Assembly (NCBI GenBank): GCA_025964325.1 | Contig: JAOPZA010000091.1 | Coordinates: forward strand, 1-55,395 | Origin: Conexibacter sp. | GTDB taxonomy: Bacteria; Actinomycetota; Thermoleophilia; Solirubrobacterales; Solirubrobacteraceae | Direction of reading: 5' to 3' | DNA length: 55,395 nt | Part shown: in pieces, positions 1-55,395 of the stretch | Position numbering within the stretch: the stretch's first letter is position 1 | How the letters are laid out: the number at the start of each line of letters is the position of its first letter | The notes under the pieces: model-generated | What the model saw: only the letters and a program-made list of their open reading frames with translations | What the model was told of the DNA's origin: nothing | Databases searched by the model: none | Position numbers and translations under genes: made by a program

Positions 1-911
1 TATGCGGTGACGCGTTCTGCGCCGGCGAGATGTGCCGACAGGAGCTGTCCGGCTCGGTCCAGCGCCGCGGCCGCTTCATCAAGGATCGGGTAATAGACCT
101 GGAAGACGTGGGGCACCCCAGGGGTGATGTCGAGCGTGACCTCGACGTCGGCGGTGGCGGCTTGTTGCGCGAGGCGGACGGCGTCGTCGAGGAGAACCTC
201 GTGAGTTCCGCCCTGGATGATCAGGGGCGGCAGGCCCGACAGGTCGGCGAATACGGGGCTGATGAGGCCAAGAGCGGCGTCGTGTCCCGACGTATAGTCG
301 GTGACTCGGGTTCGGAGGGCTTCCCGGCTGAGCAGCGGGTCGACCTCGCGCCTGGTTTCCATGGTCGTCCCGGCCAGGGTGAGATCGACATACGGTGACA
401 TGACGAACGCCGCGGCTGGCAGGGGCAGCCCGTGATCGCGGGCGTTGACCAGGGTGGCGATGGCGAGGCCGCCGCCGGCGGACTCTCCCGCGAAGGCGAT
501 GTCCGAAGGCGCGATGCCGTTGTGCAGGAGGCCTTCATAGGCCGCAAGAGCGTCGTCGACCGCTGCCGGATACGGGTGCTCGGGGGCGAGCCGGTAGTCG
601 ACGGAGATGACCTTGGCGTGCGTCCGCCGGCCGACCTGCGAGGCCAGGTCAGCGGAGAGGAAGGCGTCCCCCATCACGTACACGCCGGCGTGGAAGTAAA
701 GAACGACGTGGCGAGGTTCGATTCCGTCGACTGTGATCTCGGCGGTTGGGACGCCGCCCAGCGCGGCCGCGGTCACGGTCACGTCGGCGGGCAGCGGCTG
801 CGCCGAGACCAACTCTCGGAGCAGTCGCCGTTGCTCGTTGACATCGCTATCGGCGGGGAAGGCTGACTGTCGCAGGACTGCGTCGAGGTTCTCGCGTTGC
901 TCGGTGCTCAC
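1..911 (-). CDS. alpha/beta-hydrolase fold-3 esterase (HSL-like), reaching the window edge
   Basis: Predicted cytosolic serine carboxylesterase/lipase of the hormone-sensitive-lipase-like fold-3 family. Translation from a GTG at 909-911, six bases behind a GGGGAG ribosome site, gives about 302 residues. Visible landmarks are the oxyanion segment HAGV at residues 74-77 (HGGG in most relatives), the nucleophile Ser144 in GESAGG, a late acidic stretch GTHEVLLDD and a catalytic-type His in GVPHVFQ. The frame is open to base 3 and the last two bases read TA, so the stop is probably the very next base. The gene follows the DHA2 exporter in the same direction, with a 141-bp gap that carries palindromes recurring elsewhere in this island. 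The substrate cannot be read from sequence; family assignment is firm. Confidence 0.85.
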   Translation of the reverse strand, partial: MSTEQRENLDAVLRQSAFPADSDVNEQRRLLRELVSAQPLPADVTVTAAALGGVPTAEITVDGIEPRHVVLYFHAGVYVMGDAFLSADLASQVGRRTHAKVISVDYRLAPEHPYPAAVDDALAAYEGLLHNGIAPSDIAFAGESAGGGLAIATLVNARDHGLPLPAAAFVMSPYVDLTLAGTTMETRREVDPLLSREALRTRVTDYTSGHDAALGLISPVFADLSGLPPLIIQGGTHEVLLDDAVRLAQQAATADVEVTLDITPGVPHVFQVYYPILDEAAAALDRAGQLLSAHLAGAERVTA

Positions 912-1023
912 GGAGATCTCCCCTTCGGTTGGGATGATTTGGCAGCGGTCCAGGCTCGCTCGCCCATGTCGGTCCGCTGCTGAAATTTCATGCTGGGAGG
1001 CCGACCAGTTTTGCCGCCAGGCA

Positions 1024-1054
1024 GGTGAGGACGCGTCACCGGATCACGGTGATT
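1024..1054. promoter_or_regulatory. Candidate operator A: palindromes upstream of the hydrolase
   Basis: Bases 1024-1040 read GGTGAGGACGCGTCACC, with GGTGA/TCACC inverted arms. They run straight into TCACCGGATCACGGTGA, a second inverted repeat. The block lies between the exporter stop (1053-1055) and the hydrolase start (911). The first palindrome differs by two bases from one at 9474-9490, before the molybdenum enzyme. The whole block aligns with 2685-2715, before the exporter. Operator function is inferred from this recurrence. Confidence 0.45.
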
Positions 1055-2630
1055 ACGAGCCTGGAAGGCTGGTGCGCACACGGCGGCCGAAGGCGACCGC
1101 GCGCGCGAGGTGTCCGCAGTACGGCGCGCCCGGGCAGCGCGTAAACGACAGCGCGACCGTCTGGACGTGCTCGTCGACGGGTTCGCGCCCCCGACCCGGC
1201 AGCAGCACGATCGTGAAGACCGCGCCCATCGCGCACAGAGCTCCACCGACGATGAAGGCGCCCTTGAATCCGTGCGTCAGCGCCGCCGGCAGTGCCAAGC
1301 CGGTGTTCAGCGCGCTGGTCGTGCGGCTCGTTGCGACCGAGGAGAGGATGGCCAGGCCGAGCGAGCCGCCGACTTGCTGGGTCATGTTGAGCAACCCTGA
1401 CGCCAGCCCCGCGTCGTCAGGGGCCACGCCGCTGGTCGCGGCGATCGTGACCGGGACGAACGCCAGTCCCAGGCCGGCGCCGAGGATGATCATCGCGGGC
1501 ACCACATGGCTTCCATAGTCGCCGTCACCGGACACGCTGGTGAGGAAGATGAACCCGCCGGTCGCGATGAGAAGACCTGCGAAGAGCACGGGCTTCGGCG
1601 TAAAGCGGTCGACAAGCCGGGACGCAACGGCCGACGCGCCGATGAGCGTCAGGCTCAGCGGCAGGTATGCGATGCCGGTCTTCAGCGCGCTGAAGCCAAG
1701 CACCTGCTGCAGGTAGAGCGTGAGGAAGAAGAACATTCCGAACAACGCGGCCACCACGACGAGCAGCGTCGCGTCCGAGGCGGCAAGGCTGCGGTTGGAG
1801 AAGATCCGCAGCGGAACCAGCGGATCCTCGTGACGGCGCTCGACGGCGACGAACGCAGCGATCAGCACGGCAGAGACGACGAAGCCGACGATCGTGCGCC
1901 CCGACGTCCAGCCCCAGCTATCGGCTTTGATCAGCGTGAACACCAGCGCGATCGTCCCGAGCGTGATCGTGACCGCGCCCCCCACGTCGTATCCGCCCTT
2001 CGCGACCGCCGTCGACCGGCTCTCGGGAACGATCCGCGGCGCCAGCGCCAGGACCGCTACGCCGATCGGCACGTTGACGAAGAACACCCAGCGCCAGCTG
2101 AGCGTCTGCACGAGCAGGCCGCCGAGCAGCAGGCCCACGGCACCCCCGGCGCCGGCGATCGCGCCCCAGACCGACAGCGCGCGATTGCGCTCTGGTCCTT
2201 CGGCAAACGTCGTCAGGATGATCGAGAGCGCAGCCGGCGACACCATCGCCCCGCCCAGCCCCTGGAACCCCCGGGCGACGAGCAGCTCGCCCTCGGACTG
2301 GGAGACTCCGCAGACGAGCGATGCGGCAGCGAACACCGCGATGCCGGCCATGAACAGCCGGCGCCGCCCGAGCCGGTCGGCAAGCCGGCCGCCGAGCAGC
2401 AGGAAGCCCCCGAAGATCAGCGTGTACGCGTTCAGGATCCAGGAGAGGCTCTGCTCCGAGAACCCGACGTCGCGCTTGATCGTCGGCAGCGCGACATTGA
2501 CGATGCTGGCGTCCAGGATGACCATGAACTGTGCAACGGCGACGATCGCCAGCACCGCGTTCGCGTTGACGCCAGCGGTCCGACCCGCACCGGGTTGAGC
2601 GGCCTCGGCCGACATGCCGCTATCGGACAT
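1053..2630 (-). CDS. MFS drug exporter, DHA2 (EmrB/QacA) family, 14 TM
   Basis: Inner-membrane proton-coupled exporter of 525 residues, the usual DHA2 length for 14 membrane helices. The N-terminus carries the family hallmark of helix 1 (FMVILDASIVNVALPTI), followed by the motif-A loop GGRLADRLGRRRLF and the motif-C-like helix 5 region (GAIAGAGGAVGLLLGG). The ATG at 2628-2630 is preceded by a GAGGAG ribosome site. The C-terminal tail (about 30 Arg-rich residues) is longer than in most relatives. Upstream lies candidate operator B; downstream is a co-directional esterase. A large LuxR-type regulator ends 106 bp upstream on the same strand. The exported compound is unknown. Confidence 0.9.
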   Translation of the reverse strand: MSDSGMSAEAAQPGAGRTAGVNANAVLAIVAVAQFMVILDASIVNVALPTIKRDVGFSEQSLSWILNAYTLIFGGFLLLGGRLADRLGRRRLFMAGIAVFAAASLVCGVSQSEGELLVARGFQGLGGAMVSPAALSIILTTFAEGPERNRALSVWGAIAGAGGAVGLLLGGLLVQTLSWRWVFFVNVPIGVAVLALAPRIVPESRSTAVAKGGYDVGGAVTITLGTIALVFTLIKADSWGWTSGRTIVGFVVSAVLIAAFVAVERRHEDPLVPLRIFSNRSLAASDATLLVVVAALFGMFFFLTLYLQQVLGFSALKTGIAYLPLSLTLIGASAVASRLVDRFTPKPVLFAGLLIATGGFIFLTSVSGDGDYGSHVVPAMIILGAGLGLAFVPVTIAATSGVAPDDAGLASGLLNMTQQVGGSLGLAILSSVATSRTTSALNTGLALPAALTHGFKGAFIVGGALCAMGAVFTIVLLPGRGREPVDEHVQTVALSFTRCPGAPYCGHLARAVAFGRRVRTSLPGS

Positions 2631-2684
2631 AGATCTCGATCTCCTCGGGTCGATGACTCGCGACCGGATCGTCGGCGGCGCGCG

Positions 2685-2715
2685 GGTGATGCGTCATCGC
2701 CGGATCCCGGTGATT
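2685..2715. promoter_or_regulatory. Candidate operator B upstream of the DHA2 exporter
   Basis: The segment starts GGTGATGCGTCATC, a near palindrome, and continues with CCGGATCCCGGTGATT. With small gaps it lines up with element A: both share GGTGA, GCGTCA and CCGGATCMCGGTGATT in the same order. It sits about 55 bp upstream of the exporter start, a normal operator position. Regulation by one of the LuxR proteins is a guess. Confidence 0.4.
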
Positions 2716-2735
2716 CAGCAGCTGACGGCCGCGTA

Positions 2736-5492
2736 CTAGAACGTGCGTTGCGCGAGCTGCGTCCGTGACTTCACCCCGAGCTTGCGGAACGCCTTGCGCA
2801 GGTGGTATTCGACGGTGCTCGGGCTGATGAACAGCTGAGCGGCGATCTCTCGGTTCGTATCTCCCTTCACCGCGAGGCGCGCGACCTGCGCTTCCTGCGC
2901 AGTGAGCTGGTCGATCGTGCGCGCGGTCCGTCTGCGGGCGCGCTCACCCGTGGCCTCGAGCTCGACCCGCGCGCGCTCGGCAAACGCCTCCATTCCAAAG
3001 CCCGTGAACATCTCGTGAGCGATCCGCAGCTCGGTACGAGCGTCCAGGCGACGACGCTGACGTCGGAGCCACTCGCCGTAGAGGAGATGTGCGCGCGCGA
3101 GCTCGGGCGCAAGCCGCGTGCGGCCGAGCCGTTCGATCGCTTCGCGGTACAGCGATTGCGCCGCGTCACCGTGTGTCAGCAACGCTCGCGAACGGGCCGC
3201 GACCCCCAGCCCCCAGTCGGTGCCGGCGACGGCGGTGTCCTCCGTGAGGCGCTCGAGGGCACTGGCGGCATGTTCCGGCGCCGCGCTCCGGCTGGCCGCC
3301 TCGATCAGCTCGGCCAGCGCCCAGCTGGAGATGAACAGCTCGGGCGTGTCGTCGCTCGCGCGCTGGGCTGCAACCAGCGCCTCGCTGTAGCGCCCGAGTC
3401 CGTTGAACAGGATCGCCTTCACGAACTCGCTCCATTGGACGGCAAATCCCTGCCCCACGGCGGCAGACTCCTTGATCGCCGACTCGAGCAGCGTGAGGCC
3501 CTCAGCTTCCCGACCTTGAAGAGCCACGAGCAGCATCGCCGCGTAGGGCGCGAGACGGGTCCCCGTCGCCTCGACGATCGCATCGGCCTCCGCGGTCGCC
3601 TCCGCGGCCTGCGCGAACTCGCCCGACCAGGCGTCGATGACCGCGCCTGTAACCAGCCCCATCGGCACGCGGGCGAGTGCGCCCGCCTCGCGTGCCAGTC
3701 CGAGCTGACGCGCGTTGATCGCGTACCAACTCTCATCGTCCCAGAGAACGTAGGACGGAATCGGGGGCAACGCGGTCCACCGGAAGCTGTCATCGGCCGG
3801 AGTCTCTGCGGCGGCAAAGGCGCTCGATGCGCGCCTCAGCGCCGATGCCGCTGCGGCGCGTCCCTCGGTGATCAGCAGCGCAAGTCCGTCCAACAGCAGA
3901 TCGAACGGCTGCGACGGGTGTGTCGACGGGGGAGCCGACCTCGCCGCGCGTGAGACCTCGAGCAGACCACCGGCGGTGGCCAGGCTCCCGGCGAACCACG
4001 CTGCGCCCCACGCGTCCAGGTAGGTCTCTCGCGCAAGGTCCACATCGAACCGCTCCAGTCGCCTGGCGGCACTCAAAAGCAGAGGCGGCGCGTCCCTGCC
4101 AGTGTTGGATGAGAACGCGATCTGTCCGCGGAGCAGCTCTGCCTGGACCTGCTGCAGCTCGTCCGGCGAACCTGCCTCGGCCATGGGAAGGAGCCTGAGC
4201 GCATCATCGAAGGCGCCAGCAAACAGATTTGCTCGCGCGGCGCCAAGCGCCCGGTCCGCCCTTCGCGCGGGGTCACCCGTCAATGCGAACGAACGCTGCA
4301 GAAACGCCGCCGCGGCGGCCAGGCCGCCCCGTGCCTGCGCACGACCCGCCGAGCGCTCGAGCTCAGACGCCACCTCTTCGTCGGGTGCTGACGCTGCAGC
4401 AGCGAGGTGCCATGCGCGGCGATCTGGGTCTGCCGCGCGATCCGTCACCTCCGCCAAGGCCGAATGGACAGCCCGCCGCTGCTCGACCGGGGCTGACCCG
4501 TACACCGCCGAGCGCACCAGCGGATGGCGGAACGTGACGTGATCTCCGAGTTCGAGCAGGCCGTCGGTCTCGCCGGCAGCCGCGACCCCGGCCGAGATTC
4601 CGAGCTTCTCGGCCGCGCGCCACAGCAACAGCGGGTCGCCGACCGGCTCCGCCGCCGCCAGCAACAGCAGGAGGCGCGTGTCGTCGGGAAGGTCTTCCAG
4701 CCGACGCGTGAAGCTCTCCTCGATGCTGGCAGACAGCGGCATCGCGGCCGGCAGGCCAAACCCGCCCGCCAGCTCCGCCGGCGTCAGCCCGCTCGGCAAC
4801 TCCAGCAGCGCGAGCGGATTCCCACGGGTCTCGACGACGATCCTCTCCAGCACGGGCTCATCGAGCCGAGCCGGCAAGACGGACTCCAACAGCGCCCGTG
4901 CATCGCGACGCCGCAGGGGCGCAACGTGATGCGACGGAAGGCCCCCGAGCGCGTCGTCGACCTGGCGCGCGGCGAATACGAGCGCGATCTTCTCCGCCAG
5001 CAGGCGGCGAGCCACGAACGCAAGCGCCCGCGCCGACGCATGGTCCAGCCACTGCGCGTCATCGACAACAGCCAGGAGCGGCCGCTCCTCGGCCGCCTCG
5101 GACAACAGGCCGAGAACGGCCAAACCAACCAAGAACGGATTCGGCGCGGGCCCCGTGATGAGTCCGAACGCGACGGCAAGCGCCTCGTGCTGGGGCTGCG
5201 GGAGACGGTCCGAAAAGTCGAGGAACGGGGAACACAGCTGCTGAGCCGCTGCGAACGGGAGCTCCATCTCCGCTTCGACCCCGGACGTCCGGGCGATCCG
5301 AAACTCGCGCGCAGCCTCGACCGCATACTCGAGGAGCGCCGTCTTGCCGACGCCCGCTTCGCCATGCACGACCAACACGCCGCCGCGCCCGCCGCCCACG
5401 CCGTCCAGCAGCCGGTCGAGCGCCTCGCGCTCGCGTTCCCGGCCGAGCAACTGCGCTCCTGACGAGAGAACATGTGGCGACGCTGCGCTCAT
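2736..5492 (-). CDS. LAL-type LuxR transcriptional regulator with AAA ATPase domain
   Basis: Large ATP-binding LuxR regulator (918 residues), a common pathway activator in Actinobacteria. Order of domains: an ATPase module from about residue 15 with Walker A GEAGVGKTAL and Walker B-like LLAVVDDAQWLD; a long helical TPR-like middle; and a C-terminal LuxR helix-turn-helix in the last 65 residues (LTAQEAQVARL, TNREIAAQLFISPSTVEYHL). It acts as a DNA-binding protein in the cytoplasm, probably responding to a ligand through the TPR part. The ATG is almost abutting a GGAGGG, closer than ideal, so the true start may be a few codons in. It is divergent from the SDR/MalT-like pair, so the 134-bp gap likely holds both promoters. 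Confidence 0.9.
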   Translation of the reverse strand: MSAASPHVLSSGAQLLGREREREALDRLLDGVGGGRGGVLVVHGEAGVGKTALLEYAVEAAREFRIARTSGVEAEMELPFAAAQQLCSPFLDFSDRLPQPQHEALAVAFGLITGPAPNPFLVGLAVLGLLSEAAEERPLLAVVDDAQWLDHASARALAFVARRLLAEKIALVFAARQVDDALGGLPSHHVAPLRRRDARALLESVLPARLDEPVLERIVVETRGNPLALLELPSGLTPAELAGGFGLPAAMPLSASIEESFTRRLEDLPDDTRLLLLLAAAEPVGDPLLLWRAAEKLGISAGVAAAGETDGLLELGDHVTFRHPLVRSAVYGSAPVEQRRAVHSALAEVTDRAADPDRRAWHLAAAASAPDEEVASELERSAGRAQARGGLAAAAAFLQRSFALTGDPARRADRALGAARANLFAGAFDDALRLLPMAEAGSPDELQQVQAELLRGQIAFSSNTGRDAPPLLLSAARRLERFDVDLARETYLDAWGAAWFAGSLATAGGLLEVSRAARSAPPSTHPSQPFDLLLDGLALLITEGRAAAASALRRASSAFAAAETPADDSFRWTALPPIPSYVLWDDESWYAINARQLGLAREAGALARVPMGLVTGAVIDAWSGEFAQAAEATAEADAIVEATGTRLAPYAAMLLVALQGREAEGLTLLESAIKESAAVGQGFAVQWSEFVKAILFNGLGRYSEALVAAQRASDDTPELFISSWALAELIEAASRSAAPEHAASALERLTEDTAVAGTDWGLGVAARSRALLTHGDAAQSLYREAIERLGRTRLAPELARAHLLYGEWLRRQRRRLDARTELRIAHEMFTGFGMEAFAERARVELEATGERARRRTARTIDQLTAQEAQVARLAVKGDTNREIAAQLFISPSTVEYHLRKAFRKLGVKSRTQLAQRTF

Positions 5493-5626
5493 CCCTCCTA
5501 AGCTTGGCCGAGGACGACGCTCAGGTAAAGACTAAGGGGTTCAGGGATTCGAACGCCTGGCGGTAGCGCCAAACTCGCATCCCCGTGTCAACGAGCAGCG
5601 CTGCTATGCCAAGCGAGTCGAGCTAA
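5493..5626. promoter_or_regulatory. Divergent intergenic region with two palindromes
   Basis: This region separates the LAL regulator from the SDR/MalT-like pair and should contain both promoters. Two inverted repeats are visible: TGGCG-gtag-CGCCA at 5558-5571 and the perfect 12-mer AGCAGCGCTGCT at 5594-5605, the latter 21 bp before the SDR start codon. I cannot assign -35/-10 boxes with confidence. Confidence 0.4.
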
Positions 5627-6388
5627 ATGTCAGGACGGCTCTCAGGAAAGGTGTGCGTCATCACGGGCACGGGCGGCAGCATCGGCCGCGCGACCGCGCT
5701 TGCGTTCGCTTGAGAGGGCGCGTCGGTCGTCGGTTGCGACGTGACCTTCGAGCCCGCGGAGTCGACCGTCGAAATCGTGCGCAGCGCTGGGGGCGAGATG
5801 ACCTCCAGGCAGCCATGCCGTCTGGACGATCCGGCCGACTGTCAGGCGCTCATCGAGCTGGCGCTTGGCACGTACAGCAGGATCGACGTGCTCTTCAACC
5901 TCGCCGCGACGTCGTACTTCAACTGGCTCGAGGACATCACCGACGAGGAGTGGGATAGGGCTCGCTGGGGCGAGGTCGACCCGGTCTTCTACCTCACCCG
6001 CGCGGCGTGGCCGCATCTGAAGGCCAGCCGCGGCGTGGTCGTGAACATGGCGTCCCTGAACGCGTCGCTCAGCTTCAGGCTCCTCCCCTCGCTTGCCCAC
6101 ACGACGAACAAGGCGGGAATCATCGGGATGACGCGACAGCTGGCCATGGAGGGTCGAGAGCACGGGATCCGCGCCAACTCGATCTCCCCCGGCCTGATCG
6201 AAAGCAACGCAACACGAGACCAGCTCAAGGATCCGGAGTGGGCGAACGCGATGCTTGGCAAGACGCTGCTGGGTCGCCTCGGCCGGCCCGAGGAAGTCGC
6301 GAACGTCGCACTGTTCCTGGCCTCGGAGGAGAGCTCCTACGTGACGGGCGTCGACATCGTGGTCGACGGCGGGATGAAGGTCTGGTGA
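5627..6388 (+). pseudogene. Short-chain dehydrogenase (SDR) interrupted by an in-frame TGA
   Basis: From ATG 5627 the frame reads a classical SDR cofactor site (VITGTGGSIGRATALAFA), then TGA at 5711-5713, then continues in the same frame with EGASVVGCDV to a normal stop at 6386-6388. Relatives have Arg or Lys at this position, so one C-to-T change (CGA to TGA) explains the break. The total would be about 253 residues. The catalytic Ser region (NMASLNA) is present, but the usual YxxxK is HTTNK, i.e. His in place of the catalytic Tyr; Lys is kept. Some SDR subfamilies may carry this His, so it is not by itself proof of decay. A restart at GTG 5741 would lack the nucleotide-binding motif. The GTGA overlap with the next gene suggests the two were translationally coupled. 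Confidence 0.8.
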
Positions 6389-9090
6389 ATACTCCAGTAG
6401 CCATCGGCTCCGCTCTCGACGAGACCACCGAGGACAGGATCGTCCAGGTGGCGGAACACGTTTCGGTCGCCCGGGGCCTGCTCGACCGGGAAGACCTCCT
6501 CCAGACGCTGGATCGCGCTGTGACCAAACGGGTGACGGTCATCTCGGCGCCGCCGGGAAGTGGGAAGACTTCGCTGTTGCGTGCGTGGGCTGACCGCTCG
6601 ACCAACCTCCGTCGCGTCGCGTTCGTGTCCGTCGATCGCGACCAACAGAATGCGCAGCGGTTCTGGTGCGCCATCCTCGACGCGCTGCGCAGCCCGGCGC
6701 ACTCGATCGATCCTGAGACGCAACCTGCCGCGACCGTTGCGCTCGACGACGACCAGGTGCTCGACAGAGTCCTGTCGGAGCTCGCCCAGCACGTCGAACC
6801 CGTCGTGCTGATCGTCGACGATCTCCACGAGCTGAGGTCAGCTGACGCCCTCGCGCAGCTCGAGCATCTGCTCGCGATTCTGCCGAGCCCTGCGCGCGTG
6901 GTGCTGTCGTCTCGCCGGGATCCGCCGATCAGACTGCACCAGCTCAGGCTCGCCGACGAGATCGCCGAGATCCGAGCCGGCGATCTGCAGTTCACCGAGC
7001 GCGAGACGCGCGAGCTGCTTGCTGCCTCCGAGATCAGTTTGTCCGACGCCGGGGTGGCAGCGTTGCACCGGCGCACGGAAGGTTGGGCGGCTGGCCTGCG
7101 CCTGGCGGTGATCTCGCTCAGCGGCCACCCGGATCCCGAGCGTTTCGTGGCTGAGTTCTCGGGCACCGACAGGGCGATTGGCGAATACCTGATGGCCGAG
7201 ATGCTCGAGCGCCAACCGGGCGAGGTTCAGAGCATGCTGTTGCGAACCTCGCTTGTCGACCGGATGAACGGTGAGCTCGCCGACCTGCTGGCAGGCCGCT
7301 CGGGCTCGGAGCAGATGCTTCTGCAACTGGAGGAAGCCAACGCGTTCGTCGTGGCGCTCGACGCTCAGCGCACCTGGTTCCGCTACCACCACCTGCTGGC
7401 GGACTTCCTGCGCCTGGAGCTCCGCCGAACGTTCGCCGATGAGGTTCCTGACCTCCACCGCCGGGCCGCACGGTGGTTCGCCGACCGCGGAGAGGTTGTC
7501 GAGGCCGTGCACCACACGCTCGCGGCCGGCGACTGGCCCGATGCCGCTCGGCTCGTGGCAGACCACTCGTTCAGGTGGGTGCTCGACGGGCAAGCCGGAA
7601 CGATCGACGCGGTGCTGCAGGCGTTTCCCGAGGGCGCATCAGCAGACCATCCCGACTTGGCGCTGGCCCACGCGGCAGCTGAGCTGAACCACGGACGAGT
7701 GGAGGAAGCGGCTGCGCAACTGGCGCTGGCCGAGTCTCACGTCCAGAGCGCTCGACCGGCTCGGCGCCGTCGCCTCACCGTGGCGATCGCGTCACTGCGG
7801 CTGGCGCTGGCACGGCGCACGGGTCACTTCACGGAAGTCATCGAGCAGGTGAACCTGCTCGATGCGTCGATCGCTGACGACTCGAACGATCCGATCGCGA
7901 TGGACAGTGAGCTCCGAGCCGTCGCGCTGCTGAATCTCGGGATCGTCGAGACGTGGTCTCGGCGATTCGGCGACGCCGAGCGGCACCTTTCCGAGGGCGC
8001 CGCGCTCGCCCAGGCGATCGGCCGGCACTATCTCGAGGTCGGGTGTCGCGCTCACCAGGTCTTCCCGACAACGCTCGTCTCGCTCGCGAGCGTGCGCGAA
8101 CGGGGGCGTCAGGCGGTGGCCCTGGCCGAACGCTATGGCTTGGGCGATCGGCCGATACTCGCGCCCGCGCTTGGGGCGGCTGCCTTCTGGGCGATTTGGA
8201 TGGGAGACTTCGACGAAGGAGAGAGCGCGCTGCGCCGCGCCTCGGAGGTCGCCGAGCCACAAGTCGACCCGGCCGGCGCGGTGATGCTGCACATGGTGAC
8301 GGGCCAGTTGCACGTCGCTCGCGGGCAGCATCAAGCGGCGCTCGAAGCATTCGCTGCGGGAGCGCAGGCGCAGTCGCTTCTCACGGGTGTGCACGCTCTC
8401 GCGACGCCGGTCGTCGGATGGCTCGCGGCCACGCAGGCTCGGCTCGGGATGCCGGATGAGGCGCGCAAGACGCTGACCGGATTCTCTGGCGAAACCGGTC
8501 GGCCGGGTTTCATCCCCAACGCGCGCGCAGTGATCTGCATGGCGGAGAGAGACCCCGCCGGTGCGTTGGACGTACTTCGAGACGTTCCGGACGTCACGCC
8601 CCCGACCGGCCCCGGGTTCACTCTCGTTGAAGCGCATCTGCTCGCTGGCACCGCGTATCTGGATCTAGGGGATCGAAACGCCGCCGCTGCCGCAGCCGAG
8701 GCCGCGCTCGCCGCCGCCGAGCCGGACCGGCTGATCTTCCCGTTTGCGATGACCGAAGCCGCGGAACTGCTCGACGCGCTCCCGCGTCACGAAACGGCTC
8801 ACGGCGCCCTTCTCGCCGACATCGTCGACCTGCTGCGAGGCGCGCCGGCGCCGAGCACCGACCGAGAGCGCCTGTCGCAACGGGAGGAGCTCAGCCCCAG
8901 CGAGTTGCGCGTACTGCGATATCTGCCGACAAACCTGACGCGGCCCGAGATCGCGCGAGAGCTCTACGTCTCCATCAACACGGTCAACACGCACATCCGC
9001 AACATCTACTCCAAGCTCGGTGCGCGCGATCGCTCTTCCGCCGTTCAACGCGCACGGGAGCTCCGGCTCCTCTCAACTGGGCGCTCCTGA
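6385..9090 (+). CDS. MalT-like LuxR family regulator (ATPase-TPR-HTH)
   Basis: Transcription activator of the MalT/LAL class, about 901 residues from GTG 6385. The start codon overlaps the SDR stop as GTGA. Walker A is APPGSGKTSLL with Lys at residue 61, and Walker B-like VVLIVDDLHEL follows near residue 140. The centre is helical with TPR-like repeats. The C-terminal 65 residues form a LuxR HTH (LSPSELRVLRYL, TRPEIARELYVSINTVNTHI). Unlike the regulator at 2736-5492 it has the MalT-style NTPase. Being coupled to a dehydrogenase and followed by the molybdenum enzyme, it is a likely activator of this island. If the SDR nonsense codon is real, coupled translation of this regulator may be reduced. 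Confidence 0.9.
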   Translation: MNTPVAIGSALDETTEDRIVQVAEHVSVARGLLDREDLLQTLDRAVTKRVTVISAPPGSGKTSLLRAWADRSTNLRRVAFVSVDRDQQNAQRFWCAILDALRSPAHSIDPETQPAATVALDDDQVLDRVLSELAQHVEPVVLIVDDLHELRSADALAQLEHLLAILPSPARVVLSSRRDPPIRLHQLRLADEIAEIRAGDLQFTERETRELLAASEISLSDAGVAALHRRTEGWAAGLRLAVISLSGHPDPERFVAEFSGTDRAIGEYLMAEMLERQPGEVQSMLLRTSLVDRMNGELADLLAGRSGSEQMLLQLEEANAFVVALDAQRTWFRYHHLLADFLRLELRRTFADEVPDLHRRAARWFADRGEVVEAVHHTLAAGDWPDAARLVADHSFRWVLDGQAGTIDAVLQAFPEGASADHPDLALAHAAAELNHGRVEEAAAQLALAESHVQSARPARRRRLTVAIASLRLALARRTGHFTEVIEQVNLLDASIADDSNDPIAMDSELRAVALLNLGIVETWSRRFGDAERHLSEGAALAQAIGRHYLEVGCRAHQVFPTTLVSLASVRERGRQAVALAERYGLGDRPILAPALGAAAFWAIWMGDFDEGESALRRASEVAEPQVDPAGAVMLHMVTGQLHVARGQHQAALEAFAAGAQAQSLLTGVHALATPVVGWLAATQARLGMPDEARKTLTGFSGETGRPGFIPNARAVICMAERDPAGALDVLRDVPDVTPPTGPGFTLVEAHLLAGTAYLDLGDRNAAAAAAEAALAAAEPDRLIFPFAMTEAAELLDALPRHETAHGALLADIVDLLRGAPAPSTDRERLSQREELSPSELRVLRYLPTNLTRPEIARELYVSINTVNTHIRNIYSKLGARDRSSAVQRARELRLLSTGRS

Positions 9091-9180
9091 AGATCGCCGA
9101 AGGAGCGCGAGCACCGGCGTGCGCACAATCACCAGATCCAGGCGTCGCTGGCTCACCAGGTCGGGCTGCAGGATGGTCGC

Positions 9181-9441
9181 GTGGCCTCATCGCCGGGCTT
9201 GTACGCGATCCGGATAAAGGGCCGGCTTGGAGCTACCGCTCTGTCGGCCTTTCCCTCGATGGTGGCTGAGCTGAAAGGCAGCGAGACCGTGCTCACCGGT
9301 TTGCTCGAGGATCGGTCCGCGTTGTTCGGCGTCGTTGCACAGATCGAGGCGCTCGGCCTCGAACTGCTCGAACTCCGACAGATCCGGGCGACACCGACAG
9401 CGCGTGAACCAGGCGGTGACCGCCCATCGCATGGCATCTGA
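9181..9441 (+). CDS. Small conserved-type protein following the LuxR regulator
   Basis: This 86-residue protein starts at GTG 9181, 90 bp after the regulator. It resembles small uncharacterised actinobacterial proteins often found behind MalT-like LuxR genes (pattern YAIRIKGRLG, then TVLTGLLEDRSALFGVVAQIE, then LGLELLELR). The beta-alpha-beta look suggests a compact ligand- or protein-binding domain. There is no signal peptide or membrane helix. The ribosome site is weak (CAGGA), so it may be translated from the upstream message. Function unknown; the recalled similarity has not been searched. Confidence 0.6.
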   Translation: MASSPGLYAIRIKGRLGATALSAFPSMVAELKGSETVLTGLLEDRSALFGVVAQIEALGLELLELRQIRATPTAREPGGDRPSHGI

Positions 9442-9473
9442 GGCCAAGCACGGTCCGGAAATCACCATCATCC

Positions 9474-9490
9474 GGTGAGGACACCTCACC
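9474..9490. promoter_or_regulatory. Candidate operator C: perfect 7-bp inverted repeat before the Mo oxidoreductase
   Basis: The sequence is GGTGAGG-ACA-CCTCACC, a perfect inverted repeat ending 24 bp before the ATG at 9515. It matches palindrome A at 1024-1040 in 15 of 17 positions. The location just upstream of the start fits a repressor site or an mRNA hairpin. Confidence 0.5.
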
Positions 9491-9514
9491 TGGGTCGGGA
9501 CGAACCTGCGGCCC

Positions 9515-12112
9515 ATGAAGCTTGTCGTCAACGGCGCCGACGTCGAGGTCGACGACCGACACGCGAAGACCCCGCTGCTGTGGGTGCTCCGGGACGTCCT
9601 TGGCCTGCATGGCACGAAGTTCGGCTGCGGAGCCGGCTTCTGCGCGGCCTGCACGGTATTGATCGACGGACACAATCAGAAGTCGTGTCAGACAGCGACC
9701 GAGAGGGCGGTCGGGAAGGCCGTCACCACAGTCGAGGGAGCCTCCGGTCCGGTCATCGACGCCGTCCGCAGCGCCTGGCACCGCGGCAACGTAGTGCAAT
9801 GCGGGTACTGCCAGCCCGGGCAGACGCTGGCCGCGGTGTCGCTGCTCGAGTCAGTCGCGTCCCCTGACGACGCGAAGATCGACGAGTGGATGAGCGGGAA
9901 CCTGTGCAGGTGCGGGACCTATCCGCGGATCCGAGCCGCGATCCACGACGCCGCGCTCACGCTCACCGCCGGCCCTGAGCCCGATCCGCTCACGGCTCCG
10001 GCAGAGCCGGAGTTCCGGCGGCTGACCCCGGAGGAGGTCGCCGACCCGGTGCACCCGTACATCCGGATCCGCGAGGACGGGACGATCGTTGCGTACTCGA
10101 GCCAGATCGAGATGGGTCAGGGGGTTCACACGGGGCTGGCGACGATCGTCGCCGAGGAACTCGACGCCGACTTCGACTCGGTCCGGGTCGTCAACGCCTC
10201 AAACGGGGGCGGGCCGCCCCGCGACGTCTACGGGAATCCGGACGCCGGCGGCGTATTGCAGCTCACAGGGGGCTCCAACTCGACGAAGGGCTTCTGGGTT
10301 CGCTACCGCGTGGTGGCAGCCCAAGCCCGGGCCCGGCTCGCCGCCGCCGCAGCGCAGGAGTGGAACGTGCCCGTCGACGAGATCGAGTTCGACCGCGGGA
10401 TCATGCATCACGCGGGCGGGATGGAGGCGACGTTCGGGCAGTTGGCCGCGCGTGCCGAGCAGCTGCCGGTTCCAGAAGGCGTCGAGCCAAAGGACGCCGC
10501 CGACTACAAGCTGATCGCCACCGAGGGTCGGCTGCGGGTCGACTCGGTGCAGAAGATCCTCGGCGCTACCCGGTTCACGATCGACGTAAGCGTCCCCGGG
10601 ATGTTGACCGCGGTCGTGCTCCACCCACCCCGGTTCGGCGCGAAGGTCGCTTCGGTGGACGATCACGCGGCGCTGGCCGAGCCAGGCGTCGTCGCGGTCG
10701 TTGCGATCGAGGAGGGCGTCGCCGTCGTCGGCGAGACGGTCGCCGACGTCCAGCGTGGGCTGCGCGCGTTGGTCGTCGACTGGGACGACAGCGACGCCGA
10801 GCGCCGGAGCTCGGCCGAGCTGCTTGCCGAGCATATGCGGTTGCTGGAGACCGGCGAGCAGTCAGTGGTCGCGCGGGACGACGGCAGTGCGGAGAAGGTG
10901 CTCGAAGCCGCAACGACGGTTGTCGACGGCACGTACACGCTGCCATATCTGGCTCACGCGACGATGGAGCCGAACAACGCGGCGTGCCGGATGCGCGACG
11001 ACGGCGTGCTCGAGGTCTGGGCCAGCACCGAGTCGCCTGAGTACACGCGGATGTCGGCCTCGGAAGCCGGCGGCATCGACAAGGAGCAGGTCGAAGTACA
11101 CGTCAGCTTTGCCGGGGGATCGTTCGGGCTCCACAGCAGCTCCGAGCGAGACCCCACGACCGAGGCCGTACACGTCGCACGCGCGCTCAGCTGGAAGTAC
11201 CCCATCAAGGTCCAGTCGCTCCGCGAGGAGGACTTCAAGACGGGCCGCTACCGCGCGATGGCCGTCCATCGAGTCCGGGCCGGAGCCGACGCAGAAGGCC
11301 ACCTGACGGCATACCACCAGCAGATCGTGGCCGAGCCGACATCGACGAACCTCCCGTTCGTGCGCGACGTCATGTTCACCGGGGGCGTGGACTTCTTCAC
11401 GACGACGGGCGCGGCCGACCCTCCCTACGAGCTCGAGAACTTCAAGCTCGAATCAACGAACTTCGAGTCCGGCGTCCCGACGATGGTGTGGCGATCGGTC
11501 GGTAACTCGCACACAGAGTTCGCGCGCGAATCGGCGATCGACGAGCTCGCGATCGCTGTCCGCCGCGACCCCGTCGACCTGCGACGCGACCTGCTCGCCG
11601 GCAACCCGCGAACGCTGCGCGCACTGGAGCTGGCGGCCGAGATCGCCGACTGGGGCACCCCGCTTCCGGAAGGTCGCGCGCGCGGGATCGCATGCTCCAG
11701 CTTTCTCAGCCACAGCGCCCAGGTGACCGACATCTCGCTCGACGCCCGCGAGCGCGTCCACATCGATCGGATCGTGTTCGCCCTCGACTGCGGCATCACC
11801 ATCAACCCGGACCTGATCCGCGCCCAAGTGGAAGGCGGGCTGCTGTTCGGGCTGAGCGCCGCCGCCTGGGGCGAGGTCCTGCTCGGCGACGGCGGCGAGA
11901 TCGTCACCCAAAACTTCGACCGCTACCCGATCATGCGGATGCGCTCGGTCCCCTCGATCGAGGTGCACCTGATCGATTCGACCGAGCCGCCGACCGGCGT
12001 CGGCGAGGTCAGCGTCCCATCCGCCGCACCGGCACTGACCAACGCCATCGCGGCCCTCACCGGCACACGAGTCCGTCAGCTCCCCATCAACGACACAGTC
12101 AAGATCGCCTAG
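9515..12112 (+). CDS. Single-chain molybdopterin oxidoreductase: 2Fe-2S small subunit fused to large subunit (IorAB-like)
   Basis: Xanthine-oxidase-family hydroxylase/dehydrogenase of 865 residues. Residues 1-160 are a complete small subunit with the plant-type 2Fe-2S cluster ligands Cys38, Cys43, Cys46 and Cys58 and the second cluster ligands Cys96, Cys99, Cys131 and Cys133 (CGYCQPG, CRCGTY). Residues from about 175 are a molybdopterin cytosine dinucleotide-binding large subunit of the isoquinoline 1-oxidoreductase IorB type: HATMEPNNA, GGSFGLH, and the catalytic Glu in GVGEVSVPS near the C-terminus. No FAD subunit is present, as in IorAB-type enzymes that pass electrons to other acceptors. 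The fusion of the normally separate IorA and IorB chains is unusual. The substrate is probably a heteroaromatic or aldehyde, but this is inferred. An XdhC remnant follows. Confidence 0.88.
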   Translation: MKLVVNGADVEVDDRHAKTPLLWVLRDVLGLHGTKFGCGAGFCAACTVLIDGHNQKSCQTATERAVGKAVTTVEGASGPVIDAVRSAWHRGNVVQCGYCQPGQTLAAVSLLESVASPDDAKIDEWMSGNLCRCGTYPRIRAAIHDAALTLTAGPEPDPLTAPAEPEFRRLTPEEVADPVHPYIRIREDGTIVAYSSQIEMGQGVHTGLATIVAEELDADFDSVRVVNASNGGGPPRDVYGNPDAGGVLQLTGGSNSTKGFWVRYRVVAAQARARLAAAAAQEWNVPVDEIEFDRGIMHHAGGMEATFGQLAARAEQLPVPEGVEPKDAADYKLIATEGRLRVDSVQKILGATRFTIDVSVPGMLTAVVLHPPRFGAKVASVDDHAALAEPGVVAVVAIEEGVAVVGETVADVQRGLRALVVDWDDSDAERRSSAELLAEHMRLLETGEQSVVARDDGSAEKVLEAATTVVDGTYTLPYLAHATMEPNNAACRMRDDGVLEVWASTESPEYTRMSASEAGGIDKEQVEVHVSFAGGSFGLHSSSERDPTTEAVHVARALSWKYPIKVQSLREEDFKTGRYRAMAVHRVRAGADAEGHLTAYHQQIVAEPTSTNLPFVRDVMFTGGVDFFTTTGAADPPYELENFKLESTNFESGVPTMVWRSVGNSHTEFARESAIDELAIAVRRDPVDLRRDLLAGNPRTLRALELAAEIADWGTPLPEGRARGIACSSFLSHSAQVTDISLDARERVHIDRIVFALDCGITINPDLIRAQVEGGLLFGLSAAAWGEVLLGDGGEIVTQNFDRYPIMRMRSVPSIEVHLIDSTEPPTGVGEVSVPSAAPALTNAIAALTGTRVRQLPINDTVKIA

Positions 12113-12187
12113 GAGGAACCGACGGGACCCACGCCACGATCGACTTCGACGGCACGCTCGCCAACTGAGCCCGCCCGACACGCTCGG

Positions 12188-12379
12188 ATGAGAGACGTTG
12201 TGGAGGAGGTCGGGCGCTGGGCAGTCCGCCGCGATCGGATCGCGATCGCGATGGTCGTCGGCGCGGAGCGTTCAGCTCCCCGCCCGCTCGGGACGAAGAT
12301 GCCGATCAACGATCGGGGCGAGATCGCGAGCGCGGTCAGGACTCGCTCGCACACCTCCAACACCCGAACCACGTATTGA
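12188..12379 (+). pseudogene. Truncated XdhC/CoxI-like molybdenum cofactor insertion factor
   Basis: The first ~50 codons after ATG 12188 match the XdhC N-terminus pattern: MRDVVEEVGRWAV, then IAIAMVVGAERSAPRPLGTKM, then a GEIASAV end where relatives continue with a GSVSGGCVE motif. Here the sequence degenerates and stops at 12377-12379, and the rest of the ~250-residue protein is absent. XdhC loads sulfurated cofactor into the adjacent enzyme type, so its presence beside the oxidoreductase is expected and its loss is notable. A strong unused AGGAGG at 12112-12117 sits directly after the oxidoreductase stop, hinting at a deletion of the intergenic region too. The gap 12113-12187 shows nothing else. 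Confidence 0.6.
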
Positions 12380-12403
12380 TCATCAGCGCCGCGGGGAACG
12401 GCG

Positions 12404-13414
12404 CTAGCTCGGCAGCGTTCGCGGCAGCCCGAAGTACGGCAGCACGCCGTTGTCGCCGAAGCGCGTGATGGCGCTGATCGCCTCGCCTTCCACGGTGAGC
12501 ACGAACAGGCCACTGGCGCGCGCGACGCCGGCGTGGGGGTCGCTGAGGTAGTAGCCGAACGCCGGCTGGCCGTTCGCTCGCGTGGGGACCAGGCGGATGC
12601 CGCCCCCGCTGCACCAGATCCCCCGCGTCCGGAGGAACTCGGCGATCGCGGGCCGGCCCTGGTACTCATGCGGCGCGGGCGGCATCCGGATCCACGCGTC
12701 CTCCGTCAGCAGCGCCACCACGGCGTCGATGTCGCCGCGCTCGAAGGCGTCGCCGAAGCGTGAGAGCAGCGCGCGCTCGGCCGGCGAGTCGGGCAGGCTG
12801 GACCCGCCAGGACGCTCCGGCATCGCCTCGATCGAGGCCCGCGCCCGCTGCAGTGCGCTGTTGACGGACGCCTCCGTGCTGTCGACCATCTCCGCCACCT
12901 CGGCGGCGCGGTATCCGAGCACGTCGCGCAGCACCAGCACCGCGCGCTGCTGGGGCGTCATCCGTTGCAGGCACGAGACGAACGCGAGCCCCACGGCCTC
13001 CTTCGTCTCGTACCGGGCGTCGGGCCCCTCGGCCCGATCCGGGAGGCCCTCGAGCAGCGCGTCGGGATAGGGCTGAAGCCAGATCGGCTCGCCCCAGCGG
13101 CTCGGCTCGGGCGCGCCCGCAGGAGGGTTAGAGCCGAGCACGTTCTGGGGTCCCCGGCCGCTGTCGCGCAGCGCGTTGAGGCAGCGGTTCGTGGCGATCC
13201 GGTACAGCCACGAGCGCAGCGACGCCCGGCCCTCGAAGTCGACCAGCCCGCGCCAGGCGGCCAGCAGGGTCTCCTGGACCATGTCCTCGGCGTCCTGCAC
13301 CGAGCCCAGAATCCGGTAGCAGTGCACCTGCAGCTCCCGGCGATGCGGGTCGGTCAGCGCCCGGAAGGCTTCCTCGTCGCCCGCGCGGGCACGCTCGAGC
13401 GTGGCGTCGGTCAT
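12404..13414 (-). CDS. ECF RNA polymerase sigma factor, SigX5/TIGR02960-like, with SnoaL-like tail
   Basis: Extracytoplasmic-function sigma factor of 336 residues. Start ATG 13412-13414 lies behind a clear GGGAG; an in-frame GTG at 13495 is less likely. Sigma region 2 spans about residues 10-85 (HRRELQVHCYRILGSVQDAEDMVQETL) and region 4 about 135-195 (LPxx-type QQRAVLVLRDVLGY, then EVAEMVDSTEASVNSAL). Residues 210-330 form a SnoaL/NTF2-like domain (FGDAFERGDIDAVVALLTEDA), the built-in regulatory tail of this sigma group, which lacks a membrane anti-sigma factor. It is divergent from a DHA2 exporter across 111 bp, so it probably controls itself and that exporter. Confidence 0.88.
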   Translation of the reverse strand: MTDATLERARAGDEEAFRALTDPHRRELQVHCYRILGSVQDAEDMVQETLLAAWRGLVDFEGRASLRSWLYRIATNRCLNALRDSGRGPQNVLGSNPPAGAPEPSRWGEPIWLQPYPDALLEGLPDRAEGPDARYETKEAVGLAFVSCLQRMTPQQRAVLVLRDVLGYRAAEVAEMVDSTEASVNSALQRARASIEAMPERPGGSSLPDSPAERALLSRFGDAFERGDIDAVVALLTEDAWIRMPPAPHEYQGRPAIAEFLRTRGIWCSGGGIRLVPTRANGQPAFGYYLSDPHAGVARASGLFVLTVEGEAISAITRFGDNGVLPYFGLPRTLPS

Positions 13415-13463
13415 CGGTTGATTCTCCCAAGGTCTGAGGCCTCCTCGTGCATCGAGACGTAGA

Positions 13464-13517
13464 GACACCGGCGGACCGCGAAACTCATCGCTCAATCAGC
13501 GCGGTCGGCCGGTGTCT
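13464..13517. promoter_or_regulatory. Inverted repeat in the sigma factor/exporter divergent promoter
   Basis: A perfect 10-bp inverted repeat, AGACACCGGC at 13464-13473 and GCCGGTGTCT at 13508-13517, sits in the gap between the sigma gene (start 13414) and the exporter (start 13526). The exporter has no clear ribosome site. The second arm lies only 8 bp before its ATG, so the repeat could be an operator or part of a leader structure. Confidence 0.35.
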
Positions 13518-13525
13518 GTACCGAC

Positions 13526-14920
13526 ATGACCTCAAAACAGAGATGGCTCCTCGCCCTGGCCGCCCTGGCCGCGTTCATGACGTCGCTCGACACGCTCGTG
13601 GTGACGACCGCCCTGAGCACCATCCGGCGTGATCTCGGCGCTTCGGTCGAGCAGCTCGAGTGGACGGTGAACGCCTACAACCTCAGCTTCGCCGTGCTGC
13701 TGATGACCGCGGCCGCGCTCGGCGACCGCTTCGGCCGCCGCCGGCTCTTCGCGGCCGGCATCGGCCTGTTCGTGCTCGCCTCGGCCGCGTGCGCGCTCGC
13801 AACGTCGGTCGGCGTGCTGATCGCCGCACGCGCGGTGCAGGGCGCGGGCGCCGCGATGGTGACCACCCTCGCGCTCGCGCTCGTGGGCGCGGCGTTCCCG
13901 CCGGAGCGCCGCGGGTCGGCGCTGGGCATCTTCTTCGCCGTCAACGGCCTGGCCGTGGCCGGCGGCCCGCTCGTCGGCGGCGCCGTCACCCAGGGGATCG
14001 CCTGGGAGTGGATCTTCTGGCTCAACGTGCCGATCGGCCTCGCGCTGATCCCGCTGGTCCTGACTCGCATCCCGGAGAGCCGCGGCCCGGACTCACGCGT
14101 GGACCTGCCCGGCCTGGCGCTGGTGAGCGGCGGAGTGCTCGGCGTGGTGTGGGCGCTCGTGCGCGGGAACAGCGCGGGATGGGCCAGCGCCGAGGTGCTG
14201 GGCGCGTTCGTCGGGGGCCTGGGCCTGCTGGCCGCGTTCGTCGGCTTGGAGCTGCGCACGCGGACGCCGATGCTGCCGATGCACTACTTCCGCTCGCGTG
14301 CCTTCTCGGCCGGCAACGCCGCGATCTTCTGCGCGGTCGGCTCGCTGTTCTGCGCCGTGTTCTTCATGTCCCAGTTCCTGCAGGCGGGGCTCGGCTACGG
14401 GCCCCTGGACGCCGGCCTGCGGCTGCTGCCCTGGACGGCGACCCTGTTCTTCGTCGCCCCGGTTGCCGGGAAGCTCGTCGACCGCTTCGGCGAGCGCCCC
14501 TTCCTCGTGGCCGGGCCGCTGCTCCAGGCCGTGGGGATGGCGTGGGTCGCCCTGATCGCGCACGCCGGCATGGACTACGCGCAGATGATCCCGCCGCTGA
14601 TGGTCGCGGGCGTCGGGATCTCGATGTCCTTCCCCGCCGCGCAGAACTCCGTCGTGGGGTCGGTGCCGCCCGAGGCGATCGGCAAGGCCGCGGGCACCAA
14701 CAGCACGATGCGCGAGCTGGGCGGCGTGCTCGGCATCGCGCTCGGCGTCGCGGCGTTCGCCGCAGCAGGAAGCTACGCTTCGCCGGCCCAGTTCAGCGAC
14801 GGCTTCGTGGCGGCGATGGGCGTGGCGTCCGGCTTGTCCCTGCTCGCCGCGCTGGCCGGCGCGGCGCTGCCGGCGCGAGCGGCGACCGGGGCGCTGGAGC
14901 AGGCGCCGGAAGCGGGGTGA
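13526..14920 (+). CDS. MFS exporter, DHA2 family
   Basis: Proton-coupled multidrug-type exporter of 464 residues in the cytoplasmic membrane. The first helix carries the DHA2 signature (FMTSLDTLVVTTALSTI). The motif-A loop is ALGDRFGRRRLFAAG, and helix 5 has GLAVAGGPLVGGAV. Length and hydrophobicity suggest 12-14 helices. It is divergent from the SigX5-like sigma factor and followed at 87 bp by a cupin gene in the same direction. The stop codon TGA is the first base triplet of a short direct repeat. The substrate is unknown. Confidence 0.88.
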   Translation: MTSKQRWLLALAALAAFMTSLDTLVVTTALSTIRRDLGASVEQLEWTVNAYNLSFAVLLMTAAALGDRFGRRRLFAAGIGLFVLASAACALATSVGVLIAARAVQGAGAAMVTTLALALVGAAFPPERRGSALGIFFAVNGLAVAGGPLVGGAVTQGIAWEWIFWLNVPIGLALIPLVLTRIPESRGPDSRVDLPGLALVSGGVLGVVWALVRGNSAGWASAEVLGAFVGGLGLLAAFVGLELRTRTPMLPMHYFRSRAFSAGNAAIFCAVGSLFCAVFFMSQFLQAGLGYGPLDAGLRLLPWTATLFFVAPVAGKLVDRFGERPFLVAGPLLQAVGMAWVALIAHAGMDYAQMIPPLMVAGVGISMSFPAAQNSVVGSVPPEAIGKAAGTNSTMRELGGVLGIALGVAAFAAAGSYASPAQFSDGFVAAMGVASGLSLLAALAGAALPARAATGALEQAPEAG

Positions 14921-14959
14921 CTGACCTACCGCACCGCGAGCTGACTGACCTACCGCACC
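14918..14959 (+). repeat. 18-bp direct repeat, 24-bp period
   Basis: TGACTGACCTACCGCACC occurs at 14918-14935 and again at 14942-14959, separated by six bases. The first copy includes the exporter's stop codon. This looks like a local slippage duplication between the exporter and the cupin gene. Confidence 0.8.
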
Positions 14960-15007
14960 CACGAGTGAGCTCGTCAACTGAGCGCATCGCCGACAGAAGG
15001 AGAACAG

Positions 15008-15394
15008 ATGGCAACGCCGTTCACCCATAGGAAGCTCACCGACGTCAAGGACTCGGCCCCCGACTTCGGCGTCACCGGCGCCGAGGTGCGCTTCGCCAAG
15101 GACGACATCGGCGGGGAGCAGACGGGGATCAGCCACCACCGGCTCGAGCCCAACATCCGCCAGCCCTTCGGGCACCGCCACGAGAAGGCCGAGGAGGTCT
15201 ACGTCGTGGTCGCCGGATCCGGGCGGATGAAGCTCGACGACGAGATCATCGAGATCGAGACGCTCGACGCGATCCGCGTCGCCCCGACCGTCACCCGCGG
15301 CTTCGAGGCCGGCACGGACGGCCTCGAGTTCATCGCCACGGGCGCGCGCCACGACGGGGACGGCGAGGTCATCCCGGGCTGGTGGGCCGAGTAG
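15008..15394 (+). CDS. Small cupin-domain protein
   Basis: Single-domain cupin of 128 residues starting at ATG 15008 behind a strong AGAAGGAGA. The two cupin motifs are recognisable: GHRHEKAEEVYVVVAGSGRM (motif 1 with His, His and Glu metal ligands near residues 58-65) and a shorter motif 2 around IEIETLDAIRVAPTVTRGF, where the usual His is not obvious. It probably binds a small ligand or metal, as sensor or isomerase. It sits between two drug-exporter genes, so a ligand-sensing or detoxification role is plausible but inferred. Confidence 0.8.
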   Translation: MATPFTHRKLTDVKDSAPDFGVTGAEVRFAKDDIGGEQTGISHHRLEPNIRQPFGHRHEKAEEVYVVVAGSGRMKLDDEIIEIETLDAIRVAPTVTRGFEAGTDGLEFIATGARHDGDGEVIPGWWAE

Positions 15395-15492
15395 CCGCGG
15401 CGATTCGCCTCGATGCCGGCGGTGACGACGCGCGGTGGCGAAATCCGTCGCGCGCCGGCCGCGGGCTCCAAGCCGCACGCACCGGATCTGAT

Positions 15493-15777
15493 GTGAGTAG
15501 CGTTTGCGGGATCGCGCACACCGGCGCCCGCATCTCCTACCTCACGCTGCGCGCCGGCACGCCGGTGTTCTCGAGCGACGGCAAGCGCCTCGGCGTTGTG
15601 CAGCGCGTGCGCGCCGACAACGCCACCAACCTGTTCGGCGGCATCGTCGTCGACACCCGCCTCGGCCCAGGCGGGCTGCGCTTCGTAGACGCCGCGCAGA
15701 TCGCGGGGATCTACGAGCGGGCGGTCGAGCTGACGCTCGACGCGCGCGAGGCCGAGCGACTCCCGCGGCCGAGCTGA
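15493..15777 (+). CDS. PRC-barrel-like small protein
   Basis: About 94 residues from GTG 15493. It matches the PRC-barrel pattern of a beta-strand-rich adaptor: AGTPVFSSDGKRLGVVQRV, then FGGIVVDTRLG, then FVDAAQIAGIYERAVELTL. Such domains occur in ribosome-maturation and photosystem adaptors and as free-standing actinobacterial proteins of unknown role. It is in the same direction as the cupin, after a 98-bp gap without visible features, and convergent with the next exporter. Confidence 0.65.
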   Translation: MSSVCGIAHTGARISYLTLRAGTPVFSSDGKRLGVVQRVRADNATNLFGGIVVDTRLGPGGLRFVDAAQIAGIYERAVELTLDAREAERLPRPS

Positions 15778-15843
15778 CGTCGGTTTCCGCCGCGGAGCGC
15801 GGCGAGGACCGCGTGCTGGGCCTCGCCGGCGCGGCGTCGTCGA

Positions 15844-17340
15844 TCAGCCCAGCTCGGCGGCGGCCGCCGGCCGCGGCGGCGCGCCCTCCTCGGCCGCGCT
15901 CTCCCCGCGCGTGTTCGTGGTGCGCAGCGCGAAGATGGCCGCGGCGGCGAGGCAGATGCTGCACGCCAGCAGCGCCCGCTGGAATCCGGCGGTCAGCGCC
16001 TCGGGCGACGGCGTGTGCGCCGCCAGCAGATCGTTCGTCCGTGCCGTCGCGAGTGCCGAGAAGGCCGCGAGCCCGAGGGCGCCTCCGACCTGCTGGGAGG
16101 CGTTCAGCAGCGCCGCGGCAAGACCGGCCTGCTCGGCCGGCACGCCGTCGTTGGCGGCCGTCGTGACCGCGACGAACACGGCACCCAGGCCGAACGAGGC
16201 GATCAGCAGGCCGGGCAGCATGTCGGCCACGTACGAACCGCCCACCGGCACGCGGGAGAGCCAGAAGACGCCGGCCGCCGCCAGCAGCGCGCCGGCGACC
16301 ATCACCGGCCGCGTCCCGATCCTCGCCAGCAGTTGCGAGGCGACGCCGGCGGCGATGCCGACGCCGAAGCACAACGGCAGATACGAGAGACCGGTCTCGA
16401 TCTGGGAGTAGCCGAGGACGTTCTGCATGTAGAGCGTCAGGAAGAAGAACATCGAGATGATCCCCGCGATGCCGATCAGCTGCGTGACGTCGGCCGCCGC
16501 CAGGCCCTTCACACGGAAGATCGACAGCGGCAGCAGCGGGTTGCTGCTGCGCTGCTCGTTGACGACGAACGCGACGACCAGCGCGAAGGCCCCGGCGAGG
16601 CCGCCGATCGTCCGCACCGCGCCCCAGCCGACATCGGGCGCCTTGACGAGCGTGTAGACGAGCAGCAGCATCCCGGCGGTGCTGAGGAACGCCCCGCGGA
16701 GATCGAGCTTGGTGAGGTCCGGACGGCGGCGATCGTCGGCGAACAGCCAGAGCATCGCCGCGAGCGCGAGCAGGCAGACCGGCTCGTTGACGAGCAGCAC
16801 CCAGCGCCAGCCCGGGCCCTCCGACAGCACGCCGCCCAGCAGCACGCCGACGGCGGAGGCCAGCCCGGCGACGCCGCCCCAGACGCCGAGCGCCTTGACG
16901 CGGTCGCTGCCGGTGAAGGTCGTCGTCAGCAGCGACAGCGCAGACGGCAGCATCATCGCGGCGCCGATCCCCTGTGCCAGCCGCGCCCCGACCAGCACCC
17001 CCGCGCTCGGCGCGAGGCCGCCGGTGAGCGACGACAACGCGAACAGGGTCGTGCCCGCGACGAGGATGCGGCGCCGTCCGAACAGGTCGGCGGCGCGACC
17101 GCCCAGGAGCATGAAGCCGCCGTACGTGAGCAGGTACCCGCTCAGCACCCACTGCAGGCTCTGCACCGAGAAGTGCAGGTCGCTGCGGATCGAGGGCAGG
17201 GCGACGTTGACGATCGAGGCGTCGACGAAGTCCAGGAACGCGACCGTGCAGAGCAGCGCGAGGATCAGCTTCCCGCGGCGGGTGGCGAGCGCGGATGGCG
17301 CACGCGTTCTCGTTGTCGGTGCAGCTGTCGTCGTTGCCAC
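15844..17340 (-). CDS. MFS exporter, DHA2 family, 14 TM
   Basis: DHA2 multidrug-type transporter of 498 residues. Helix 1 has FLDFVDASIVNVALPSI and the motif-A loop is GGRAADLFGRRRILVAG. A membrane-embedded centre with 14 predicted helices ends in an Ala/Glu/Pro-rich tail. The GTG at 17338-17340 lies 8 bases behind CGGAGG, which supports this start. It is divergent from an ECF41 sigma factor across about 100 bp, making it the natural candidate for control by that sigma. The substrate is unknown. Confidence 0.9.
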   Translation of the reverse strand: MATTTAAPTTRTRAPSALATRRGKLILALLCTVAFLDFVDASIVNVALPSIRSDLHFSVQSLQWVLSGYLLTYGGFMLLGGRAADLFGRRRILVAGTTLFALSSLTGGLAPSAGVLVGARLAQGIGAAMMLPSALSLLTTTFTGSDRVKALGVWGGVAGLASAVGVLLGGVLSEGPGWRWVLLVNEPVCLLALAAMLWLFADDRRRPDLTKLDLRGAFLSTAGMLLLVYTLVKAPDVGWGAVRTIGGLAGAFALVVAFVVNEQRSSNPLLPLSIFRVKGLAAADVTQLIGIAGIISMFFFLTLYMQNVLGYSQIETGLSYLPLCFGVGIAAGVASQLLARIGTRPVMVAGALLAAAGVFWLSRVPVGGSYVADMLPGLLIASFGLGAVFVAVTTAANDGVPAEQAGLAAALLNASQQVGGALGLAAFSALATARTNDLLAAHTPSPEALTAGFQRALLACSICLAAAAIFALRTTNTRGESAAEEGAPPRPAAAAELG

Positions 17341-17387
17341 GAGGTCATACCTCCGAAGTGGGAGCTGAGGGAGCTGACGAACGCGGT

Positions 17388-17414
17388 CGTCACATCGAGC
17401 GGGTGCGAGTCGTC
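17388..17414 (+). promoter_or_regulatory. ECF41-type promoter upstream of the ECF41 sigma gene
   Basis: The -35 is CGTCACA at 17388-17394 and the -10 is CGTC at 17411-17414, with a 16-bp spacer. The published ECF41 consensus is TGTCACA plus CGTC with a similar spacer, so six of seven -35 bases and all -10 bases match. It lies about 30 bp before the sigma gene start, which fits positive autoregulation. Confidence 0.7.
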
Positions 17415-17443
17415 ACCCCTTTGACGACAGGCGACGACAGGAT

Positions 17444-18325
17444 GTGACCGTGAACGACGACGCGATCGCGACGCAGTTCGAAGAGCACCGCACGCGACTG
17501 CGGGCGGTGGCCTACCGGATGCTCGGCTCGACCAGCGAGGCCGAGGACGCGGTGCAGGAGGCATGGCTCCGTCTCAACCGCTCGGACGCGGAGACGATCG
17601 ACAACCTGCCGGGCTGGCTGACGACCGTGGTCGCCCGCGTTGCGCTCGACATGCTCAAGGCCCGCAACCGCCGGCGCGAGGACTACGTCGGCAGCTGGTC
17701 GCCCGAGCCGGTCGTGACCGCCGGGACCGACGCGTCCGACCCCGAGCGGGAGGCGCTGATCGCCGACTCCGTCGGCCTCGCCCTGCTCGTCGTGCTCGAG
17801 ACGCTCTCGCCGAAGGAGCGCCTCGCCTTCGTCTTGCACGACATGTTCGCCGTCTCCTTCCAGGAGATCGCGGCGATCGTCGACGGCACGCCCGACGCCG
17901 CCCGCCAGATGGCGAGCCGCGCGCGCCGGCGCGTCCGCGGCGCAGCGACCGTCGACAGCGACCTCCCGCGCCAGCGCGAGGTCGTCGACGCCTTCCTGCG
18001 CGCCGCCCGCGACGGCGACTTCGAAGCACTCGTCTCGGTGCTCGACCCCGACGTCGTGTTCCGGCACGATGGCGGCAGCGGCCGGCGTGCGCAGGGCCCG
18101 ATCGTCGGCGCCGAAGCGGTCGCCCGCAGCGCGCTCGCGCGAGGGCGCCGCTTCGTCGGCCTCGCCGAGCCGGCGGTCGTCAACGGCGCGGCCGGCATCG
18201 TCGTCGCCTCGGGCAACCACGTCATCGGCGTCGCCGGGCTCACCGTCGCGGGCGACCGCATCACCGAGATCGACCTCGTCACCGACCCGGCGAAGCTGCG
18301 CGACGCCCGCCGGCCACGGGCGTGA
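17444..18325 (+). CDS. ECF41-family RNA polymerase sigma factor (SigJ-like)
   Basis: Sigma factor of about 293 residues with regions 2 and 4 (LRAVAYRMLGSTSEAEDAVQEAWLRL near residues 15-45; LSPKERLAFVLHDMFAVSFQEIAAIV near 120-145). A C-terminal SnoaL-like domain carries HDGGSGRR where ECF41 members have a DGGGK-type loop. In this family the tail modulates activity in place of an anti-sigma factor. Starts at GTG 17444 or 17450 are both possible; the AGG at 17439 suits 17450 better. Typical ECF41 partners are COE enzymes, but here the divergent partner is a DHA2 exporter. A consensus-like ECF41 promoter precedes the gene. Confidence 0.9.
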   Translation: MTVNDDAIATQFEEHRTRLRAVAYRMLGSTSEAEDAVQEAWLRLNRSDAETIDNLPGWLTTVVARVALDMLKARNRRREDYVGSWSPEPVVTAGTDASDPEREALIADSVGLALLVVLETLSPKERLAFVLHDMFAVSFQEIAAIVDGTPDAARQMASRARRRVRGAATVDSDLPRQREVVDAFLRAARDGDFEALVSVLDPDVVFRHDGGSGRRAQGPIVGAEAVARSALARGRRFVGLAEPAVVNGAAGIVVASGNHVIGVAGLTVAGDRITEIDLVTDPAKLRDARRPRA

Positions 18326-18354
18326 GCGGAATGGCGCGGGCTATCCCACGTCGC

Positions 18355-18408
18355 GTCGTAGCAACCGCGGGTTGGTCGCCCACCCGGGGAAGCAGACGCC
18401 GCTACGAC
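18355..18408. terminator. Weak inverted repeat between convergent genes
   Basis: GTCGTAGC at 18355-18362 pairs with GCTACGAC at 18401-18408, the second arm overlapping the MMPL stop codon. The 38-nt spacing makes a poor hairpin; it is listed as the only terminator-like structure in this convergent junction. Confidence 0.2.
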
Positions 18409-20576
18409 CCGCCCGCGTCCGGGCCGACCGCCGACGGAGCCGGCAGTTGCTGATCGTGGCGAACGCCGGCACGTGCGCTGCGGGCCAGCGCGGACGGCCA
18501 CCAGACGCGCCGGTCGAGCTCGATCACGAGCGCGGGCACGAGGATGGTGCGCACGAGCAGGGTGTCCAGCAGGACGCCGAAGGCGATCACGAACCCGAGC
18601 TCGGTGAACCCGATCAGCGGCAACGAGGCCAGCGCCGCGAACGTGCCGGCCAGGACGATGCCGGCCGAGGTGATCACCGGGCCGGTCATCGCGAGGCCGC
18701 GGATCACCCCGCGCCGGGTGCCGAGGCCCAGCGCCTCCTCGCGCACGCGAGCCATCAGGAAGATGTTGTAGTCGACGCCGAGGGCGACGAGGAAGAGGAA
18801 TGTGAACAGCACCAGCGAGGGATCCTCGCCCGGATAGCCGAACGCGTGCCCGAACAGGAACGCCCCCGTGCCGAGCGCAGCGCCGTAGGAGAGCAGGACG
18901 GTGGCGATCAGCAGCACCGGCGCGACGAGCGCGCGCAGCATCAGTCCGAGGACGGCGAAGACGACGAGCAGGATCATCGGCACGATCACCTTCGTGTCGC
19001 GTGTCGCCGCGGCCCGCTGGTCGACCTCCTGCGCGGTCGGGCCGCCGACCAGCGTGCCGCTGCCGCCGGCCGCCTTGGCGGCGGTGCGCAGCGGCGCGAT
19101 CACGTCGAAGGCCGACTGGCTCGAGGGGTTGGCGGTCAGCGTGGCGGTGAAGACGGAGCTGGCCGTGCCGTGCTGCACGGGACCGACGGCTGCCACGCCC
19201 GGCGCCCGCGCGACCGCTGCCTCGACCGCCGCGACGGGCCGCCCGCGTGGGACGACGACCTGCGCGGGCGCGCTCATGCCCGCCGGATAGTGGGCGGCGA
19301 TCGTGTGCTGGCCGGCGACCGACTCGACGTTCCCGCGAAACGAGTTGCCGCTCGTCAGACCCGTGTCGAGCGACAGCACACCGAGGCACATGACGCTCAG
19401 AGCCGCCGTCGCGATCAGCGCAATCGAGCGGTGGCCGCGATCGACGCGGCCGGCGATCGCCGTCCACCGCCGGACCCCGCGCTCGTCGGCCGACTCGCCC
19501 GTGCACTCGGGTACGAACGGCCAGAAGATCCGGCGACCGCAGATCGCCAGCAGCGCCGGCAGCAGCGTCAGCGCGCTCAGCAACGACAGCGCGATGCCGG
19601 TCGCGGCGACCGGGCCAAGGCCGCGGGTCCCGTTCGCGCGGGCGGCCAGCAGGCAGAACAGCGCGAGGATCACCGTGCAGGCGCTGGCGGCGATCACGGG
19701 CCCGGCAAGACCGAGCGCCGCGCGCATCGCGTCATGGTGGTCCCTGTGGCGGCGAAGCTCCTCGCGGTAGCGGGAGACGAGCAGCAGCGCGTAGTCGGTC
19801 CCCGCGCCGAACACGAGCACGGTGAGGATGCCCGCCGCCTCGGCGTTGACCGTGACGCCCGCGAGCGTCAGCAGGTAGCCGAGTCCCTCCGAGCAGACTT
19901 CGGCGACCGCGACGGCGAGCAGCGGGATGAACCAGAAGATCGGGCTGCGGTAGATGATCAAGAGCAGGACGAAGATCAGCGCCACCGTCACCAGCAGCAG
20001 CGTCCCGTTGACGCTGCTGAACACCTGTTCCGCGTCGTAGGAGGAACCCGCCGCGCCGGACACGGCGACCTGGAGGCCGGGCGGTGCGCGGTCGTGGACG
20101 ACGTGCTTGATCTTCTGGACTGCGGCGTCGAGCGCCCGCTGGCTGTTGCGCAGCCGCAGTCCGAAGACGAGCAGGGCGGCCTGCCCGTCGTGCGAGGGCG
20201 CGGCCCCCGTGGCCTGCACGCCGTCGCGCGGAAGCTCCGCGTTCAAGGTCTCGCGAGCAGCGACGACAGTCCGGCGATCCGCGGCGCGCAGGCCTCCGGC
20301 GCGGTGGAAGACGACGACCGCCGGGGTCAGCTCGTCCCGCCCCGTGATCTGCTTGACCTGTGCGAGCGCCTTCGAGGACTCGGCGTTGCCCGGCAGGTAG
20401 GAGGCCGGGTCGTTGTCCTGCGCGTCGTGGAACCTCGTCGCCACCGAGCCCGCGACGGCGGCGACGCCCAGCCAGGCGAGGGCAACGATCCACTTGCCGC
20501 GCCGACCGGTGACGAGCGCGAACAGCCGGCGCGTCCATGCCAGGCCGCCGCGCGGGCGCTCGGCGGGAGCGGTCAT
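18402..20576 (-). CDS. MMPL/RND-family lipid transporter
   Basis: Membrane protein of 724 residues with the two-fold MMPL layout: an N-terminal helix (WIVALAWLGVAAVAGSVA), a periplasmic-side loop domain, a first five-helix block, a second loop, and a second block ending near the C-terminus. Typical motifs include FGAGTDYALLLVSRYREEL and a counterpart, ALGVDYNIFLMARVREEA. MMPL proteins use proton motive force to export lipids or lipid-linked products. The ATG at 20574-20576 overlaps the esterase stop as ATGA, so it is translated as the last gene of the acyl-AMP ligase/PKS operon. It is shorter than mycobacterial MmpL3 (about 940 residues) and lacks its long C-terminal tail. Export of the PKS product is inferred from the operon. 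Confidence 0.88.
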   Translation of the reverse strand: MTAPAERPRGGLAWTRRLFALVTGRRGKWIVALAWLGVAAVAGSVATRFHDAQDNDPASYLPGNAESSKALAQVKQITGRDELTPAVVVFHRAGGLRAADRRTVVAARETLNAELPRDGVQATGAAPSHDGQAALLVFGLRLRNSQRALDAAVQKIKHVVHDRAPPGLQVAVSGAAGSSYDAEQVFSSVNGTLLLVTVALIFVLLLIIYRSPIFWFIPLLAVAVAEVCSEGLGYLLTLAGVTVNAEAAGILTVLVFGAGTDYALLLVSRYREELRRHRDHHDAMRAALGLAGPVIAASACTVILALFCLLAARANGTRGLGPVAATGIALSLLSALTLLPALLAICGRRIFWPFVPECTGESADERGVRRWTAIAGRVDRGHRSIALIATAALSVMCLGVLSLDTGLTSGNSFRGNVESVAGQHTIAAHYPAGMSAPAQVVVPRGRPVAAVEAAVARAPGVAAVGPVQHGTASSVFTATLTANPSSQSAFDVIAPLRTAAKAAGGSGTLVGGPTAQEVDQRAAATRDTKVIVPMILLVVFAVLGLMLRALVAPVLLIATVLLSYGAALGTGAFLFGHAFGYPGEDPSLVLFTFLFLVALGVDYNIFLMARVREEALGLGTRRGVIRGLAMTGPVITSAGIVLAGTFAALASLPLIGFTELGFVIAFGVLLDTLLVRTILVPALVIELDRRVWWPSALARSARAGVRHDQQLPAPSAVGPDAGGS

Positions 20577-21472
20577 GCGCAGCCCAACGCAGTCACCAGG
20601 AACGGCCACGAGCGCTCCAGCTCACGTCGCCAGGTCGGCCATTCGTGCGCGCCGTGCCCGCGGCTCACCGTCGCGGGGATGCCGAGCGCCGCCAGACGGA
20701 TCGCCAGGCTCTCGGTCGTGGGAGCGACCCAGCGTTCGAGCAGGCCGCTGCCCGGTGGCACGTCATCGGTGGGCGGCGGCCGTCCGTCGGCGCACGAGAG
20801 GTAGAGGGCGGTCCCGCGCAGCCGCTCGGCGAGGTGATAGGGGTCGTTCGCGAGCCAGCGACCGCGGTCGCGCCGCGGCGAGCCCCACAGCGCGTGTCGC
20901 TGCTCGCGCTCGCGCAGCAGCATCGCGGCGATGAACGCCGGCATGCCGCGGCGCGTGATGTGCAGCAGGCCGCTGTAGGACGCGGCCGCGGCGAACATGC
21001 CCGGTCGCTTCGCGGCGTAGACGATCGCGCCGTAGCCGCCCATCGAGACGCCGGCGATCACGCGCGTCGAGCTGGCGCGATACCGGGACTCGAGCAGGTC
21101 CGGGATCTCGTCGAGGTGAAAGCCCTCCCAGCGCGGACGCGAGCCGGTCGCGTCCGGCTGATGCCAGTCGGTGTAGAACCCGACCGCGCCGGCCTCCGGC
21201 AGGACGACGAGCGCATCCAGCGCGTCGCTGCGCGCGACGAGCGCCGCCTCGCGCGTCCATGACGACGGGCCGTCGTCGGCGCCGTGGAGCAGCATGAGCA
21301 GCGGCCAGCGTCTCGACGACGTCGTCGAGAACCCGCGCGGCGTGAGCAGCAGCAGGGAGGCGGGGCGTCCCAGCGCAGGCGAGCGGATCGTGATCTCGCG
21401 CAGGCGCTCGCCGCGAGCGACGTCGCCGAGCACGTCGAGGCCCACCCCGCCGACCCCCGCTGCCGTCGTCAC
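20573..21472 (-). CDS. PF00756 esterase, Ag85/mycolyltransferase-like
   Basis: Alpha/beta-hydrolase of 299 residues in the Esterase (PF00756) superfamily that includes S-formylglutathione hydrolase and the mycobacterial antigen 85 mycolyltransferases. The start GTG 21472 overlaps the preceding MFS stop (GTGA). The nucleophile is Ser143 in AGVSMGGYG. Several segments mimic Ag85: GFYTDWHQP, PRWEGFHLDEIPDLL, SYSGLL after the nucleophile, and a catalytic-His region HEWPTW comparable to HSWEYW. No signal peptide is visible, unlike secreted Ag85, so it may act inside the cell or be a thioesterase/transferase working on the PKS product before export. It lies between an exporter and an MMPL transporter with ATGA/GTGA coupling on both sides. 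Confidence 0.82.
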   Translation of the reverse strand: MTTAAGVGGVGLDVLGDVARGERLREITIRSPALGRPASLLLLTPRGFSTTSSRRWPLLMLLHGADDGPSSWTREAALVARSDALDALVVLPEAGAVGFYTDWHQPDATGSRPRWEGFHLDEIPDLLESRYRASSTRVIAGVSMGGYGAIVYAAKRPGMFAAAASYSGLLHITRRGMPAFIAAMLLREREQRHALWGSPRRDRGRWLANDPYHLAERLRGTALYLSCADGRPPPTDDVPPGSGLLERWVAPTTESLAIRLAALGIPATVSRGHGAHEWPTWRRELERSWPFLVTALGCA

Positions 21473-22848
21473 GGCTGGATCCTCTCCGGCGCTCCGGCAC
21501 GGAGCAGCAGCCCGAGCGGCGCGGCGAGCGCGATCAGCGCCGCCGACAGCAGGAACGCGGTCTGCATCCCCGTGGTGAACGCGAGGTGGCTCGCCGTCCG
21601 GATCGCCTCGCCGAGCTGCTCGGAGCTGCCGCGCGGCAGGGGCGCGCGACCCTCGGCGACGAGGTCGTGCGCGCGCGCGACCGCAGCGGCGACGGGCCGC
21701 GAGACACCGGCCTCGCGCAGCCGGGCGCCGAGCACGTCGCCGACGCGGACCGACACCACGACGCCGATCACCGCGACGCCGAGGACGCCGCCGATCTGGC
21801 TGGCGGCCTGCTGGACGGCCGACGCGGTCCCGGCGAGATCCGCGGCGTTGTCGTCGACGATCGTGCTGGTCGCGGCGATCACCCACGCACCGGTGCCGAG
21901 TCCGAGCAGCATCGCGGGCGACGCGACACCCCAATATCCGCTCCCCACCGAGACCTGGGCGAGGCCGACGAGCCCGATCGCGACCGCCACCATGCCGATC
22001 ACGACCGGCCAGCGCGGCCCGATGCGCTCGGTCAGCAGCCCTCCGACCAGCGCTCCGATCACGACCGCCATCGTCGGCGCCAGCAGCCACGCGCCCGCCG
22101 CGCTCGGCGTCAACCCGTGGACGTTCTGGAGATAGAGGGTCAGCAGGAACAGCAGCCCGAACACCGCGAAGGAGCTCATCGCGACGAGCACCGCGCCGAC
22201 GCGCGTCGCCCGCTGGCCGAGCAGCGTGCGCAGCGGTCGCGGCGACGGGCGGGCGCGCGACTCGCCGACGGCGACGCGGACGAGCGCCACGGCGAGCACG
22301 GCGACCGGGACGTTGACGAGGAACACCGCCGGCCAGCCGAAGCCCTGCACGACGAACCCCGCGAAGACGGGACCGAGCCCGATCGCCAGCGCGTTGACGG
22401 CTCCCCAGACGCCGAGGACCATGCCGAGCCGCTCGCGCGGGAAGGCCGTGCTCAGCAGCGCGAGCGCGGTCGGTTGCAGCAACGCGGCGAACAGGCCCTG
22501 CCCGGCCCGGAAGGCGACGAGCTCGCCGACGCCCGCGGACAAGCTGATCCCCAGCGAGCACGCCCCGAACCCGAGCGCGCCGACGACGAACGTCGCCCGC
22601 CGGCCGACCCGATCGGCGAGCCGTCCGGCCGGGAGGATGCACACGGCCAGCGTCACGAGGTAGACGTTGGCGATCAGCGTGAGGTCGGCGAGCGATGCAT
22701 CGGTCGAGCGCGCGATCCACGGCGCGGCGATCGTGATCGCGGTGCCGTCGAGCCCGACCATCATGCCGCCGAGGCACACGGCCGCCAGCAGCAGGCCCGG
22801 CCGCGCCGTGGTGTCGCGCTCGGCATGCGAGCGCCCTGCGCGAGTCAT
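21469..22848 (-). CDS. MFS exporter, DHA2 family, in the acyl-AMP ligase/PKS operon
   Basis: Transporter of 459 residues with a DHA2-like first helix (GMMVGLDGTAITIAAPWI) and motif-A loop GRLADRVGRRATF. Its ATG at 22848 overlaps the stop of a 30-codon leader ORF (ATGA), and its own stop overlaps the esterase start (GTGA). The first twelve residues (MTRAGRSHAERD) are repeated in that leader because of a 38-bp direct repeat. It is probably the inner-membrane exporter or flippase for the product of the operon, or a self-resistance pump. Confidence 0.88.
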   Translation of the reverse strand: MTRAGRSHAERDTTARPGLLLAAVCLGGMMVGLDGTAITIAAPWIARSTDASLADLTLIANVYLVTLAVCILPAGRLADRVGRRATFVVGALGFGACSLGISLSAGVGELVAFRAGQGLFAALLQPTALALLSTAFPRERLGMVLGVWGAVNALAIGLGPVFAGFVVQGFGWPAVFLVNVPVAVLAVALVRVAVGESRARPSPRPLRTLLGQRATRVGAVLVAMSSFAVFGLLFLLTLYLQNVHGLTPSAAGAWLLAPTMAVVIGALVGGLLTERIGPRWPVVIGMVAVAIGLVGLAQVSVGSGYWGVASPAMLLGLGTGAWVIAATSTIVDDNAADLAGTASAVQQAASQIGGVLGVAVIGVVVSVRVGDVLGARLREAGVSRPVAAAVARAHDLVAEGRAPLPRGSSEQLGEAIRTASHLAFTTGMQTAFLLSAALIALAAPLGLLLRAGAPERIQP

Positions 22849-22940
22849 GCCACGAGCCCCGTCGGGGTGTCGCGCGCCGCGCGAACGAGCCCCTGGGCGA
22901 GTTCGCGCTCGGCATGCGAGCGCCCTGCGCGAGTCATGCC
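22814..22940. repeat. 38-bp perfect direct repeat around the MFS start
   Basis: Bases 22814-22851 are repeated exactly at 22903-22940 (offset 89 bp). The match continues for five more bases with one mismatch. Each copy contains a CAT (ATG on the minus strand) and the first twelve codons of the MFS gene. The 51 bp between the copies are not repeated. Offset 89 is not a multiple of three, so the copies are read in different frames. Confidence 0.9.
22845..22937 (-). CDS. 30-codon leader ORF linking PPTase to the MFS gene
   Basis: The ATG at 22935-22937 overlaps the PPTase stop (ATGA). The frame encodes about 30 residues starting MTRAGRSHAERE, then LAQGLVRAARDTPTG, and ends LVA with TGA overlapping the MFS start (ATGA). 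It exists only because a duplicated copy of the MFS N-terminus lies in front of the real gene. It is probably non-functional as a protein but keeps ribosomes coupled through the gap. It could also act as a leader that tunes exporter translation. Confidence 0.5.
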   Translation of the reverse strand: MTRAGRSHAERELAQGLVRAARDTPTGLVA

Positions 22941-23647
22941 GCGAGGAGGGCGCCGCCGTCGTGGGCGGTGCACTCGAGCTGCTCTGCGAGGGTCGCCAGC
23001 GAGGCGGCGTAGCCCGACGGGGCGTCGAGGTCGTAGAGGTGGACGGACGTGGACGGTCGTCCCGCTCCCGACCAGCCCACGAGCGCGGGAGCCCTCTCGG
23101 GCGCCGTCACCGCGATCCGCAGCGGCGCGATCGCGAGGCCGTCGCCGGTCGCCTTCAGGACGGCTTCCTTGCGCGTCCAGTAGCGGCAGAACCCCCACGG
23201 ACGCGCCGCGGACGGCATCGCCGTGAACGCCTGCTGCTCGGTCGCGCAGAGGACCGACGCGACGAGCGACGCCTCCGGCGCGGTCGCGTCGACGCACTCG
23301 ACGTCCACGCCGAGCGGCACCGCCCGGCTGATCGCCACGACGATGCACGCGCCCGAGTGCGAGATCGAGAACTGGAGCTCCGATGCGGTGTCGCCGAAGC
23401 GCGGCTTCTCGTGCGCCTCGAGCTTGGCGGCATAGCGGACCGCGCGCGGGGCGATCGCGACGTGGTGGGCGGCGACGATCCGCGTCAGCGCGTGCGCGAC
23501 GAGGAAGCGCGCTCGGTCCGCGGCCCGCAGGAAGCCGCTGTGCCGGCGCCGCTCGTCCTCGTCGAGCAGGTCGAGCAGATGCTCGTCGGCCGCGCTCGTC
23601 GACGCCCACCAGAGCTGACACGAGCGTGCGTGCAGTCGCGGGATCAC
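22934..23647 (-). CDS. 4'-phosphopantetheinyl transferase, Sfp type
   Basis: This enzyme transfers the phosphopantetheine arm of CoA to carrier-protein serines, activating the two intact ACPs of the neighbouring PKS. It has 237 residues from GTG 23645-23647, five bases after the PKS stop. The Sfp-type signatures are LEAHEKPRF, FSISHSGACIVVAIS, LGVDVECVD with the Mg-binding acidic residues near residues 110-115, and the WTRKEAVLKATGDGL block. The Trp-Lys-Glu-Lys motif is complete, so it looks active. It belongs to the operon running from the acyl-AMP ligase to MMPL, and its stop overlaps the leader ORF start. Confidence 0.92.
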   Translation of the reverse strand: MIPRLHARSCQLWWASTSAADEHLLDLLDEDERRRHSGFLRAADRARFLVAHALTRIVAAHHVAIAPRAVRYAAKLEAHEKPRFGDTASELQFSISHSGACIVVAISRAVPLGVDVECVDATAPEASLVASVLCATEQQAFTAMPSAARPWGFCRYWTRKEAVLKATGDGLAIAPLRIAVTAPERAPALVGWSGAGRPSTSVHLYDLDAPSGYAASLATLAEQLECTAHDGGALLAA

Positions 23648-23652
23648 AAACG

Positions 23653-26600
23653 CTAGGCGGCGGCGCGAACGAGCCCCGGCAGCAGCTCGTTGAGGCGGGC
23701 GGCGAGGGCGTCGACGTGGGGCGGATCGAGCACCGACAGGTGGTGTCCGGGGACGGTGACGATCTCGAGCTGCTCGCCGCACACCGCATCCCAGCCGCGC
23801 GCGGGATCGCGGCGGTCGAAGCGCGGATCGCGCATGCCGTCGGTCTGCGCGTCGCGCGCGCTGTAGAGGACGACCGGCCCGTCGATGCGGCCCGGGCGAT
23901 AGCGATCGAGCGCACGCACGTCGAGGTACGACGTGCGCTGGTGCTCGATGATCGCCGCGCCCGCGACCGGGTCGATCAGCCCGGCCGCGAGGATCGTCTC
24001 GATCAGCAGGTCGGTCTGCGCCTCGTCGTCGAGCCGGGCCATCCGCTCGTACGGGAGCGCGAGCGGCTTGCCGTAGCTGCTCTCGAGGAAGTCCGCGAAG
24101 CGCTGGAACCGGCGCTCGAGCACCTGCAGCTCCGACGTCTCGGGGGGGTCGGGCAGCGGCAGGATCGTGTCGATCATCGCCAGCAGCTCGATCCGCTCGC
24201 CGGCAGACTGCAGGCGCCGCGCGGTCTCGTAGGCGAGCGCCCCGCCGAACGACCAGCCCGCGAGCAGGTACGGACCGGTCGACTGCGTCTTGCGGAGCAG
24301 CTCGACGTAGCGCTCGGCGCGGTGCTCGACCGTGAACACGTCGCTGAGCCGGTCGAGGCCCCACACGGTGAGGCCGGGATCCAGCTGCTCGACCAGCTGC
24401 CGGTAGACGAGCGTGTCGCCGCCGCCGGGATGGAACATGAACAGCGACGTCGCCGCCCCGTCTCCCTCGCGCAGCAGACGCAGCGGCGAGCGCGACGCCG
24501 GGTCCGGCTCGCGCACCAGCGCGGCCTGGCGCTCGATCGTCGGATTGGCCAGCAGCTGATCGGCGGAGACCAGGCGGCCGCTGCGGCGGGAGAGCAGCTC
24601 GCTCACGCGGTCTGCGGCCGCCGCGTCGCGGTCCTGTTCGTCGCAGCTGTCGGTCACGCCGAAGTCCGCGCGCCCGAGGACCTCCTCCCACGCCGCGGCG
24701 ACCAGGCGCTCGCCGGCGTCCCGCGGCGCCACCCGAACGCGGCGAACGGGCTCGTGGGCGGCGGCGGTGGGCGCCGGCGCGGACAGGTCGAGCGCCTCGC
24801 AGAGCCACGTCGCGACGTCGTCGATGCTCGCGCCGCGGAGCATCAGCGAGGGCGGCAGCAGGCGATCGAAGTCATGCTGCAGCGCGTTGCGAATCCGCAT
24901 CGCCAGGAGCGAGTCGAGGCCGAGCGTCGTGAGCGGGGCGTCAGCGTCGAGACGCCCGGGTTCGACACCGAGCACTGCCGCGACGCGCTCGTCGACCCGC
25001 GCCCGGATGCGCGCCGGCGCCTGGGCGGGATCGAGGGCCGCGACACCCGGCCACGCGCTCCCCGTCTGCCTGCCCGAGCGCCCGGCGGAGCCGACGATGC
25101 GCGAGAGCAGTGGGATCTCGGCGAGGTCGGGAAACGCGTCGGTCAGCTCGTCGGCGTCGAGCCTGAGCACCCCGGCGGCGGGGATCCGGGCGGCCAGCAG
25201 CGACTCGAGCGCCTCGAGGCCCTCCGTCGGCGTGATCGGGCTGACGGCGTCGGCGCTGCGCTGCGCTGCCTGGCCGACCTGTGACCAGGTCCCCCAGTTG
25301 ATCGTGGTCGCGACCATGCCCTGCGCCCGCCGCCACGCGGCGAGCGCGTCGAGGTAGGCGTTCGCCGCTGCGTACGCGGCCTGTCCGGGCGAGCCGATCA
25401 GCGCCGCCGCCGAGGAGAAGCCGACCCACCAGTCGAGCTCGAGGCCGGCGGTGGCGGCCGACAGGCGCCACGCCCCCACGGCCTTCGCCGACCAGACGCG
25501 CTGCAGGCTCTCGGCGTCCAGACGCGACGCGACGCGATCCTCGAACGCGGCGGCCGCGTGGATCACCCCTCGCAGCGTGGCGCCCGGGGCGGCGCAGGCC
25601 GCGATTGCCCGCTCGGCGACGCCCGCGTGCGCGATGTCGCCGCCGACGACGACGACCTCCGTGCCGAGCTCGCGCAGCGCGGCGAGCGCCAGCTCCGCAC
25701 GTGGCCCCGGCGCGGACCGGCCGTTGAGCACCACGCGCGCGGCGCCGCTCTCCGCCAGCCAGCGCGCGAGCACGAGGCCGAGCCCACCGAGACCGCCGCT
25801 GACGAGGTAGGCGCCGTCGGCGCGAACGGTGCGGGCGGCTTCGGTGCTCAGCTCGCTCGCGCTCGGGCGCACGAGCCGCGCGACGTGGCGGCGGCCGGCT
25901 CGCCACGCGACCTCGTCTTCGGCGTCGGTCGATCCGAGCTCGCTCAGCAGGTCGTCGATGCCTCCGCCGTGGTCGAGATCGACCCACGTCGGCTGAAGCT
26001 CCGGATGCTCGAAGGCGAGCACCCGGACGAGTCCCCGCAGCGCGGCGGACGGCGCGTCGGGCCGATCGCCGTCGGCGACGGCGGCGGCGCCGGTGGTGGC
26101 GAAGTACAGCCGCGTGCGGATCGCGCTGCCGGGCGGCCGCTCACTCAGCGCGCGGACGATCCCGGCGCCCGCGAGCACGTGCGCGGCGCCGCGCAGCGGC
26201 GCCTGCTCCGGGTCTTCGTCGGACGGTGCGGGGGCGATGAACGCCACGACGCCGTCGAGCGCGTGGTCGGCGCGCAGGATCTGCTCCGCTGCGGCGCCCC
26301 ACGCGGCACGAGCCTCGGCGCCGCGGGACCGCAGGCCGTCGGCGAGCGCGCCGGCACGCGGGTCCGACTGCGCGCCGACGACGAGCCAGCGGCCGTGCGC
26401 GGTCGGCACGCGGGGCGCCTTGACGGCGTGCCACTCGAGCCTCATGAGCTTGTCGGGCAGCGCCATCGGCAGCTCCGTGGCGGAGACGCGGCGAAGCGTC
26501 AGCGCGTCGAGCTGGACCCGCACCCGGCCCTCGTCGTCGAGCAGCTGGAGCGTCGTCGTCAGGTCGGGGCTGGCGGGGCCCATGGGCGCCCGGGGGAAGA

Positions 26601-29600
26601 GCCGGGCGAGGACGACGCCGTCCAGGTCCCCGCGCCAGCGCACCTCGCCGACGGAGCGGGGCAGCCAAGCGTCGCGGTCGGCCGGCCCGAGCGACTCGAC
26701 GAGCCGATCGATCGCCCGCTCGAGGACCTGGGCGCTCGAGCGCGCCGCTTCCTCGGCCGGGTGCGCTGGCGCGACCACGAACTCGATCGCGCCGTCGAGC
26801 GCCGCGGGCGACGCGGGCTCGAGCTCGGCGGCGGTCTCGACCGTGGCGGACAGGTGCTGGCGCCACGCGCCGCGGCCGATCCGGGAGTGCACGGCGAACC
26901 GGCCGGTGTGCGGCGTCGAGAGCTGGATGCTCGTGCTCAGCGTGCAGCGATCGCCGAGCGCGCGCGGCTCGTGCAGCACGAGGTCGCGGATCACGATCTC
27001 CTCGTCGGGCCGCAGGACCTCGGTCGCGGCCGCGCGGGCGGTCTCGAGCCAGGTGGTGAGCGTGACGAAGCGATCGCCGCCGGCGTTGCCGGGATCGACC
27101 GGATCGAGCTCGACCTTCCATGTGGGACGGGACATGCCGGGCAGCTCGATGCGATCGCCGAGCAACCGGTGCGCGGCGGCGGGGACCCGCCGCGGCGACG
27201 GCTCGAGCCAGTGGCGGACATGGCGCCATCTCGTCGTCGGCAGGTCGATCAGGCGGGCGCCGGCCGACGCGATCTCCGGCCGGGCGCCGCCGTGGAGCGC
27301 CAGGGCGGTCAGCTGGGCGTGGAAGTGGGCGCTCTCGTCCTCGCAGCGACGGCCGGTCTGCACGAGGACCGGCTGCTGCAGGCCGCCATCGCGCGCGCTG
27401 TCGACTACGGCATGTGACAGCAGCGGATGGGGTGAGATCTCGACGAAGCTCGCGTGCCCGTCGACGGCAGCCGCGGCGACCGCCTGCGCGAACCGGACCG
27501 GGCGGCGGATGTTCGCCGCCCAGTAGTCGGCGTCGAAGACGGGGACCGCGCGCGGGTCGTCGAGCACCGTGCTGTAGAGCGGCGTGTGCGGCTCGCGCGG
27601 GACGAGCGCGCGCAGCCCGTCGGCGAGCGCGCCGACCACGGGATCGACGAGCCTGCAGTGGCCGGCGACGACCGACTTGATCTGCTTGGCCAGCCGCCCG
27701 CTGCGCTCGACGGCGGCGACGAGCTCGGCGATCTGCGCGGGCGCGCCGGCGACCGCGACCTGCGTCGGCGCGTTGAAGGCGGCGATCTCGACCGCCGGGT
27801 AGTCGCGCAGCATCGGCGCGAGCTCGTCGGGCGAGAGCTCGAGCAGCGCCATCGCCCCGGTCCCCGTCAGCGTCGCCAGCAGTCGCGAGCGCAGCGTGAC
27901 GACGCGCGCGCCGTCCGCTGCCGAGAGCCCGCCGGACGCGACGGCGGCGGCGACCTCCCCGAGCGAGTGACCGACGATCGCGGCGGGCTCCTGCCCCCGC
28001 GCTCGCAGCAGCCGCGACAGGGCGACCTGCACGGCGAACAGCACCGGCTGCAGGCGCTCCATCGCCGTCAGCTCCTGACCGCGTTCGAGCTCCTCGCAGA
28101 CGGAGAAGCCGGCTTCGCGCTGGATCAGCCCGTCGAGCTCCCTCAGCGCCGCGGCGAAGGCCGGCTCGTCGCGCATCAGGCGCAGCCCCATGCCCGCCCA
28201 TTGCGAGCCCTGTCCGGAGAACACCCATACCGGAGGGGCGTCGAGGCGCTGGGCGCCGGCCTCGACGAGGCTCGGGGCGCGACCACCTTCGGCGCAGGTC
28301 CGCAGGCCGGCGATCAGCGAGGCCCGGTCGCGCGCGACGACGGCCGCGCGGGCACGGCCCGACAGGCGCCGGGCGAGCGTGTGCTCCACGTCGCACAGAC
28401 GCGCGTTCGCGCCGGGACCCTCCAGCCATCCGGCGAGCTCCTCGGCCTGGTCGCGCACGCGCGAGGCGTCCGGGCCGGCAAGCAGGAAACGGCCGATGCG
28501 GTCCCCCTCCGCGGGGAGCTCCGCAGGCCGTGCGGCCGGAGGCTGCTCGACGACGACGTGGGCGTTCGTGCCGCCGAAGCCGAACGCCGACACGCCCGCC
28601 CGCGCCGGGCGATCGGCGGCCGGCCAGTCGGTCGCGCGGTCGACGACCGCGAGTCCGAGGGACGCGAAGTCGATGTGCGGGTGGCCGTCGCTGTAGTGCA
28701 GGTTCGCGGGGATGCGTCGGTGGCCGATCGAGAGCACCAGCTTGATCAGCCCGACGATGCCCGCGGCGGCTTCCAGGTGCCCGAAGTTGCTCTTCGCCGA
28801 GCCGATCAGGAGCGGCGTGCGCCCGCGGCGGCCCCCGCCGAGCGCGGCGCTGAGCGCGCGCGCCTCGATCGGGTCGCCGAGCAGCGTTCCCGTGCCGTGC
28901 GCCTCGACGTAGTCGACGTCGCCGGGGTCGACCTGCGCCGCGCCGTAGGCGAGGCGCAGCAGCTCCTCCTGCGCCTCGACGTTGGGCGCCGTGATGCCGT
29001 TGGAGTGTCCGTCCTGGTTGATCGCCGAGCCGCGCAGCACCGCGAAGATGCGATCGTCGTCCGCCAGCGCGTCCGACAGCCGCTTGAGCACGACGACGCC
29101 CGCTCCCTCCGCCCGCACGATGCCGTCGGCGCTCGCCGAGAACGGGCGACAGCGACCGGTCTGCGAGATCACGCCCATCTCATGGAAGGCCGCGGTCACG
29201 GCGGGGCCCAGCAGGAGGTTCGTCCCGGCGGCGATGACGAGGTCGCTCTCGCCGGTCATGAGGCTCTGCATGCCGAGGTGCACGGCCACGAGCGACGACG
29301 AGCAGGCGGTGTCGACGGCGACGCTCGCGCCCCGCAGATCGAGCGCGTAGGAGAGGCGGTTGGCGGCCAGGCTCAGCGCGCCACCCGTGCCGCTCCACGC
29401 GTCCACGCGCGAGAGCTCGGACAGCGAGCGTTGACCGTACTCACCGGCGCTGACGCCGACGAACACCCCGGTGCGGCTGCCACGCAGCGACTCGGGGGAG
29501 ATCCCCGCGTGCTCGAGGGCCTCCCATCCGACCTCGAGGACCATGCGCTGCTGTGGATCCATCCGCACGGCCTCCCGCGGGCTGATCGCGAAGAACGCGG

Positions 29601-30093
29601 CGTCGAAGCCGGCGATGTCGTCGAGGAACCCGCCCGCCCGCGTCGTGCGCTCGAGCACCTCGGCGTCGGCCGCCGACTCGCTCCGGGGCCAGCGCTTCGC
29701 GGGAAGCGCGCCGACCGCGTCACCGCCGCGCTCCAGCAGGCGCCAGTAGTCCTCGGGCCCGCTGATGTCACCGGGCAGCCGGCAGCCGAGCCCGACGACC
29801 GCGACGGGCTCCCGCTCCAGCGTCTTCGGCGCCCGCGTCGGCGCAGGACGCTTCGCTTCGCCCAACAGCGCCGCGGCGATCCGCTCGATTGTCGGGTGCT
29901 CCCACAGCAGGGTGCTCGGCACCGAGCGCTCGAGCAGGTCCTCGAGCCGCCCGGCGAGCTCGACGGCGTCCCGCGACGAGAAGCCGTAGTCGACGAGAGC
30001 CCGATCGACCTCCACCTCCTCGGGCGCGACACCACATCGTTCGCCGACGAGCGCGCCCAACCAGCGCTCGAGCTCTGCGACCGACATCCTCAC
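23653..30093 (-). CDS. Pks13-like polyketide synthase ACP-KS-AT-DH*-KR-ACP-ACP*-TE
   Basis: Type I PKS, about 2146 residues from GTG 30091-30093 (GTGA overlap with the acyl-AMP ligase) or 2144 from ATG 30087. Numbering from the ATG: ACP1 at 1-80 with GFSSRD (Ser38); KS about 92-515 with DTACSSS (Cys262), EAHGTGT and NFGHLEAA; AT about 610-880 with GHSLGE (Ser708) and an ambiguous VAGH substrate motif; a DH-like region about 975-1230 lacking HxxxGxxxxP (DRFVTLTTWLE instead), so probably inactive; KR about 1415-1590 with GGLGGLG and a Ser-Tyr-Asn set (FSSAA, AAYAAAN); ACP2 with GLDSLL (Ser1726); a degenerate third carrier about 1800-1862 without its serine; TE with GWSFGG (Ser1946). One extension and reduction of a FAAL-loaded acyl chain is the simplest reading. 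Confidence 0.92.
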   Translation of the reverse strand: MRMSVAELERWLGALVGERCGVAPEEVEVDRALVDYGFSSRDAVELAGRLEDLLERSVPSTLLWEHPTIERIAAALLGEAKRPAPTRAPKTLEREPVAVVGLGCRLPGDISGPEDYWRLLERGGDAVGALPAKRWPRSESAADAEVLERTTRAGGFLDDIAGFDAAFFAISPREAVRMDPQQRMVLEVGWEALEHAGISPESLRGSRTGVFVGVSAGEYGQRSLSELSRVDAWSGTGGALSLAANRLSYALDLRGASVAVDTACSSSLVAVHLGMQSLMTGESDLVIAAGTNLLLGPAVTAAFHEMGVISQTGRCRPFSASADGIVRAEGAGVVVLKRLSDALADDDRIFAVLRGSAINQDGHSNGITAPNVEAQEELLRLAYGAAQVDPGDVDYVEAHGTGTLLGDPIEARALSAALGGGRRGRTPLLIGSAKSNFGHLEAAAGIVGLIKLVLSIGHRRIPANLHYSDGHPHIDFASLGLAVVDRATDWPAADRPARAGVSAFGFGGTNAHVVVEQPPAARPAELPAEGDRIGRFLLAGPDASRVRDQAEELAGWLEGPGANARLCDVEHTLARRLSGRARAAVVARDRASLIAGLRTCAEGGRAPSLVEAGAQRLDAPPVWVFSGQGSQWAGMGLRLMRDEPAFAAALRELDGLIQREAGFSVCEELERGQELTAMERLQPVLFAVQVALSRLLRARGQEPAAIVGHSLGEVAAAVASGGLSAADGARVVTLRSRLLATLTGTGAMALLELSPDELAPMLRDYPAVEIAAFNAPTQVAVAGAPAQIAELVAAVERSGRLAKQIKSVVAGHCRLVDPVVGALADGLRALVPREPHTPLYSTVLDDPRAVPVFDADYWAANIRRPVRFAQAVAAAAVDGHASFVEISPHPLLSHAVVDSARDGGLQQPVLVQTGRRCEDESAHFHAQLTALALHGGARPEIASAGARLIDLPTTRWRHVRHWLEPSPRRVPAAAHRLLGDRIELPGMSRPTWKVELDPVDPGNAGGDRFVTLTTWLETARAAATEVLRPDEEIVIRDLVLHEPRALGDRCTLSTSIQLSTPHTGRFAVHSRIGRGAWRQHLSATVETAAELEPASPAALDGAIEFVVAPAHPAEEAARSSAQVLERAIDRLVESLGPADRDAWLPRSVGEVRWRGDLDGVVLARLFPRAPMGPASPDLTTTLQLLDDEGRVRVQLDALTLRRVSATELPMALPDKLMRLEWHAVKAPRVPTAHGRWLVVGAQSDPRAGALADGLRSRGAEARAAWGAAAEQILRADHALDGVVAFIAPAPSDEDPEQAPLRGAAHVLAGAGIVRALSERPPGSAIRTRLYFATTGAAAVADGDRPDAPSAALRGLVRVLAFEHPELQPTWVDLDHGGGIDDLLSELGSTDAEDEVAWRAGRRHVARLVRPSASELSTEAARTVRADGAYLVSGGLGGLGLVLARWLAESGAARVVLNGRSAPGPRAELALAALRELGTEVVVVGGDIAHAGVAERAIAACAAPGATLRGVIHAAAAFEDRVASRLDAESLQRVWSAKAVGAWRLSAATAGLELDWWVGFSSAAALIGSPGQAAYAAANAYLDALAAWRRAQGMVATTINWGTWSQVGQAAQRSADAVSPITPTEGLEALESLLAARIPAAGVLRLDADELTDAFPDLAEIPLLSRIVGSAGRSGRQTGSAWPGVAALDPAQAPARIRARVDERVAAVLGVEPGRLDADAPLTTLGLDSLLAMRIRNALQHDFDRLLPPSLMLRGASIDDVATWLCEALDLSAPAPTAAAHEPVRRVRVAPRDAGERLVAAAWEEVLGRADFGVTDSCDEQDRDAAAADRVSELLSRRSGRLVSADQLLANPTIERQAALVREPDPASRSPLRLLREGDGAATSLFMFHPGGGDTLVYRQLVEQLDPGLTVWGLDRLSDVFTVEHRAERYVELLRKTQSTGPYLLAGWSFGGALAYETARRLQSAGERIELLAMIDTILPLPDPPETSELQVLERRFQRFADFLESSYGKPLALPYERMARLDDEAQTDLLIETILAAGLIDPVAGAAIIEHQRTSYLDVRALDRYRPGRIDGPVVLYSARDAQTDGMRDPRFDRRDPARGWDAVCGEQLEIVTVPGHHLSVLDPPHVDALAARLNELLPGLVRAAA

Positions 30094-31850
30094 GACGCTG
30101 CATCCGCGGTGCGGGCGAGGTAGCGAGCGCGGTTGGCCGCGCGAGCGATCTTGCCGCTCGACGTCCGCAGCAGCTTCTCGCCCTTCAGGATCTGGACGTC
30201 GCGGAGCTTGAGATCGTGGGCGGCGGCGACCGCGCGGCGAACGGCGAGCTTGATCTCCAACGCGCTCACGTCGGCCGCGCCGGCGCCGCGCGCGCGCTCC
30301 ATCACCACGACGATCGCCTCGCCCGCGTCCGTCGGGATGCCCAGGGCCGCGACGCGTCCGGCCTGCACCGCGGGGTGGGCCTCCTGCACGGTCTGCTCGA
30401 TGTCCTGCGGATAGTGGTTCTTGCCGTCGATGATGATCAGGTCCTTGAGGCGCCCGGTGATGTAGAGCTCGCCCTCGCAGCTCACGCCGAGGTCGCCGGT
30501 GCGCAGCCAGCCGGCCACGGGCGCCCCGTCCTCGCCGCCGACCAGCCGGCCGTTGAACACCTCTTCGCTGCGCGCGGGCTGGCCCCAGTAGCTGGTCGCG
30601 ACATTGGGACCGTGCACCCAGACCTCGCCGACCTCGCCGTCGGGCAGGGCGGTGCGGTCGGCGGGATCGGCGATGCAGACATGCTGGCCGGCGGGCTTGC
30701 CCGCCGACACGAGCGCGATCGCGTCGACGTCGTCGCGCGCCGTGACGGCGCGCCCCGCCGTCAGCTCCGAGCGCGTGAAGCGCGCGATCGTCGGGCCAGC
30801 CGCGTCGGTCGCGCTGACGAACACCGTCGCCTCGGCCAGGCCGTACGACGGGCGGTGAGCGTTCGGCGCGAACCCATGCGGGCCGAAGGCCTCCCGGAAA
30901 CGCTCCACCGTGCGCGGACGCACCGGCTCGGAGCCGTTGATCGCGACGCGCACGCCGGACAGGTCGAGTCTCGCGCGATCCTCCGCCCGGACGCGGTCGA
31001 CGGCGTAGTCGAAGGCGAAGTTCGGCGCCGCCGTCATCACGTGCGGATGGGCCGCCAGCATCTCGAGCCAGCCGAGCGGGCGCCGGATGAAGTCGAACGG
31101 GGTCGAGAAGACCGACCGCGCGCCGAGCCCGACGGGGAGCCCCGCCAGCAGCACGAGCCCCATGTCGTGGAAGAACGGGATCCAGCCGACGAACGTCGAG
31201 TGCTCGCCGAGGTCCAAGGCCGCTGCCAGCTGCCGCACGTTGGTGGCCACGGCCTCGTGGGTGATGACCGCGCCGGCGGGCGCGCCCGTCGACCCGGAGG
31301 TGTACTGCAGATAGGCGGGCGCAGCGAGGTCGATCTCCGGCAGTCGGAAGGCCCGCGCCGCGTCGAGGTCGATGCCGTCGACGGCGATCACGTCGGCGGG
31401 CCGCGGGACCCGCGGGTCGTCGAGCAGCTGATCCAGCGACGCGCGCGTGGCCTCCGCCGTGAGCCAGACGGTCGCCTCGCAGTCGGCGAGCGCGCCCGTC
31501 AGGCGATCGGCGTGCGAGCTCACTTCCGGGGCGAACAACGGCACCGCGATCGCGCCTGACGCAAGCGCGCCGAAGAACGCCACCGGATAGCTGAGATCCT
31601 GCGGACACAGCACCGCGACCCGCGCCGAGGTGTCGGCGACCTCCCTGATCCTCGCCGCGACCGCGGCGACGCGCAGGTACAGCTCCGACCAGGTGAGCGT
31701 CTGGGGGACGCCGGCGCGGTCCGCGCTGTAGTCGACGAACGTGAACGCGGGCTCGTCGAGCGTCGACCGGGCCACCAGCGACGTCACCAACGACTCGACC
31801 GCAAGGCGCGCGGTCGCGTCACTCACCGAGTCCAACGTCGCACGTGTCAT
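30090..31850 (-). CDS. Fatty acyl-AMP ligase (FAAL, FadD32-like)
   Basis: Activates a fatty acid as acyl-adenylate and transfers it to ACP1 of the adjacent PKS instead of to CoA. It has 586 residues from ATG 31850; a GTG at 31901 would add 17. Visible adenylation motifs: YLQYTSGSTGAPAGAVITH, GWIPFFHDMGLV, INGSEPVRPRTV, YGLAEATVFVS, GWLRTGDLGV and RLKDLIIIDGKNHYPQDIE, the last with the FAAL-type NHYPQDIE. The set matches FadD32/FadD26-type FAALs rather than acyl-CoA ligases. The GTGA overlap with the PKS makes the pairing unambiguous. It is the first gene of the operon. Confidence 0.93.
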   Translation of the reverse strand: MTRATLDSVSDATARLAVESLVTSLVARSTLDEPAFTFVDYSADRAGVPQTLTWSELYLRVAAVAARIREVADTSARVAVLCPQDLSYPVAFFGALASGAIAVPLFAPEVSSHADRLTGALADCEATVWLTAEATRASLDQLLDDPRVPRPADVIAVDGIDLDAARAFRLPEIDLAAPAYLQYTSGSTGAPAGAVITHEAVATNVRQLAAALDLGEHSTFVGWIPFFHDMGLVLLAGLPVGLGARSVFSTPFDFIRRPLGWLEMLAAHPHVMTAAPNFAFDYAVDRVRAEDRARLDLSGVRVAINGSEPVRPRTVERFREAFGPHGFAPNAHRPSYGLAEATVFVSATDAAGPTIARFTRSELTAGRAVTARDDVDAIALVSAGKPAGQHVCIADPADRTALPDGEVGEVWVHGPNVATSYWGQPARSEEVFNGRLVGGEDGAPVAGWLRTGDLGVSCEGELYITGRLKDLIIIDGKNHYPQDIEQTVQEAHPAVQAGRVAALGIPTDAGEAIVVVMERARGAGAADVSALEIKLAVRRAVAAAHDLKLRDVQILKGEKLLRTSSGKIARAANRARYLARTADAAS

Positions 31851-32078
31851 GAGGCGCGTCTCGACGTCCTGAGCCGGACGGCCGGATAGGATGAATTGCA
31901 CATTAAATTGATCTCCCGGCCTGAGCCGTCCTGTTACATGGCGGGTGCCAAAAAGGTATCACCGCTTCGGTGCAGCCACAACTTTTAGTAACTAGATCGT
32001 CATGTCGAGCAACGCGGGTGAAATTAACCCAACCCTCCGCATCCCGCCCCAACGCTCAGCGGATCACGAGCGTCCGCG
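31851..32078 (-). promoter_or_regulatory. AT-rich promoter region of the FAAL/PKS operon
   Basis: This is the most AT-rich stretch of the window, and no gene is visible. On the minus strand a TTGCTC ... TACTAA pair with about 16 bp spacing is a possible sigma-70-like promoter. A near-perfect palindrome, GGGTGAAATTAACCC, lies at 32016-32030. A short hairpin, CACCG-ctt-CGGTG, lies at 31960-31972. The drop in GC marks an operon control region or horizontally acquired border; the boxes are tentative. Confidence 0.45.
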
Positions 32079-32639
32079 TCACATCGTCGTGCGGTAGTGG
32101 AGGTGGACCACGCCGTTGCCGAAACGGCGCTCGCCGAGCAGTTCGAGCGTCACGCGGACATCGTCGGGGAGGGACCGTCTGCCGCCTCCCACCACGATCG
32201 GGCTGACGAGCAGGTGCCACTCGTCGACCAACCCGGCCCTGATCGCGTGGGCGGCGAGGCCGGGACCGCCCACGCTGATGTCGCGTTCCGCGGTCGCTCT
32301 CATCTGCCGGACCGCCTCGGGGTCGAAGTCGCGCTCGATCCGCGTCCTCGCGCTCGAGACGCTCGCGAGCGTCGTGGAGTACACGACCTTGTCGGCCGCC
32401 TGCCAGAGCTCCGCGAAGTCCCGCATGACGGGCCGCTCGTCGGCGCCGGTGCCCGCCGTCTCCCAGCCGACCATCACCTCGTACATCCGGCGCCCGTAGA
32501 GGTAGGTGCCGAGCGGCCGCTCGAGGTCGTTGACGAAGCCGTGCACCTCCTCGTCCGGCACAGCCCAGTCGAACCTGCCGTGCTCGTCCGCGACGTAGCC
32601 GTCGAGCGACGTGATCGCCGAGTAGATCAGCTTGGCCAT
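32079..32639 (-). CDS. RibD C-terminal/dihydrofolate reductase-like family protein
   Basis: Predicted NAD(P)H-dependent reductase of 186 residues. ATG 32639 is preceded by GGGAGGT. The pattern MAKLIYSAITSLDGYVAD, then TYLYGRRMYEVM, then DISVGGPGLAAHAIRAGLVDEW, then SPIVVGGGRRSL is typical of YyaP/YwjB-like proteins of the RibD C-terminal family. These share the DHFR fold; true DHFR or RibD activity is not implied. It lies just upstream, in the same orientation, of the FAAL/PKS operon promoter region, but has its own ribosome site and no obvious link. Confidence 0.85.
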   Translation of the reverse strand: MAKLIYSAITSLDGYVADEHGRFDWAVPDEEVHGFVNDLERPLGTYLYGRRMYEVMVGWETAGTGADERPVMRDFAELWQAADKVVYSTTLASVSSARTRIERDFDPEAVRQMRATAERDISVGGPGLAAHAIRAGLVDEWHLLVSPIVVGGGRRSLPDDVRVTLELLGERRFGNGVVHLHYRTTM

Positions 32640-32755
32640 CGTGACCTCCCTCTCCACCTATTGAGTGAATTTCGCAACCAGCACGAGAAGCATAGGTAAC
32701 GACTCCTAACGCGGCAGACGCCCACGCGAACGGCCGCTGAGTGGACGTGTCGGCG

Positions 32756-33874
32756 TCACCCCGGTCCGACGGGCAAGGGGCGCGCGCGCAGCAGGTCCCC
32801 CACGCGTCGCTCGACCTCGAGGCGGAGGAGGTCGCCGTCCACGTCGGTGGGCAGCTCGATCACGACGCCGTCGTCGCCGGCCTCGATCCGCAGCGGGGCC
32901 ACCGCCTGCGGCATGTCCGCGGGCAGCTCGATCACCGTGCCGTCCTCGTAGGACGCGATCACCCGCGGGTCGATGTACGACGCCCGCGCGACCGTGGGCG
33001 TGTTGCCGAGCGCGGCGCTCACCTCGCGGACCGCGCGGCTCACGGCCCGCTTGCCGCGCTGGCCGTCCGCTTGCTCGCGCGCGAGCGCGACGGCGGCGAG
33101 CACGGTCGCCGCCCAGGTGCGGAACTCCTTCGCCGAGAACGGTCCCTCGGCCCAGGAGCGCAGGGCGTTGTTGACATCGGGCGCCTGGATGCGCCGCCAG
33201 CCGGCGGCGGGCGGACGCAGCCGGTACACGAGCAGCTCGGGCGGCGCGCCGCGGCGCTGCCGCAGCGGAGCGAGCACCCGCACGGACTCGGGATCGATGA
33301 CCGTCATCCGCCGGCGCTTGCCCGACTTGGCGACGAAGTCGAACCGCGCCCCGGCGTCGCGCACCGTCACCTGGTCTCGACGGAGCGTGGTGAGCCCGAC
33401 GTGCCCGTTGTCGCGCGCGTAGCGGTCCCATCCGACCCGGAAGAGGCCGACGTCGAGGAGCCTGATCGCGAGCGCCAGCGCGCGGTCGCGGCTCAGCCCG
33501 TCGGCCTCGAGCAGGCTTCTCGCGGTGCGCCGGATGCCCGGCAGCCGCGCCGCGAAGTCGAGCATGTCGTCGAACTTCTCGGCGTCGCGCCGCTGGCGCC
33601 AGGCCCGGTGGTAGAGGTACTGCCGGCGGCGCTTGGCGTCGACGCCGGTCGCCTGCAGGTGCGCGTTCGGGCTCGCGGCGATCCACACGTCCGTCCATGC
33701 CGGCGGGATCGCGAGCGCCTTGATGCGAGCCAGCGTCTCCGCGTCGGTGACCCGCGCGCCGTCCGGGTCGAGGTACACGAACGTGCTGCCCCGGCGCTCG
33801 CGTCGCAGGCCCGGCTCGCCGCCGTGGACGTGCACGAGGTCCTCGGCTGCGCGGATGTCGGACGTCGCGGTCAT
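32756..33874 (-). CDS. DNA topoisomerase IB (poxvirus/bacterial type)
   Basis: Relaxes supercoils by nicking one strand through a 3'-phosphotyrosyl link. It has 372 residues from ATG 33874, with a GGCAGGG ribosome site; GTG 33898 is an alternative. Domain order: an N-terminal beta domain (HGGEPGLRRERRGSTFVYLD, IPPAWTDVWI), then the catalytic domain with LTTLRRDQV, SGKRRRM, SAKEFRTWAATV and the terminal catalytic Tyr in ASYIDPRVI. The active-site Arg/Lys/Tyr set appears complete. It is divergent from the YceI gene across about 115 bp. Confidence 0.93.
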   Translation of the reverse strand: MTATSDIRAAEDLVHVHGGEPGLRRERRGSTFVYLDPDGARVTDAETLARIKALAIPPAWTDVWIAASPNAHLQATGVDAKRRRQYLYHRAWRQRRDAEKFDDMLDFAARLPGIRRTARSLLEADGLSRDRALALAIRLLDVGLFRVGWDRYARDNGHVGLTTLRRDQVTVRDAGARFDFVAKSGKRRRMTVIDPESVRVLAPLRQRRGAPPELLVYRLRPPAAGWRRIQAPDVNNALRSWAEGPFSAKEFRTWAATVLAAVALAREQADGQRGKRAVSRAVREVSAALGNTPTVARASYIDPRVIASYEDGTVIELPADMPQAVAPLRIEAGDDGVVIELPTDVDGDLLRLEVERRVGDLLRARPLPVGPG

Positions 33875-33989
33875 GTCGGCCCTGCCGCATCGGGTCACGT
33901 AGGCCGCGGCCGCGGCACGTCAAGGTCGCGCGAGCCGGCGCTCTGACCTGCCGGTCGTCGCGCGCGAGCATGAGACGTACGATGCGCTC

Positions 33990-34559
33990 GTGGCGCTTGC
34001 AACGGGGACGACGACGTTTGGGCCGGAGAACGCCTCCCTCCAGGTGAAGACGTATCGCGAGGGCATGGCCGCGAGGGCGGGCCACGACCTCGTCATGGAC
34101 GTCGCGCATTGGCAGGGGAGCATCGCCATCGCCCCCGACCCCGAGCGCTCCACGATCGAGCTCACGGCCGATCCGCGCTCGCTCGAGGTGCGCGAGGGCG
34201 TGGGCGGCGTGAGACCGCTCACGGACAAGGATCGGGCGGAGATCCGCCGCACGATCGACGAGAAGGTCCTGCGCGGGCAGCCGATCGAGTTCCGCTCCCG
34301 CGCGGTGCGGTCGGGCGACGGCGACGAGCGGCTGACCGTCGAGGGAGAGCTCACGATCGCGGGTCGCACGCAGCCGGTCGCGGCGCAGTTCGACGTCGAC
34401 GCCGAGGGCCGCGTGCACGGGACGATCCCGCTGCGCCAGAGCGACTGGGGCATCAAGCCCTACCGCGGGCTGATGGGCGCGCTGAAGGTCCGCGACGAGC
34501 TCGAGATCGTCGTCGACGCGCGGCTGCCCCCGGACCGTCACGAAGGAGATCGGGGATGA
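33990..34559 (+). CDS. YceI-family lipid-binding protein
   Basis: YceI-like lipocalin-type beta-barrel of 189 residues that binds isoprenoid-like lipids in relatives. Key patterns are TFGPENASLQVKTYREGMAA, the SIAIAPDPERSTIELTADPRSL strand pair, ELTIAGRTQPVAAQF and a closing ALKVRDELEIVVD. No signal peptide is visible, so it is likely cytosolic, as in many actinobacterial members. Start GTG 33990 has no strong ribosome site. Its stop overlaps the methyltransferase ATG (ATGA), so the two are co-translated. Confidence 0.88.
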   Translation: MALATGTTTFGPENASLQVKTYREGMAARAGHDLVMDVAHWQGSIAIAPDPERSTIELTADPRSLEVREGVGGVRPLTDKDRAEIRRTIDEKVLRGQPIEFRSRAVRSGDGDERLTVEGELTIAGRTQPVAAQFDVDAEGRVHGTIPLRQSDWGIKPYRGLMGALKVRDELEIVVDARLPPDRHEGDRG

Positions 34560-35215
34560 GCGCCACGAACGTGCACCACCCGTGCTTCGCCCGCTTCTTC
34601 GATCGCGTCAGCGCGCCGATGGAGAGAGAGGTCGGCCGCCATCGCGACACGCTGCTCGCCGGGCTTGCCGGACGCGTGGTGGAGATCGGCGCCGGCAACG
34701 GCATGAACTTCGCCCACTACCCGGCCACCGTCGAGGATGTCGTCGCACTCGAGCCGGAGCCCTATCTGCGGGCCAGAGCAGTGGAGGCGGCGCGGCGCGC
34801 GCCCGTGCACGTGAGCGTGCGCGACGGCCTCGCCGACCCGCTCCCGCTCGGGGCGAGCAGCTTCGATGCCGCGGTCGCGAGCCTCGTGCTGTGCACCGTG
34901 CCCGACCAGGCGCGCGCACTGGCGGAGCTGCGGCGCGTGCTCAAGCCCGGGGGCGAGCTGCGGTTCCTGGAGCACGTCCGCTCGGACCGCCCGCGCAAGC
35001 GACGCCTGCAGCAGCGCCTCGACGCGTCCGGCCTGTGGCCGCGCCTCGCCGGCGGCTGCCACTGCGCTCGCGACACCGCGGGGGCGATCAGCGCGGCCGG
35101 CTTCCAGATCGAACAGCTCCGCAAGATGAACATCGGACCGTCGTGCATGCACACGAATCCGAACGTGCTCGGCGTCGCACGCTCACCCCAGACGGCCGAG
35201 CAAGCGCCTGCCTGA
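34556..35215 (+). CDS. SAM-dependent class I methyltransferase (UbiE-like)
   Basis: Rossmann-fold methyltransferase of 219 residues starting at ATG 34556, overlapping the YceI stop. Motif I is VVEIGAGNGMNFAHYP and the acidic motif II is VVALEPEPYLR. The motif IV region is SFDAAVASLVLCTVPD and motif VI is LKPGGELRFLEHV. These match the UbiE/ArsM-like group often annotated as phospholipid or quinone methyltransferases. The acceptor is unknown; coupling to a lipid-binding YceI protein hints at a lipid or quinone substrate. It is convergent with the next membrane protein, with 9 bp between stops. Confidence 0.87.
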   Translation: MSATNVHHPCFARFFDRVSAPMEREVGRHRDTLLAGLAGRVVEIGAGNGMNFAHYPATVEDVVALEPEPYLRARAVEAARRAPVHVSVRDGLADPLPLGASSFDAAVASLVLCTVPDQARALAELRRVLKPGGELRFLEHVRSDRPRKRRLQQRLDASGLWPRLAGGCHCARDTAGAISAAGFQIEQLRKMNIGPSCMHTNPNVLGVARSPQTAEQAPA

Positions 35216-35224
35216 CGAGCGCGT

Positions 35225-36073
35225 CTAGCTCTCGGCCGGACGCGGCTGAGGGATCGCGGCGTCGAGGTGGCGACCGTCGCGCCGGCTCGGGCATGCGACG
35301 GCCGGCCGCTGGATGTCGCATCTGGTGATCGCGACGTAGGCGACGAGGGCCACGAAGCCGAGCAGCGCCAGTCCGCTGACGGTCCCGTCACCAAGGCCGA
35401 GCCCGGTCCGCGCGTGCGACTTCCCGAACCAATCGGCGAAGGAGGCGCCCAGCGGCCGGGTGACGATGTACGCGGCCCAGAACGCGACGATCGGGTTGAG
35501 CCTGAAGCGCCACCAGGCCAGAGCCGGGACGGAGATGATCAAGGCGAAGAGAACGGCCGAGTCGAAGAACCCGAGGTTCAGGGACAGCGCGGTCAGGTCT
35601 CCGGCCGCGGTGCCGAGCGCGAACGTCGCGAGCACGGCGGCCCAGTAGTAGACCTCGCGACGGCGTGTGGTGATGCTGTGGATCGAGAGCGTGCCCTCGC
35701 TGCGGTGCCAGAGGAAGAAGATCGCGGCGACGACGACGGCGAAGAAGGGCGTGGTCACCGCGTAGGACAGTCCGGCGCCGACGTGGATGCCGTCCGCCGC
35801 CATGGTGCCGAAGACCGCGACCATCATCACGGCGAACCAGTAGACCGGTGCACGGTATTCGCGGGTGCGCAACTGCAGTCGCAGGGCAACCGCCAGTCCG
35901 ACGATGCCGATCAGGCCTGCCGCCGGGATGCTCTTCTGGCCGAGGAAGTCCGACATCGTCTCCCCCATGCCGGTCGTGAGGACCTTGATGATCCAGAAGA
36001 GCACGGCGACCTCCGGCACCTTCGCCGCGATCGGCGCGGGAGCGGGGGGCTGGCGGGTGGAGGCACGGAGCAC
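35225..36073 (-). CDS. COG4705-like integral membrane protein
   Basis: Polytopic membrane protein of about 282 residues. Repeated helices carry the duplicated hallmark of this family: FWIIKVLTTGMGETMSDFL, then LSIHSITTRRREVYYWAAVLATFALGTAAGD, then RPLGASFADWFGKS. The Glu-Thr-xx-Asp and Ala-Asp-Trp elements recur at helix ends. GTG 36073 is my start; GTG 36019 is closer to the core domain. The soluble N-terminus is poorly defined. A transport or sensing role is possible; no function is established. The 186 bp upstream to the next gene hold no further feature. Confidence 0.75.
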   Translation of the reverse strand: MLRASTRQPPAPAPIAAKVPEVAVLFWIIKVLTTGMGETMSDFLGQKSIPAAGLIGIVGLAVALRLQLRTREYRAPVYWFAVMMVAVFGTMAADGIHVGAGLSYAVTTPFFAVVVAAIFFLWHRSEGTLSIHSITTRRREVYYWAAVLATFALGTAAGDLTALSLNLGFFDSAVLFALIISVPALAWWRFRLNPIVAFWAAYIVTRPLGASFADWFGKSHARTGLGLGDGTVSGLALLGFVALVAYVAITRCDIQRPAVACPSRRDGRHLDAAIPQPRPAES

Positions 36074-36259
36074 GAGGTGGCGGGACTGGCTGGCGGCGCG
36101 ACGACCGCCGGTGGCGGCGCTGCGCGGCACGATCGCATCGCGGCCTGAACGCAGCCTGACCGCGGATCGGCTCGCGGGCTCGATCCGCCGCCGGCTCCGA
36201 GGTGCATCGGCGTCGACGAGGTCTGCGCGCGCGTTCGCTCTCGACGAACACGTGCGCCG

Positions 36260-38066
36260 GTGACCGGACACACGATCGAGGCCTTTGACAGCGTGACGCA
36301 GCGCATGAACGCGAGCGACGGGTACTTCGCCTCGGCGGACGCGCTGCACCGCTTCTACTCGCTCGGCGGCGGCGGCTCGGTCGACGTCAGGGCTGACGGC
36401 CAGCGCCAGACCGTCCTGCGCAACGCGCCGCCGGCGGCCGCGTCGCCGGGCAACCCGGCCAGCGGCCTCGAGCAGGTGCTCGCCGGTGCCTATCCGACGG
36501 TCGACGCCTGGGACGGTGGCGGCTGGAGCACCGCCGCGCCGGTCGACCGCCGCGCCGGTCGATGTCCATGCGGGCGATCGCTGGTCGGTCCACTCCCGGA
36601 TCACGCCCAACGACTTCGACTTCCCGGCCGCGACGGTGCCGGCGGACGTCGACCTGCCCTTCGACGACCTGCGCGCGCTGTTGACCGGCGTCTACGGCAC
36701 CGCCGTCGGCGTGCTCGACACCTACGCGCTGCCCGGGGAGGCGTCCCCGACGCTGGCCGCACCCGCACGCGGCTACGACCCTGGACGCAACTTCTACGAC
36801 CCGGACACCTTCATGATCGACAGCGCGCTGCTCTACTCCGGCGACCCCTACCTCGAGCGCCAGGCGCGCGAGACGATCGAGAAGTCCGGCGCGGCGATCC
36901 GGCCGGACGGCCAGATCCCGCACCACTTCAACGGCACCGATCCGACCTACGTCGCGATCAGCGGCGCGACGCAGACGGGTCCGAACATCTTCTGGATCTC
37001 GGCCGCGCTGCGCTACGCGGAGACGACGGGCGACGTCTCCTGGCTGCGCGGCCAGATGCCGACGATCGAGCGCGCGATGAACTTCCTGACCGACCGCTAC
37101 GACCCGTGGGTCCAGCTCGTCAGCGCCCCCGGCCCCTTGTGGATCGACGTCTTCGTCCGCGAGAACTACACGTCCGACACCAATGCGTACATGGTTCACC
37201 TGCTGCGTCAGGTGGCCGACGTGGAGGACCAGCTCAGCGAGAGCGCGCTGGGAGCGCGGCGGCGGGCGATGGCCGCCGACGTCGCGCAGGGGATGAACGA
37301 GCACCTGTGGGCCGGCGACCACTACATCACACAGCTCAACCCCGACGGGACGACGCGCGACTTCGTGGACTACGACGCCAACCTGCTCGCCGTGGCGTTC
37401 GGCGTCACCTCGCCCGACCAGGCGACGAAGGTGCTCGCCCGCGTGGACGGCGGCACGTGCGGCTCCGGGCGGCCGACCTCGGTGTCCGAGCGCTACTACG
37501 GGCCGGCCGACACCTATGGCGGCAACACGGGCGACTCGGCCACCGCGATGGCTCGCATCGGCTGGGCCGACGGGCTCGCGCGTCGCGCCGCCGGAGACCG
37601 CGCCGCCTTCACGACGAAGATCCTCCAGCCGTTGCAGTCGGACCTGCTCGAGCACACGTTCCTCACGGAGCGCTACGACTGCGCCGGCAACCCGATCCGC
37701 ACGCCCTATTACCACGAGTACCCGGAGGTCGTGGCGATGCTCCTGCGCGAGGTCGCCTACGGCATCGATGTCGGCCTGGGCACCGTCGACATCGACCCGT
37801 TCACGCGCGAGCGCTTCCGCTACCACCTCGGCAGTGTCGACGTGGCGTACTCGCGCGATCGCGTCGTCATGAGGCTGCCCGGCACGGGCCAGAGCGCCTA
37901 TGCGGTGCACGGGCTGGACCCGAACGCGTCCTATCGTGTCGCCGTGCGAGGCGGCGATCGCCACCGACCGTCGCCGCACCTGCGGACCGACGCGGCAGGG
38001 GTCGCCCGGTTCGGCGCGCCGGTCGGTCCGGGCGTCCAGGTGGAGGTCGAGCGGCAGCAGCACTGA
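36260..38066 (+). pseudogene. Six-hairpin glycosidase (GH63/amylo-glucosidase-like), frameshifted
   Basis: The first 90 codons from GTG 36260 read a normal protein (MTGHTIEAFDSVTQRMNASD, ... LEQVLAGAYPTVDAWDGGGW). The frame then shifts at a tandem 16-bp duplication (36530-36561), and the remainder is in the +1 frame up to a stop at 38064-38066. With one repeat unit removed, the product is a continuous ~596-residue protein. The body is an (alpha/alpha)6-barrel type glycosidase: GYDPGRNFYDPDTFMIDSAL, DGQIPHHFNGTDPTY, GPNIFWISAALRYAETTGD, DYDANLLAVAFGV, YYHEYPEVVAMLLREVAY. The N-terminal beta-sandwich of many relatives is missing, so the gene may also be 5'-truncated. The substrate is unknown; it neighbours two GH13 enzymes. 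Confidence 0.72.
36530..36561 (+). repeat. Tandem 16-bp duplication that causes the frameshift
   Basis: ACCGCCGCGCCGGTCG occurs twice back to back, at 36530-36545 and 36546-36561. Sixteen is one more than a multiple of three. Removing one copy restores a frame reading STAAPVDVHAGDRWSVH. Confidence 0.9.
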
Positions 38067-38291
38067 CCGCGCGACCTGCGAGCGACGCCTTCCACGACCG
38101 CGCGATCGTCGACCCGCGACGGCGAGAAGTTCGGCACAGGTCGCGTCGTGCCGCAGGAGCGCGTCCCGCTGCAGGACGACCGCAGCGAGCGGGTCGCGGC
38201 CGAGCGCGACGCGACCTAGACGATCCGAGCGCGATCTCGGAGCGACTGCGAGGCGGTTCGAGACGATGCCGGGGCGGGTACCGGGGCCCCC
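38067..38291. other. Gap before the trehalose synthase-like gene
   Basis: This 225-bp stretch has no convincing gene. A short open frame of about 34 codons ending at 38217-38219 (DGEKFGTGRVVP...ERVPLQDD) could be a decayed fragment, but I cannot assign it. A GC-rich GGTACCGGGGCCCCC precedes the next start. Confidence 0.3.
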
Positions 38292-39938
38292 ATGCTCATC
38301 ACGCGGTGGTACCGCACCGGCGCCATGTACTCCGTCGACGTGGGCCTGTTCCAGGACTCCGACGACGACGGGATCGGCGACTTCCGGGGCTTGATGGGGC
38401 GGCTGGACTACCTGAGCCGGCTGGGCGTCACGACGGTCTGGCTCAACCCGATCCACCCCTCACCGCGTCGCGACGGCGGATACGACGTCTCCGACTACTA
38501 CGGCGTGCACCCGCGGCTGGGGAGCCTCGGCGACTTCGCGACGTTCACCCACGAGGCCGACGAGAGAGGCATCAGGGTGATGCTCGACCTCGTCGTCAAC
38601 CACACCAGCGACCAGCACCCCTGGTTCCAGTCCGCCCGCTCCGATCCCCAGTCGCCGTTCCGCGACTGGTACGTCTGGGCCGAGACGGAGCCGCCCAACC
38701 GCTTCGAGGGGATGGTCTTCCCCGGTGTCGAGAACGAGACGTGGACCTACGACGAGGTGGCCGGGGCGTGGTACCGGCACCGCTTCTATCGCTTCGAGCC
38801 CGATCTCAACACCGACAACCCCGCCGTCCGCGACGAGATCCGCAAGATCACCCTGTTCTGGCTGCGACATGGGATCGCGGGGTTCCGCGTCGACGCCGCC
38901 CCGTTCCTGATCGAACCGAAGACCCGTGCGGAGCAGCGGGCGGCGTACGAGTTCCTGCACGACCTGCGCGAGTGGCTCTCCTGGCACCGCGGTGACTCCG
39001 TGATGCTGGCCGAGGCCAACGTCTCCGACGACGAGCTGATCGAGTACTTCGGAAACGCCGACGGCAGCGCGACGCGCTTCCTGATGGTCTTCGCGTTCCG
39101 GCTCAACCAAGCGATGATCCTGGCGCTGGCGCGCCAGGACGCACGACCGATCGCGGCCACGCTCCACGAGCTTCCGGATCTTCCCCAGCACGGCCAGTGG
39201 GCGACGTTCCTGCGCAACCACGACGAGGTCGACCTCGGACGCCTGTCCGACGAAGAGCGTCAGGAGGTCTTCGCCGAGTTCGGCCCGGATCCGAGCATGC
39301 AGCTCTACGGGCGCGGGATCCGACGGCGACTCGCGCCGATGCTGGGCGGGAACCGGCGACGCATCGAGGTCGCGTACAGCCTGCAGCTGAGCATGCCCGG
39401 CACTCCCGTGATCCGCTACGGCGAGGAGATCGGCATGGGCGACAACCTCGATCTGCCCGAACGGGAGGCGATCCGCACGCCGATGCAATGGGACGACACG
39501 CGCAACGCCGGCTTCTCCCGCGCGGATCCCGAGCGGCTCGTGGCTCCGGTCATCGACTTCGGTCCGTACGACTACCGACGCGTGAACGTGACCGCCCAAC
39601 GTCTCGACCCGAACAGCCTGCTCACGTGGTTCGAACGCATCCTTCACGCGCTGCGCGAATGCCCCGAGATCGGCAGCGGCGAGCACGCCATCATCGACGC
39701 CGGGCCGGAGCACGTCCTCGTCCACCGCGCCGACGGCGACAGCGGCAGCATGCTGTTCGCGCACAACCTCGCGGACCGGCCGTGCACGCTGCAGCTCGGA
39801 GCCGAGCACGACCCGGAGCAGCGGCCGCTCAACTTCTTCGGCGACTCGGACTACGGAGGCGAGGTGGATCTCGACGCGGTCGAGCTCGCCGGCTTCGGCT
39901 ACCGCTGGATCCGTCTGCGACAAGCGCCCGGGAGCTAG
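38292..39938 (+). CDS. GH13 trehalose synthase-like enzyme (maltose/trehalose glucosylmutase family)
   Basis: GH13 alpha-amylase-fold protein of 548 residues. The (beta/alpha)8 barrel motifs are complete: region I DLVVNHTSDQHPWF, the nucleophile Asp in GFRVDAAP near residue 202, the acid/base Glu in MLAEANVSDD and the transition-state Asp in FLRNHDEVDL. YSLQLSMPGTPVIRYGEEIGMGDN and MQWDD follow as in TreS. The N-terminal WYRTGAMYSVDVGLFQDSD plays the TreS role, though the usual start residue pattern is slightly changed. It likely interconverts maltose and trehalose or hydrolyses alpha-glucans. No maltokinase or GlgE neighbour is present. It is followed at 6 bp by another GH13 gene. Confidence 0.85.
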   Translation: MLITRWYRTGAMYSVDVGLFQDSDDDGIGDFRGLMGRLDYLSRLGVTTVWLNPIHPSPRRDGGYDVSDYYGVHPRLGSLGDFATFTHEADERGIRVMLDLVVNHTSDQHPWFQSARSDPQSPFRDWYVWAETEPPNRFEGMVFPGVENETWTYDEVAGAWYRHRFYRFEPDLNTDNPAVRDEIRKITLFWLRHGIAGFRVDAAPFLIEPKTRAEQRAAYEFLHDLREWLSWHRGDSVMLAEANVSDDELIEYFGNADGSATRFLMVFAFRLNQAMILALARQDARPIAATLHELPDLPQHGQWATFLRNHDEVDLGRLSDEERQEVFAEFGPDPSMQLYGRGIRRRLAPMLGGNRRRIEVAYSLQLSMPGTPVIRYGEEIGMGDNLDLPEREAIRTPMQWDDTRNAGFSRADPERLVAPVIDFGPYDYRRVNVTAQRLDPNSLLTWFERILHALRECPEIGSGEHAIIDAGPEHVLVHRADGDSGSMLFAHNLADRPCTLQLGAEHDPEQRPLNFFGDSDYGGEVDLDAVELAGFGYRWIRLRQAPGS

Positions 39939-39944
39939 TCGGAC

Positions 39945-41465
39945 GTGTCCGTTCCATGGTGGCGCTCGGCGGTCGTGTACCAGATCTATCCGCGTTCGTT
40001 CGCGGACGCCGACGCCGACGGCGTCGGTGACCTGCGGGGCATCACGGGGCGCCTCGAGCACGTGCGCGACCTCGGCGCGGACGCCGTCTGGCTGTCGCCG
40101 ATCTACCGCTCTCCGATGGCGGACTTCGGCTACGACATCGCCGACTACACCGACGTCGACCCGATGTTCGGCAGCCTCGCCGACGCCGACGCGCTGATCG
40201 CCCGCGCGCACGAGCTCGGTCTTCGCGTCCTGCTGGACTTCGTCCCGAACCACACGTCGGACCTCCATCCGTGGTTTGTCGAGTCGCGCGCGAGTCCGGA
40301 TGCCGCGAAGCGCAACTGGTACGTCTGGCGCGACGGGGAGGGGGTGCCCAACAACTGGCTGTCGACGTTCGGGGAGCAGCGTCCCGCGTGGACGCGGGAC
40401 CACCCGACCGGCGAGTGGTACCTGCACTCGTTCCTCCCCCAGCAGCCCGACCTCAACTGGGACGAGCCGGCGGTCGAGGCGGCGATGCACGACGTGCTGC
40501 GCTTCTGGCTGCGGCGCGGCGTCGACGGGGTCCGCATCGACGTCGCCCAGAAGATCGGCAAGGACCCGGCGCTCGGCGACAACGAGCCCGGCCGCCGTCA
40601 CGACGAGGACTGGCCGTCGGTCCACCCGCGGCTGGCGGCGATCCGCCGCGTGCTCGAGGAGTTCGACGACGACCGGGTCGCCGTCGGCGAGGTCTACCTG
40701 CTCGACCAGCGCGCGCTCGCGCGGTACGTCACCTCCGGCGACGAGCTGCACCTCGCGCACAACTTCTACTTCCTGCGCCTCCCCTGGTCGGCCGAGCGCT
40801 TCCGCGCCGCCGTCGACGAGTTCGAGCTGCTCACGCACGCCGGCGGTTGGCCGGCGTGGTGCCTGAACAACCACGACCATCCGCGGACCGCCACGCGCTA
40901 CGGCCACGCTCGCGCGCGCGTCGCTGCGGTGATGGTGCTGACGCTGCGCGGCACGCCGTTCATCTTCCAGGGCGAGGAGCTCGGGCTCACGGACGGCGCG
41001 GTGCCGGCCGAGGCGATCGTCGACGTCGACCGGCGCGACCCCGAGCGCGTCCCGATCCCATGGGAGCCGGGACCGGGCACCGGCTTCACGACCGGCCGCC
41101 CGTGGCTGCCGACGCATCCGGACGCGGACCGGCTCGCCGCGACCGTCCAGGACGGCAACCCGGCGTCGGCACTCGAGCTCTACCGTGCGCTGCTCGCGCT
41201 GCGACGCGCGACGCCCGCGCTGCAGCACGGCTCGTATCGCCCGGTCCACGCCGCGCCCGACCTCTTCGCCTACGTCCGCGAGCACGAGGGCGAGCGCGTG
41301 CTCGTCGCGCTGAACTTCGCCCCGTTCCCTCGCCCGCTCCCCGCCGAGGCCGAGGGCGCGCGCGTCCTGCTCTCGACGCACGCCGAGCGCACCGGCGAGC
41401 TGGCGGGCGACGAGGCGCGCGTGTTCGAGCTCGGCCGCGCCGACCAGGCGCCGGTCGCGGAATGA
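39945..41465 (+). CDS. GH13 alpha-glucosidase (oligo-1,6-glucosidase-like)
   Basis: Alpha-amylase-family exoglucosidase of 506 residues from GTG 39945, just after the preceding stop, so the two genes form an operon. N-terminal pattern VVYQIYPRSFADADADGVGD. Catalytic signatures are GVRIDVAQKIG (nucleophile Asp), VAVGEVYLLD (acid/base Glu) and CLNNHDHPRTATRYG (stabiliser Asp). Domain C follows with PAEAEGARVLLSTHAE. It probably hydrolyses maltose or short alpha-glucans to glucose in the cytosol, completing alpha-glucan use. A hairpin follows immediately. Confidence 0.88.
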   Translation: MSVPWWRSAVVYQIYPRSFADADADGVGDLRGITGRLEHVRDLGADAVWLSPIYRSPMADFGYDIADYTDVDPMFGSLADADALIARAHELGLRVLLDFVPNHTSDLHPWFVESRASPDAAKRNWYVWRDGEGVPNNWLSTFGEQRPAWTRDHPTGEWYLHSFLPQQPDLNWDEPAVEAAMHDVLRFWLRRGVDGVRIDVAQKIGKDPALGDNEPGRRHDEDWPSVHPRLAAIRRVLEEFDDDRVAVGEVYLLDQRALARYVTSGDELHLAHNFYFLRLPWSAERFRAAVDEFELLTHAGGWPAWCLNNHDHPRTATRYGHARARVAAVMVLTLRGTPFIFQGEELGLTDGAVPAEAIVDVDRRDPERVPIPWEPGPGTGFTTGRPWLPTHPDADRLAATVQDGNPASALELYRALLALRRATPALQHGSYRPVHAAPDLFAYVREHEGERVLVALNFAPFPRPLPAEAEGARVLLSTHAERTGELAGDEARVFELGRADQAPVAE

Positions 41466-41472
41466 CGCCGCT

Positions 41473-41490
41473 GGGCTCGGGGCCGAGCCC
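41473..41490 (+). terminator. Hairpin after the GH13 operon
   Basis: GGGCTCGGGGCCGAGCCC is an 18-base perfect inverted repeat 8 bp after the stop codon at 41463-41465. It has no T-tract, but strong GC hairpins are common actinobacterial terminators. Confidence 0.55.
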
Positions 41491-41573
41491 GTAGCGTCCG
41501 CGACCCGACTGACCGCTACCGACGCAACCGGCGTGGCGCGGCGCGATCTCGTCCCCTGCGAGAGAATCGCCGC

Positions 41574-42581
41574 GTGGCGCGGATCCTCGTCGCACCCGAC
41601 TCGTTCAAGGGCACGTTCTCCGCGGCGGAGGTGGCGGAGGCGATCGCGCGCGGCGCACGCCGCCGTGGCGTCGACGTCGACCGCTGCCCGGCGGCCGACG
41701 GCGGCGAGGGAACGCTCGACGCGCTGCTGGCCGGCGCGGCTGCGAACGAGGGCGAGACGGCGGGCGAGCGTCTCGTACCGGTCCACGACCCGCTCGGCCG
41801 CCCGCTGCACGCGCGGCTCGGACTGCTCGACGGCGGCGCTCGCGCGGTCGTCGAGACGGCGCAGGCGTCGGGCCTCGGTCTCGTCGCAGAGCCGGAGCGC
41901 GACGCCGAGCGCGCCTCGACGCGCGGCACCGGCGAGCTGATCGTCGCCGCCGTCGAGGCCGGCGCGCGCGAGCTGACGGTGACGGTCGGCGGCAGCGCGA
42001 CGAGCGACGGCGGCGCCGGCGCGCTCGACGCGATCGCGGCCGCCGGGGGCCTGCGCGGGGCGCACATGACCGTGCTGTGCGACGTGACGACGCCGTTCGA
42101 GCGCGCGGCTGAGGTCTACGGTCCGCAGAAGGGCGCGGATCCTGCCGCGGTCGCGCGCCTGACGGCGCGCCTTCACGCGCTCGCGGACGAGCTGCCGCGC
42201 GACCCGCGCGGCGTGCCGATGACGGGCGCGGCCGGCGGCCTCGCAGGCGGTCTGTGGGCGGCGTTCGGCGCCGAGCTGGTCGCGGGAGCGCCCTACGTGC
42301 TGGACCTGCTGAGATTCGATCGGCGCGCCCGCGCTGCCGACGCGGTCGTCACGGGCGAGGGCCGCCTCGACGCGCAGTCGCTCGCCGGAAAGCTCGTCGG
42401 CGCGATCGCGGAGCGCGGCGGCGGCGCGGGCGTGCCCGTGCACGCCTTCGTCGGATGCAGCGAGCTGAGCGCGGCCGACGCCCGCGCGCTCGGGCTCGCG
42501 GAGGTCGTCGAGGCCTCGACGCTGGCGTCGCTGGAGGCGGCCGGAGCGGTGCTCGCGGCGCGGCTCGCAGGCGTCGCCTGA
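41574..42581 (+). CDS. Glycerate 2-kinase (GlxK/GarK type)
   Basis: Kinase of 335 residues from GTG 41574 that phosphorylates D-glycerate. Signatures: ARILVAPDSFKGTFSAAEVAEAI at the N-terminus, CPAADGGEGTLDALL, then TVTVGGSATSDGGAGALDAI, and PKxGADxxxV-like PQKGADPAAVARL. These are typical of the class-I glycerate kinase family. It lies between the glucan enzymes and PhoU, each behind its own hairpin, so it seems to be a separate transcript. Glycerate may come from photorespiration-like or sugar-acid catabolism. Confidence 0.93.
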   Translation: MARILVAPDSFKGTFSAAEVAEAIARGARRRGVDVDRCPAADGGEGTLDALLAGAAANEGETAGERLVPVHDPLGRPLHARLGLLDGGARAVVETAQASGLGLVAEPERDAERASTRGTGELIVAAVEAGARELTVTVGGSATSDGGAGALDAIAAAGGLRGAHMTVLCDVTTPFERAAEVYGPQKGADPAAVARLTARLHALADELPRDPRGVPMTGAAGGLAGGLWAAFGAELVAGAPYVLDLLRFDRRARAADAVVTGEGRLDAQSLAGKLVGAIAERGGGAGVPVHAFVGCSELSAADARALGLAEVVEASTLASLEAAGAVLAARLAGVA

Positions 42582-42602
42582 GTTCCACGCCGCGCGAGCA
42601 CG

Positions 42603-42625
42603 GCGATTCGCGGCCTGCGAATCGC
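42603..42625 (+). terminator. Perfect 9-bp hairpin between glycerate kinase and PhoU
   Basis: GCGATTCGC at 42603-42611 pairs with GCGAATCGC at 42617-42625 around GGCCT. It lies 22 bp after the kinase stop and about 60 bp before the PhoU start; terminator is the likeliest role. Confidence 0.55.
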
Positions 42626-42687
42626 GCCGCGAGGAACGGCGCCGCATGATCGGTAGGGCGTCCGGATGGTGGGTACATCGGAGCCCG

Positions 42688-43356
42688 ATGCGATCCAGCT
42701 ACCGCAACCGCCTTGCCGAGATCGAGCAGCAGGGACTCGACGGCATCGACCTCGCCGTCGAGGCGCTCGACGGCGTGCTGCACGCGTTGGCGCTCCACGA
42801 CGTGGCGAAGGCGCGGACCGTGGTGGCCGACGACGATGCGCTCGACGGACGCTGCCTCGAGACCCACGGGGGGATCCTGTCGCTGCTCGCGCTGCAGGCT
42901 CCGGTCGCCGGCGACCTGCGAACGATGATCGCCCTGATCGACGTCGTCAGCCGGATCGAGCGCATCGGCGAGCAGTGCGTGATGATCGCGAGGCTCGTCA
43001 CGCCCGACGAGGTCGACGCGCCGAACGACGGGCTCGTGGTCGACTCCATCGCGCGGATGGGCCGGCTGGCGCACGAGCAGTTGCTGATGGCCAAGCACGC
43101 GTTCGCGACCCGCAACGTCGCGCTGGCAGAGCAGCTCGTGCAGCACGACCGCGAGATCAACGCGCTCAACCGCGCGGTCTTCCGCCGCGGGCTCGAGATC
43201 GGGGGCGCCGCCGACGTGCGCGAATGGGCGATGCGCATGACGCTCACCGCTCGCTGCCTCGAGCGGATCGGCGACAACGCCGTCGACATCGGCGAACGCG
43301 CGGCCTTCATCGCCACCGGTCGGCTGCGCGAGTTCTCCGACGCCTCGCATCCGTAG
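42688..43356 (+). CDS. phoU: PhoU-family phosphate signalling protein
   Basis: All-helical protein of 222 residues. The ATG at 42688 follows GGAG at six bases; ATG 42646 would add a non-conserved extension. Two PhoU repeats are visible. The first has LAEIEQQGLDGIDLAVEAL and LQAPVAGDLRTMIALIDVVSRIERIGEQC. The second has EQLVQHDREINALNRAVFRR and MRMTLTARCLERIGDNAVDIGERA. PhoU usually restrains the PhoR kinase through the Pst transporter. No pst or pho two-component genes are nearby, so this one is an orphan copy. Confidence 0.92.
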   Translation: MRSSYRNRLAEIEQQGLDGIDLAVEALDGVLHALALHDVAKARTVVADDDALDGRCLETHGGILSLLALQAPVAGDLRTMIALIDVVSRIERIGEQCVMIARLVTPDEVDAPNDGLVVDSIARMGRLAHEQLLMAKHAFATRNVALAEQLVQHDREINALNRAVFRRGLEIGGAADVREWAMRMTLTARCLERIGDNAVDIGERAAFIATGRLREFSDASHP

Positions 43357-43443
43357 GCACCGGGGACGGACACCCACACGACGTTCACGCCGCCGTCACG
43401 GGGAGGTAACAGCGTGTGGCCGTGCGCCCGAGATGGTCGGGCC

Positions 43444-44535
43444 ATGCGCAGACTCCTGATTCCCACACTCGCCGCGCTGCTCGCCGCGGCACTCACGGCC
43501 GGCTTCGCGATGGCCAACCGCCACGACGGACCCCGCGGCGGCGGTGACGGCCGCGGCGACAGCCGCCACCAGGCCTACGCGATCGGGCTGTGGGGCGACG
43601 CGCCCTACTCCGACACGCAGGCGACCGTCGGCGTGCCGAACCTGATCGCCGACATGAACAGCCAGTCGCTCGCGTTCACCGCCCACGACGGCGACCTCAA
43701 GAGCGGCTCGAGCCAGTGCACCGACGCCGTCTACACGCAGGCACTCGCGTTCCTCAACTCGCTCGAGGCACCCGCCGTCTTCACCCCCGGCGACAACGAC
43801 TGGACCGACTGCGACCGCGGCCCCTACAACTCGCTCGAGCGGCTCGACCACGAGCGCCAGCTGCTCTTCAACAGCTCCTCCACGCTCGGACAGCACCGCC
43901 TGCGCCAGGAGGTCCAGCAGACCCCGAGATGCCTCGGCGTGAGCGGCGCCGTGCCGTGCGTGGAGAACCGCCGCTGGACCGTCGGCGGCGTCACCTACGC
44001 GACGCTCAACATCCAGGGCTCCTGCAACAACCTCTGCGACACCGCTCCCGATCCGGCCGAGTACGCCGCGCGCAACCAGGCCGACATCGCCTGGATGCAG
44101 CAGACCTTCGACGCAGCGAAGCACGACGGGTCCGCCGCGGTGATGTTCATCTCGCAGGCCGATCCCGGCTGGGACGGCTCCGACGCGACGCGCGCGCCGA
44201 CGCGCGATCCGAGAACGCTGGTGGAGAGCGACGGCCAGCCCGACGGCTACCACGACTTCCTCAGCGCACTGCGCGACCAGACGGTCGCGTTCCGCAAGCC
44301 GGTCGCGTACGTGAACGGCGACTCGCACTACCTCCGCATCGACAAGCCGTTCCAGAACGCGCAGGGCCAGCGGCTCGAGAACTTCACCCGCGTCGAGACG
44401 TTCGGCGATCACCAGGAGAACGGCGACAACGACGTCCACTGGCTGAAGGTCTCGGTCGACCCGAACAGCCGCGAGGTGTTCGCCTACCAGCCGCAGCTCG
44501 TCCCCGCCAACCGCACGGCCGTGCCCGCGCAGTAG
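43444..44535 (+). CDS. Secreted metallophosphoesterase-like protein
   Basis: Exported protein of 363 residues. The N-terminus MRRLLIPTLAALLAAALTAG is a signal peptide. The mature part has GLWGDAPYS, FTAHDGDLKSGSSQC, and FTPGDNDWTDC, matching the metal-ligand pattern of calcineurin-like phosphoesterases (GDND with Asp/Asn ligands). VNGDSHYLRIDKPF near the end supplies the usual His ligand. The start is set by the signal peptide; an upstream ATG at 43414 gives an unnatural N-terminus. It probably cleaves a phosphoester outside the cell. A 15-bp hairpin follows the stop. Confidence 0.78.
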   Translation: MRRLLIPTLAALLAAALTAGFAMANRHDGPRGGGDGRGDSRHQAYAIGLWGDAPYSDTQATVGVPNLIADMNSQSLAFTAHDGDLKSGSSQCTDAVYTQALAFLNSLEAPAVFTPGDNDWTDCDRGPYNSLERLDHERQLLFNSSSTLGQHRLRQEVQQTPRCLGVSGAVPCVENRRWTVGGVTYATLNIQGSCNNLCDTAPDPAEYAARNQADIAWMQQTFDAAKHDGSAAVMFISQADPGWDGSDATRAPTRDPRTLVESDGQPDGYHDFLSALRDQTVAFRKPVAYVNGDSHYLRIDKPFQNAQGQRLENFTRVETFGDHQENGDNDVHWLKVSVDPNSREVFAYQPQLVPANRTAVPAQ

Positions 44536-44543
44536 CCCACGCA

Positions 44544-44578
44544 CGACCGAGGCCCTCCATGCCGGAGGGCCTCGGTCG
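44544..44578 (+). terminator. Perfect 15-bp stem-loop terminator
   Basis: CGACCGAGGCCCTCC (44544-44558), loop ATGCC, then GGAGGGCCTCGGTCG (44564-44578). It begins 8 bp after the phosphoesterase stop. It overlaps the leader region before the acylphosphatase fusion and argues against its ATG at 44584. Confidence 0.8.
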
Positions 44579-44661
44579 CCGGCATGCTGAGCACCGGTCT
44601 CGGCCGTCCGGCTCTTCGAGGTGTCACGCTGTCGAGGTGGGAGATCGGCGTCGGACCCGCT

Positions 44662-45420
44662 GTGGCTGAGCACGGGAGCGTGACCGCGACCGCGATCCGC
44701 GCCGCCGTGCGGGGCGAGGTGCAGGGCGTCGGGTTTCGCGACGCGACGGTCCGGCGGGCGCGCGCGCTCGCGCTGACGGGATGGGTGCGCAACGGCGCGG
44801 ACGGCAGCGTGGAGGTTCACGCCGAGGGTCCCGAGCCGGCGGTCGACGCGCTCGTCGCCTTCCTGCACGACGGGCCGCAGCCGGCACGAGTCACGGCGGT
44901 CGCGATCGAACGGGTCGGGATCGAGGGCCACGAGCAGTTCGCGATCCGGGGTCTCAGCGCCGGGGTCTTCGTCGTCCAGGAGCACGTGGCGACCGCGCAC
45001 CATTTCGACCTGCGCCTGGAGGTCGACGGGGTCATGCGCTCGTGGGCGATCCCGAAGGGGCCCTCGCTCGACCCGGCGGTCAAGCGCCTGGCCGTCGAGG
45101 TCGACGATCACGAGACGGCGCACAACACGTTCGAGGGGGCGCTCGGAGCAGGCCGCGTGATCGTCTGGGATCACGGGACGTACGAGCAAGGCGGACGCGT
45201 TGCCTGGCCGGAGGCGCTGAGCCGCGGCCATGCGGTCTTCGTCCTCCATGGCGAGAAGCTGCACGGCGGCTTCGCCCTGCAGCGCACCCGAGCCGGACCG
45301 AAGGCGCAGTGGCTGCTGATCAAGCGCCGCGACGAGCAGGCGCGCCCCGGCTCGGACGTCGTGGCCGAGCACCCGCGCTCGGTTCTCAGCGGCCGCACAA
45401 TCGACGAGATCCACGCATGA
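44662..45420 (+). CDS. Acylphosphatase-LigD 3'-phosphoesterase fusion protein
   Basis: Two-domain protein of about 252 residues from GTG 44662 (ATG 44584 also in frame). The N-terminal ~80 residues are an acylphosphatase with VRGEVQGVGFRDATVRRA and GWVRNGADGSVEVHAEG, keeping the catalytic Arg and Asn. The C-terminal ~150 residues match the 3'-phosphoesterase module of bacterial LigD: FVVQEHVATAHHFDLRLEVDG with the metal-binding His/His/Asp and Arg, WAIPKGPSLDP, then VDDHETAHNTFEG, and VIVWDHGTYE. The second motif has His where LigD has Tyr (DHPxxY). LigD PE domains remove 3'-phosphate and ribonucleotide ends at DNA breaks. No Ku or LigD lies nearby. I do not know this fusion from literature. 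Confidence 0.75.
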   Translation: MAEHGSVTATAIRAAVRGEVQGVGFRDATVRRARALALTGWVRNGADGSVEVHAEGPEPAVDALVAFLHDGPQPARVTAVAIERVGIEGHEQFAIRGLSAGVFVVQEHVATAHHFDLRLEVDGVMRSWAIPKGPSLDPAVKRLAVEVDDHETAHNTFEGALGAGRVIVWDHGTYEQGGRVAWPEALSRGHAVFVLHGEKLHGGFALQRTRAGPKAQWLLIKRRDEQARPGSDVVAEHPRSVLSGRTIDEIHA

Positions 45421-45452
45421 GTCGCGGGCGAGGATCGGTCACGTTCGGTTCA

Positions 45453-45496
45453 GGTGACGTTGCAACCATTGGACGTCGTGCTGGTTGACGTTCACC
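45453..45496. repeat. Imperfect inverted repeat between fusion gene and GT-C gene
   Basis: GGTGACGTTGCAACCA at 45453-45468 is a near-complement of TGGTTGACGTTCACC at 45482-45496. It lies 33 bp after the preceding stop and 47 bp before the next start, so it could be a terminator or operator. The rest of the gap (45421-45542) shows nothing. Confidence 0.4.
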
Positions 45497-45542
45497 CGTC
45501 GTCGCTGCCCGCGAGGATCTCGAGCGGCGGGTCGGCGCGAGG

Positions 45543-46868
45543 GTGAGCCCCGCGACGGCACGGACGGCGGTTGCGACCGTTGGCGGGGCCGTCGCGAGGC
45601 TCGTGCGCCAACGTCCCGCGCTCGTGTCGCTGGCGCCGTTGCTGCCGTTGTGGCTCGCGGTCAGCCTGCTGCGCAGCGGCGGGCCGGGCGCTGTCGGGGA
45701 CGAGCAGTCGTTCCTGCGCTACGCCGACAACCTGCTCCACGGCACCTTTGCGACCCCGGGCACCGGGGACGCGACGCAGTTCCTGTGGCACGGCCCCGGC
45801 CTGCCGGCGCTGCTGGCGCCGTTCGTCGCGCTGCACGCGTCGTTGCCGCTGATGCGGCTGCTGGGTCCGCTGCTGCTGTTCCTCGCGATCGTCCTCTTCT
45901 ACCGGCTTCTGCGGATGCGGCTCTCGCACGGATGGGCCCTGGCCGGCGCCTGGCTGCTCGGGTTCTACGTCCCGTTCGGCGAGATCGTCGGGCCGTTGCA
46001 CAAGGAGCCGCTCGCGCTGCTGCTGCTGGTCGCCGCGCTGCTCGGCACCGCCCGCTACGTCGAGCACGGACGCGTCGGTCAGCTCGCCCTCGCCGGGCTC
46101 TCGCTCGCGGGGTTGGCGATGACGCGGCTGGAGTACGGCTGGGTGATCCTGGCGCTGCTCGGCCTCGCGGCGCTCTGGACGGCCGCGACCCGCGGGATCG
46201 TCCCGCGCCGGGCGCTGTCGATCTGCGCCGTCGCGCTCGCCGGCTGCGTGCCGTGGCTGCTCTACACCTACTCGTTGACCGGCCACGTCCTGTACTGGGG
46301 CAACTCAGGCGGGCTGTCGCTGTACTGGATGGCGCCGCACAACGACCAGCTGGGCGCCTGGCATGCGGTCCACTCGGTCTTCTCGCAGCCCGCGCTCGCG
46401 CCGTTTCGCCCGTTCTTCAACCACGTCGAGACGCTCTCGCCGCTGCAGCGCGATCTCGCGTTCGACCACGCGGCGATCATCGCCATCGGACACAACCCCG
46501 CGGGCTACGTGCTGAACCTGCTCGCGAATGCCGCCCGCAGCTGCTTCGCGGCGCCGATCTCGAGCCAGGTCCCGATCGGCGCCGTCGTGCTCGAAGCGGC
46601 GTTCACGATCCCGCTGCTGACGGGCCTGGTCCTCTGCGCGCGCGCGGCGCGGCGCGGACTGGTGCGTCTGCCACGCGAGGCAGGGCCGTTCGCCGCGTTC
46701 GGAATCGTCGGCTTGGCCGTGCATCTGCTGCCCTCCTCCGAGCCGCGAATGGTGCTGCCGCTCGTTCCGATCGCGCTGTGGCTCGTGCTGCAGACCGCGG
46801 CAGGCCAAGCGCATCGGCGGCGCGCGCTGCACAGTCGCGCCGCGCGTGGGACGCCCGCGCTCGCCTGA
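45543..46868 (+). CDS. GT-C-like membrane glycosyltransferase (ArnT/PMT type)
   Basis: Polytopic membrane protein of 441 residues from GTG 45543. It opens with a first helix and then DEQSFLRYADNLLHG, the DxxxY acidic loop typical of GT39/GT83 (PMT/ArnT) enzymes that transfer sugars from polyprenyl phosphates. HGPGLPALLAPFVALHASLP and about ten more helices follow. The C-terminus is a short Arg-rich tail. It is probably a cell-envelope glycosyltransferase, but I do not see enough of the GT-C catalytic loops to be sure. There are no glycan genes next to it. Confidence 0.65.
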   Translation: MSPATARTAVATVGGAVARLVRQRPALVSLAPLLPLWLAVSLLRSGGPGAVGDEQSFLRYADNLLHGTFATPGTGDATQFLWHGPGLPALLAPFVALHASLPLMRLLGPLLLFLAIVLFYRLLRMRLSHGWALAGAWLLGFYVPFGEIVGPLHKEPLALLLLVAALLGTARYVEHGRVGQLALAGLSLAGLAMTRLEYGWVILALLGLAALWTAATRGIVPRRALSICAVALAGCVPWLLYTYSLTGHVLYWGNSGGLSLYWMAPHNDQLGAWHAVHSVFSQPALAPFRPFFNHVETLSPLQRDLAFDHAAIIAIGHNPAGYVLNLLANAARSCFAAPISSQVPIGAVVLEAAFTIPLLTGLVLCARAARRGLVRLPREAGPFAAFGIVGLAVHLLPSSEPRMVLPLVPIALWLVLQTAAGQAHRRRALHSRAARGTPALA

Positions 46869-46894
46869 GCGGGGCGCGAAGCCCGGGGCCGCGC

Positions 46895-47794
46895 TCAGCC
46901 GTCGCGGCGGCGGAGCTCGATCCGCCCGTCGCGCTCGCGCGCCTCGAACGCCGGCTGCGGTGCGGTCGCCGGCCCACGCCGGATCGACCCGTCGCGCAGG
47001 TCGAACGTCGAGCCGTGGCAGCCGCAGACGACCTGCTCGCCGTCGACCGTACCGAGCTCGCTCAGCGAGCAGCCACGGTGCGAGCAGCGGTCGTGGATCG
47101 CGAGGAGGCGGTCGCCGTCGCGCAACAGCAGCACCGGGGTCTCGTCGACGACGACCCGCGTGGGCCGCCCCTGCGGCAGCCCGGAGGCGTCGCCGGCCGC
47201 GGTCCAGTCGCCGGGGCCCGGGTCGAAGACCGTCTGGTCGGGGCCGATCCCGCGGGCGAACGAGAGATGGCCGCCGAAGTAGCCGCCGGCGACGAGCATC
47301 GCCGCGCCGCCGAGGCCGAGCAGGGCGCCGCCACGGTGCGCGCCGCGACGGCGCGCGACCAGCGAGGCGGCGTAGAACGACGTCGCGCCGGTGTTCGAGA
47401 CGGCGTGGACGAGGCCGGCGCGGCGGACGCGGTCGCTGCCTCGTTCGCTGTCGGCATAGTCGTTCGCCCCCGTCAGCGCGGTCGGCGCGGCGGCGGTGAG
47501 GCCGATGCCGATCAGGCGCGCCTGGGCGCGGCCGTCCGCGTCGCCGCGGAGGACGTCGAGCAGCGTGGCGCTGAGGAACGAGCCGATGACGACGTCCGTC
47601 AACGTCGGATGGAGCGGGTGCCCCAGCCACGTGCCGCTCAGCGCGTCCTTCGACGGGCCCGGTCTCACCGCGCTCCGGATGCGCTTCGCGATCGCCTTGG
47701 CGACCGGATCGAGCACGGCGGCCGACTCGACCCGATCGATCAGCGGGCCGAAGGGCGTCGGCCGCCGGCTGCTCGTGCCTTCTGGGGCGCTCAT
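46895..47794 (-). CDS. DUF2231 membrane domain fused to a Rieske 2Fe-2S domain
   Basis: Protein of 299 residues. Residues ~50-175 form a DUF2231-type four-helix membrane domain (GTWLGHPLHPTLTDVVIGSF with two His, possibly heme or metal ligands; ALTGANDYAD). Residues ~195-290 form a Rieske ferredoxin with CSHRGCSLSE and CGCHGSTFDLRDG, the complete Cys-His/Cys-His cluster pair. It probably shuttles electrons at the membrane. It is convergent with the GT-C gene. No obvious ribosome site. Confidence 0.88.
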   Translation of the reverse strand: MSAPEGTSSRRPTPFGPLIDRVESAAVLDPVAKAIAKRIRSAVRPGPSKDALSGTWLGHPLHPTLTDVVIGSFLSATLLDVLRGDADGRAQARLIGIGLTAAAPTALTGANDYADSERGSDRVRRAGLVHAVSNTGATSFYAASLVARRRGAHRGGALLGLGGAAMLVAGGYFGGHLSFARGIGPDQTVFDPGPGDWTAAGDASGLPQGRPTRVVVDETPVLLLRDGDRLLAIHDRCSHRGCSLSELGTVDGEQVVCGCHGSTFDLRDGSIRRGPATAPQPAFEARERDGRIELRRRDG

Positions 47795-47836
47795 GGAGGA
47801 GGCGGTACCCGCGTTCGGCGCACCGTACCCGCGGGG

Positions 47837-48601
47837 TCAGTGAATCGGCGCGGTCTGGTCGGGCACGTGGAGCTCGAAGATGTGGAAGTCCTGGCGGATC
47901 ACCGGCGCGGAGACGTTGTAGACCGGAACGACGCCGATCCGGCCCTCGAAGGTGCCGGCGTGCGCGTGCCCGTGGACGACGAGCGTCGGTTCGTGCTCGA
48001 CGATCGGCGCCGCCAGCCGGTCGGTCCCGAGGAACGCCATGATCCCCTCCCCCTCGCCCACGAGCGTCTGCTCGGTCGGCGCGTAGTGGAGCAGCACGAG
48101 CCGCAGCTGGCAGAGCGAGATCTCGCGCAGCCCGCGGTCGAGCGCCTCGACGTCGCGCTGTCCCTCGCGGTAGACCTCGCGCAGCAGCGGCTCGCCGAAG
48201 TCCGGCATGTGCGACCCGGGGAAGCCGCCGACGAACCCCTTCACGCCGACGACGCCGATCTCGATCCCGCCGAGGCGGCAGACGTCCGCCTCCCGCTCGA
48301 GCACGCGGATCCCGCCGTCGCGCAGGACCCGCGTCAGCTCCTCGGCGCGATCGACGTGCCAGTCGTGGTTACCCAGCACGGCGTAGACGGGGATCTCGAG
48401 ATCGCGACACGCGTCGGCCAGCACGGCTCCCTCGCTCGGCTTCCCGTAGGTCGTGAGGTCGCCCGCCAGCAGCAGCAGGTCGGCCGCGCCGGGCAGCGCC
48501 GCGAACGCCGCGCGGATCTCCTCGCTCCGGTCCTCGCGACAGTGCACGTCGCCGGTCGTGGCGACGCGCACGACGCGCGCGGGCGACGGCGTCTCGCTCA
48601 T
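47837..48601 (-). CDS. Calcineurin-like metallophosphoesterase
   Basis: Cytosolic phosphoesterase of 254 residues with all family motifs: TTGDVHCRED, LLLAGDLTTYG, VLGNHDWH, LLHYAPT and HGHAHAGTFEG, giving the two-metal Asp/His/Asn/His ligand set. The active site looks intact. It is divergent from the nucleotidyltransferase gene. A nuclease or nucleotide phosphodiesterase role cannot be chosen from sequence. Confidence 0.9.
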   Translation of the reverse strand: MSETPSPARVVRVATTGDVHCREDRSEEIRAAFAALPGAADLLLLAGDLTTYGKPSEGAVLADACRDLEIPVYAVLGNHDWHVDRAEELTRVLRDGGIRVLEREADVCRLGGIEIGVVGVKGFVGGFPGSHMPDFGEPLLREVYREGQRDVEALDRGLREISLCQLRLVLLHYAPTEQTLVGEGEGIMAFLGTDRLAAPIVEHEPTLVVHGHAHAGTFEGRIGVVPVYNVSAPVIRQDFHIFELHVPDQTAPIH

Positions 48602-48671
48602 GGCCCTCCCCTACCCGACGGGCTGGGCAGCGCAACGGCTGGGCGCCCCCGCCGCCGGGTACCACCGCGCC

Positions 48672-49253
48672 ATGGACGACGACCGCTTCGACGGGATCGT
48701 GAAGGCCCTGCGCGTCGCAGTCCCGGCGCTTCACGAGGCCGAGGTGCCGTTCCTGCTCGGCGGCAGCACGGCCGCCTGGGCCTACGGCGGCCCGCGGCCG
48801 CTCAAGGACCTCGATCTGATGATCCGTCCAGCCGACGCCGAGCGGGCGCAGCAGGTCCTCGTGGCCGCCGGCTTTCGACCCGAGCAGCCGCCCGAGGAGT
48901 GGCTCCTGAAGGCGTGGCTCGACGACGCGCTCGTCGACCTCATCTTCGGTCCGCGCGGCGTCGCGATCACCGACGAGGTGCTCGCTCGCGGCCGCGAGCA
49001 GAGCATCTGCGCGCTGCGCGTGCGCGTGATGGCGCTCGAGGACGTCCTGACGAGCAAGCTCCTCGCCCTCGACGAGCACCAGCTCGACCTCGCCGACCTG
49101 CTGCAGATCGCGCGCGCCATCCGCGAGCAGGTCGACTGGGACGAGGTCCACCGCCGGACCGAGCAGTCGCCCTACGCGGCAGCCTTCTTGACGCTCCTCG
49201 AGCGGCTCGGAATCGCGACGTATCGCGTCCACGCGCGACCGGCCGACGCGTGA
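48672..49253 (+). CDS. Minimal nucleotidyltransferase-like protein
   Basis: Protein of 193 residues from ATG 48672. The core is GGSTAAWAYGGPRPLKDLDLMI, the GGS...DxD metal-binding motif of the nucleotidyltransferase superfamily. It is followed by RPADAERAQQVL and DLIFGPRG. The length and plan fit AbiEii/MNT-type or stand-alone nucleotidyltransferases. No HEPN or AbiEi partner lies next to it. A toxin-like or antibiotic-modifying role is possible, and so is a housekeeping one. Confidence 0.7.
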   Translation: MDDDRFDGIVKALRVAVPALHEAEVPFLLGGSTAAWAYGGPRPLKDLDLMIRPADAERAQQVLVAAGFRPEQPPEEWLLKAWLDDALVDLIFGPRGVAITDEVLARGREQSICALRVRVMALEDVLTSKLLALDEHQLDLADLLQIARAIREQVDWDEVHRRTEQSPYAAAFLTLLERLGIATYRVHARPADA

Positions 49254-49448
49254 GCGTCCGGCAGCGGGTTGGCACCGCCGGCCGCATCACCACCGAGCCG
49301 TGAAGAGAACGCCCGTGCGGTCGCGTACGTCGCGGGTGGCGTGTGGGGCCCGCGAGTTGAGGGGAGAGTGGTGCGTGCCAGCCGTGCAGCGCGATCGAGC
49401 GCGATGCACCCCGGCACCCGCCCCGTACGCATCGACCCGGAGGTACCT

Positions 49449-49604
49449 GTGATCGTTCTCGGCATCGTCCTGCTCCTCATCGGCCTGCTCGCGCACATCG
49501 GCATCCTGTGGATCATCGGCCTCGTCCTCGTCATCGTCGGCGCCGTCCTCTTCCTGCTCGGCTCGATGGATCGCGCCGTCGGCGGCCGACGCCATTACTG
49601 GTGA
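49449..49604 (+). CDS. Small two-helix membrane protein (DUF6131-like)
   Basis: Just 51 residues from GTG 49449, preceded by a strong GGAGG. The protein is VIVLGIVLLLIGLLAH followed by IGILWIIGLVLVIVGAVLFLL and a short basic tail, i.e. two membrane helices. It resembles small actinobacterial membrane proteins of the DUF6131 type. Function unknown. Confidence 0.7.
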   Translation: MIVLGIVLLLIGLLAHIGILWIIGLVLVIVGAVLFLLGSMDRAVGGRRHYW

Positions 49605-49844
49605 CGCGGGCCGCCGGCTGGCGCACGCCCGACGCGCGACGGCTGAATTGAGGCGCGTACCTTGAGAGGCCGTTAATCGAAAGGGCAGGGTCCGACGCAG
49701 GCCGCGTAGGGCATCGTCATCAGCGACGACGAGCCCCGACGTGCCCGGCGCGGGATCGACCGGATTCAAGCCCGCGCGCCGCGGGTACGCGAGTCGGGAC
49801 GCCAGCGCCGATGCGCGACTCTTGATCGCGGAAGGAGGACGAAG
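49605..49844. other. Gap upstream of the ATPase small-protein operon
   Basis: These 240 bp hold no gene. A TTGAGG ... TTAATC pair near 49650-49680 is a weak promoter candidate for the operon beginning at 49845. Confidence 0.25.
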
Positions 49845-50153
49845 GTGGGTATCGACGACGTTGCAAGCAAGGAGTCGGCCGTCGTGGCTGCGGCGACCGC
49901 GGCGGTGCTCTCGCCGCGCGTCCGCGGCGTCATCCGACGCGGCGCGGTCTACGGCGTCGCCGGTGCGATGAAGGCCGGTGACGTGGCGGCCGGCGCGGTC
50001 CGCGGCGTGGCGCGCGGATTCCAGGACGGCTCGTCGGACGCCGAGCAACCGGCGGCGGCCGAGCCTGCCCCCCCGCCGGTGCCGGTGGCCGCGACCGCCG
50101 ACAGACCGGCCCGCACCCCGCGTGCGCCACGCACCCCGAGAGCGCCGAGCTGA
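49845..50153 (+). CDS. Small helical protein in the P-type ATPase operon
   Basis: Protein of 102 residues from GTG 49845, six bases behind AAGGAGG. The N-terminal 60 residues are alanine/glycine/arginine-rich helix (VVAAATAAVLSPRVRGVIRRGAVYGVAGAMKAGDVAAG) with amphipathic or membrane-associating character. The C-terminus is a Pro/Ala-rich tail. The stop (50151-50153) overlaps the next start by one base, so it is coupled. Small proteins of this plan, such as PacL/DUF1490, accompany mycobacterial P-ATPases as metallochaperone-like partners. Here metal-binding Cys/His clusters are absent, so any analogy is positional. Confidence 0.6.
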   Translation: MGIDDVASKESAVVAAATAAVLSPRVRGVIRRGAVYGVAGAMKAGDVAAGAVRGVARGFQDGSSDAEQPAAAEPAPPPVPVAATADRPARTPRAPRTPRAPS

Positions 50154-50344
50154 TGACGACGGCAGAGGACACCACGAACAGCGGGGCCTCGGTCGAGGAG
50201 CGGGCCGAGGAGCTCGTGCAGCGCGCCACGAACGCCGCGACGCGGTTCCTGACCGTCGCCGTCGAGCGCACCCGCGAGGAGATCGAGGACATCGTCGCCG
50301 AGGCGCAGGAGCTGCGCCGCGGCGGCCGCACGCCCGGCGCGTAG
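50153..50344 (+). CDS. 63-residue helical partner protein in the ATPase operon
   Basis: Translation from ATG 50153 gives a 63-residue Glu/Arg-rich amphipathic helix (ERAEELVQRATNAATRFLTVAVERTREEIEDIVAEAQEL). It follows the preceding gene with a one-base overlap and ends 42 bp before the ATPase. Its charged coiled-coil look suggests a soluble or membrane-peripheral partner. No known family is assigned. Confidence 0.6.
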   Translation: MTTAEDTTNSGASVEERAEELVQRATNAATRFLTVAVERTREEIEDIVAEAQELRRGGRTPGA

Positions 50345-50386
50345 TCCTCGCGGGCGTGCCGAACTGCGTGGGAGCACGCTGGTGAG

Positions 50387-53300
50387 GTGAGCGTGACGGC
50401 AGCTGCCGCGATCGAGCCGCGTGTGATCCGGGCGAGCTCGGGTCGGCTGCGGATCGCGCTGGCCGGATGGAACGGCGCGGCGCCCGCGGCCGTGAACGGC
50501 GAGCTGGCCGCGATGCCGGGCGTGACGAGCGCAGAGGCGAACCCGGTCACCGGCAACGCGCTCGTCCGCTTCGACCGGGCCGCCACGAGCGTCGACGCGC
50601 TGCTCGCGGACCTGCGACGGATCAGCTGGCCGCGGACGGTGCGCCGGGGGGTCACGCGCGACTCGTCCGAGGCGCTCGTCGCGTCCCCGAGCGAGCGCGC
50701 GCCGTCGCGTGCCGGCGGGGCGCCGCGCGGGCACACGGGTCATCTCTCGCGCGCGCGGATCGCGGTGCGCGGCATCGATCGCGACCCGCAGCTGGCGCGG
50801 CGCGTCGTCGAGCGCCTCGAGCGGCGCCCGGACGTGCGGCGCGCGGTCGCGAGCACGACGACCGGCCGCGTGCTGGTCGAGTTCTGCGGCCGCGTTCCCG
50901 ACGTCCAGGACGTGCTCTCGGAGCTGTCGGTGCTCGAGCTGCCGGCGCTGCCGGACGAAGACCGACCCGCGCACCCGCTCGATCCCGCGCCGCTGATCCA
51001 GAGCACCGCACGACTGATCGGCTCGGCGCTCGGCCTCGGGCTGATCGCCGTGCGCCGCGCGGCGCATCGCCCCGGGCCGCCGATCGAGGGTCGCGCGCCC
51101 GCCGTCGCCGCGGGCGCGATCGGGATCGCCGAGGGGCTCCCGTTCGTGCGCTCGGCGTTGCGCGACGCGTTCGGGCGCGACCGCGCCCAGCTGCTGCTCG
51201 CCGGCTGCAGCATCGTGTCGCTGACGCTGTCCGGCTCGCCGCTCGGGCTCGCCGTCAACGCCGCGAGCGCGCTGCGGATGTGGACCGAGGTGCGTGCGCG
51301 GCGGGCCGCCTGGGAGGAGTACGAGCGCCGTCTCGAGGACGCCGCCCGCGGCGAGCCGGGCGCCGTCGTACGGCTCGAGGCGGGCGACCGCGTCCCGCTC
51401 CACGGGCTCGTGCTGGAGGGCGCCGGCACCGCGGTCGGCGTCGACGGGCTGCCGGACGCGATCTATCCCGGCACCGAGCTGCCGGCGGGCGCGCGCGTAC
51501 TCGGCGGCCCCTTCACGATCGAGCTCGACGACGGCCGGCCGTTCACCCCACAGCCGCGTGCGGCCCCGCCCCCGCGCTCGCCGCTCGACCGCTACATGCG
51601 GCTCGTCAGCCCGTTGTCGCTTGCCTACGCCGGTCTCACCGTCGCGCTCACGCGCTCGCTCGGCCGCGGCTTCACGGCCCTGCTGCTCGTCAACCCGCGC
51701 GCCGCCCTGATCGGCGCCGAGGCCGCGGACGCGGGCGCCTCGGCACGCGTCCTGCGCGCGGGCGTGACGGTCGTCGGGACGCGACCGGAGCGCGTCGTGC
51801 GGCGTCCCGACACGCTCGTGCTCGACGGCCCCCGCACGCTCACGGACGGCTTCGAGGCGTCGCGGATCGTGCCGCTCGCCGGCGGCGACGCGGCCGCCCT
51901 CGGCACGCTCGCCGCCGCCGTCGCCTCGGCGGCCGGATCGCCGTGGGGCGCCGCGCTGCGGGCCGGCTCGGGCACCCGCGGCCGCGACGGGCGGATCGAG
52001 CGGACGCACGCGAGCGCCGAGGTCGACGGCGTCCGCTACGAGCTCGGACCGGCCGACGCGGCGGGGCTCGACGAGCATCCGGTGGCGGCGCGGGCGCGCG
52101 AGCGCGGCGACGAGGCGCTCGTGCTGCGCGAGGCCGCGACCGGACGCGCGCTCGCGAGCGTCCACATACGCCCGCGGCTGGCGTCCGGCGTGCGCGCGCT
52201 CGTGCGCGAATGTCGCGATCGCAAGGTCGAGCTGGCGCTGCGCGAGCACGGGGAGCGACGTGCGGCGCAGGCGGTCGCGCGGCGCGCCGACATCCCGCTG
52301 GTGCTCGACGCCGACCTCGTCGAGCTCGTGCGCGAGCGCCAGCGCGCCGGCGCGCTCGTCGCCGTCCTGTCCGACGACCCGAACGCAGCGGAGGCGTTCG
52401 AGGCCTGCGACCTCGCGGTCGGGCTGACGTCGGGCCGCAGCGCGCGCTTCCCGGCGCGCGCCGACCTGCTGGCACCCGACCTCGCCGCCGTCGCCGCGAT
52501 CGTCGAGGCGGGCGCGCGGCACGACGAGAGCGTGGCGGCCGCGGTCGCGCTCTCCGCCGCCGCGAACGTCGCCGGCGCCGCCTGGGGCCTCCGGGGCCCG
52601 CCGCGGCTCGTGCGCGCCTCGCATGCCACCTACATCGGCGCCCTCGCCGCGATCGGCGTGGGCTGGGTGCGGCTGCGCGGCGGTGGTCGCTCGCGGTCGC
52701 TGACCGCGCGGCTCGTCGATCCGCGACCGGAGCGCTGGGGACGACAGACGCCGGCGGAGGTGCTGGCCGCCGTGCGCAGCCGTCCCGCGGGACTGACCGA
52801 GCGCGAGGTTGAGCAGCGCCGCGGGCGCCGCGCGCTGGGGCGCGAGCGCAACGTGCTCGTCGCGGCCGCGCTCGACCAGATCCGCTCGCCGCTGACGGGC
52901 ATCCTGGCGGCGGGGGCGGGTCTCTCGCTCGCGCTCGGCGAGGTCGGCGACGTCGCGATGATCGCGGCCGTGATCGCCGCCAACGCGGCGGTGGGAGCGT
53001 GGCAGGAACGCCAGGCGGGGAAGGCCGCGGAGACGCTCCAGCGCATGGGCGCCGTGACCGCGCGGGTCGTGCGCGACGGCGAGGTCGTGACGGTTCCCGC
53101 CGAGGACGTCGTGCGCGGCGACGTGCTCGTGCTCGCTTCGGGCGACGGCGTGGTCGCCGACGCGCGTCTGCTCGAGGCCGACGGGCTCGAGGCCGACGAG
53201 GCGGCGCTGACGGGCGAGTCGCTGCCGGTCGCGAAGTTCGTCGACGACGGTCCCGACGCGGCGCGCGTCGTGCTCGAAGGCAGCGACGTGACGGTCGGCG

Positions 53301-55273
53301 GCGGCCGCGCGGTCGTCGTCGCGGTCGGCTCCGGCACGCGCCTCGGCGCGACGGCCGCAGCGCTGGCGCTGCACGAGACGCGCGAGAGCCCCCTCGGCGA
53401 CCGCCTCAACCGCCTCTTCCGTCAGGGCCTGCCGCTGATCGCCGGCGGCGGCGTCCTCGTCGCGCTCGCCGGGATCGTGTCCGGCGGCGCCCCGCTCGCG
53501 CAGGTCGCGCTCGGCGCCAGCATCGCGATCGCCGCCGTGCCCGAGGGACTGCCGCTGCTGGCCGGCGTCGCCGAGGCGGCGGTCGCGCGCCGGCTCTCGC
53601 GCCGCGGCGCGCTCGTGCGGCGGCTGGGCGCCGTCGAGGCGCTCGGGCGCGTCGACGTCGCCTGCTGCGACAAGACCGGCACGCTGACGCAGGGACGGCT
53701 CGCGCTGCGGCTGCTCGCGACGCCGGACGAGTCGGCCGACTTCCCCGGGCCGTTGACGCCGGCGCTGCGCGACGTGCTGCGTGTCGCGGCGCAGGCGAGC
53801 CCGCACCCGGAGGCGGCAGACGCGTCCGCGCACCCGACCGACGTCGCCGTCGTCGAGGCGGCCGAGCGCGCCGGCCTCGGCGACGAGGCGCGCGCGGCGC
53901 GCACGGAGGAGGCGCCGTTCGACCCGACGCGCTCGCTCCACGCCGCGCGCATCAACGGGCGGCTGTGCGTGAAGGGCGCGCCGGAGGTCGTCGTCGAGCG
54001 CTGCACGCGCGTCCGCACCGGCGGCGCGGAGCGCGAGCTCGACGACGACGGCCGCGCGCAGCTGCTGGCCGTCGCCGATCGACTCGCCGAACGCGGCCTG
54101 CGGGTGCTGATGGTCGCCGAGGGCGGCGCCGAAGCGCGGCTCGAGGACCCGGACGGCCTCGTCGCGATCGGCTTCGTCGGCATCGCGGACCCGCTGCGGC
54201 CGGGCGTGCGGGCCGCGATCGAGCGCTGTCGCGAGGCGGGCGTCCGGCTCGTCATGCTGACCGGCGACCACCCCGCGACGGCGCGCGCGATCGCGCAGGA
54301 GGCGGGGATCGCGGCGAGCGACGACGAGATCCTGACCGGCGAGGACCTCGCCGAGCTGCAGAACGGCGAGCTCGACGTGCGGCTCGAGCACGCCACCGTC
54401 GTCGCCCGCATCACGCCGCTGGACAAGGTGCGGATCGTCGAGAGCCTGCAACGCCGCGGCCACACGGTCGCGATGACGGGCGACGGCGTCAACGACGCGC
54501 CCGCGCTGCGGCTCGCCGACGTCGGCGTCGCGATGGGCTCCGGCGGCACCGAGGTCGCGCGGCAGGCCGCCGACGTCGTGCTCGCCGACGACGACTTCGC
54601 GACGCTCGTCGACGCGCTCGTCGAGGGCCGCGCGTTCTGGCGCAACATCCGCCGCTCGCTCGGGCTGCTGCTCGGCGGCAACCTCGGCGAGCTCGGCCTC
54701 GTTGCGAGCGCGACCGTGCTGGGCCGCCGCGCGCCGCTGACGACGCGCCAGATCCTCGCGGTCAACCTCGCGACCGACGTGCTGCCGGCGCTCGCCGTCG
54801 CCGTCCAGCCGCCGGAGCACCGAACGCTGTCGGAGCTCGCGCGCGAGGGGACGGCCGAGCTCGACGCGCCGCTGCGCGAGGAGATCCTGCGCCGCGGCAC
54901 CGCGACGGCGCTGCCCGCGCTCGCCGGCTACCTGACCGCGGGAGGCCTCGGCGCGCCCGGCCAGACGGTCGCGTTCGCCAGCATCGTCGCGACGCAGCTG
55001 GCGCAGACGCTCGACCTCGGGCTCGCGCAGGGGACGCTGAGCCGCTCGGTACTGGCCGCCGTCGCCGGCTCGGGCGCGCTGCTCGCGGCGACGCTCAGCG
55101 TGCCGCCGCTGCAGGCGTTCCTCGGGCTCGCCGCACCGACGCCCTTCGGCGCCGCGCTGATCCTGAGCGCCGCCGGCGGCGCGGTCCTGCTCGCGCGGCT
55201 GCTGCCCGGCGCGCGCACGGGCGGCGCCCGGCCGGCTGAGGTCCGTCCGCGCCTCGAGCTCGTGCGCGGCTAG
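50387..55273 (+). CDS. CtpI-like giant P-type ATPase with degenerate N-terminal half
   Basis: Membrane ATPase of 1628 residues from GTG 50387, close to the ~1630 of mycobacterial CtpI. Two HMA-like ferredoxin folds (about residues 10-80 and 125-190) lack the CxxC metal site. A first ATPase-like half has DGPRTLT near Asp480 in place of DKTGTLT, so it is probably dead. The second half is canonical: TGESLPV near 941, AAVPEGLPLL in the fourth core helix, phosphorylation Asp1095 in CDKTGTLTQG, MLTGDHPATARAI and GDGVNDAPAL near 1365. PEGL rather than CPx points to a P2-type (Ca/Mg/other cation) chemistry rather than P1B heavy metals. Two small proteins precede it in an operon. Its stop overlaps the IS transposase stop. 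Confidence 0.9.
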   Translation: MSVTAAAAIEPRVIRASSGRLRIALAGWNGAAPAAVNGELAAMPGVTSAEANPVTGNALVRFDRAATSVDALLADLRRISWPRTVRRGVTRDSSEALVASPSERAPSRAGGAPRGHTGHLSRARIAVRGIDRDPQLARRVVERLERRPDVRRAVASTTTGRVLVEFCGRVPDVQDVLSELSVLELPALPDEDRPAHPLDPAPLIQSTARLIGSALGLGLIAVRRAAHRPGPPIEGRAPAVAAGAIGIAEGLPFVRSALRDAFGRDRAQLLLAGCSIVSLTLSGSPLGLAVNAASALRMWTEVRARRAAWEEYERRLEDAARGEPGAVVRLEAGDRVPLHGLVLEGAGTAVGVDGLPDAIYPGTELPAGARVLGGPFTIELDDGRPFTPQPRAAPPPRSPLDRYMRLVSPLSLAYAGLTVALTRSLGRGFTALLLVNPRAALIGAEAADAGASARVLRAGVTVVGTRPERVVRRPDTLVLDGPRTLTDGFEASRIVPLAGGDAAALGTLAAAVASAAGSPWGAALRAGSGTRGRDGRIERTHASAEVDGVRYELGPADAAGLDEHPVAARARERGDEALVLREAATGRALASVHIRPRLASGVRALVRECRDRKVELALREHGERRAAQAVARRADIPLVLDADLVELVRERQRAGALVAVLSDDPNAAEAFEACDLAVGLTSGRSARFPARADLLAPDLAAVAAIVEAGARHDESVAAAVALSAAANVAGAAWGLRGPPRLVRASHATYIGALAAIGVGWVRLRGGGRSRSLTARLVDPRPERWGRQTPAEVLAAVRSRPAGLTEREVEQRRGRRALGRERNVLVAAALDQIRSPLTGILAAGAGLSLALGEVGDVAMIAAVIAANAAVGAWQERQAGKAAETLQRMGAVTARVVRDGEVVTVPAEDVVRGDVLVLASGDGVVADARLLEADGLEADEAALTGESLPVAKFVDDGPDAARVVLEGSDVTVGGGRAVVVAVGSGTRLGATAAALALHETRESPLGDRLNRLFRQGLPLIAGGGVLVALAGIVSGGAPLAQVALGASIAIAAVPEGLPLLAGVAEAAVARRLSRRGALVRRLGAVEALGRVDVACCDKTGTLTQGRLALRLLATPDESADFPGPLTPALRDVLRVAAQASPHPEAADASAHPTDVAVVEAAERAGLGDEARAARTEEAPFDPTRSLHAARINGRLCVKGAPEVVVERCTRVRTGGAERELDDDGRAQLLAVADRLAERGLRVLMVAEGGAEARLEDPDGLVAIGFVGIADPLRPGVRAAIERCREAGVRLVMLTGDHPATARAIAQEAGIAASDDEILTGEDLAELQNGELDVRLEHATVVARITPLDKVRIVESLQRRGHTVAMTGDGVNDAPALRLADVGVAMGSGGTEVARQAADVVLADDDFATLVDALVEGRAFWRNIRRSLGLLLGGNLGELGLVASATVLGRRAPLTTRQILAVNLATDVLPALAVAVQPPEHRTLSELAREGTAELDAPLREEILRRGTATALPALAGYLTAGGLGAPGQTVAFASIVATQLAQTLDLGLAQGTLSRSVLAAVAGSGALLAATLSVPPLQAFLGLAAPTPFGAALILSAAGGAVLLARLLPGARTGGARPAEVRPRLELVRG

Positions 55274-55395
55274 CTGTAAGAGCTAGGGAGGTTGTTCAGC
55301 TCGCGGAGGCGGGCTGCGGGCGGCTTGTGGTTGAGGGAGCCGTGTGGGCGGTGATGGTTGTAGGTGTGGAGCCAGCCGTCAAGGGCTGCGGTGCG
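55270..55395 (-). mobile_element. IS481-like transposase, C-terminal end (partial)
   Basis: Minus-strand translation ends LDGWLHTYNHHRPHGSLNHK, then PPAARLRELNNLPSSYS and TAG at 55270-55272. This is the C-terminus of an rve-type DDE transposase of the IS481/IS3 group (YNxHRPHGSL motif). It runs off the window. Its stop overlaps the ATPase stop (TAG on both strands inside CTAG), so the element end abuts or overlaps the ATPase 3' end. A short palindrome, TAGCT-gtaag-AGCTA, at 55271-55285 lies at the border. Confidence 0.85.

Follow-up and report, generated by a model that had tools for sequence, protein, structure and literature searches.

A six-gene operon in a soil actinobacterium, from a group not known for mycolic acids, carries genes that are kin to the machinery with which tuberculosis bacteria make their waxy mycolic acids, but rewired. 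We read it, with a probability of roughly 0.55, as a lipid assembly-and-export operon of the Pks13-related family, whose product would be an alpha-branched beta-hydroxy acyl chain exported as an ester. The operon lies at 18402-31826 on the minus strand of the window, the 55,395-nucleotide stretch of DNA analysed here, and encodes, in order, a fatty acyl-AMP ligase (FAAL), a one-module polyketide synthase (PKS), a phosphopantetheinyl transferase (PPTase), a DHA2 exporter, an Ag85-family esterase and an MMPL transporter.

Organization of the operon

Gene families were assigned with Pfam and NCBIfam (Table 1). All six genes are intact, and the tight order and the families proposed by a sequence-only reading of this DNA were borne out. 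The ATGA/GTGA overlaps that it described are present at two of the five junctions, which are 4-bp overlaps (MFS/esterase, GTGA; esterase/MMPL, ATGA), and absent from the others. FAAL and PKS are separated by 2 bp, PKS and PPTase by 5 bp. The PPTase stop does overlap an ATG (ATGA, 22934-22937); however, the junction occurs twice, its copies enclosing a mini ORF of 30 aa, and the MFS gene proper therefore begins 85 bp further on. Alternative FAAL starts lie at 31850 (ATG) and 31901. Colinear PKS homologues next to a FAAL and an esterase are found in many genomes, showing that the operon is beyond chance.

Table 1. Features of the operon, with positions in the window
Feature	Position	Strand	Remarks
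FAAL	30090..31826	-	578 aa; GTG start 31826; PF00501 + PF23024
Single-module type I PKS	23653..30087	-	2144 aa; ACP-KS-AT-psiDH-KR-ACP-psiACP-TE
PKS ACP1	29866..30063	-	PF00550; Pks13-type motif GFSSRDAV (Pks13: GLSSRDAV) by alignment to Pks13
PKS KS	28543..29811	-	DTACSSS intact
PKS AT	27319..28230	-	GHSLG; VAGH (27658-27669) in place of malonyl HAFH
PKS degenerate DH	26428..27171	-	HxxxGxxxxP stretch deleted; second motif HPALLDxCLQ lost
PKS KR	25282..25815	-	PF08659, 184 bits; active-site Ser/Tyr/Asn present (motif alignment)
PKS ACP2	24790..25014	-	LGLDSL
PKS third carrier-like domain	24478..24732	-	Ser-less; homologous stretch precedes Pks13 TE too
PKS Pks13-type TE	23674..24447	-	GWSFGG, IDTILP, EHQRTSYLD, GHH
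PPTase, Sfp-type (4'-phosphopantetheinyl transferase)	22934..23647	-	237 aa; PF01648
Direct repeat	22814..22945	.	43 nt, 98%, spacing 89; duplicated PPTase-stop/MFS-start junction
DHA2-like MFS exporter	21469..22848	-	459 aa; PF07690
Ag85/mycoloyltransferase-family esterase	20573..21472	-	PF00756; triad S143/E246/H276; no signal peptide
MMPL (RND-type) transporter	18402..20576	-	724 aa; PF03176, 371.2 bits (cut-off 20.5)

The PKS is related to Pks13

Both ends of the PKS are closer to the mycolate condensase Pks13 than to any other solved protein. Pks13 is the best PDB match of ACP1-KS and of the Ser-less carrier with the TE (E 5e-58), and EHQRTSYLD is common to both. A FAAL partner, the N-terminal ACP motif, the KS, an AT motif of the xAGH/xASH kind and the Ser-less carrier stretch before a Pks13-type TE are likewise shared with the Pks13-FadD32 system, whereas the window PKS has a KR and a dead DH in its chain and no adjoining AccD4. 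The KR is in cis with its motif intact, as the sequence-only reading had it. The Pks13 plan of ACP-KS-AT-ACP-TE without KR or DH is thus not followed, and the Pks13 equivalog (NCBIfam NF040607) scores 1305.9 bits against a cut-off of 2100. The degenerate DH (PF21089 match weak and under cut-off) and the Ser-less third carrier had both gone unmentioned in that reading.

Mycobacterial lipid PKSs of the MAS/Pks2 type resemble the window PKS in the order KS-AT-DH-KR-ACP and in the KS-AT block. They are marked by an ER and full reduction, whereas the window PKS gave no ER match, has lost the DH motif, and carries an ACP at its N-terminus and a TE at its C-terminus. Compared with the PDB as a single block, KS-AT scores higher with MAS than with Pks13. 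MAS is a methylmalonyl enzyme, and the AT of the Crossiella homologue carries VASH, the same motif as MAS; together these matches indicate that the branch may be short. In favour of our reading, the window AT has VAGH and not HAFH; Nocardia Pks13 homologues carry GAGH, and the polyoxypeptin PlyU AT, with VPGH, has been assigned a bulky alkylmalonyl extender (PMC3943440).

The proximity to MAS and the shared VASH would suit an ordinary small polyketide or lipid cluster. Its FAAL-primed PKS would add one methylmalonyl, and the secondary metabolite would be a 3-hydroxy fatty acid with a short branch; the esterase would act as a clean-up hydrolase, with the pumps serving efflux. Pumps of the DHA2 type are a usual feature of clusters for secondary metabolites, and the host genome has short-chain (Phe-type) PccB paralogues. 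We nevertheless consider such a cluster less likely: the TE with its Ser-less carrier is specifically Pks13-like, the esterase is specifically mycoloyltransferase-like, with its triad intact, and lies clustered with the PKS across many genomes, and sister clusters hold Ccr or an MccB-like carboxylase.

An Ag85-type esterase without a signal peptide

PF00756 also includes plain esterases; the window enzyme is nearest by sequence to mycoloyltransferases (PS1, E 7e-36). Its predicted model (pLDDT 95) gave a VIA-align Z of 36.3 to Ag85A and 35.4 to MytA, compared with 30.8 to the best S-formylglutathione hydrolase (SFGH). The enzyme has the fold and the conserved Ser-Glu-His triad of Antigen 85 and the mycoloyltransferases (PS1/MytA, Cmt1/MytC, Ag85A-C), together with their FYTDW and HxWPxW motifs. 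The structure modelling that the sequence-only reading had proposed thus upholds the Ag85 resemblance, and the rival grouping with SFGHs that it had named was not found. An SFGH identity was rejected on a TIGR02821 score of 26.5 bits against a cut-off of 281.7 and on lower Z and identity than with mycoloyltransferases.

In contrast to these secreted-type relatives, the window esterase is predicted to be intracellular and falls in its own clade. A scan of nearby in-frame starts revealed no hydrophobic N-terminus, ruling out a signal peptide hidden behind an upstream start. Furthermore, every esterase of the window-operon clade lacks a signal peptide, whereas other cluster-linked esterases have one.

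Most members of this clade keep the MMPL and MFS genes. Such a pattern may also fit a cytosolic Ag85-like enzyme that, ahead of export, builds a complex glycolipid, either by linking two PKS products as an estolide or diester or by acylating an intermediate that is already glycosylated. A UGT-type glycosyltransferase is present in sister Nonomuraea and Planobispora clusters; the window operon has none, and we regard this route as improbable.

FAAL, MMPL and the mycolate pathway

The NCBIfam models scoring best on the ligase are FAAL models, and its best PDB matches are acyl-CoA synthase/FadD32 entries (E 1e-130 to 1e-125). The FadD32 equivalog (NF038339) gives 520.7 bits against a cut-off of 975; judged by these scores, the enzyme classifies as a FAAL, not FadD32 itself. 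The kinship to FadD32, Pks13 and Ag85 noted before is therefore supported by best PDB matches and fold. The transporter shares with MmpL3 and other MMPL proteins the family and two Asp-Tyr pairs, one per protein half (motif scan). It differs from MmpL3 in its length of 724 aa and in falling far under the equivalog cut-off (NF052608, 73 bits against a domain score cut-off of 1400).

The flanking genes of the operon have DNA matches, with identities reaching 82%, in each of the six other genomes from the genus, showing that the contig belongs to the genus; contamination or mis-binning was rejected. The Thermoleophilia-type assignment made from sequence agrees with placement in the same family as a deposited Solirubrobacteraceae genome (G046 contig C248, JAEMQS010000049.1). 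Esterase and FAAL are missing from all six of the other genomes (0/6), and the operon is thus not a core envelope trait.

This is not a true mycolate locus: its KR is in cis, its operon holds no carboxylase, its transferase is predicted to be cytosolic and the equivalog cut-offs are missed. A FAAL, a Pks13-like PKS, an Ag85-like enzyme and an MMPL, with mycolate enzymes as best matches, are the set expected of a pathway making trehalose mycolates and a mycomembrane-like layer. That pathway is very improbable here, given the wide margins by which the FadD32, Pks13 and MmpL3 cut-offs are missed, the KR, the lack of AccD4 in the operon, the distribution within the genus, and a genome whose single Ag85-type protein at this similarity has no signal peptide.

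Extender supply

No carboxylase is encoded in the window operon, and no AccD4-like gene neighbours the PKS, in agreement with the sequence-only reading. Its description of the system as self-contained does not hold, since the operon lacks extender supply, and short-chain-type carboxylases and one crotonyl-CoA carboxylase/reductase (Ccr) lie elsewhere in the genome. This Ccr, over cut-off, is on contig C166, with unrelated genes around it and a mutase-like gene in the vicinity. The PccB-like genes on C203 and C47 have Phe at the MccB Gly161 position and thus appear to encode short-chain enzymes. Some sister clusters have a Ccr, above cut-off, beside the PKS; others, six in number, have there an MccB-like carboxylase gene, with Gly/Ala at the medium-chain pocket residue where short-chain enzymes have Phe. 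Sister clusters therefore resemble the MccB/Ccr alkylmalonyl-CoA supply of stambomycin and reveromycin, which is absent from the window operon. Together with the AT motif, these carboxylases bear indirectly on a Pks13-type condensation, in which two long chains are joined with a carboxyacyl-CoA extender. A second cluster on C229 with KS, AT and carboxyltransferase matches proved to be the FAS-II operon.

Proposed pathway

We infer the following steps, substrates, acceptor and export from the gene and domain content. The PPTase would arm the two functional carrier domains. A fatty acid would be converted to acyl-AMP by the FAAL and loaded on ACP1, while the AT would place a C2-substituted malonyl extender on ACP2, ethylmalonyl or a longer alkylmalonyl, with methylmalonyl also possible. 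One condensation by the KS and reduction of the ketone by the KR would yield an alpha-branched beta-hydroxy thioester, the mycolic acid motif, kept in this state by the dead DH; the loss of the DH motif is what leads us to predict this chain. The Pks13-type TE may then release the chain, with a hydroxyl acceptor, for example a sugar or polyol, as its most probable recipient. The esterase would be a putative cytosolic transferase that passes the acyl chain on to another acceptor, and the MMPL and MFS pumps would export the ester.

More tentatively, we propose that mycolate logic operates here with its topology reversed. The synthase would complete an alpha-alkyl beta-hydroxy acid, which an Ag85-type transferase lacking an export signal would esterify within the cell before the MMPL exports it. 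The pathway would belong to a wide family in mycolate-free Actinobacteria, in which the ancestors of the FadD32-Pks13-AccD4-Ag85 locus, or its sisters, would probably be found.

Related clusters

The origin of the mycomembrane has been called a mystery, and mycolic acid genes have been placed narrowly in Corynebacteriales (PMC6194230). Concrete outgroups for the mycolate locus are offered by Pseudonocardiales, Streptosporangiales and Solirubrobacteraceae, which hold clusters combining a FAAL with a Pks13-like condensase and an Ag85-like transferase, in some cases joined by an MccB-like carboxylase. They raise the question of whether the mycolate locus was recruited from a secondary-lipid cluster. 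The clade whose Ag85-type enzyme is putatively cytosolic would illustrate the action of an enzyme of this kind ahead of export. Full-text searches on Pks13-like systems outside mycolate makers, with subscription journals and MIBiG out of reach, returned no paper on such an operon and no description of the lipids of these clusters; the accessible part of a FAAL review names no such product (PMC11837247).

The search for the gene order beyond the host, suggested by the sequence-only reading, recovered the core cluster in Pseudonocardiaceae (Amycolatopsis, Kibdelosporangium, Crossiella and Sciscionella). Looser versions occur in other Pseudonocardiales, in Streptosporangiales and in a second Solirubrobacteraceae genus. 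With its nearest kin in Pseudonocardiaceae, the operon is thus not a Thermoleophilia speciality. Esterase and PKS trees agree on the clade of the window operon (99 and 100, both starred). In some close relatives (L058, L062) the DH looks intact, indicating that the clade as a whole does not share a beta-hydroxy product.

Operon layout

Codon-model gene calls place six consecutive genes in the operon. Three of the five junctions are gaps, of 2, 5 and 85 bp, and the other two overlap by 4 bp. About 250 bp are free upstream of the fatty acyl-AMP ligase (FAAL) gene, and a sigma factor gene (17450-18325, plus strand) lies tail-to-tail with the 3' end of the operon. The 85-bp gap reflects duplication of an ATGA junction: a 43-nt direct repeat (22814-22945; 98%, spacing 89) doubles the PPTase-stop/MFS-start junction, giving rise to a 30-aa mini ORF.

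Genes of the operon (codon-model calls; families assigned by Pfam and NCBIfam)
Gene	Position	Strand
FAAL	30090-31826	-
PKS	23653-30087	-
PPTase	22934-23647	-
DHA2 MFS	21469-22848	-
PF00756 esterase	20573-21472	-
MMPL	18402-20576	-

The esterase is Ag85-like and lacks a signal peptide

Corynebacterium PS1 (E 7e-36) heads the PDB sequence matches, followed by Cmt1 and then Ag85C; no S-formylglutathione hydrolase scores better than 4e-7. The modelling against Ag85 proposed in the sequence-only reading (AlphaFold2, 50 sequences, pLDDT 95.3) agrees: the model is closer to Ag85A (Z 36.3) and MytA (Z 35.4) than to the best S-formylglutathione hydrolase (Z 30.8, lower identity). The Ag85 triad aligns with residues S143, E246 and H276, which hardly vary among 50 relatives.

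The same reading had reported a missing signal peptide, and this is borne out. Scanning every in-frame start gave no usable hydrophobic N-terminus for any of the 10 esterases that form the window's clade, with one intermediate value (1.36, Kibdelosporangium), indicating that the absence is a conserved trait and not a mis-annotation. The other PKS- or FAAL-linked esterases do have such an N-terminus. Three Streptomyces/Actinomadura esterases, unlinked to PKS or FAAL, also score low.

The PKS and its predicted product

Pfam resolves the PKS into ACP, KS, AT, KR, ACP and TE. Motifs were read from an alignment with colinear homologues (34 rows in the larger version), which shows that the DH is dead: the HxxxGxxxxP stretch is deleted and no HPALLDxCLQ motif is left. 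The DH motif is lost in Sciscionella too and kept in several other members, among them g11, another Solirubrobacteraceae genus, Saccharopolyspora flava (L075) and two Amycolatopsis (L058, L062). Ahead of the TE lies a third carrier-like domain, whose serine motif is missing from all aligned members; the TE of Pks13 is likewise preceded by a homologous stretch. Pks13 is the best PDB match of both ACP1-KS and carrier-TE, whereas MAS outscores it for KS-AT taken as a block.

The AT specificity motif is VAGH. HAFH denotes malonyl and YASH methylmalonyl, and a bulky alkylmalonyl unit is assigned to the VPGH of PlyU (PMC6164871, PMC3943440). Pks13 homologues carry GAGH in Nocardia and GASH in Jongsikchunia.

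We propose that the PKS would perform one condensation with a substituted extender, with KR on and DH off, giving a predicted alpha-branched beta-hydroxy acyl chain. Reduction would occur on the synthase itself, whereas the mycolate pathway uses a separate enzyme, CmrA (PMC6194230). The Pks13-type TE suggests release onto a hydroxyl acceptor, the Ag85-type enzyme may move the acyl further, and the presence of MMPL and MFS points to export through them.

Extender supply

A crotonyl-CoA carboxylase/reductase (Ccr) homologue lies near the PKS in eight Nonomuraea/Streptosporangium/Planobispora clusters (two were scored, at 518 and 533 bits; cut-off 378.6), most of which also hold a UGT-type glycosyltransferase. 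In six Pseudonocardiales clusters (L075, L085, L079, L076, L077, L067) a carboxyltransferase adjoins the PKS or esterase gene. The one searched against the PDB matched MccB (5INF) best, PccB being narrowly behind. MccB is a medium-chain acyl-CoA carboxylase with Gly at position 161, where Phe is universal in enzymes for <=4 carbons (PMC5187497). This acyl-pocket position is Gly or Ala in all six cluster carboxyltransferases and Phe in the window genome's PccB-like proteins (contigs C203, C47). The six MccB-like carboxylases may serve to make medium- or long-chain alkylmalonyl-CoA. One Ccr in the window genome exceeds the cut-off; it is therefore possible that the window PKS receives ethylmalonyl-CoA or an alkyl analogue in trans.

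Family membership

The operon parts appear to work like FadD32, Pks13, Ag85 and MmpL. FAAL, PKS and MMPL nevertheless fall outside the FadD32, Pks13 and MmpL3 families: they miss every tested cut-off, and the defining traits (a PKS free of KR, an exported transferase, AccD4 as a neighbour) are missing. Each protein belongs instead to a broader family: FAAL, type I PKS, PF00756 mycoloyltransferase-like or MMPL. The open-access literature yielded no account of a cluster that pairs Pks13-like condensation with an Ag85-like enzyme in organisms other than mycolate makers; according to a review on how the mycomembrane arose, the distribution of mycolic acid genes is narrow (PMC6194230).

Distribution

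The proposed search for this gene order in Solirubrobacterales and other Actinobacteria did recover clusters. Among 232 genomes of the order, matches at 1e-50 occur only in the window genome, three g11 genomes with FAAL-PKS-EST-MFS (EST, esterase), and G042. One g11 genome, G046, holds a contig deposited as Solirubrobacteraceae SupBloom_Metag_040. Esterase and FAAL are both absent from all six other genomes of the window's genus, and the genes adjoining the operon have kin in all six.

A scan with the esterase alignment across 84,980 species genomes identified Amycolatopsis, Kibdelosporangium, Crossiella and Sciscionella as closest relatives, each with FAAL (52-57%), PKS (46-49%), esterase (47-55%) and MFS, and most with MMPL. 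Esterase and PKS trees are concordant, placing the window with these four genera in a starred clade, apart from the g11 clusters. Horizontal transfer between Pseudonocardiaceae and the window's lineage would explain this most simply.

The G042 gene (L030:13430-14350) is an orphan Ag85-like esterase lacking a signal peptide; it shares 54% identity with the window esterase, and the 20-kb stretch searched contains neither PKS nor FAAL. The g11 cluster (L033, L034, L035) is adjoined by another FAAL gene, an AcpS-like gene and a gene for a secreted-looking protein of 519-524 aa. Nocardia yamanashiensis has five tandem Ag85-family genes (L093:4871-11914), followed shortly by FadD32-Pks13. Elsewhere in the window, 43444-44535 encodes a secreted-looking 363-aa protein without a Pfam match, and 50387-55273 a P-type ATPase of 1628 aa, far longer than usual, with an N-terminal heavy-metal-associated-like region.

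Follow-up and report, generated by a model that had tools for sequence, protein, structure and literature searches.

A gene of Conexibacter sp. encodes an acylphosphatase fused to a LigD-type 3'-phosphoesterase (PE), an architecture that is lineage-wide and apparently undescribed. We consider it rather probable that, in this protein family, two separable enzymes sit on a common body, which has a further non-catalytic function, probably binding. The gene lies in the window, the whole stretch of 55,395 nucleotides that was analysed, where we located the following features:

44662..45420, + strand: acylphosphatase-PE fusion gene, a single uninterrupted reading frame from a GTG start to the stop codon, 252 aa (ORF and Pfam matches)
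GTG 44680 or ATG 44584, + strand: alternative starts of the fusion gene
44686..44952, + strand: acylphosphatase half, residues 9-97 (PF00708, Foldseek, residue table)
44737-44739 and 44791-44793, + strand: codons of Arg26 and Asn44, respectively (residue table)
44923..44952, + strand: junction EGHEQFAIRG, residues 88-97, near-invariant at any catalytic state
44965..45417, + strand: LigD-type 3'-phosphoesterase half, residues 102-252 (PF13298, TIGR02777, Foldseek 3n9b)
44983..45015, + strand: predicted Mn/phosphate site His108/His114/Asp116/Arg118, equivalent to P. aeruginosa His42/His48/Asp50/Arg52 (alignment to 3n9b/2lj6, residue table)
45109..45123, + strand: His150 (equivalent to His84) to His154 (Tyr88 position, now His) (alignment, residue table)
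45139..45156, + strand: shortened-loop site, canonical IPxGxYGAG, here EG-ALGAG (alignment, comparison with canonical PEs)
45181..45342, + strand: C-block YEQGGRVAWPEALSRGHAVFVLHGEKLHGGFALQRT...WLLIKRRDEQA, residues 174-227, conserved in live- and dead-PE members

Homologues of the fusion begin 4-13 residues ahead of the conserved AIRA strand, which bears on the choice of start. Using a Pfam profile search, we observed matches to PF00708 (Acylphosphatase) over residues 13-95 (E=8.6e-23, 80.9 bits for a cut-off of 22.5) and to PF13298 (LigD_N) over residues 106-208 (E=3.3e-33, 114.5 bits for a cut-off of 31.1), both in one frame without a stop, and TIGR02777, the model of the LigD PE domain, scored 148.6 bits for a cut-off of 144. 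The nearest solved structures by sequence search were the P. aeruginosa PE 3N9B and acylphosphatases. In the AlphaFold model (mean pLDDT 86, pTM 0.64) both folds are visible and linker residues 88-96 are of low confidence; Foldseek matched the acylphosphatase half to 1w2i and other solved acylphosphatases and the PE half to 3n9b, and no solved chain among its matches spanned both halves. A preliminary description, made from the window, had already read an acylphosphatase joined to a LigD-type PE at these positions, and the reading frame with its two Pfam matches bears this out. The artefact against which it had cautioned was checked: the fusion is real, since homologues in 79 genomes rule out both an artefact and a chance reading frame.

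As presented in the residue table, the acylphosphatase half keeps the catalytic Arg26 and Asn44. The PE half keeps the equivalents of P. aeruginosa Gln40, His42, His48, Asp50, Arg52, Ser61 and His84, and with them the metal ligands (His42, His48, Asp50) and the phosphate ligands (Arg52, His84) by which membership was judged. The Tyr88 position is occupied by His154, in a motif that reads DHETAH, the Pro of DHPxxY being changed as well. Both early statements, that most catalytic residues are kept in the two domains and that the Tyr of DHPxxY is His, were thus correct. His occupies the Tyr88 position in 78% of the family members with live PE residues, and the change, as judged from the alignment, is typical of the family and not peculiar to the window copy. 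The N-terminal segment with Arg14, Asp15 and Glu21 is absent, the acylphosphatase standing in place of that disordered segment, and Glu82, a variable position in the family, is Asp in the window protein, which thus lacks the set linked to 3'-phosphatase activity; the PE loop, by alignment and comparison, is about 5 residues shorter than the canonical IPxGxYGAG loop. Residue 15 of the P. aeruginosa PE, printed as Arg in the review text, is taken here to be Asp. In the P. aeruginosa PE, His42, His48 and Asp50 are metal ligands, Arg52, His84 and Tyr88 are phosphate ligands, and Gln40 and Ser61 are structural; Arg14, residue 15, Glu21 and Glu82 are needed for 3'-phosphatase activity and not for ribonucleoside removal, the Tyr88 mutant of LigD is inactive, and a flexible, perhaps capping, loop has been described (PMC8656161).

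From these residues, the acylphosphatase half would probably hydrolyse small acyl phosphates, the VQGVGFR loop with Arg26 holding the phosphate and Asn44 placing the water. In the PE half, a Mn-dependent site for 3'-end hydrolysis has probably survived, in a pocket remodelled by the Tyr88-to-His change, the shortened loop, the missing Arg14/Asp15/Glu21 segment and the variable Glu82. By analogy with P. aeruginosa mutants, we expect this half either to be a poorer 3'-phosphatase than 3'-ribonuclease or to have a changed specificity, and it could well be active in end processing, as a hydrolase with altered specificity.

We found the fusion, spanning both domains, in 79 Solirubrobacterales genomes (the source soil bacterium and 78 relatives), with one copy per genome. 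Named records such as Solirubrobacter deserti CPCC 204708 are among them, so the fusion is not confined to metagenome bins. The wider search across Actinobacteria, which the preliminary description had proposed, gave no fusion outside Solirubrobacterales in samples of 399 class and 296 phylum genomes, each sample including some genomes of the order; the single apparent spanning match (G263) is a plain LigD PE. That the fusion had seemed unfamiliar agrees with a literature search that covered a minority of subscription journals and found no paper containing both "acylphosphatase" and "LigD". At one locus (L068, G187:C20) the fusion gene carries in-frame TAG codons, one of them where the VQGVGFR loop has Gln21, reflecting either sequencing error or an early pseudogene.

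The state of each site was then compared across the family, the acylphosphatase being scored by its catalytic Arg and Asn and the PE by five PE residues, so that "lost" is a reading of residues. The fused acylphosphatase was intact in 47 of the 79 members and lost in 32, and the PE was intact in 64 and lost in 15. Both sites were intact in 39 members, including the window protein; 25 kept the PE only, 8 the acylphosphatase only, and 7 neither. On the maximum-likelihood tree, at least seven changes of acylphosphatase state and at least three of PE state were counted. Because either site can be lost without the other, the comparison indicates that the acylphosphatase and PE reactions are not coupled. 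Loss of LigD was considered as a cause of PE loss and gave a mixed picture, several PE-dead genomes having LigD.

Stand-alone acylphosphatases were told from HypF by reading most loci (long or ambiguous frames and many short ones) and by assigning the unread loci on length, long frames to HypF and short ones to stand-alone enzymes; the acylphosphatase locus of G067 is HypF, and that genome was tallied as without a stand-alone enzyme. A stand-alone enzyme was present in 1 of 47 genomes with an intact fused site compared with 29 of 32 with a lost one (Fisher 4e-17), and in 1 of 27 compared with 22 of 22 among genomes at least 90% complete (p=4.6e-13), counts that overstate the evidence because the genomes are related and not independent. 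Only 3-4 independent pairs were well supported, and every informative one agrees (p=0.25, too few for significance). The three lost-class genomes without a stand-alone enzyme are 73-89% complete assemblies. The sole intact-class genome that has one (G071) keeps the Arg and Asn with a phosphate loop changed to NGADF, so the cut between intact and lost is not sharp. As site loss accompanies a stand-alone acylphosphatase in the same genome, the association, which gives no order of events, says that the fused half would serve as an ordinary soluble acylphosphatase, become redundant once a stand-alone enzyme is present, and then decay. In the source genome the only other acylphosphatase domain is within HypF. 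Since intact fused sites nearly always occur without a stand-alone enzyme and lost sites nearly always with one, the fused half is probably the only general acylphosphatase of this cell. At another locus (L156, G172:C4:97500-100500), a fusion gene with a degenerate acylphosphatase is followed, about 30 bp downstream, by a stand-alone acylphosphatase gene (97-aa frame) on the opposite strand.

Conservation extends well beyond the active sites. Members with a lost acylphosphatase site have a degraded VQGVGFR loop, with gaps in nearly half of them, and no Asn44, yet they keep GWVR, HAEG and EGHEQFAIRG at about 80-100%. In the PE half, the block YEQGGRV.WPEA..RGHAVFVLHG…GGFALQR…WLLIKRRD is nearly invariant even with both sites gone, and PE-dead members, whose metal ligands are scrambled, conserve the C-block as well as PE-live members do. 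Eight of its residues (Glu175, Gln176, Gly178, Arg179, Trp182, Pro183, Arg188 and Gln207) reach 95-100% whether the PE is live or dead, and no more than 62% in the canonical PEs compared, a set of only 16 sequences. Pairwise dN and dS were estimated with NG86, a simple method that was applied here to divergent sequences and short regions. They were 0.59/0.61 for the catalytic part, 0.09/0.89 for the junction and 0.18/0.56 for the C-block in PE-dead members, and 0.43/0.71, 0.10/0.47 and 0.19/0.61, respectively, in both-dead members; the PE catalytic part is thus near-neutral in dead members, unlike the junction and the C-block, and the both-dead pattern is alike but less extreme for the catalytic part. 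The reading frame is still open in the seven both-dead members. An overlapping gene behind the C-block conservation was ruled out, synonymous divergence there being near that of other regions. The acylphosphatase sheet has the strand order 4-1-3-2-5. From this order, GWVR, HAEG and the junction strand may lie side by side at one sheet edge and so form one surface.

Two acylphosphatase strands (GWVR and HAEG), the junction EGHEQFAIRG and, from the PE barrel, the C-block make up the constrained body, whose constraint could partly reflect fold stability. Because this body is under purifying selection where both sites are gone, the comparison supports the existence of a third, non-catalytic role of the family, in which the body would most likely bind a partner or nucleic acid. 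We are evenly divided on a stronger form of this reading, in which the selected core is the non-catalytic composite body with its binding function, and both enzyme sites are optional, lost singly or jointly, so that a double pseudoenzyme persists under purifying selection.

On contig C219, the source genome (4.34 Mb, 96.65% complete) encodes a canonical LigD of 894 aa with PE, ligase and polymerase domains; three Ku matches fall on contigs C142 and C135. The preliminary description had reported no Ku/LigD genes, which holds within the window and fails genome-wide; the lack of NHEJ partners that it implied is wrong for this genome. Two of the Ku matches, on a contig other than that of the third (C142), adjoin on the same strand (L177, G000:C135:1-7500) and may mark a second NHEJ cluster. 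In the LigD of NHEJ, the PE is joined to ligase and polymerase domains, whereas the window protein has the acylphosphatase and PE only. With such partners in the cell, the fusion could be a stand-alone 3'-end processor working with Ku and LigD, the acylphosphatase being a passenger. We regard this as unlikely, although the canonical PE metal and phosphate residues are present in 64/79 members and the PE superfamily belongs to DNA repair (PMC8656161). Ku was found in 76 of 79 fusion genomes compared with 95 of 153 other genomes of the order, a strong co-occurrence statistically, though genome size confounds it, small genomes lacking both Ku and the fusion. Moreover, neither Ku nor LigD lies in the window, beyond close relatives no neighbour genes were common to the fusion loci in the flanks compared (1.5 kb at many loci, about 4 kb at the rest), the Tyr88 on which the P. 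aeruginosa enzyme depends has been replaced, and PE-dead members too occur in Ku-positive genomes.

A neutral gene fusion, in which unrelated domains were joined by chance and the body is kept just for folding of the active half, appears still less probable. Both domains are ordinary superfamily members and the halves decay separately, but the open frames of the both-dead members, with junction and C-block constrained, and the family-specific nature of the conserved positions, which are not general positions of the PE or acylphosphatase fold, argue against it. A coupled enzyme, both sites working on a shared substrate, for instance an acyl-phosphate or the acylated 3' nucleic-acid end suggested in the preliminary description, is very improbable: the sites share a single polypeptide and both sets are intact in the 39 members noted above, but the others have one set or none, acylphosphatase loss is accompanied by a stand-alone enzyme encoded at a separate locus, which cannot be channelled, and no rigid double site is predicted, given the low-confidence linker and the pTM.

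The family can be compared with known systems. With the LigD PE domain and stand-alone archaeal PEs (3N9B, 5DMP, 3P43, 3P4H), the fusion PE has in common the barrel fold and the Gln40 to His84 set; it differs in the remodelled pocket, in its own C-block and in a site that is dead in 15 members. With acylphosphatases (EC 3.6.1.7, e.g. P. horikoshii 1W2I), the acylphosphatase half shares the fold, the VQGVGFR loop with its Arg and the Asn of GWVRN, but it is not free-standing, its C-terminal strand runs into the PE through EGHEQFAIRG, and its site is degraded in 32 members. HypF, found separately in the source genome, is likewise a larger protein with an N-terminal acylphosphatase(-like) domain, but goes on to CxxC zinc-finger and carbamoyl-transfer domains, whereas the partner here is a PE. 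In the fusion, acylphosphatase, an enzyme whose physiological role is still debated, has a constant partner drawn from a DNA-repair superfamily. In culturable Solirubrobacter, the clean see-saw between the fused enzyme and the stand-alone one opens the role of acylphosphatase activity to genetic testing, and the both-dead members, whose body is invariant, present a non-catalytic function of a PE-type barrel in naturally dissected form.

Upstream of the fusion, an ORF at 43414-44535 (+ strand) gave no Pfam match even up to E 1; it resembles a secreted metallophosphatase, with a signal-like start and GDAPY and GDND motifs. Between this gene and the fusion, at about 44547-44575, a perfect hairpin, GAGGCCCTCC-ATGCC-GGAGGGCCTC, was seen by eye, which has no T run and is terminator-like.
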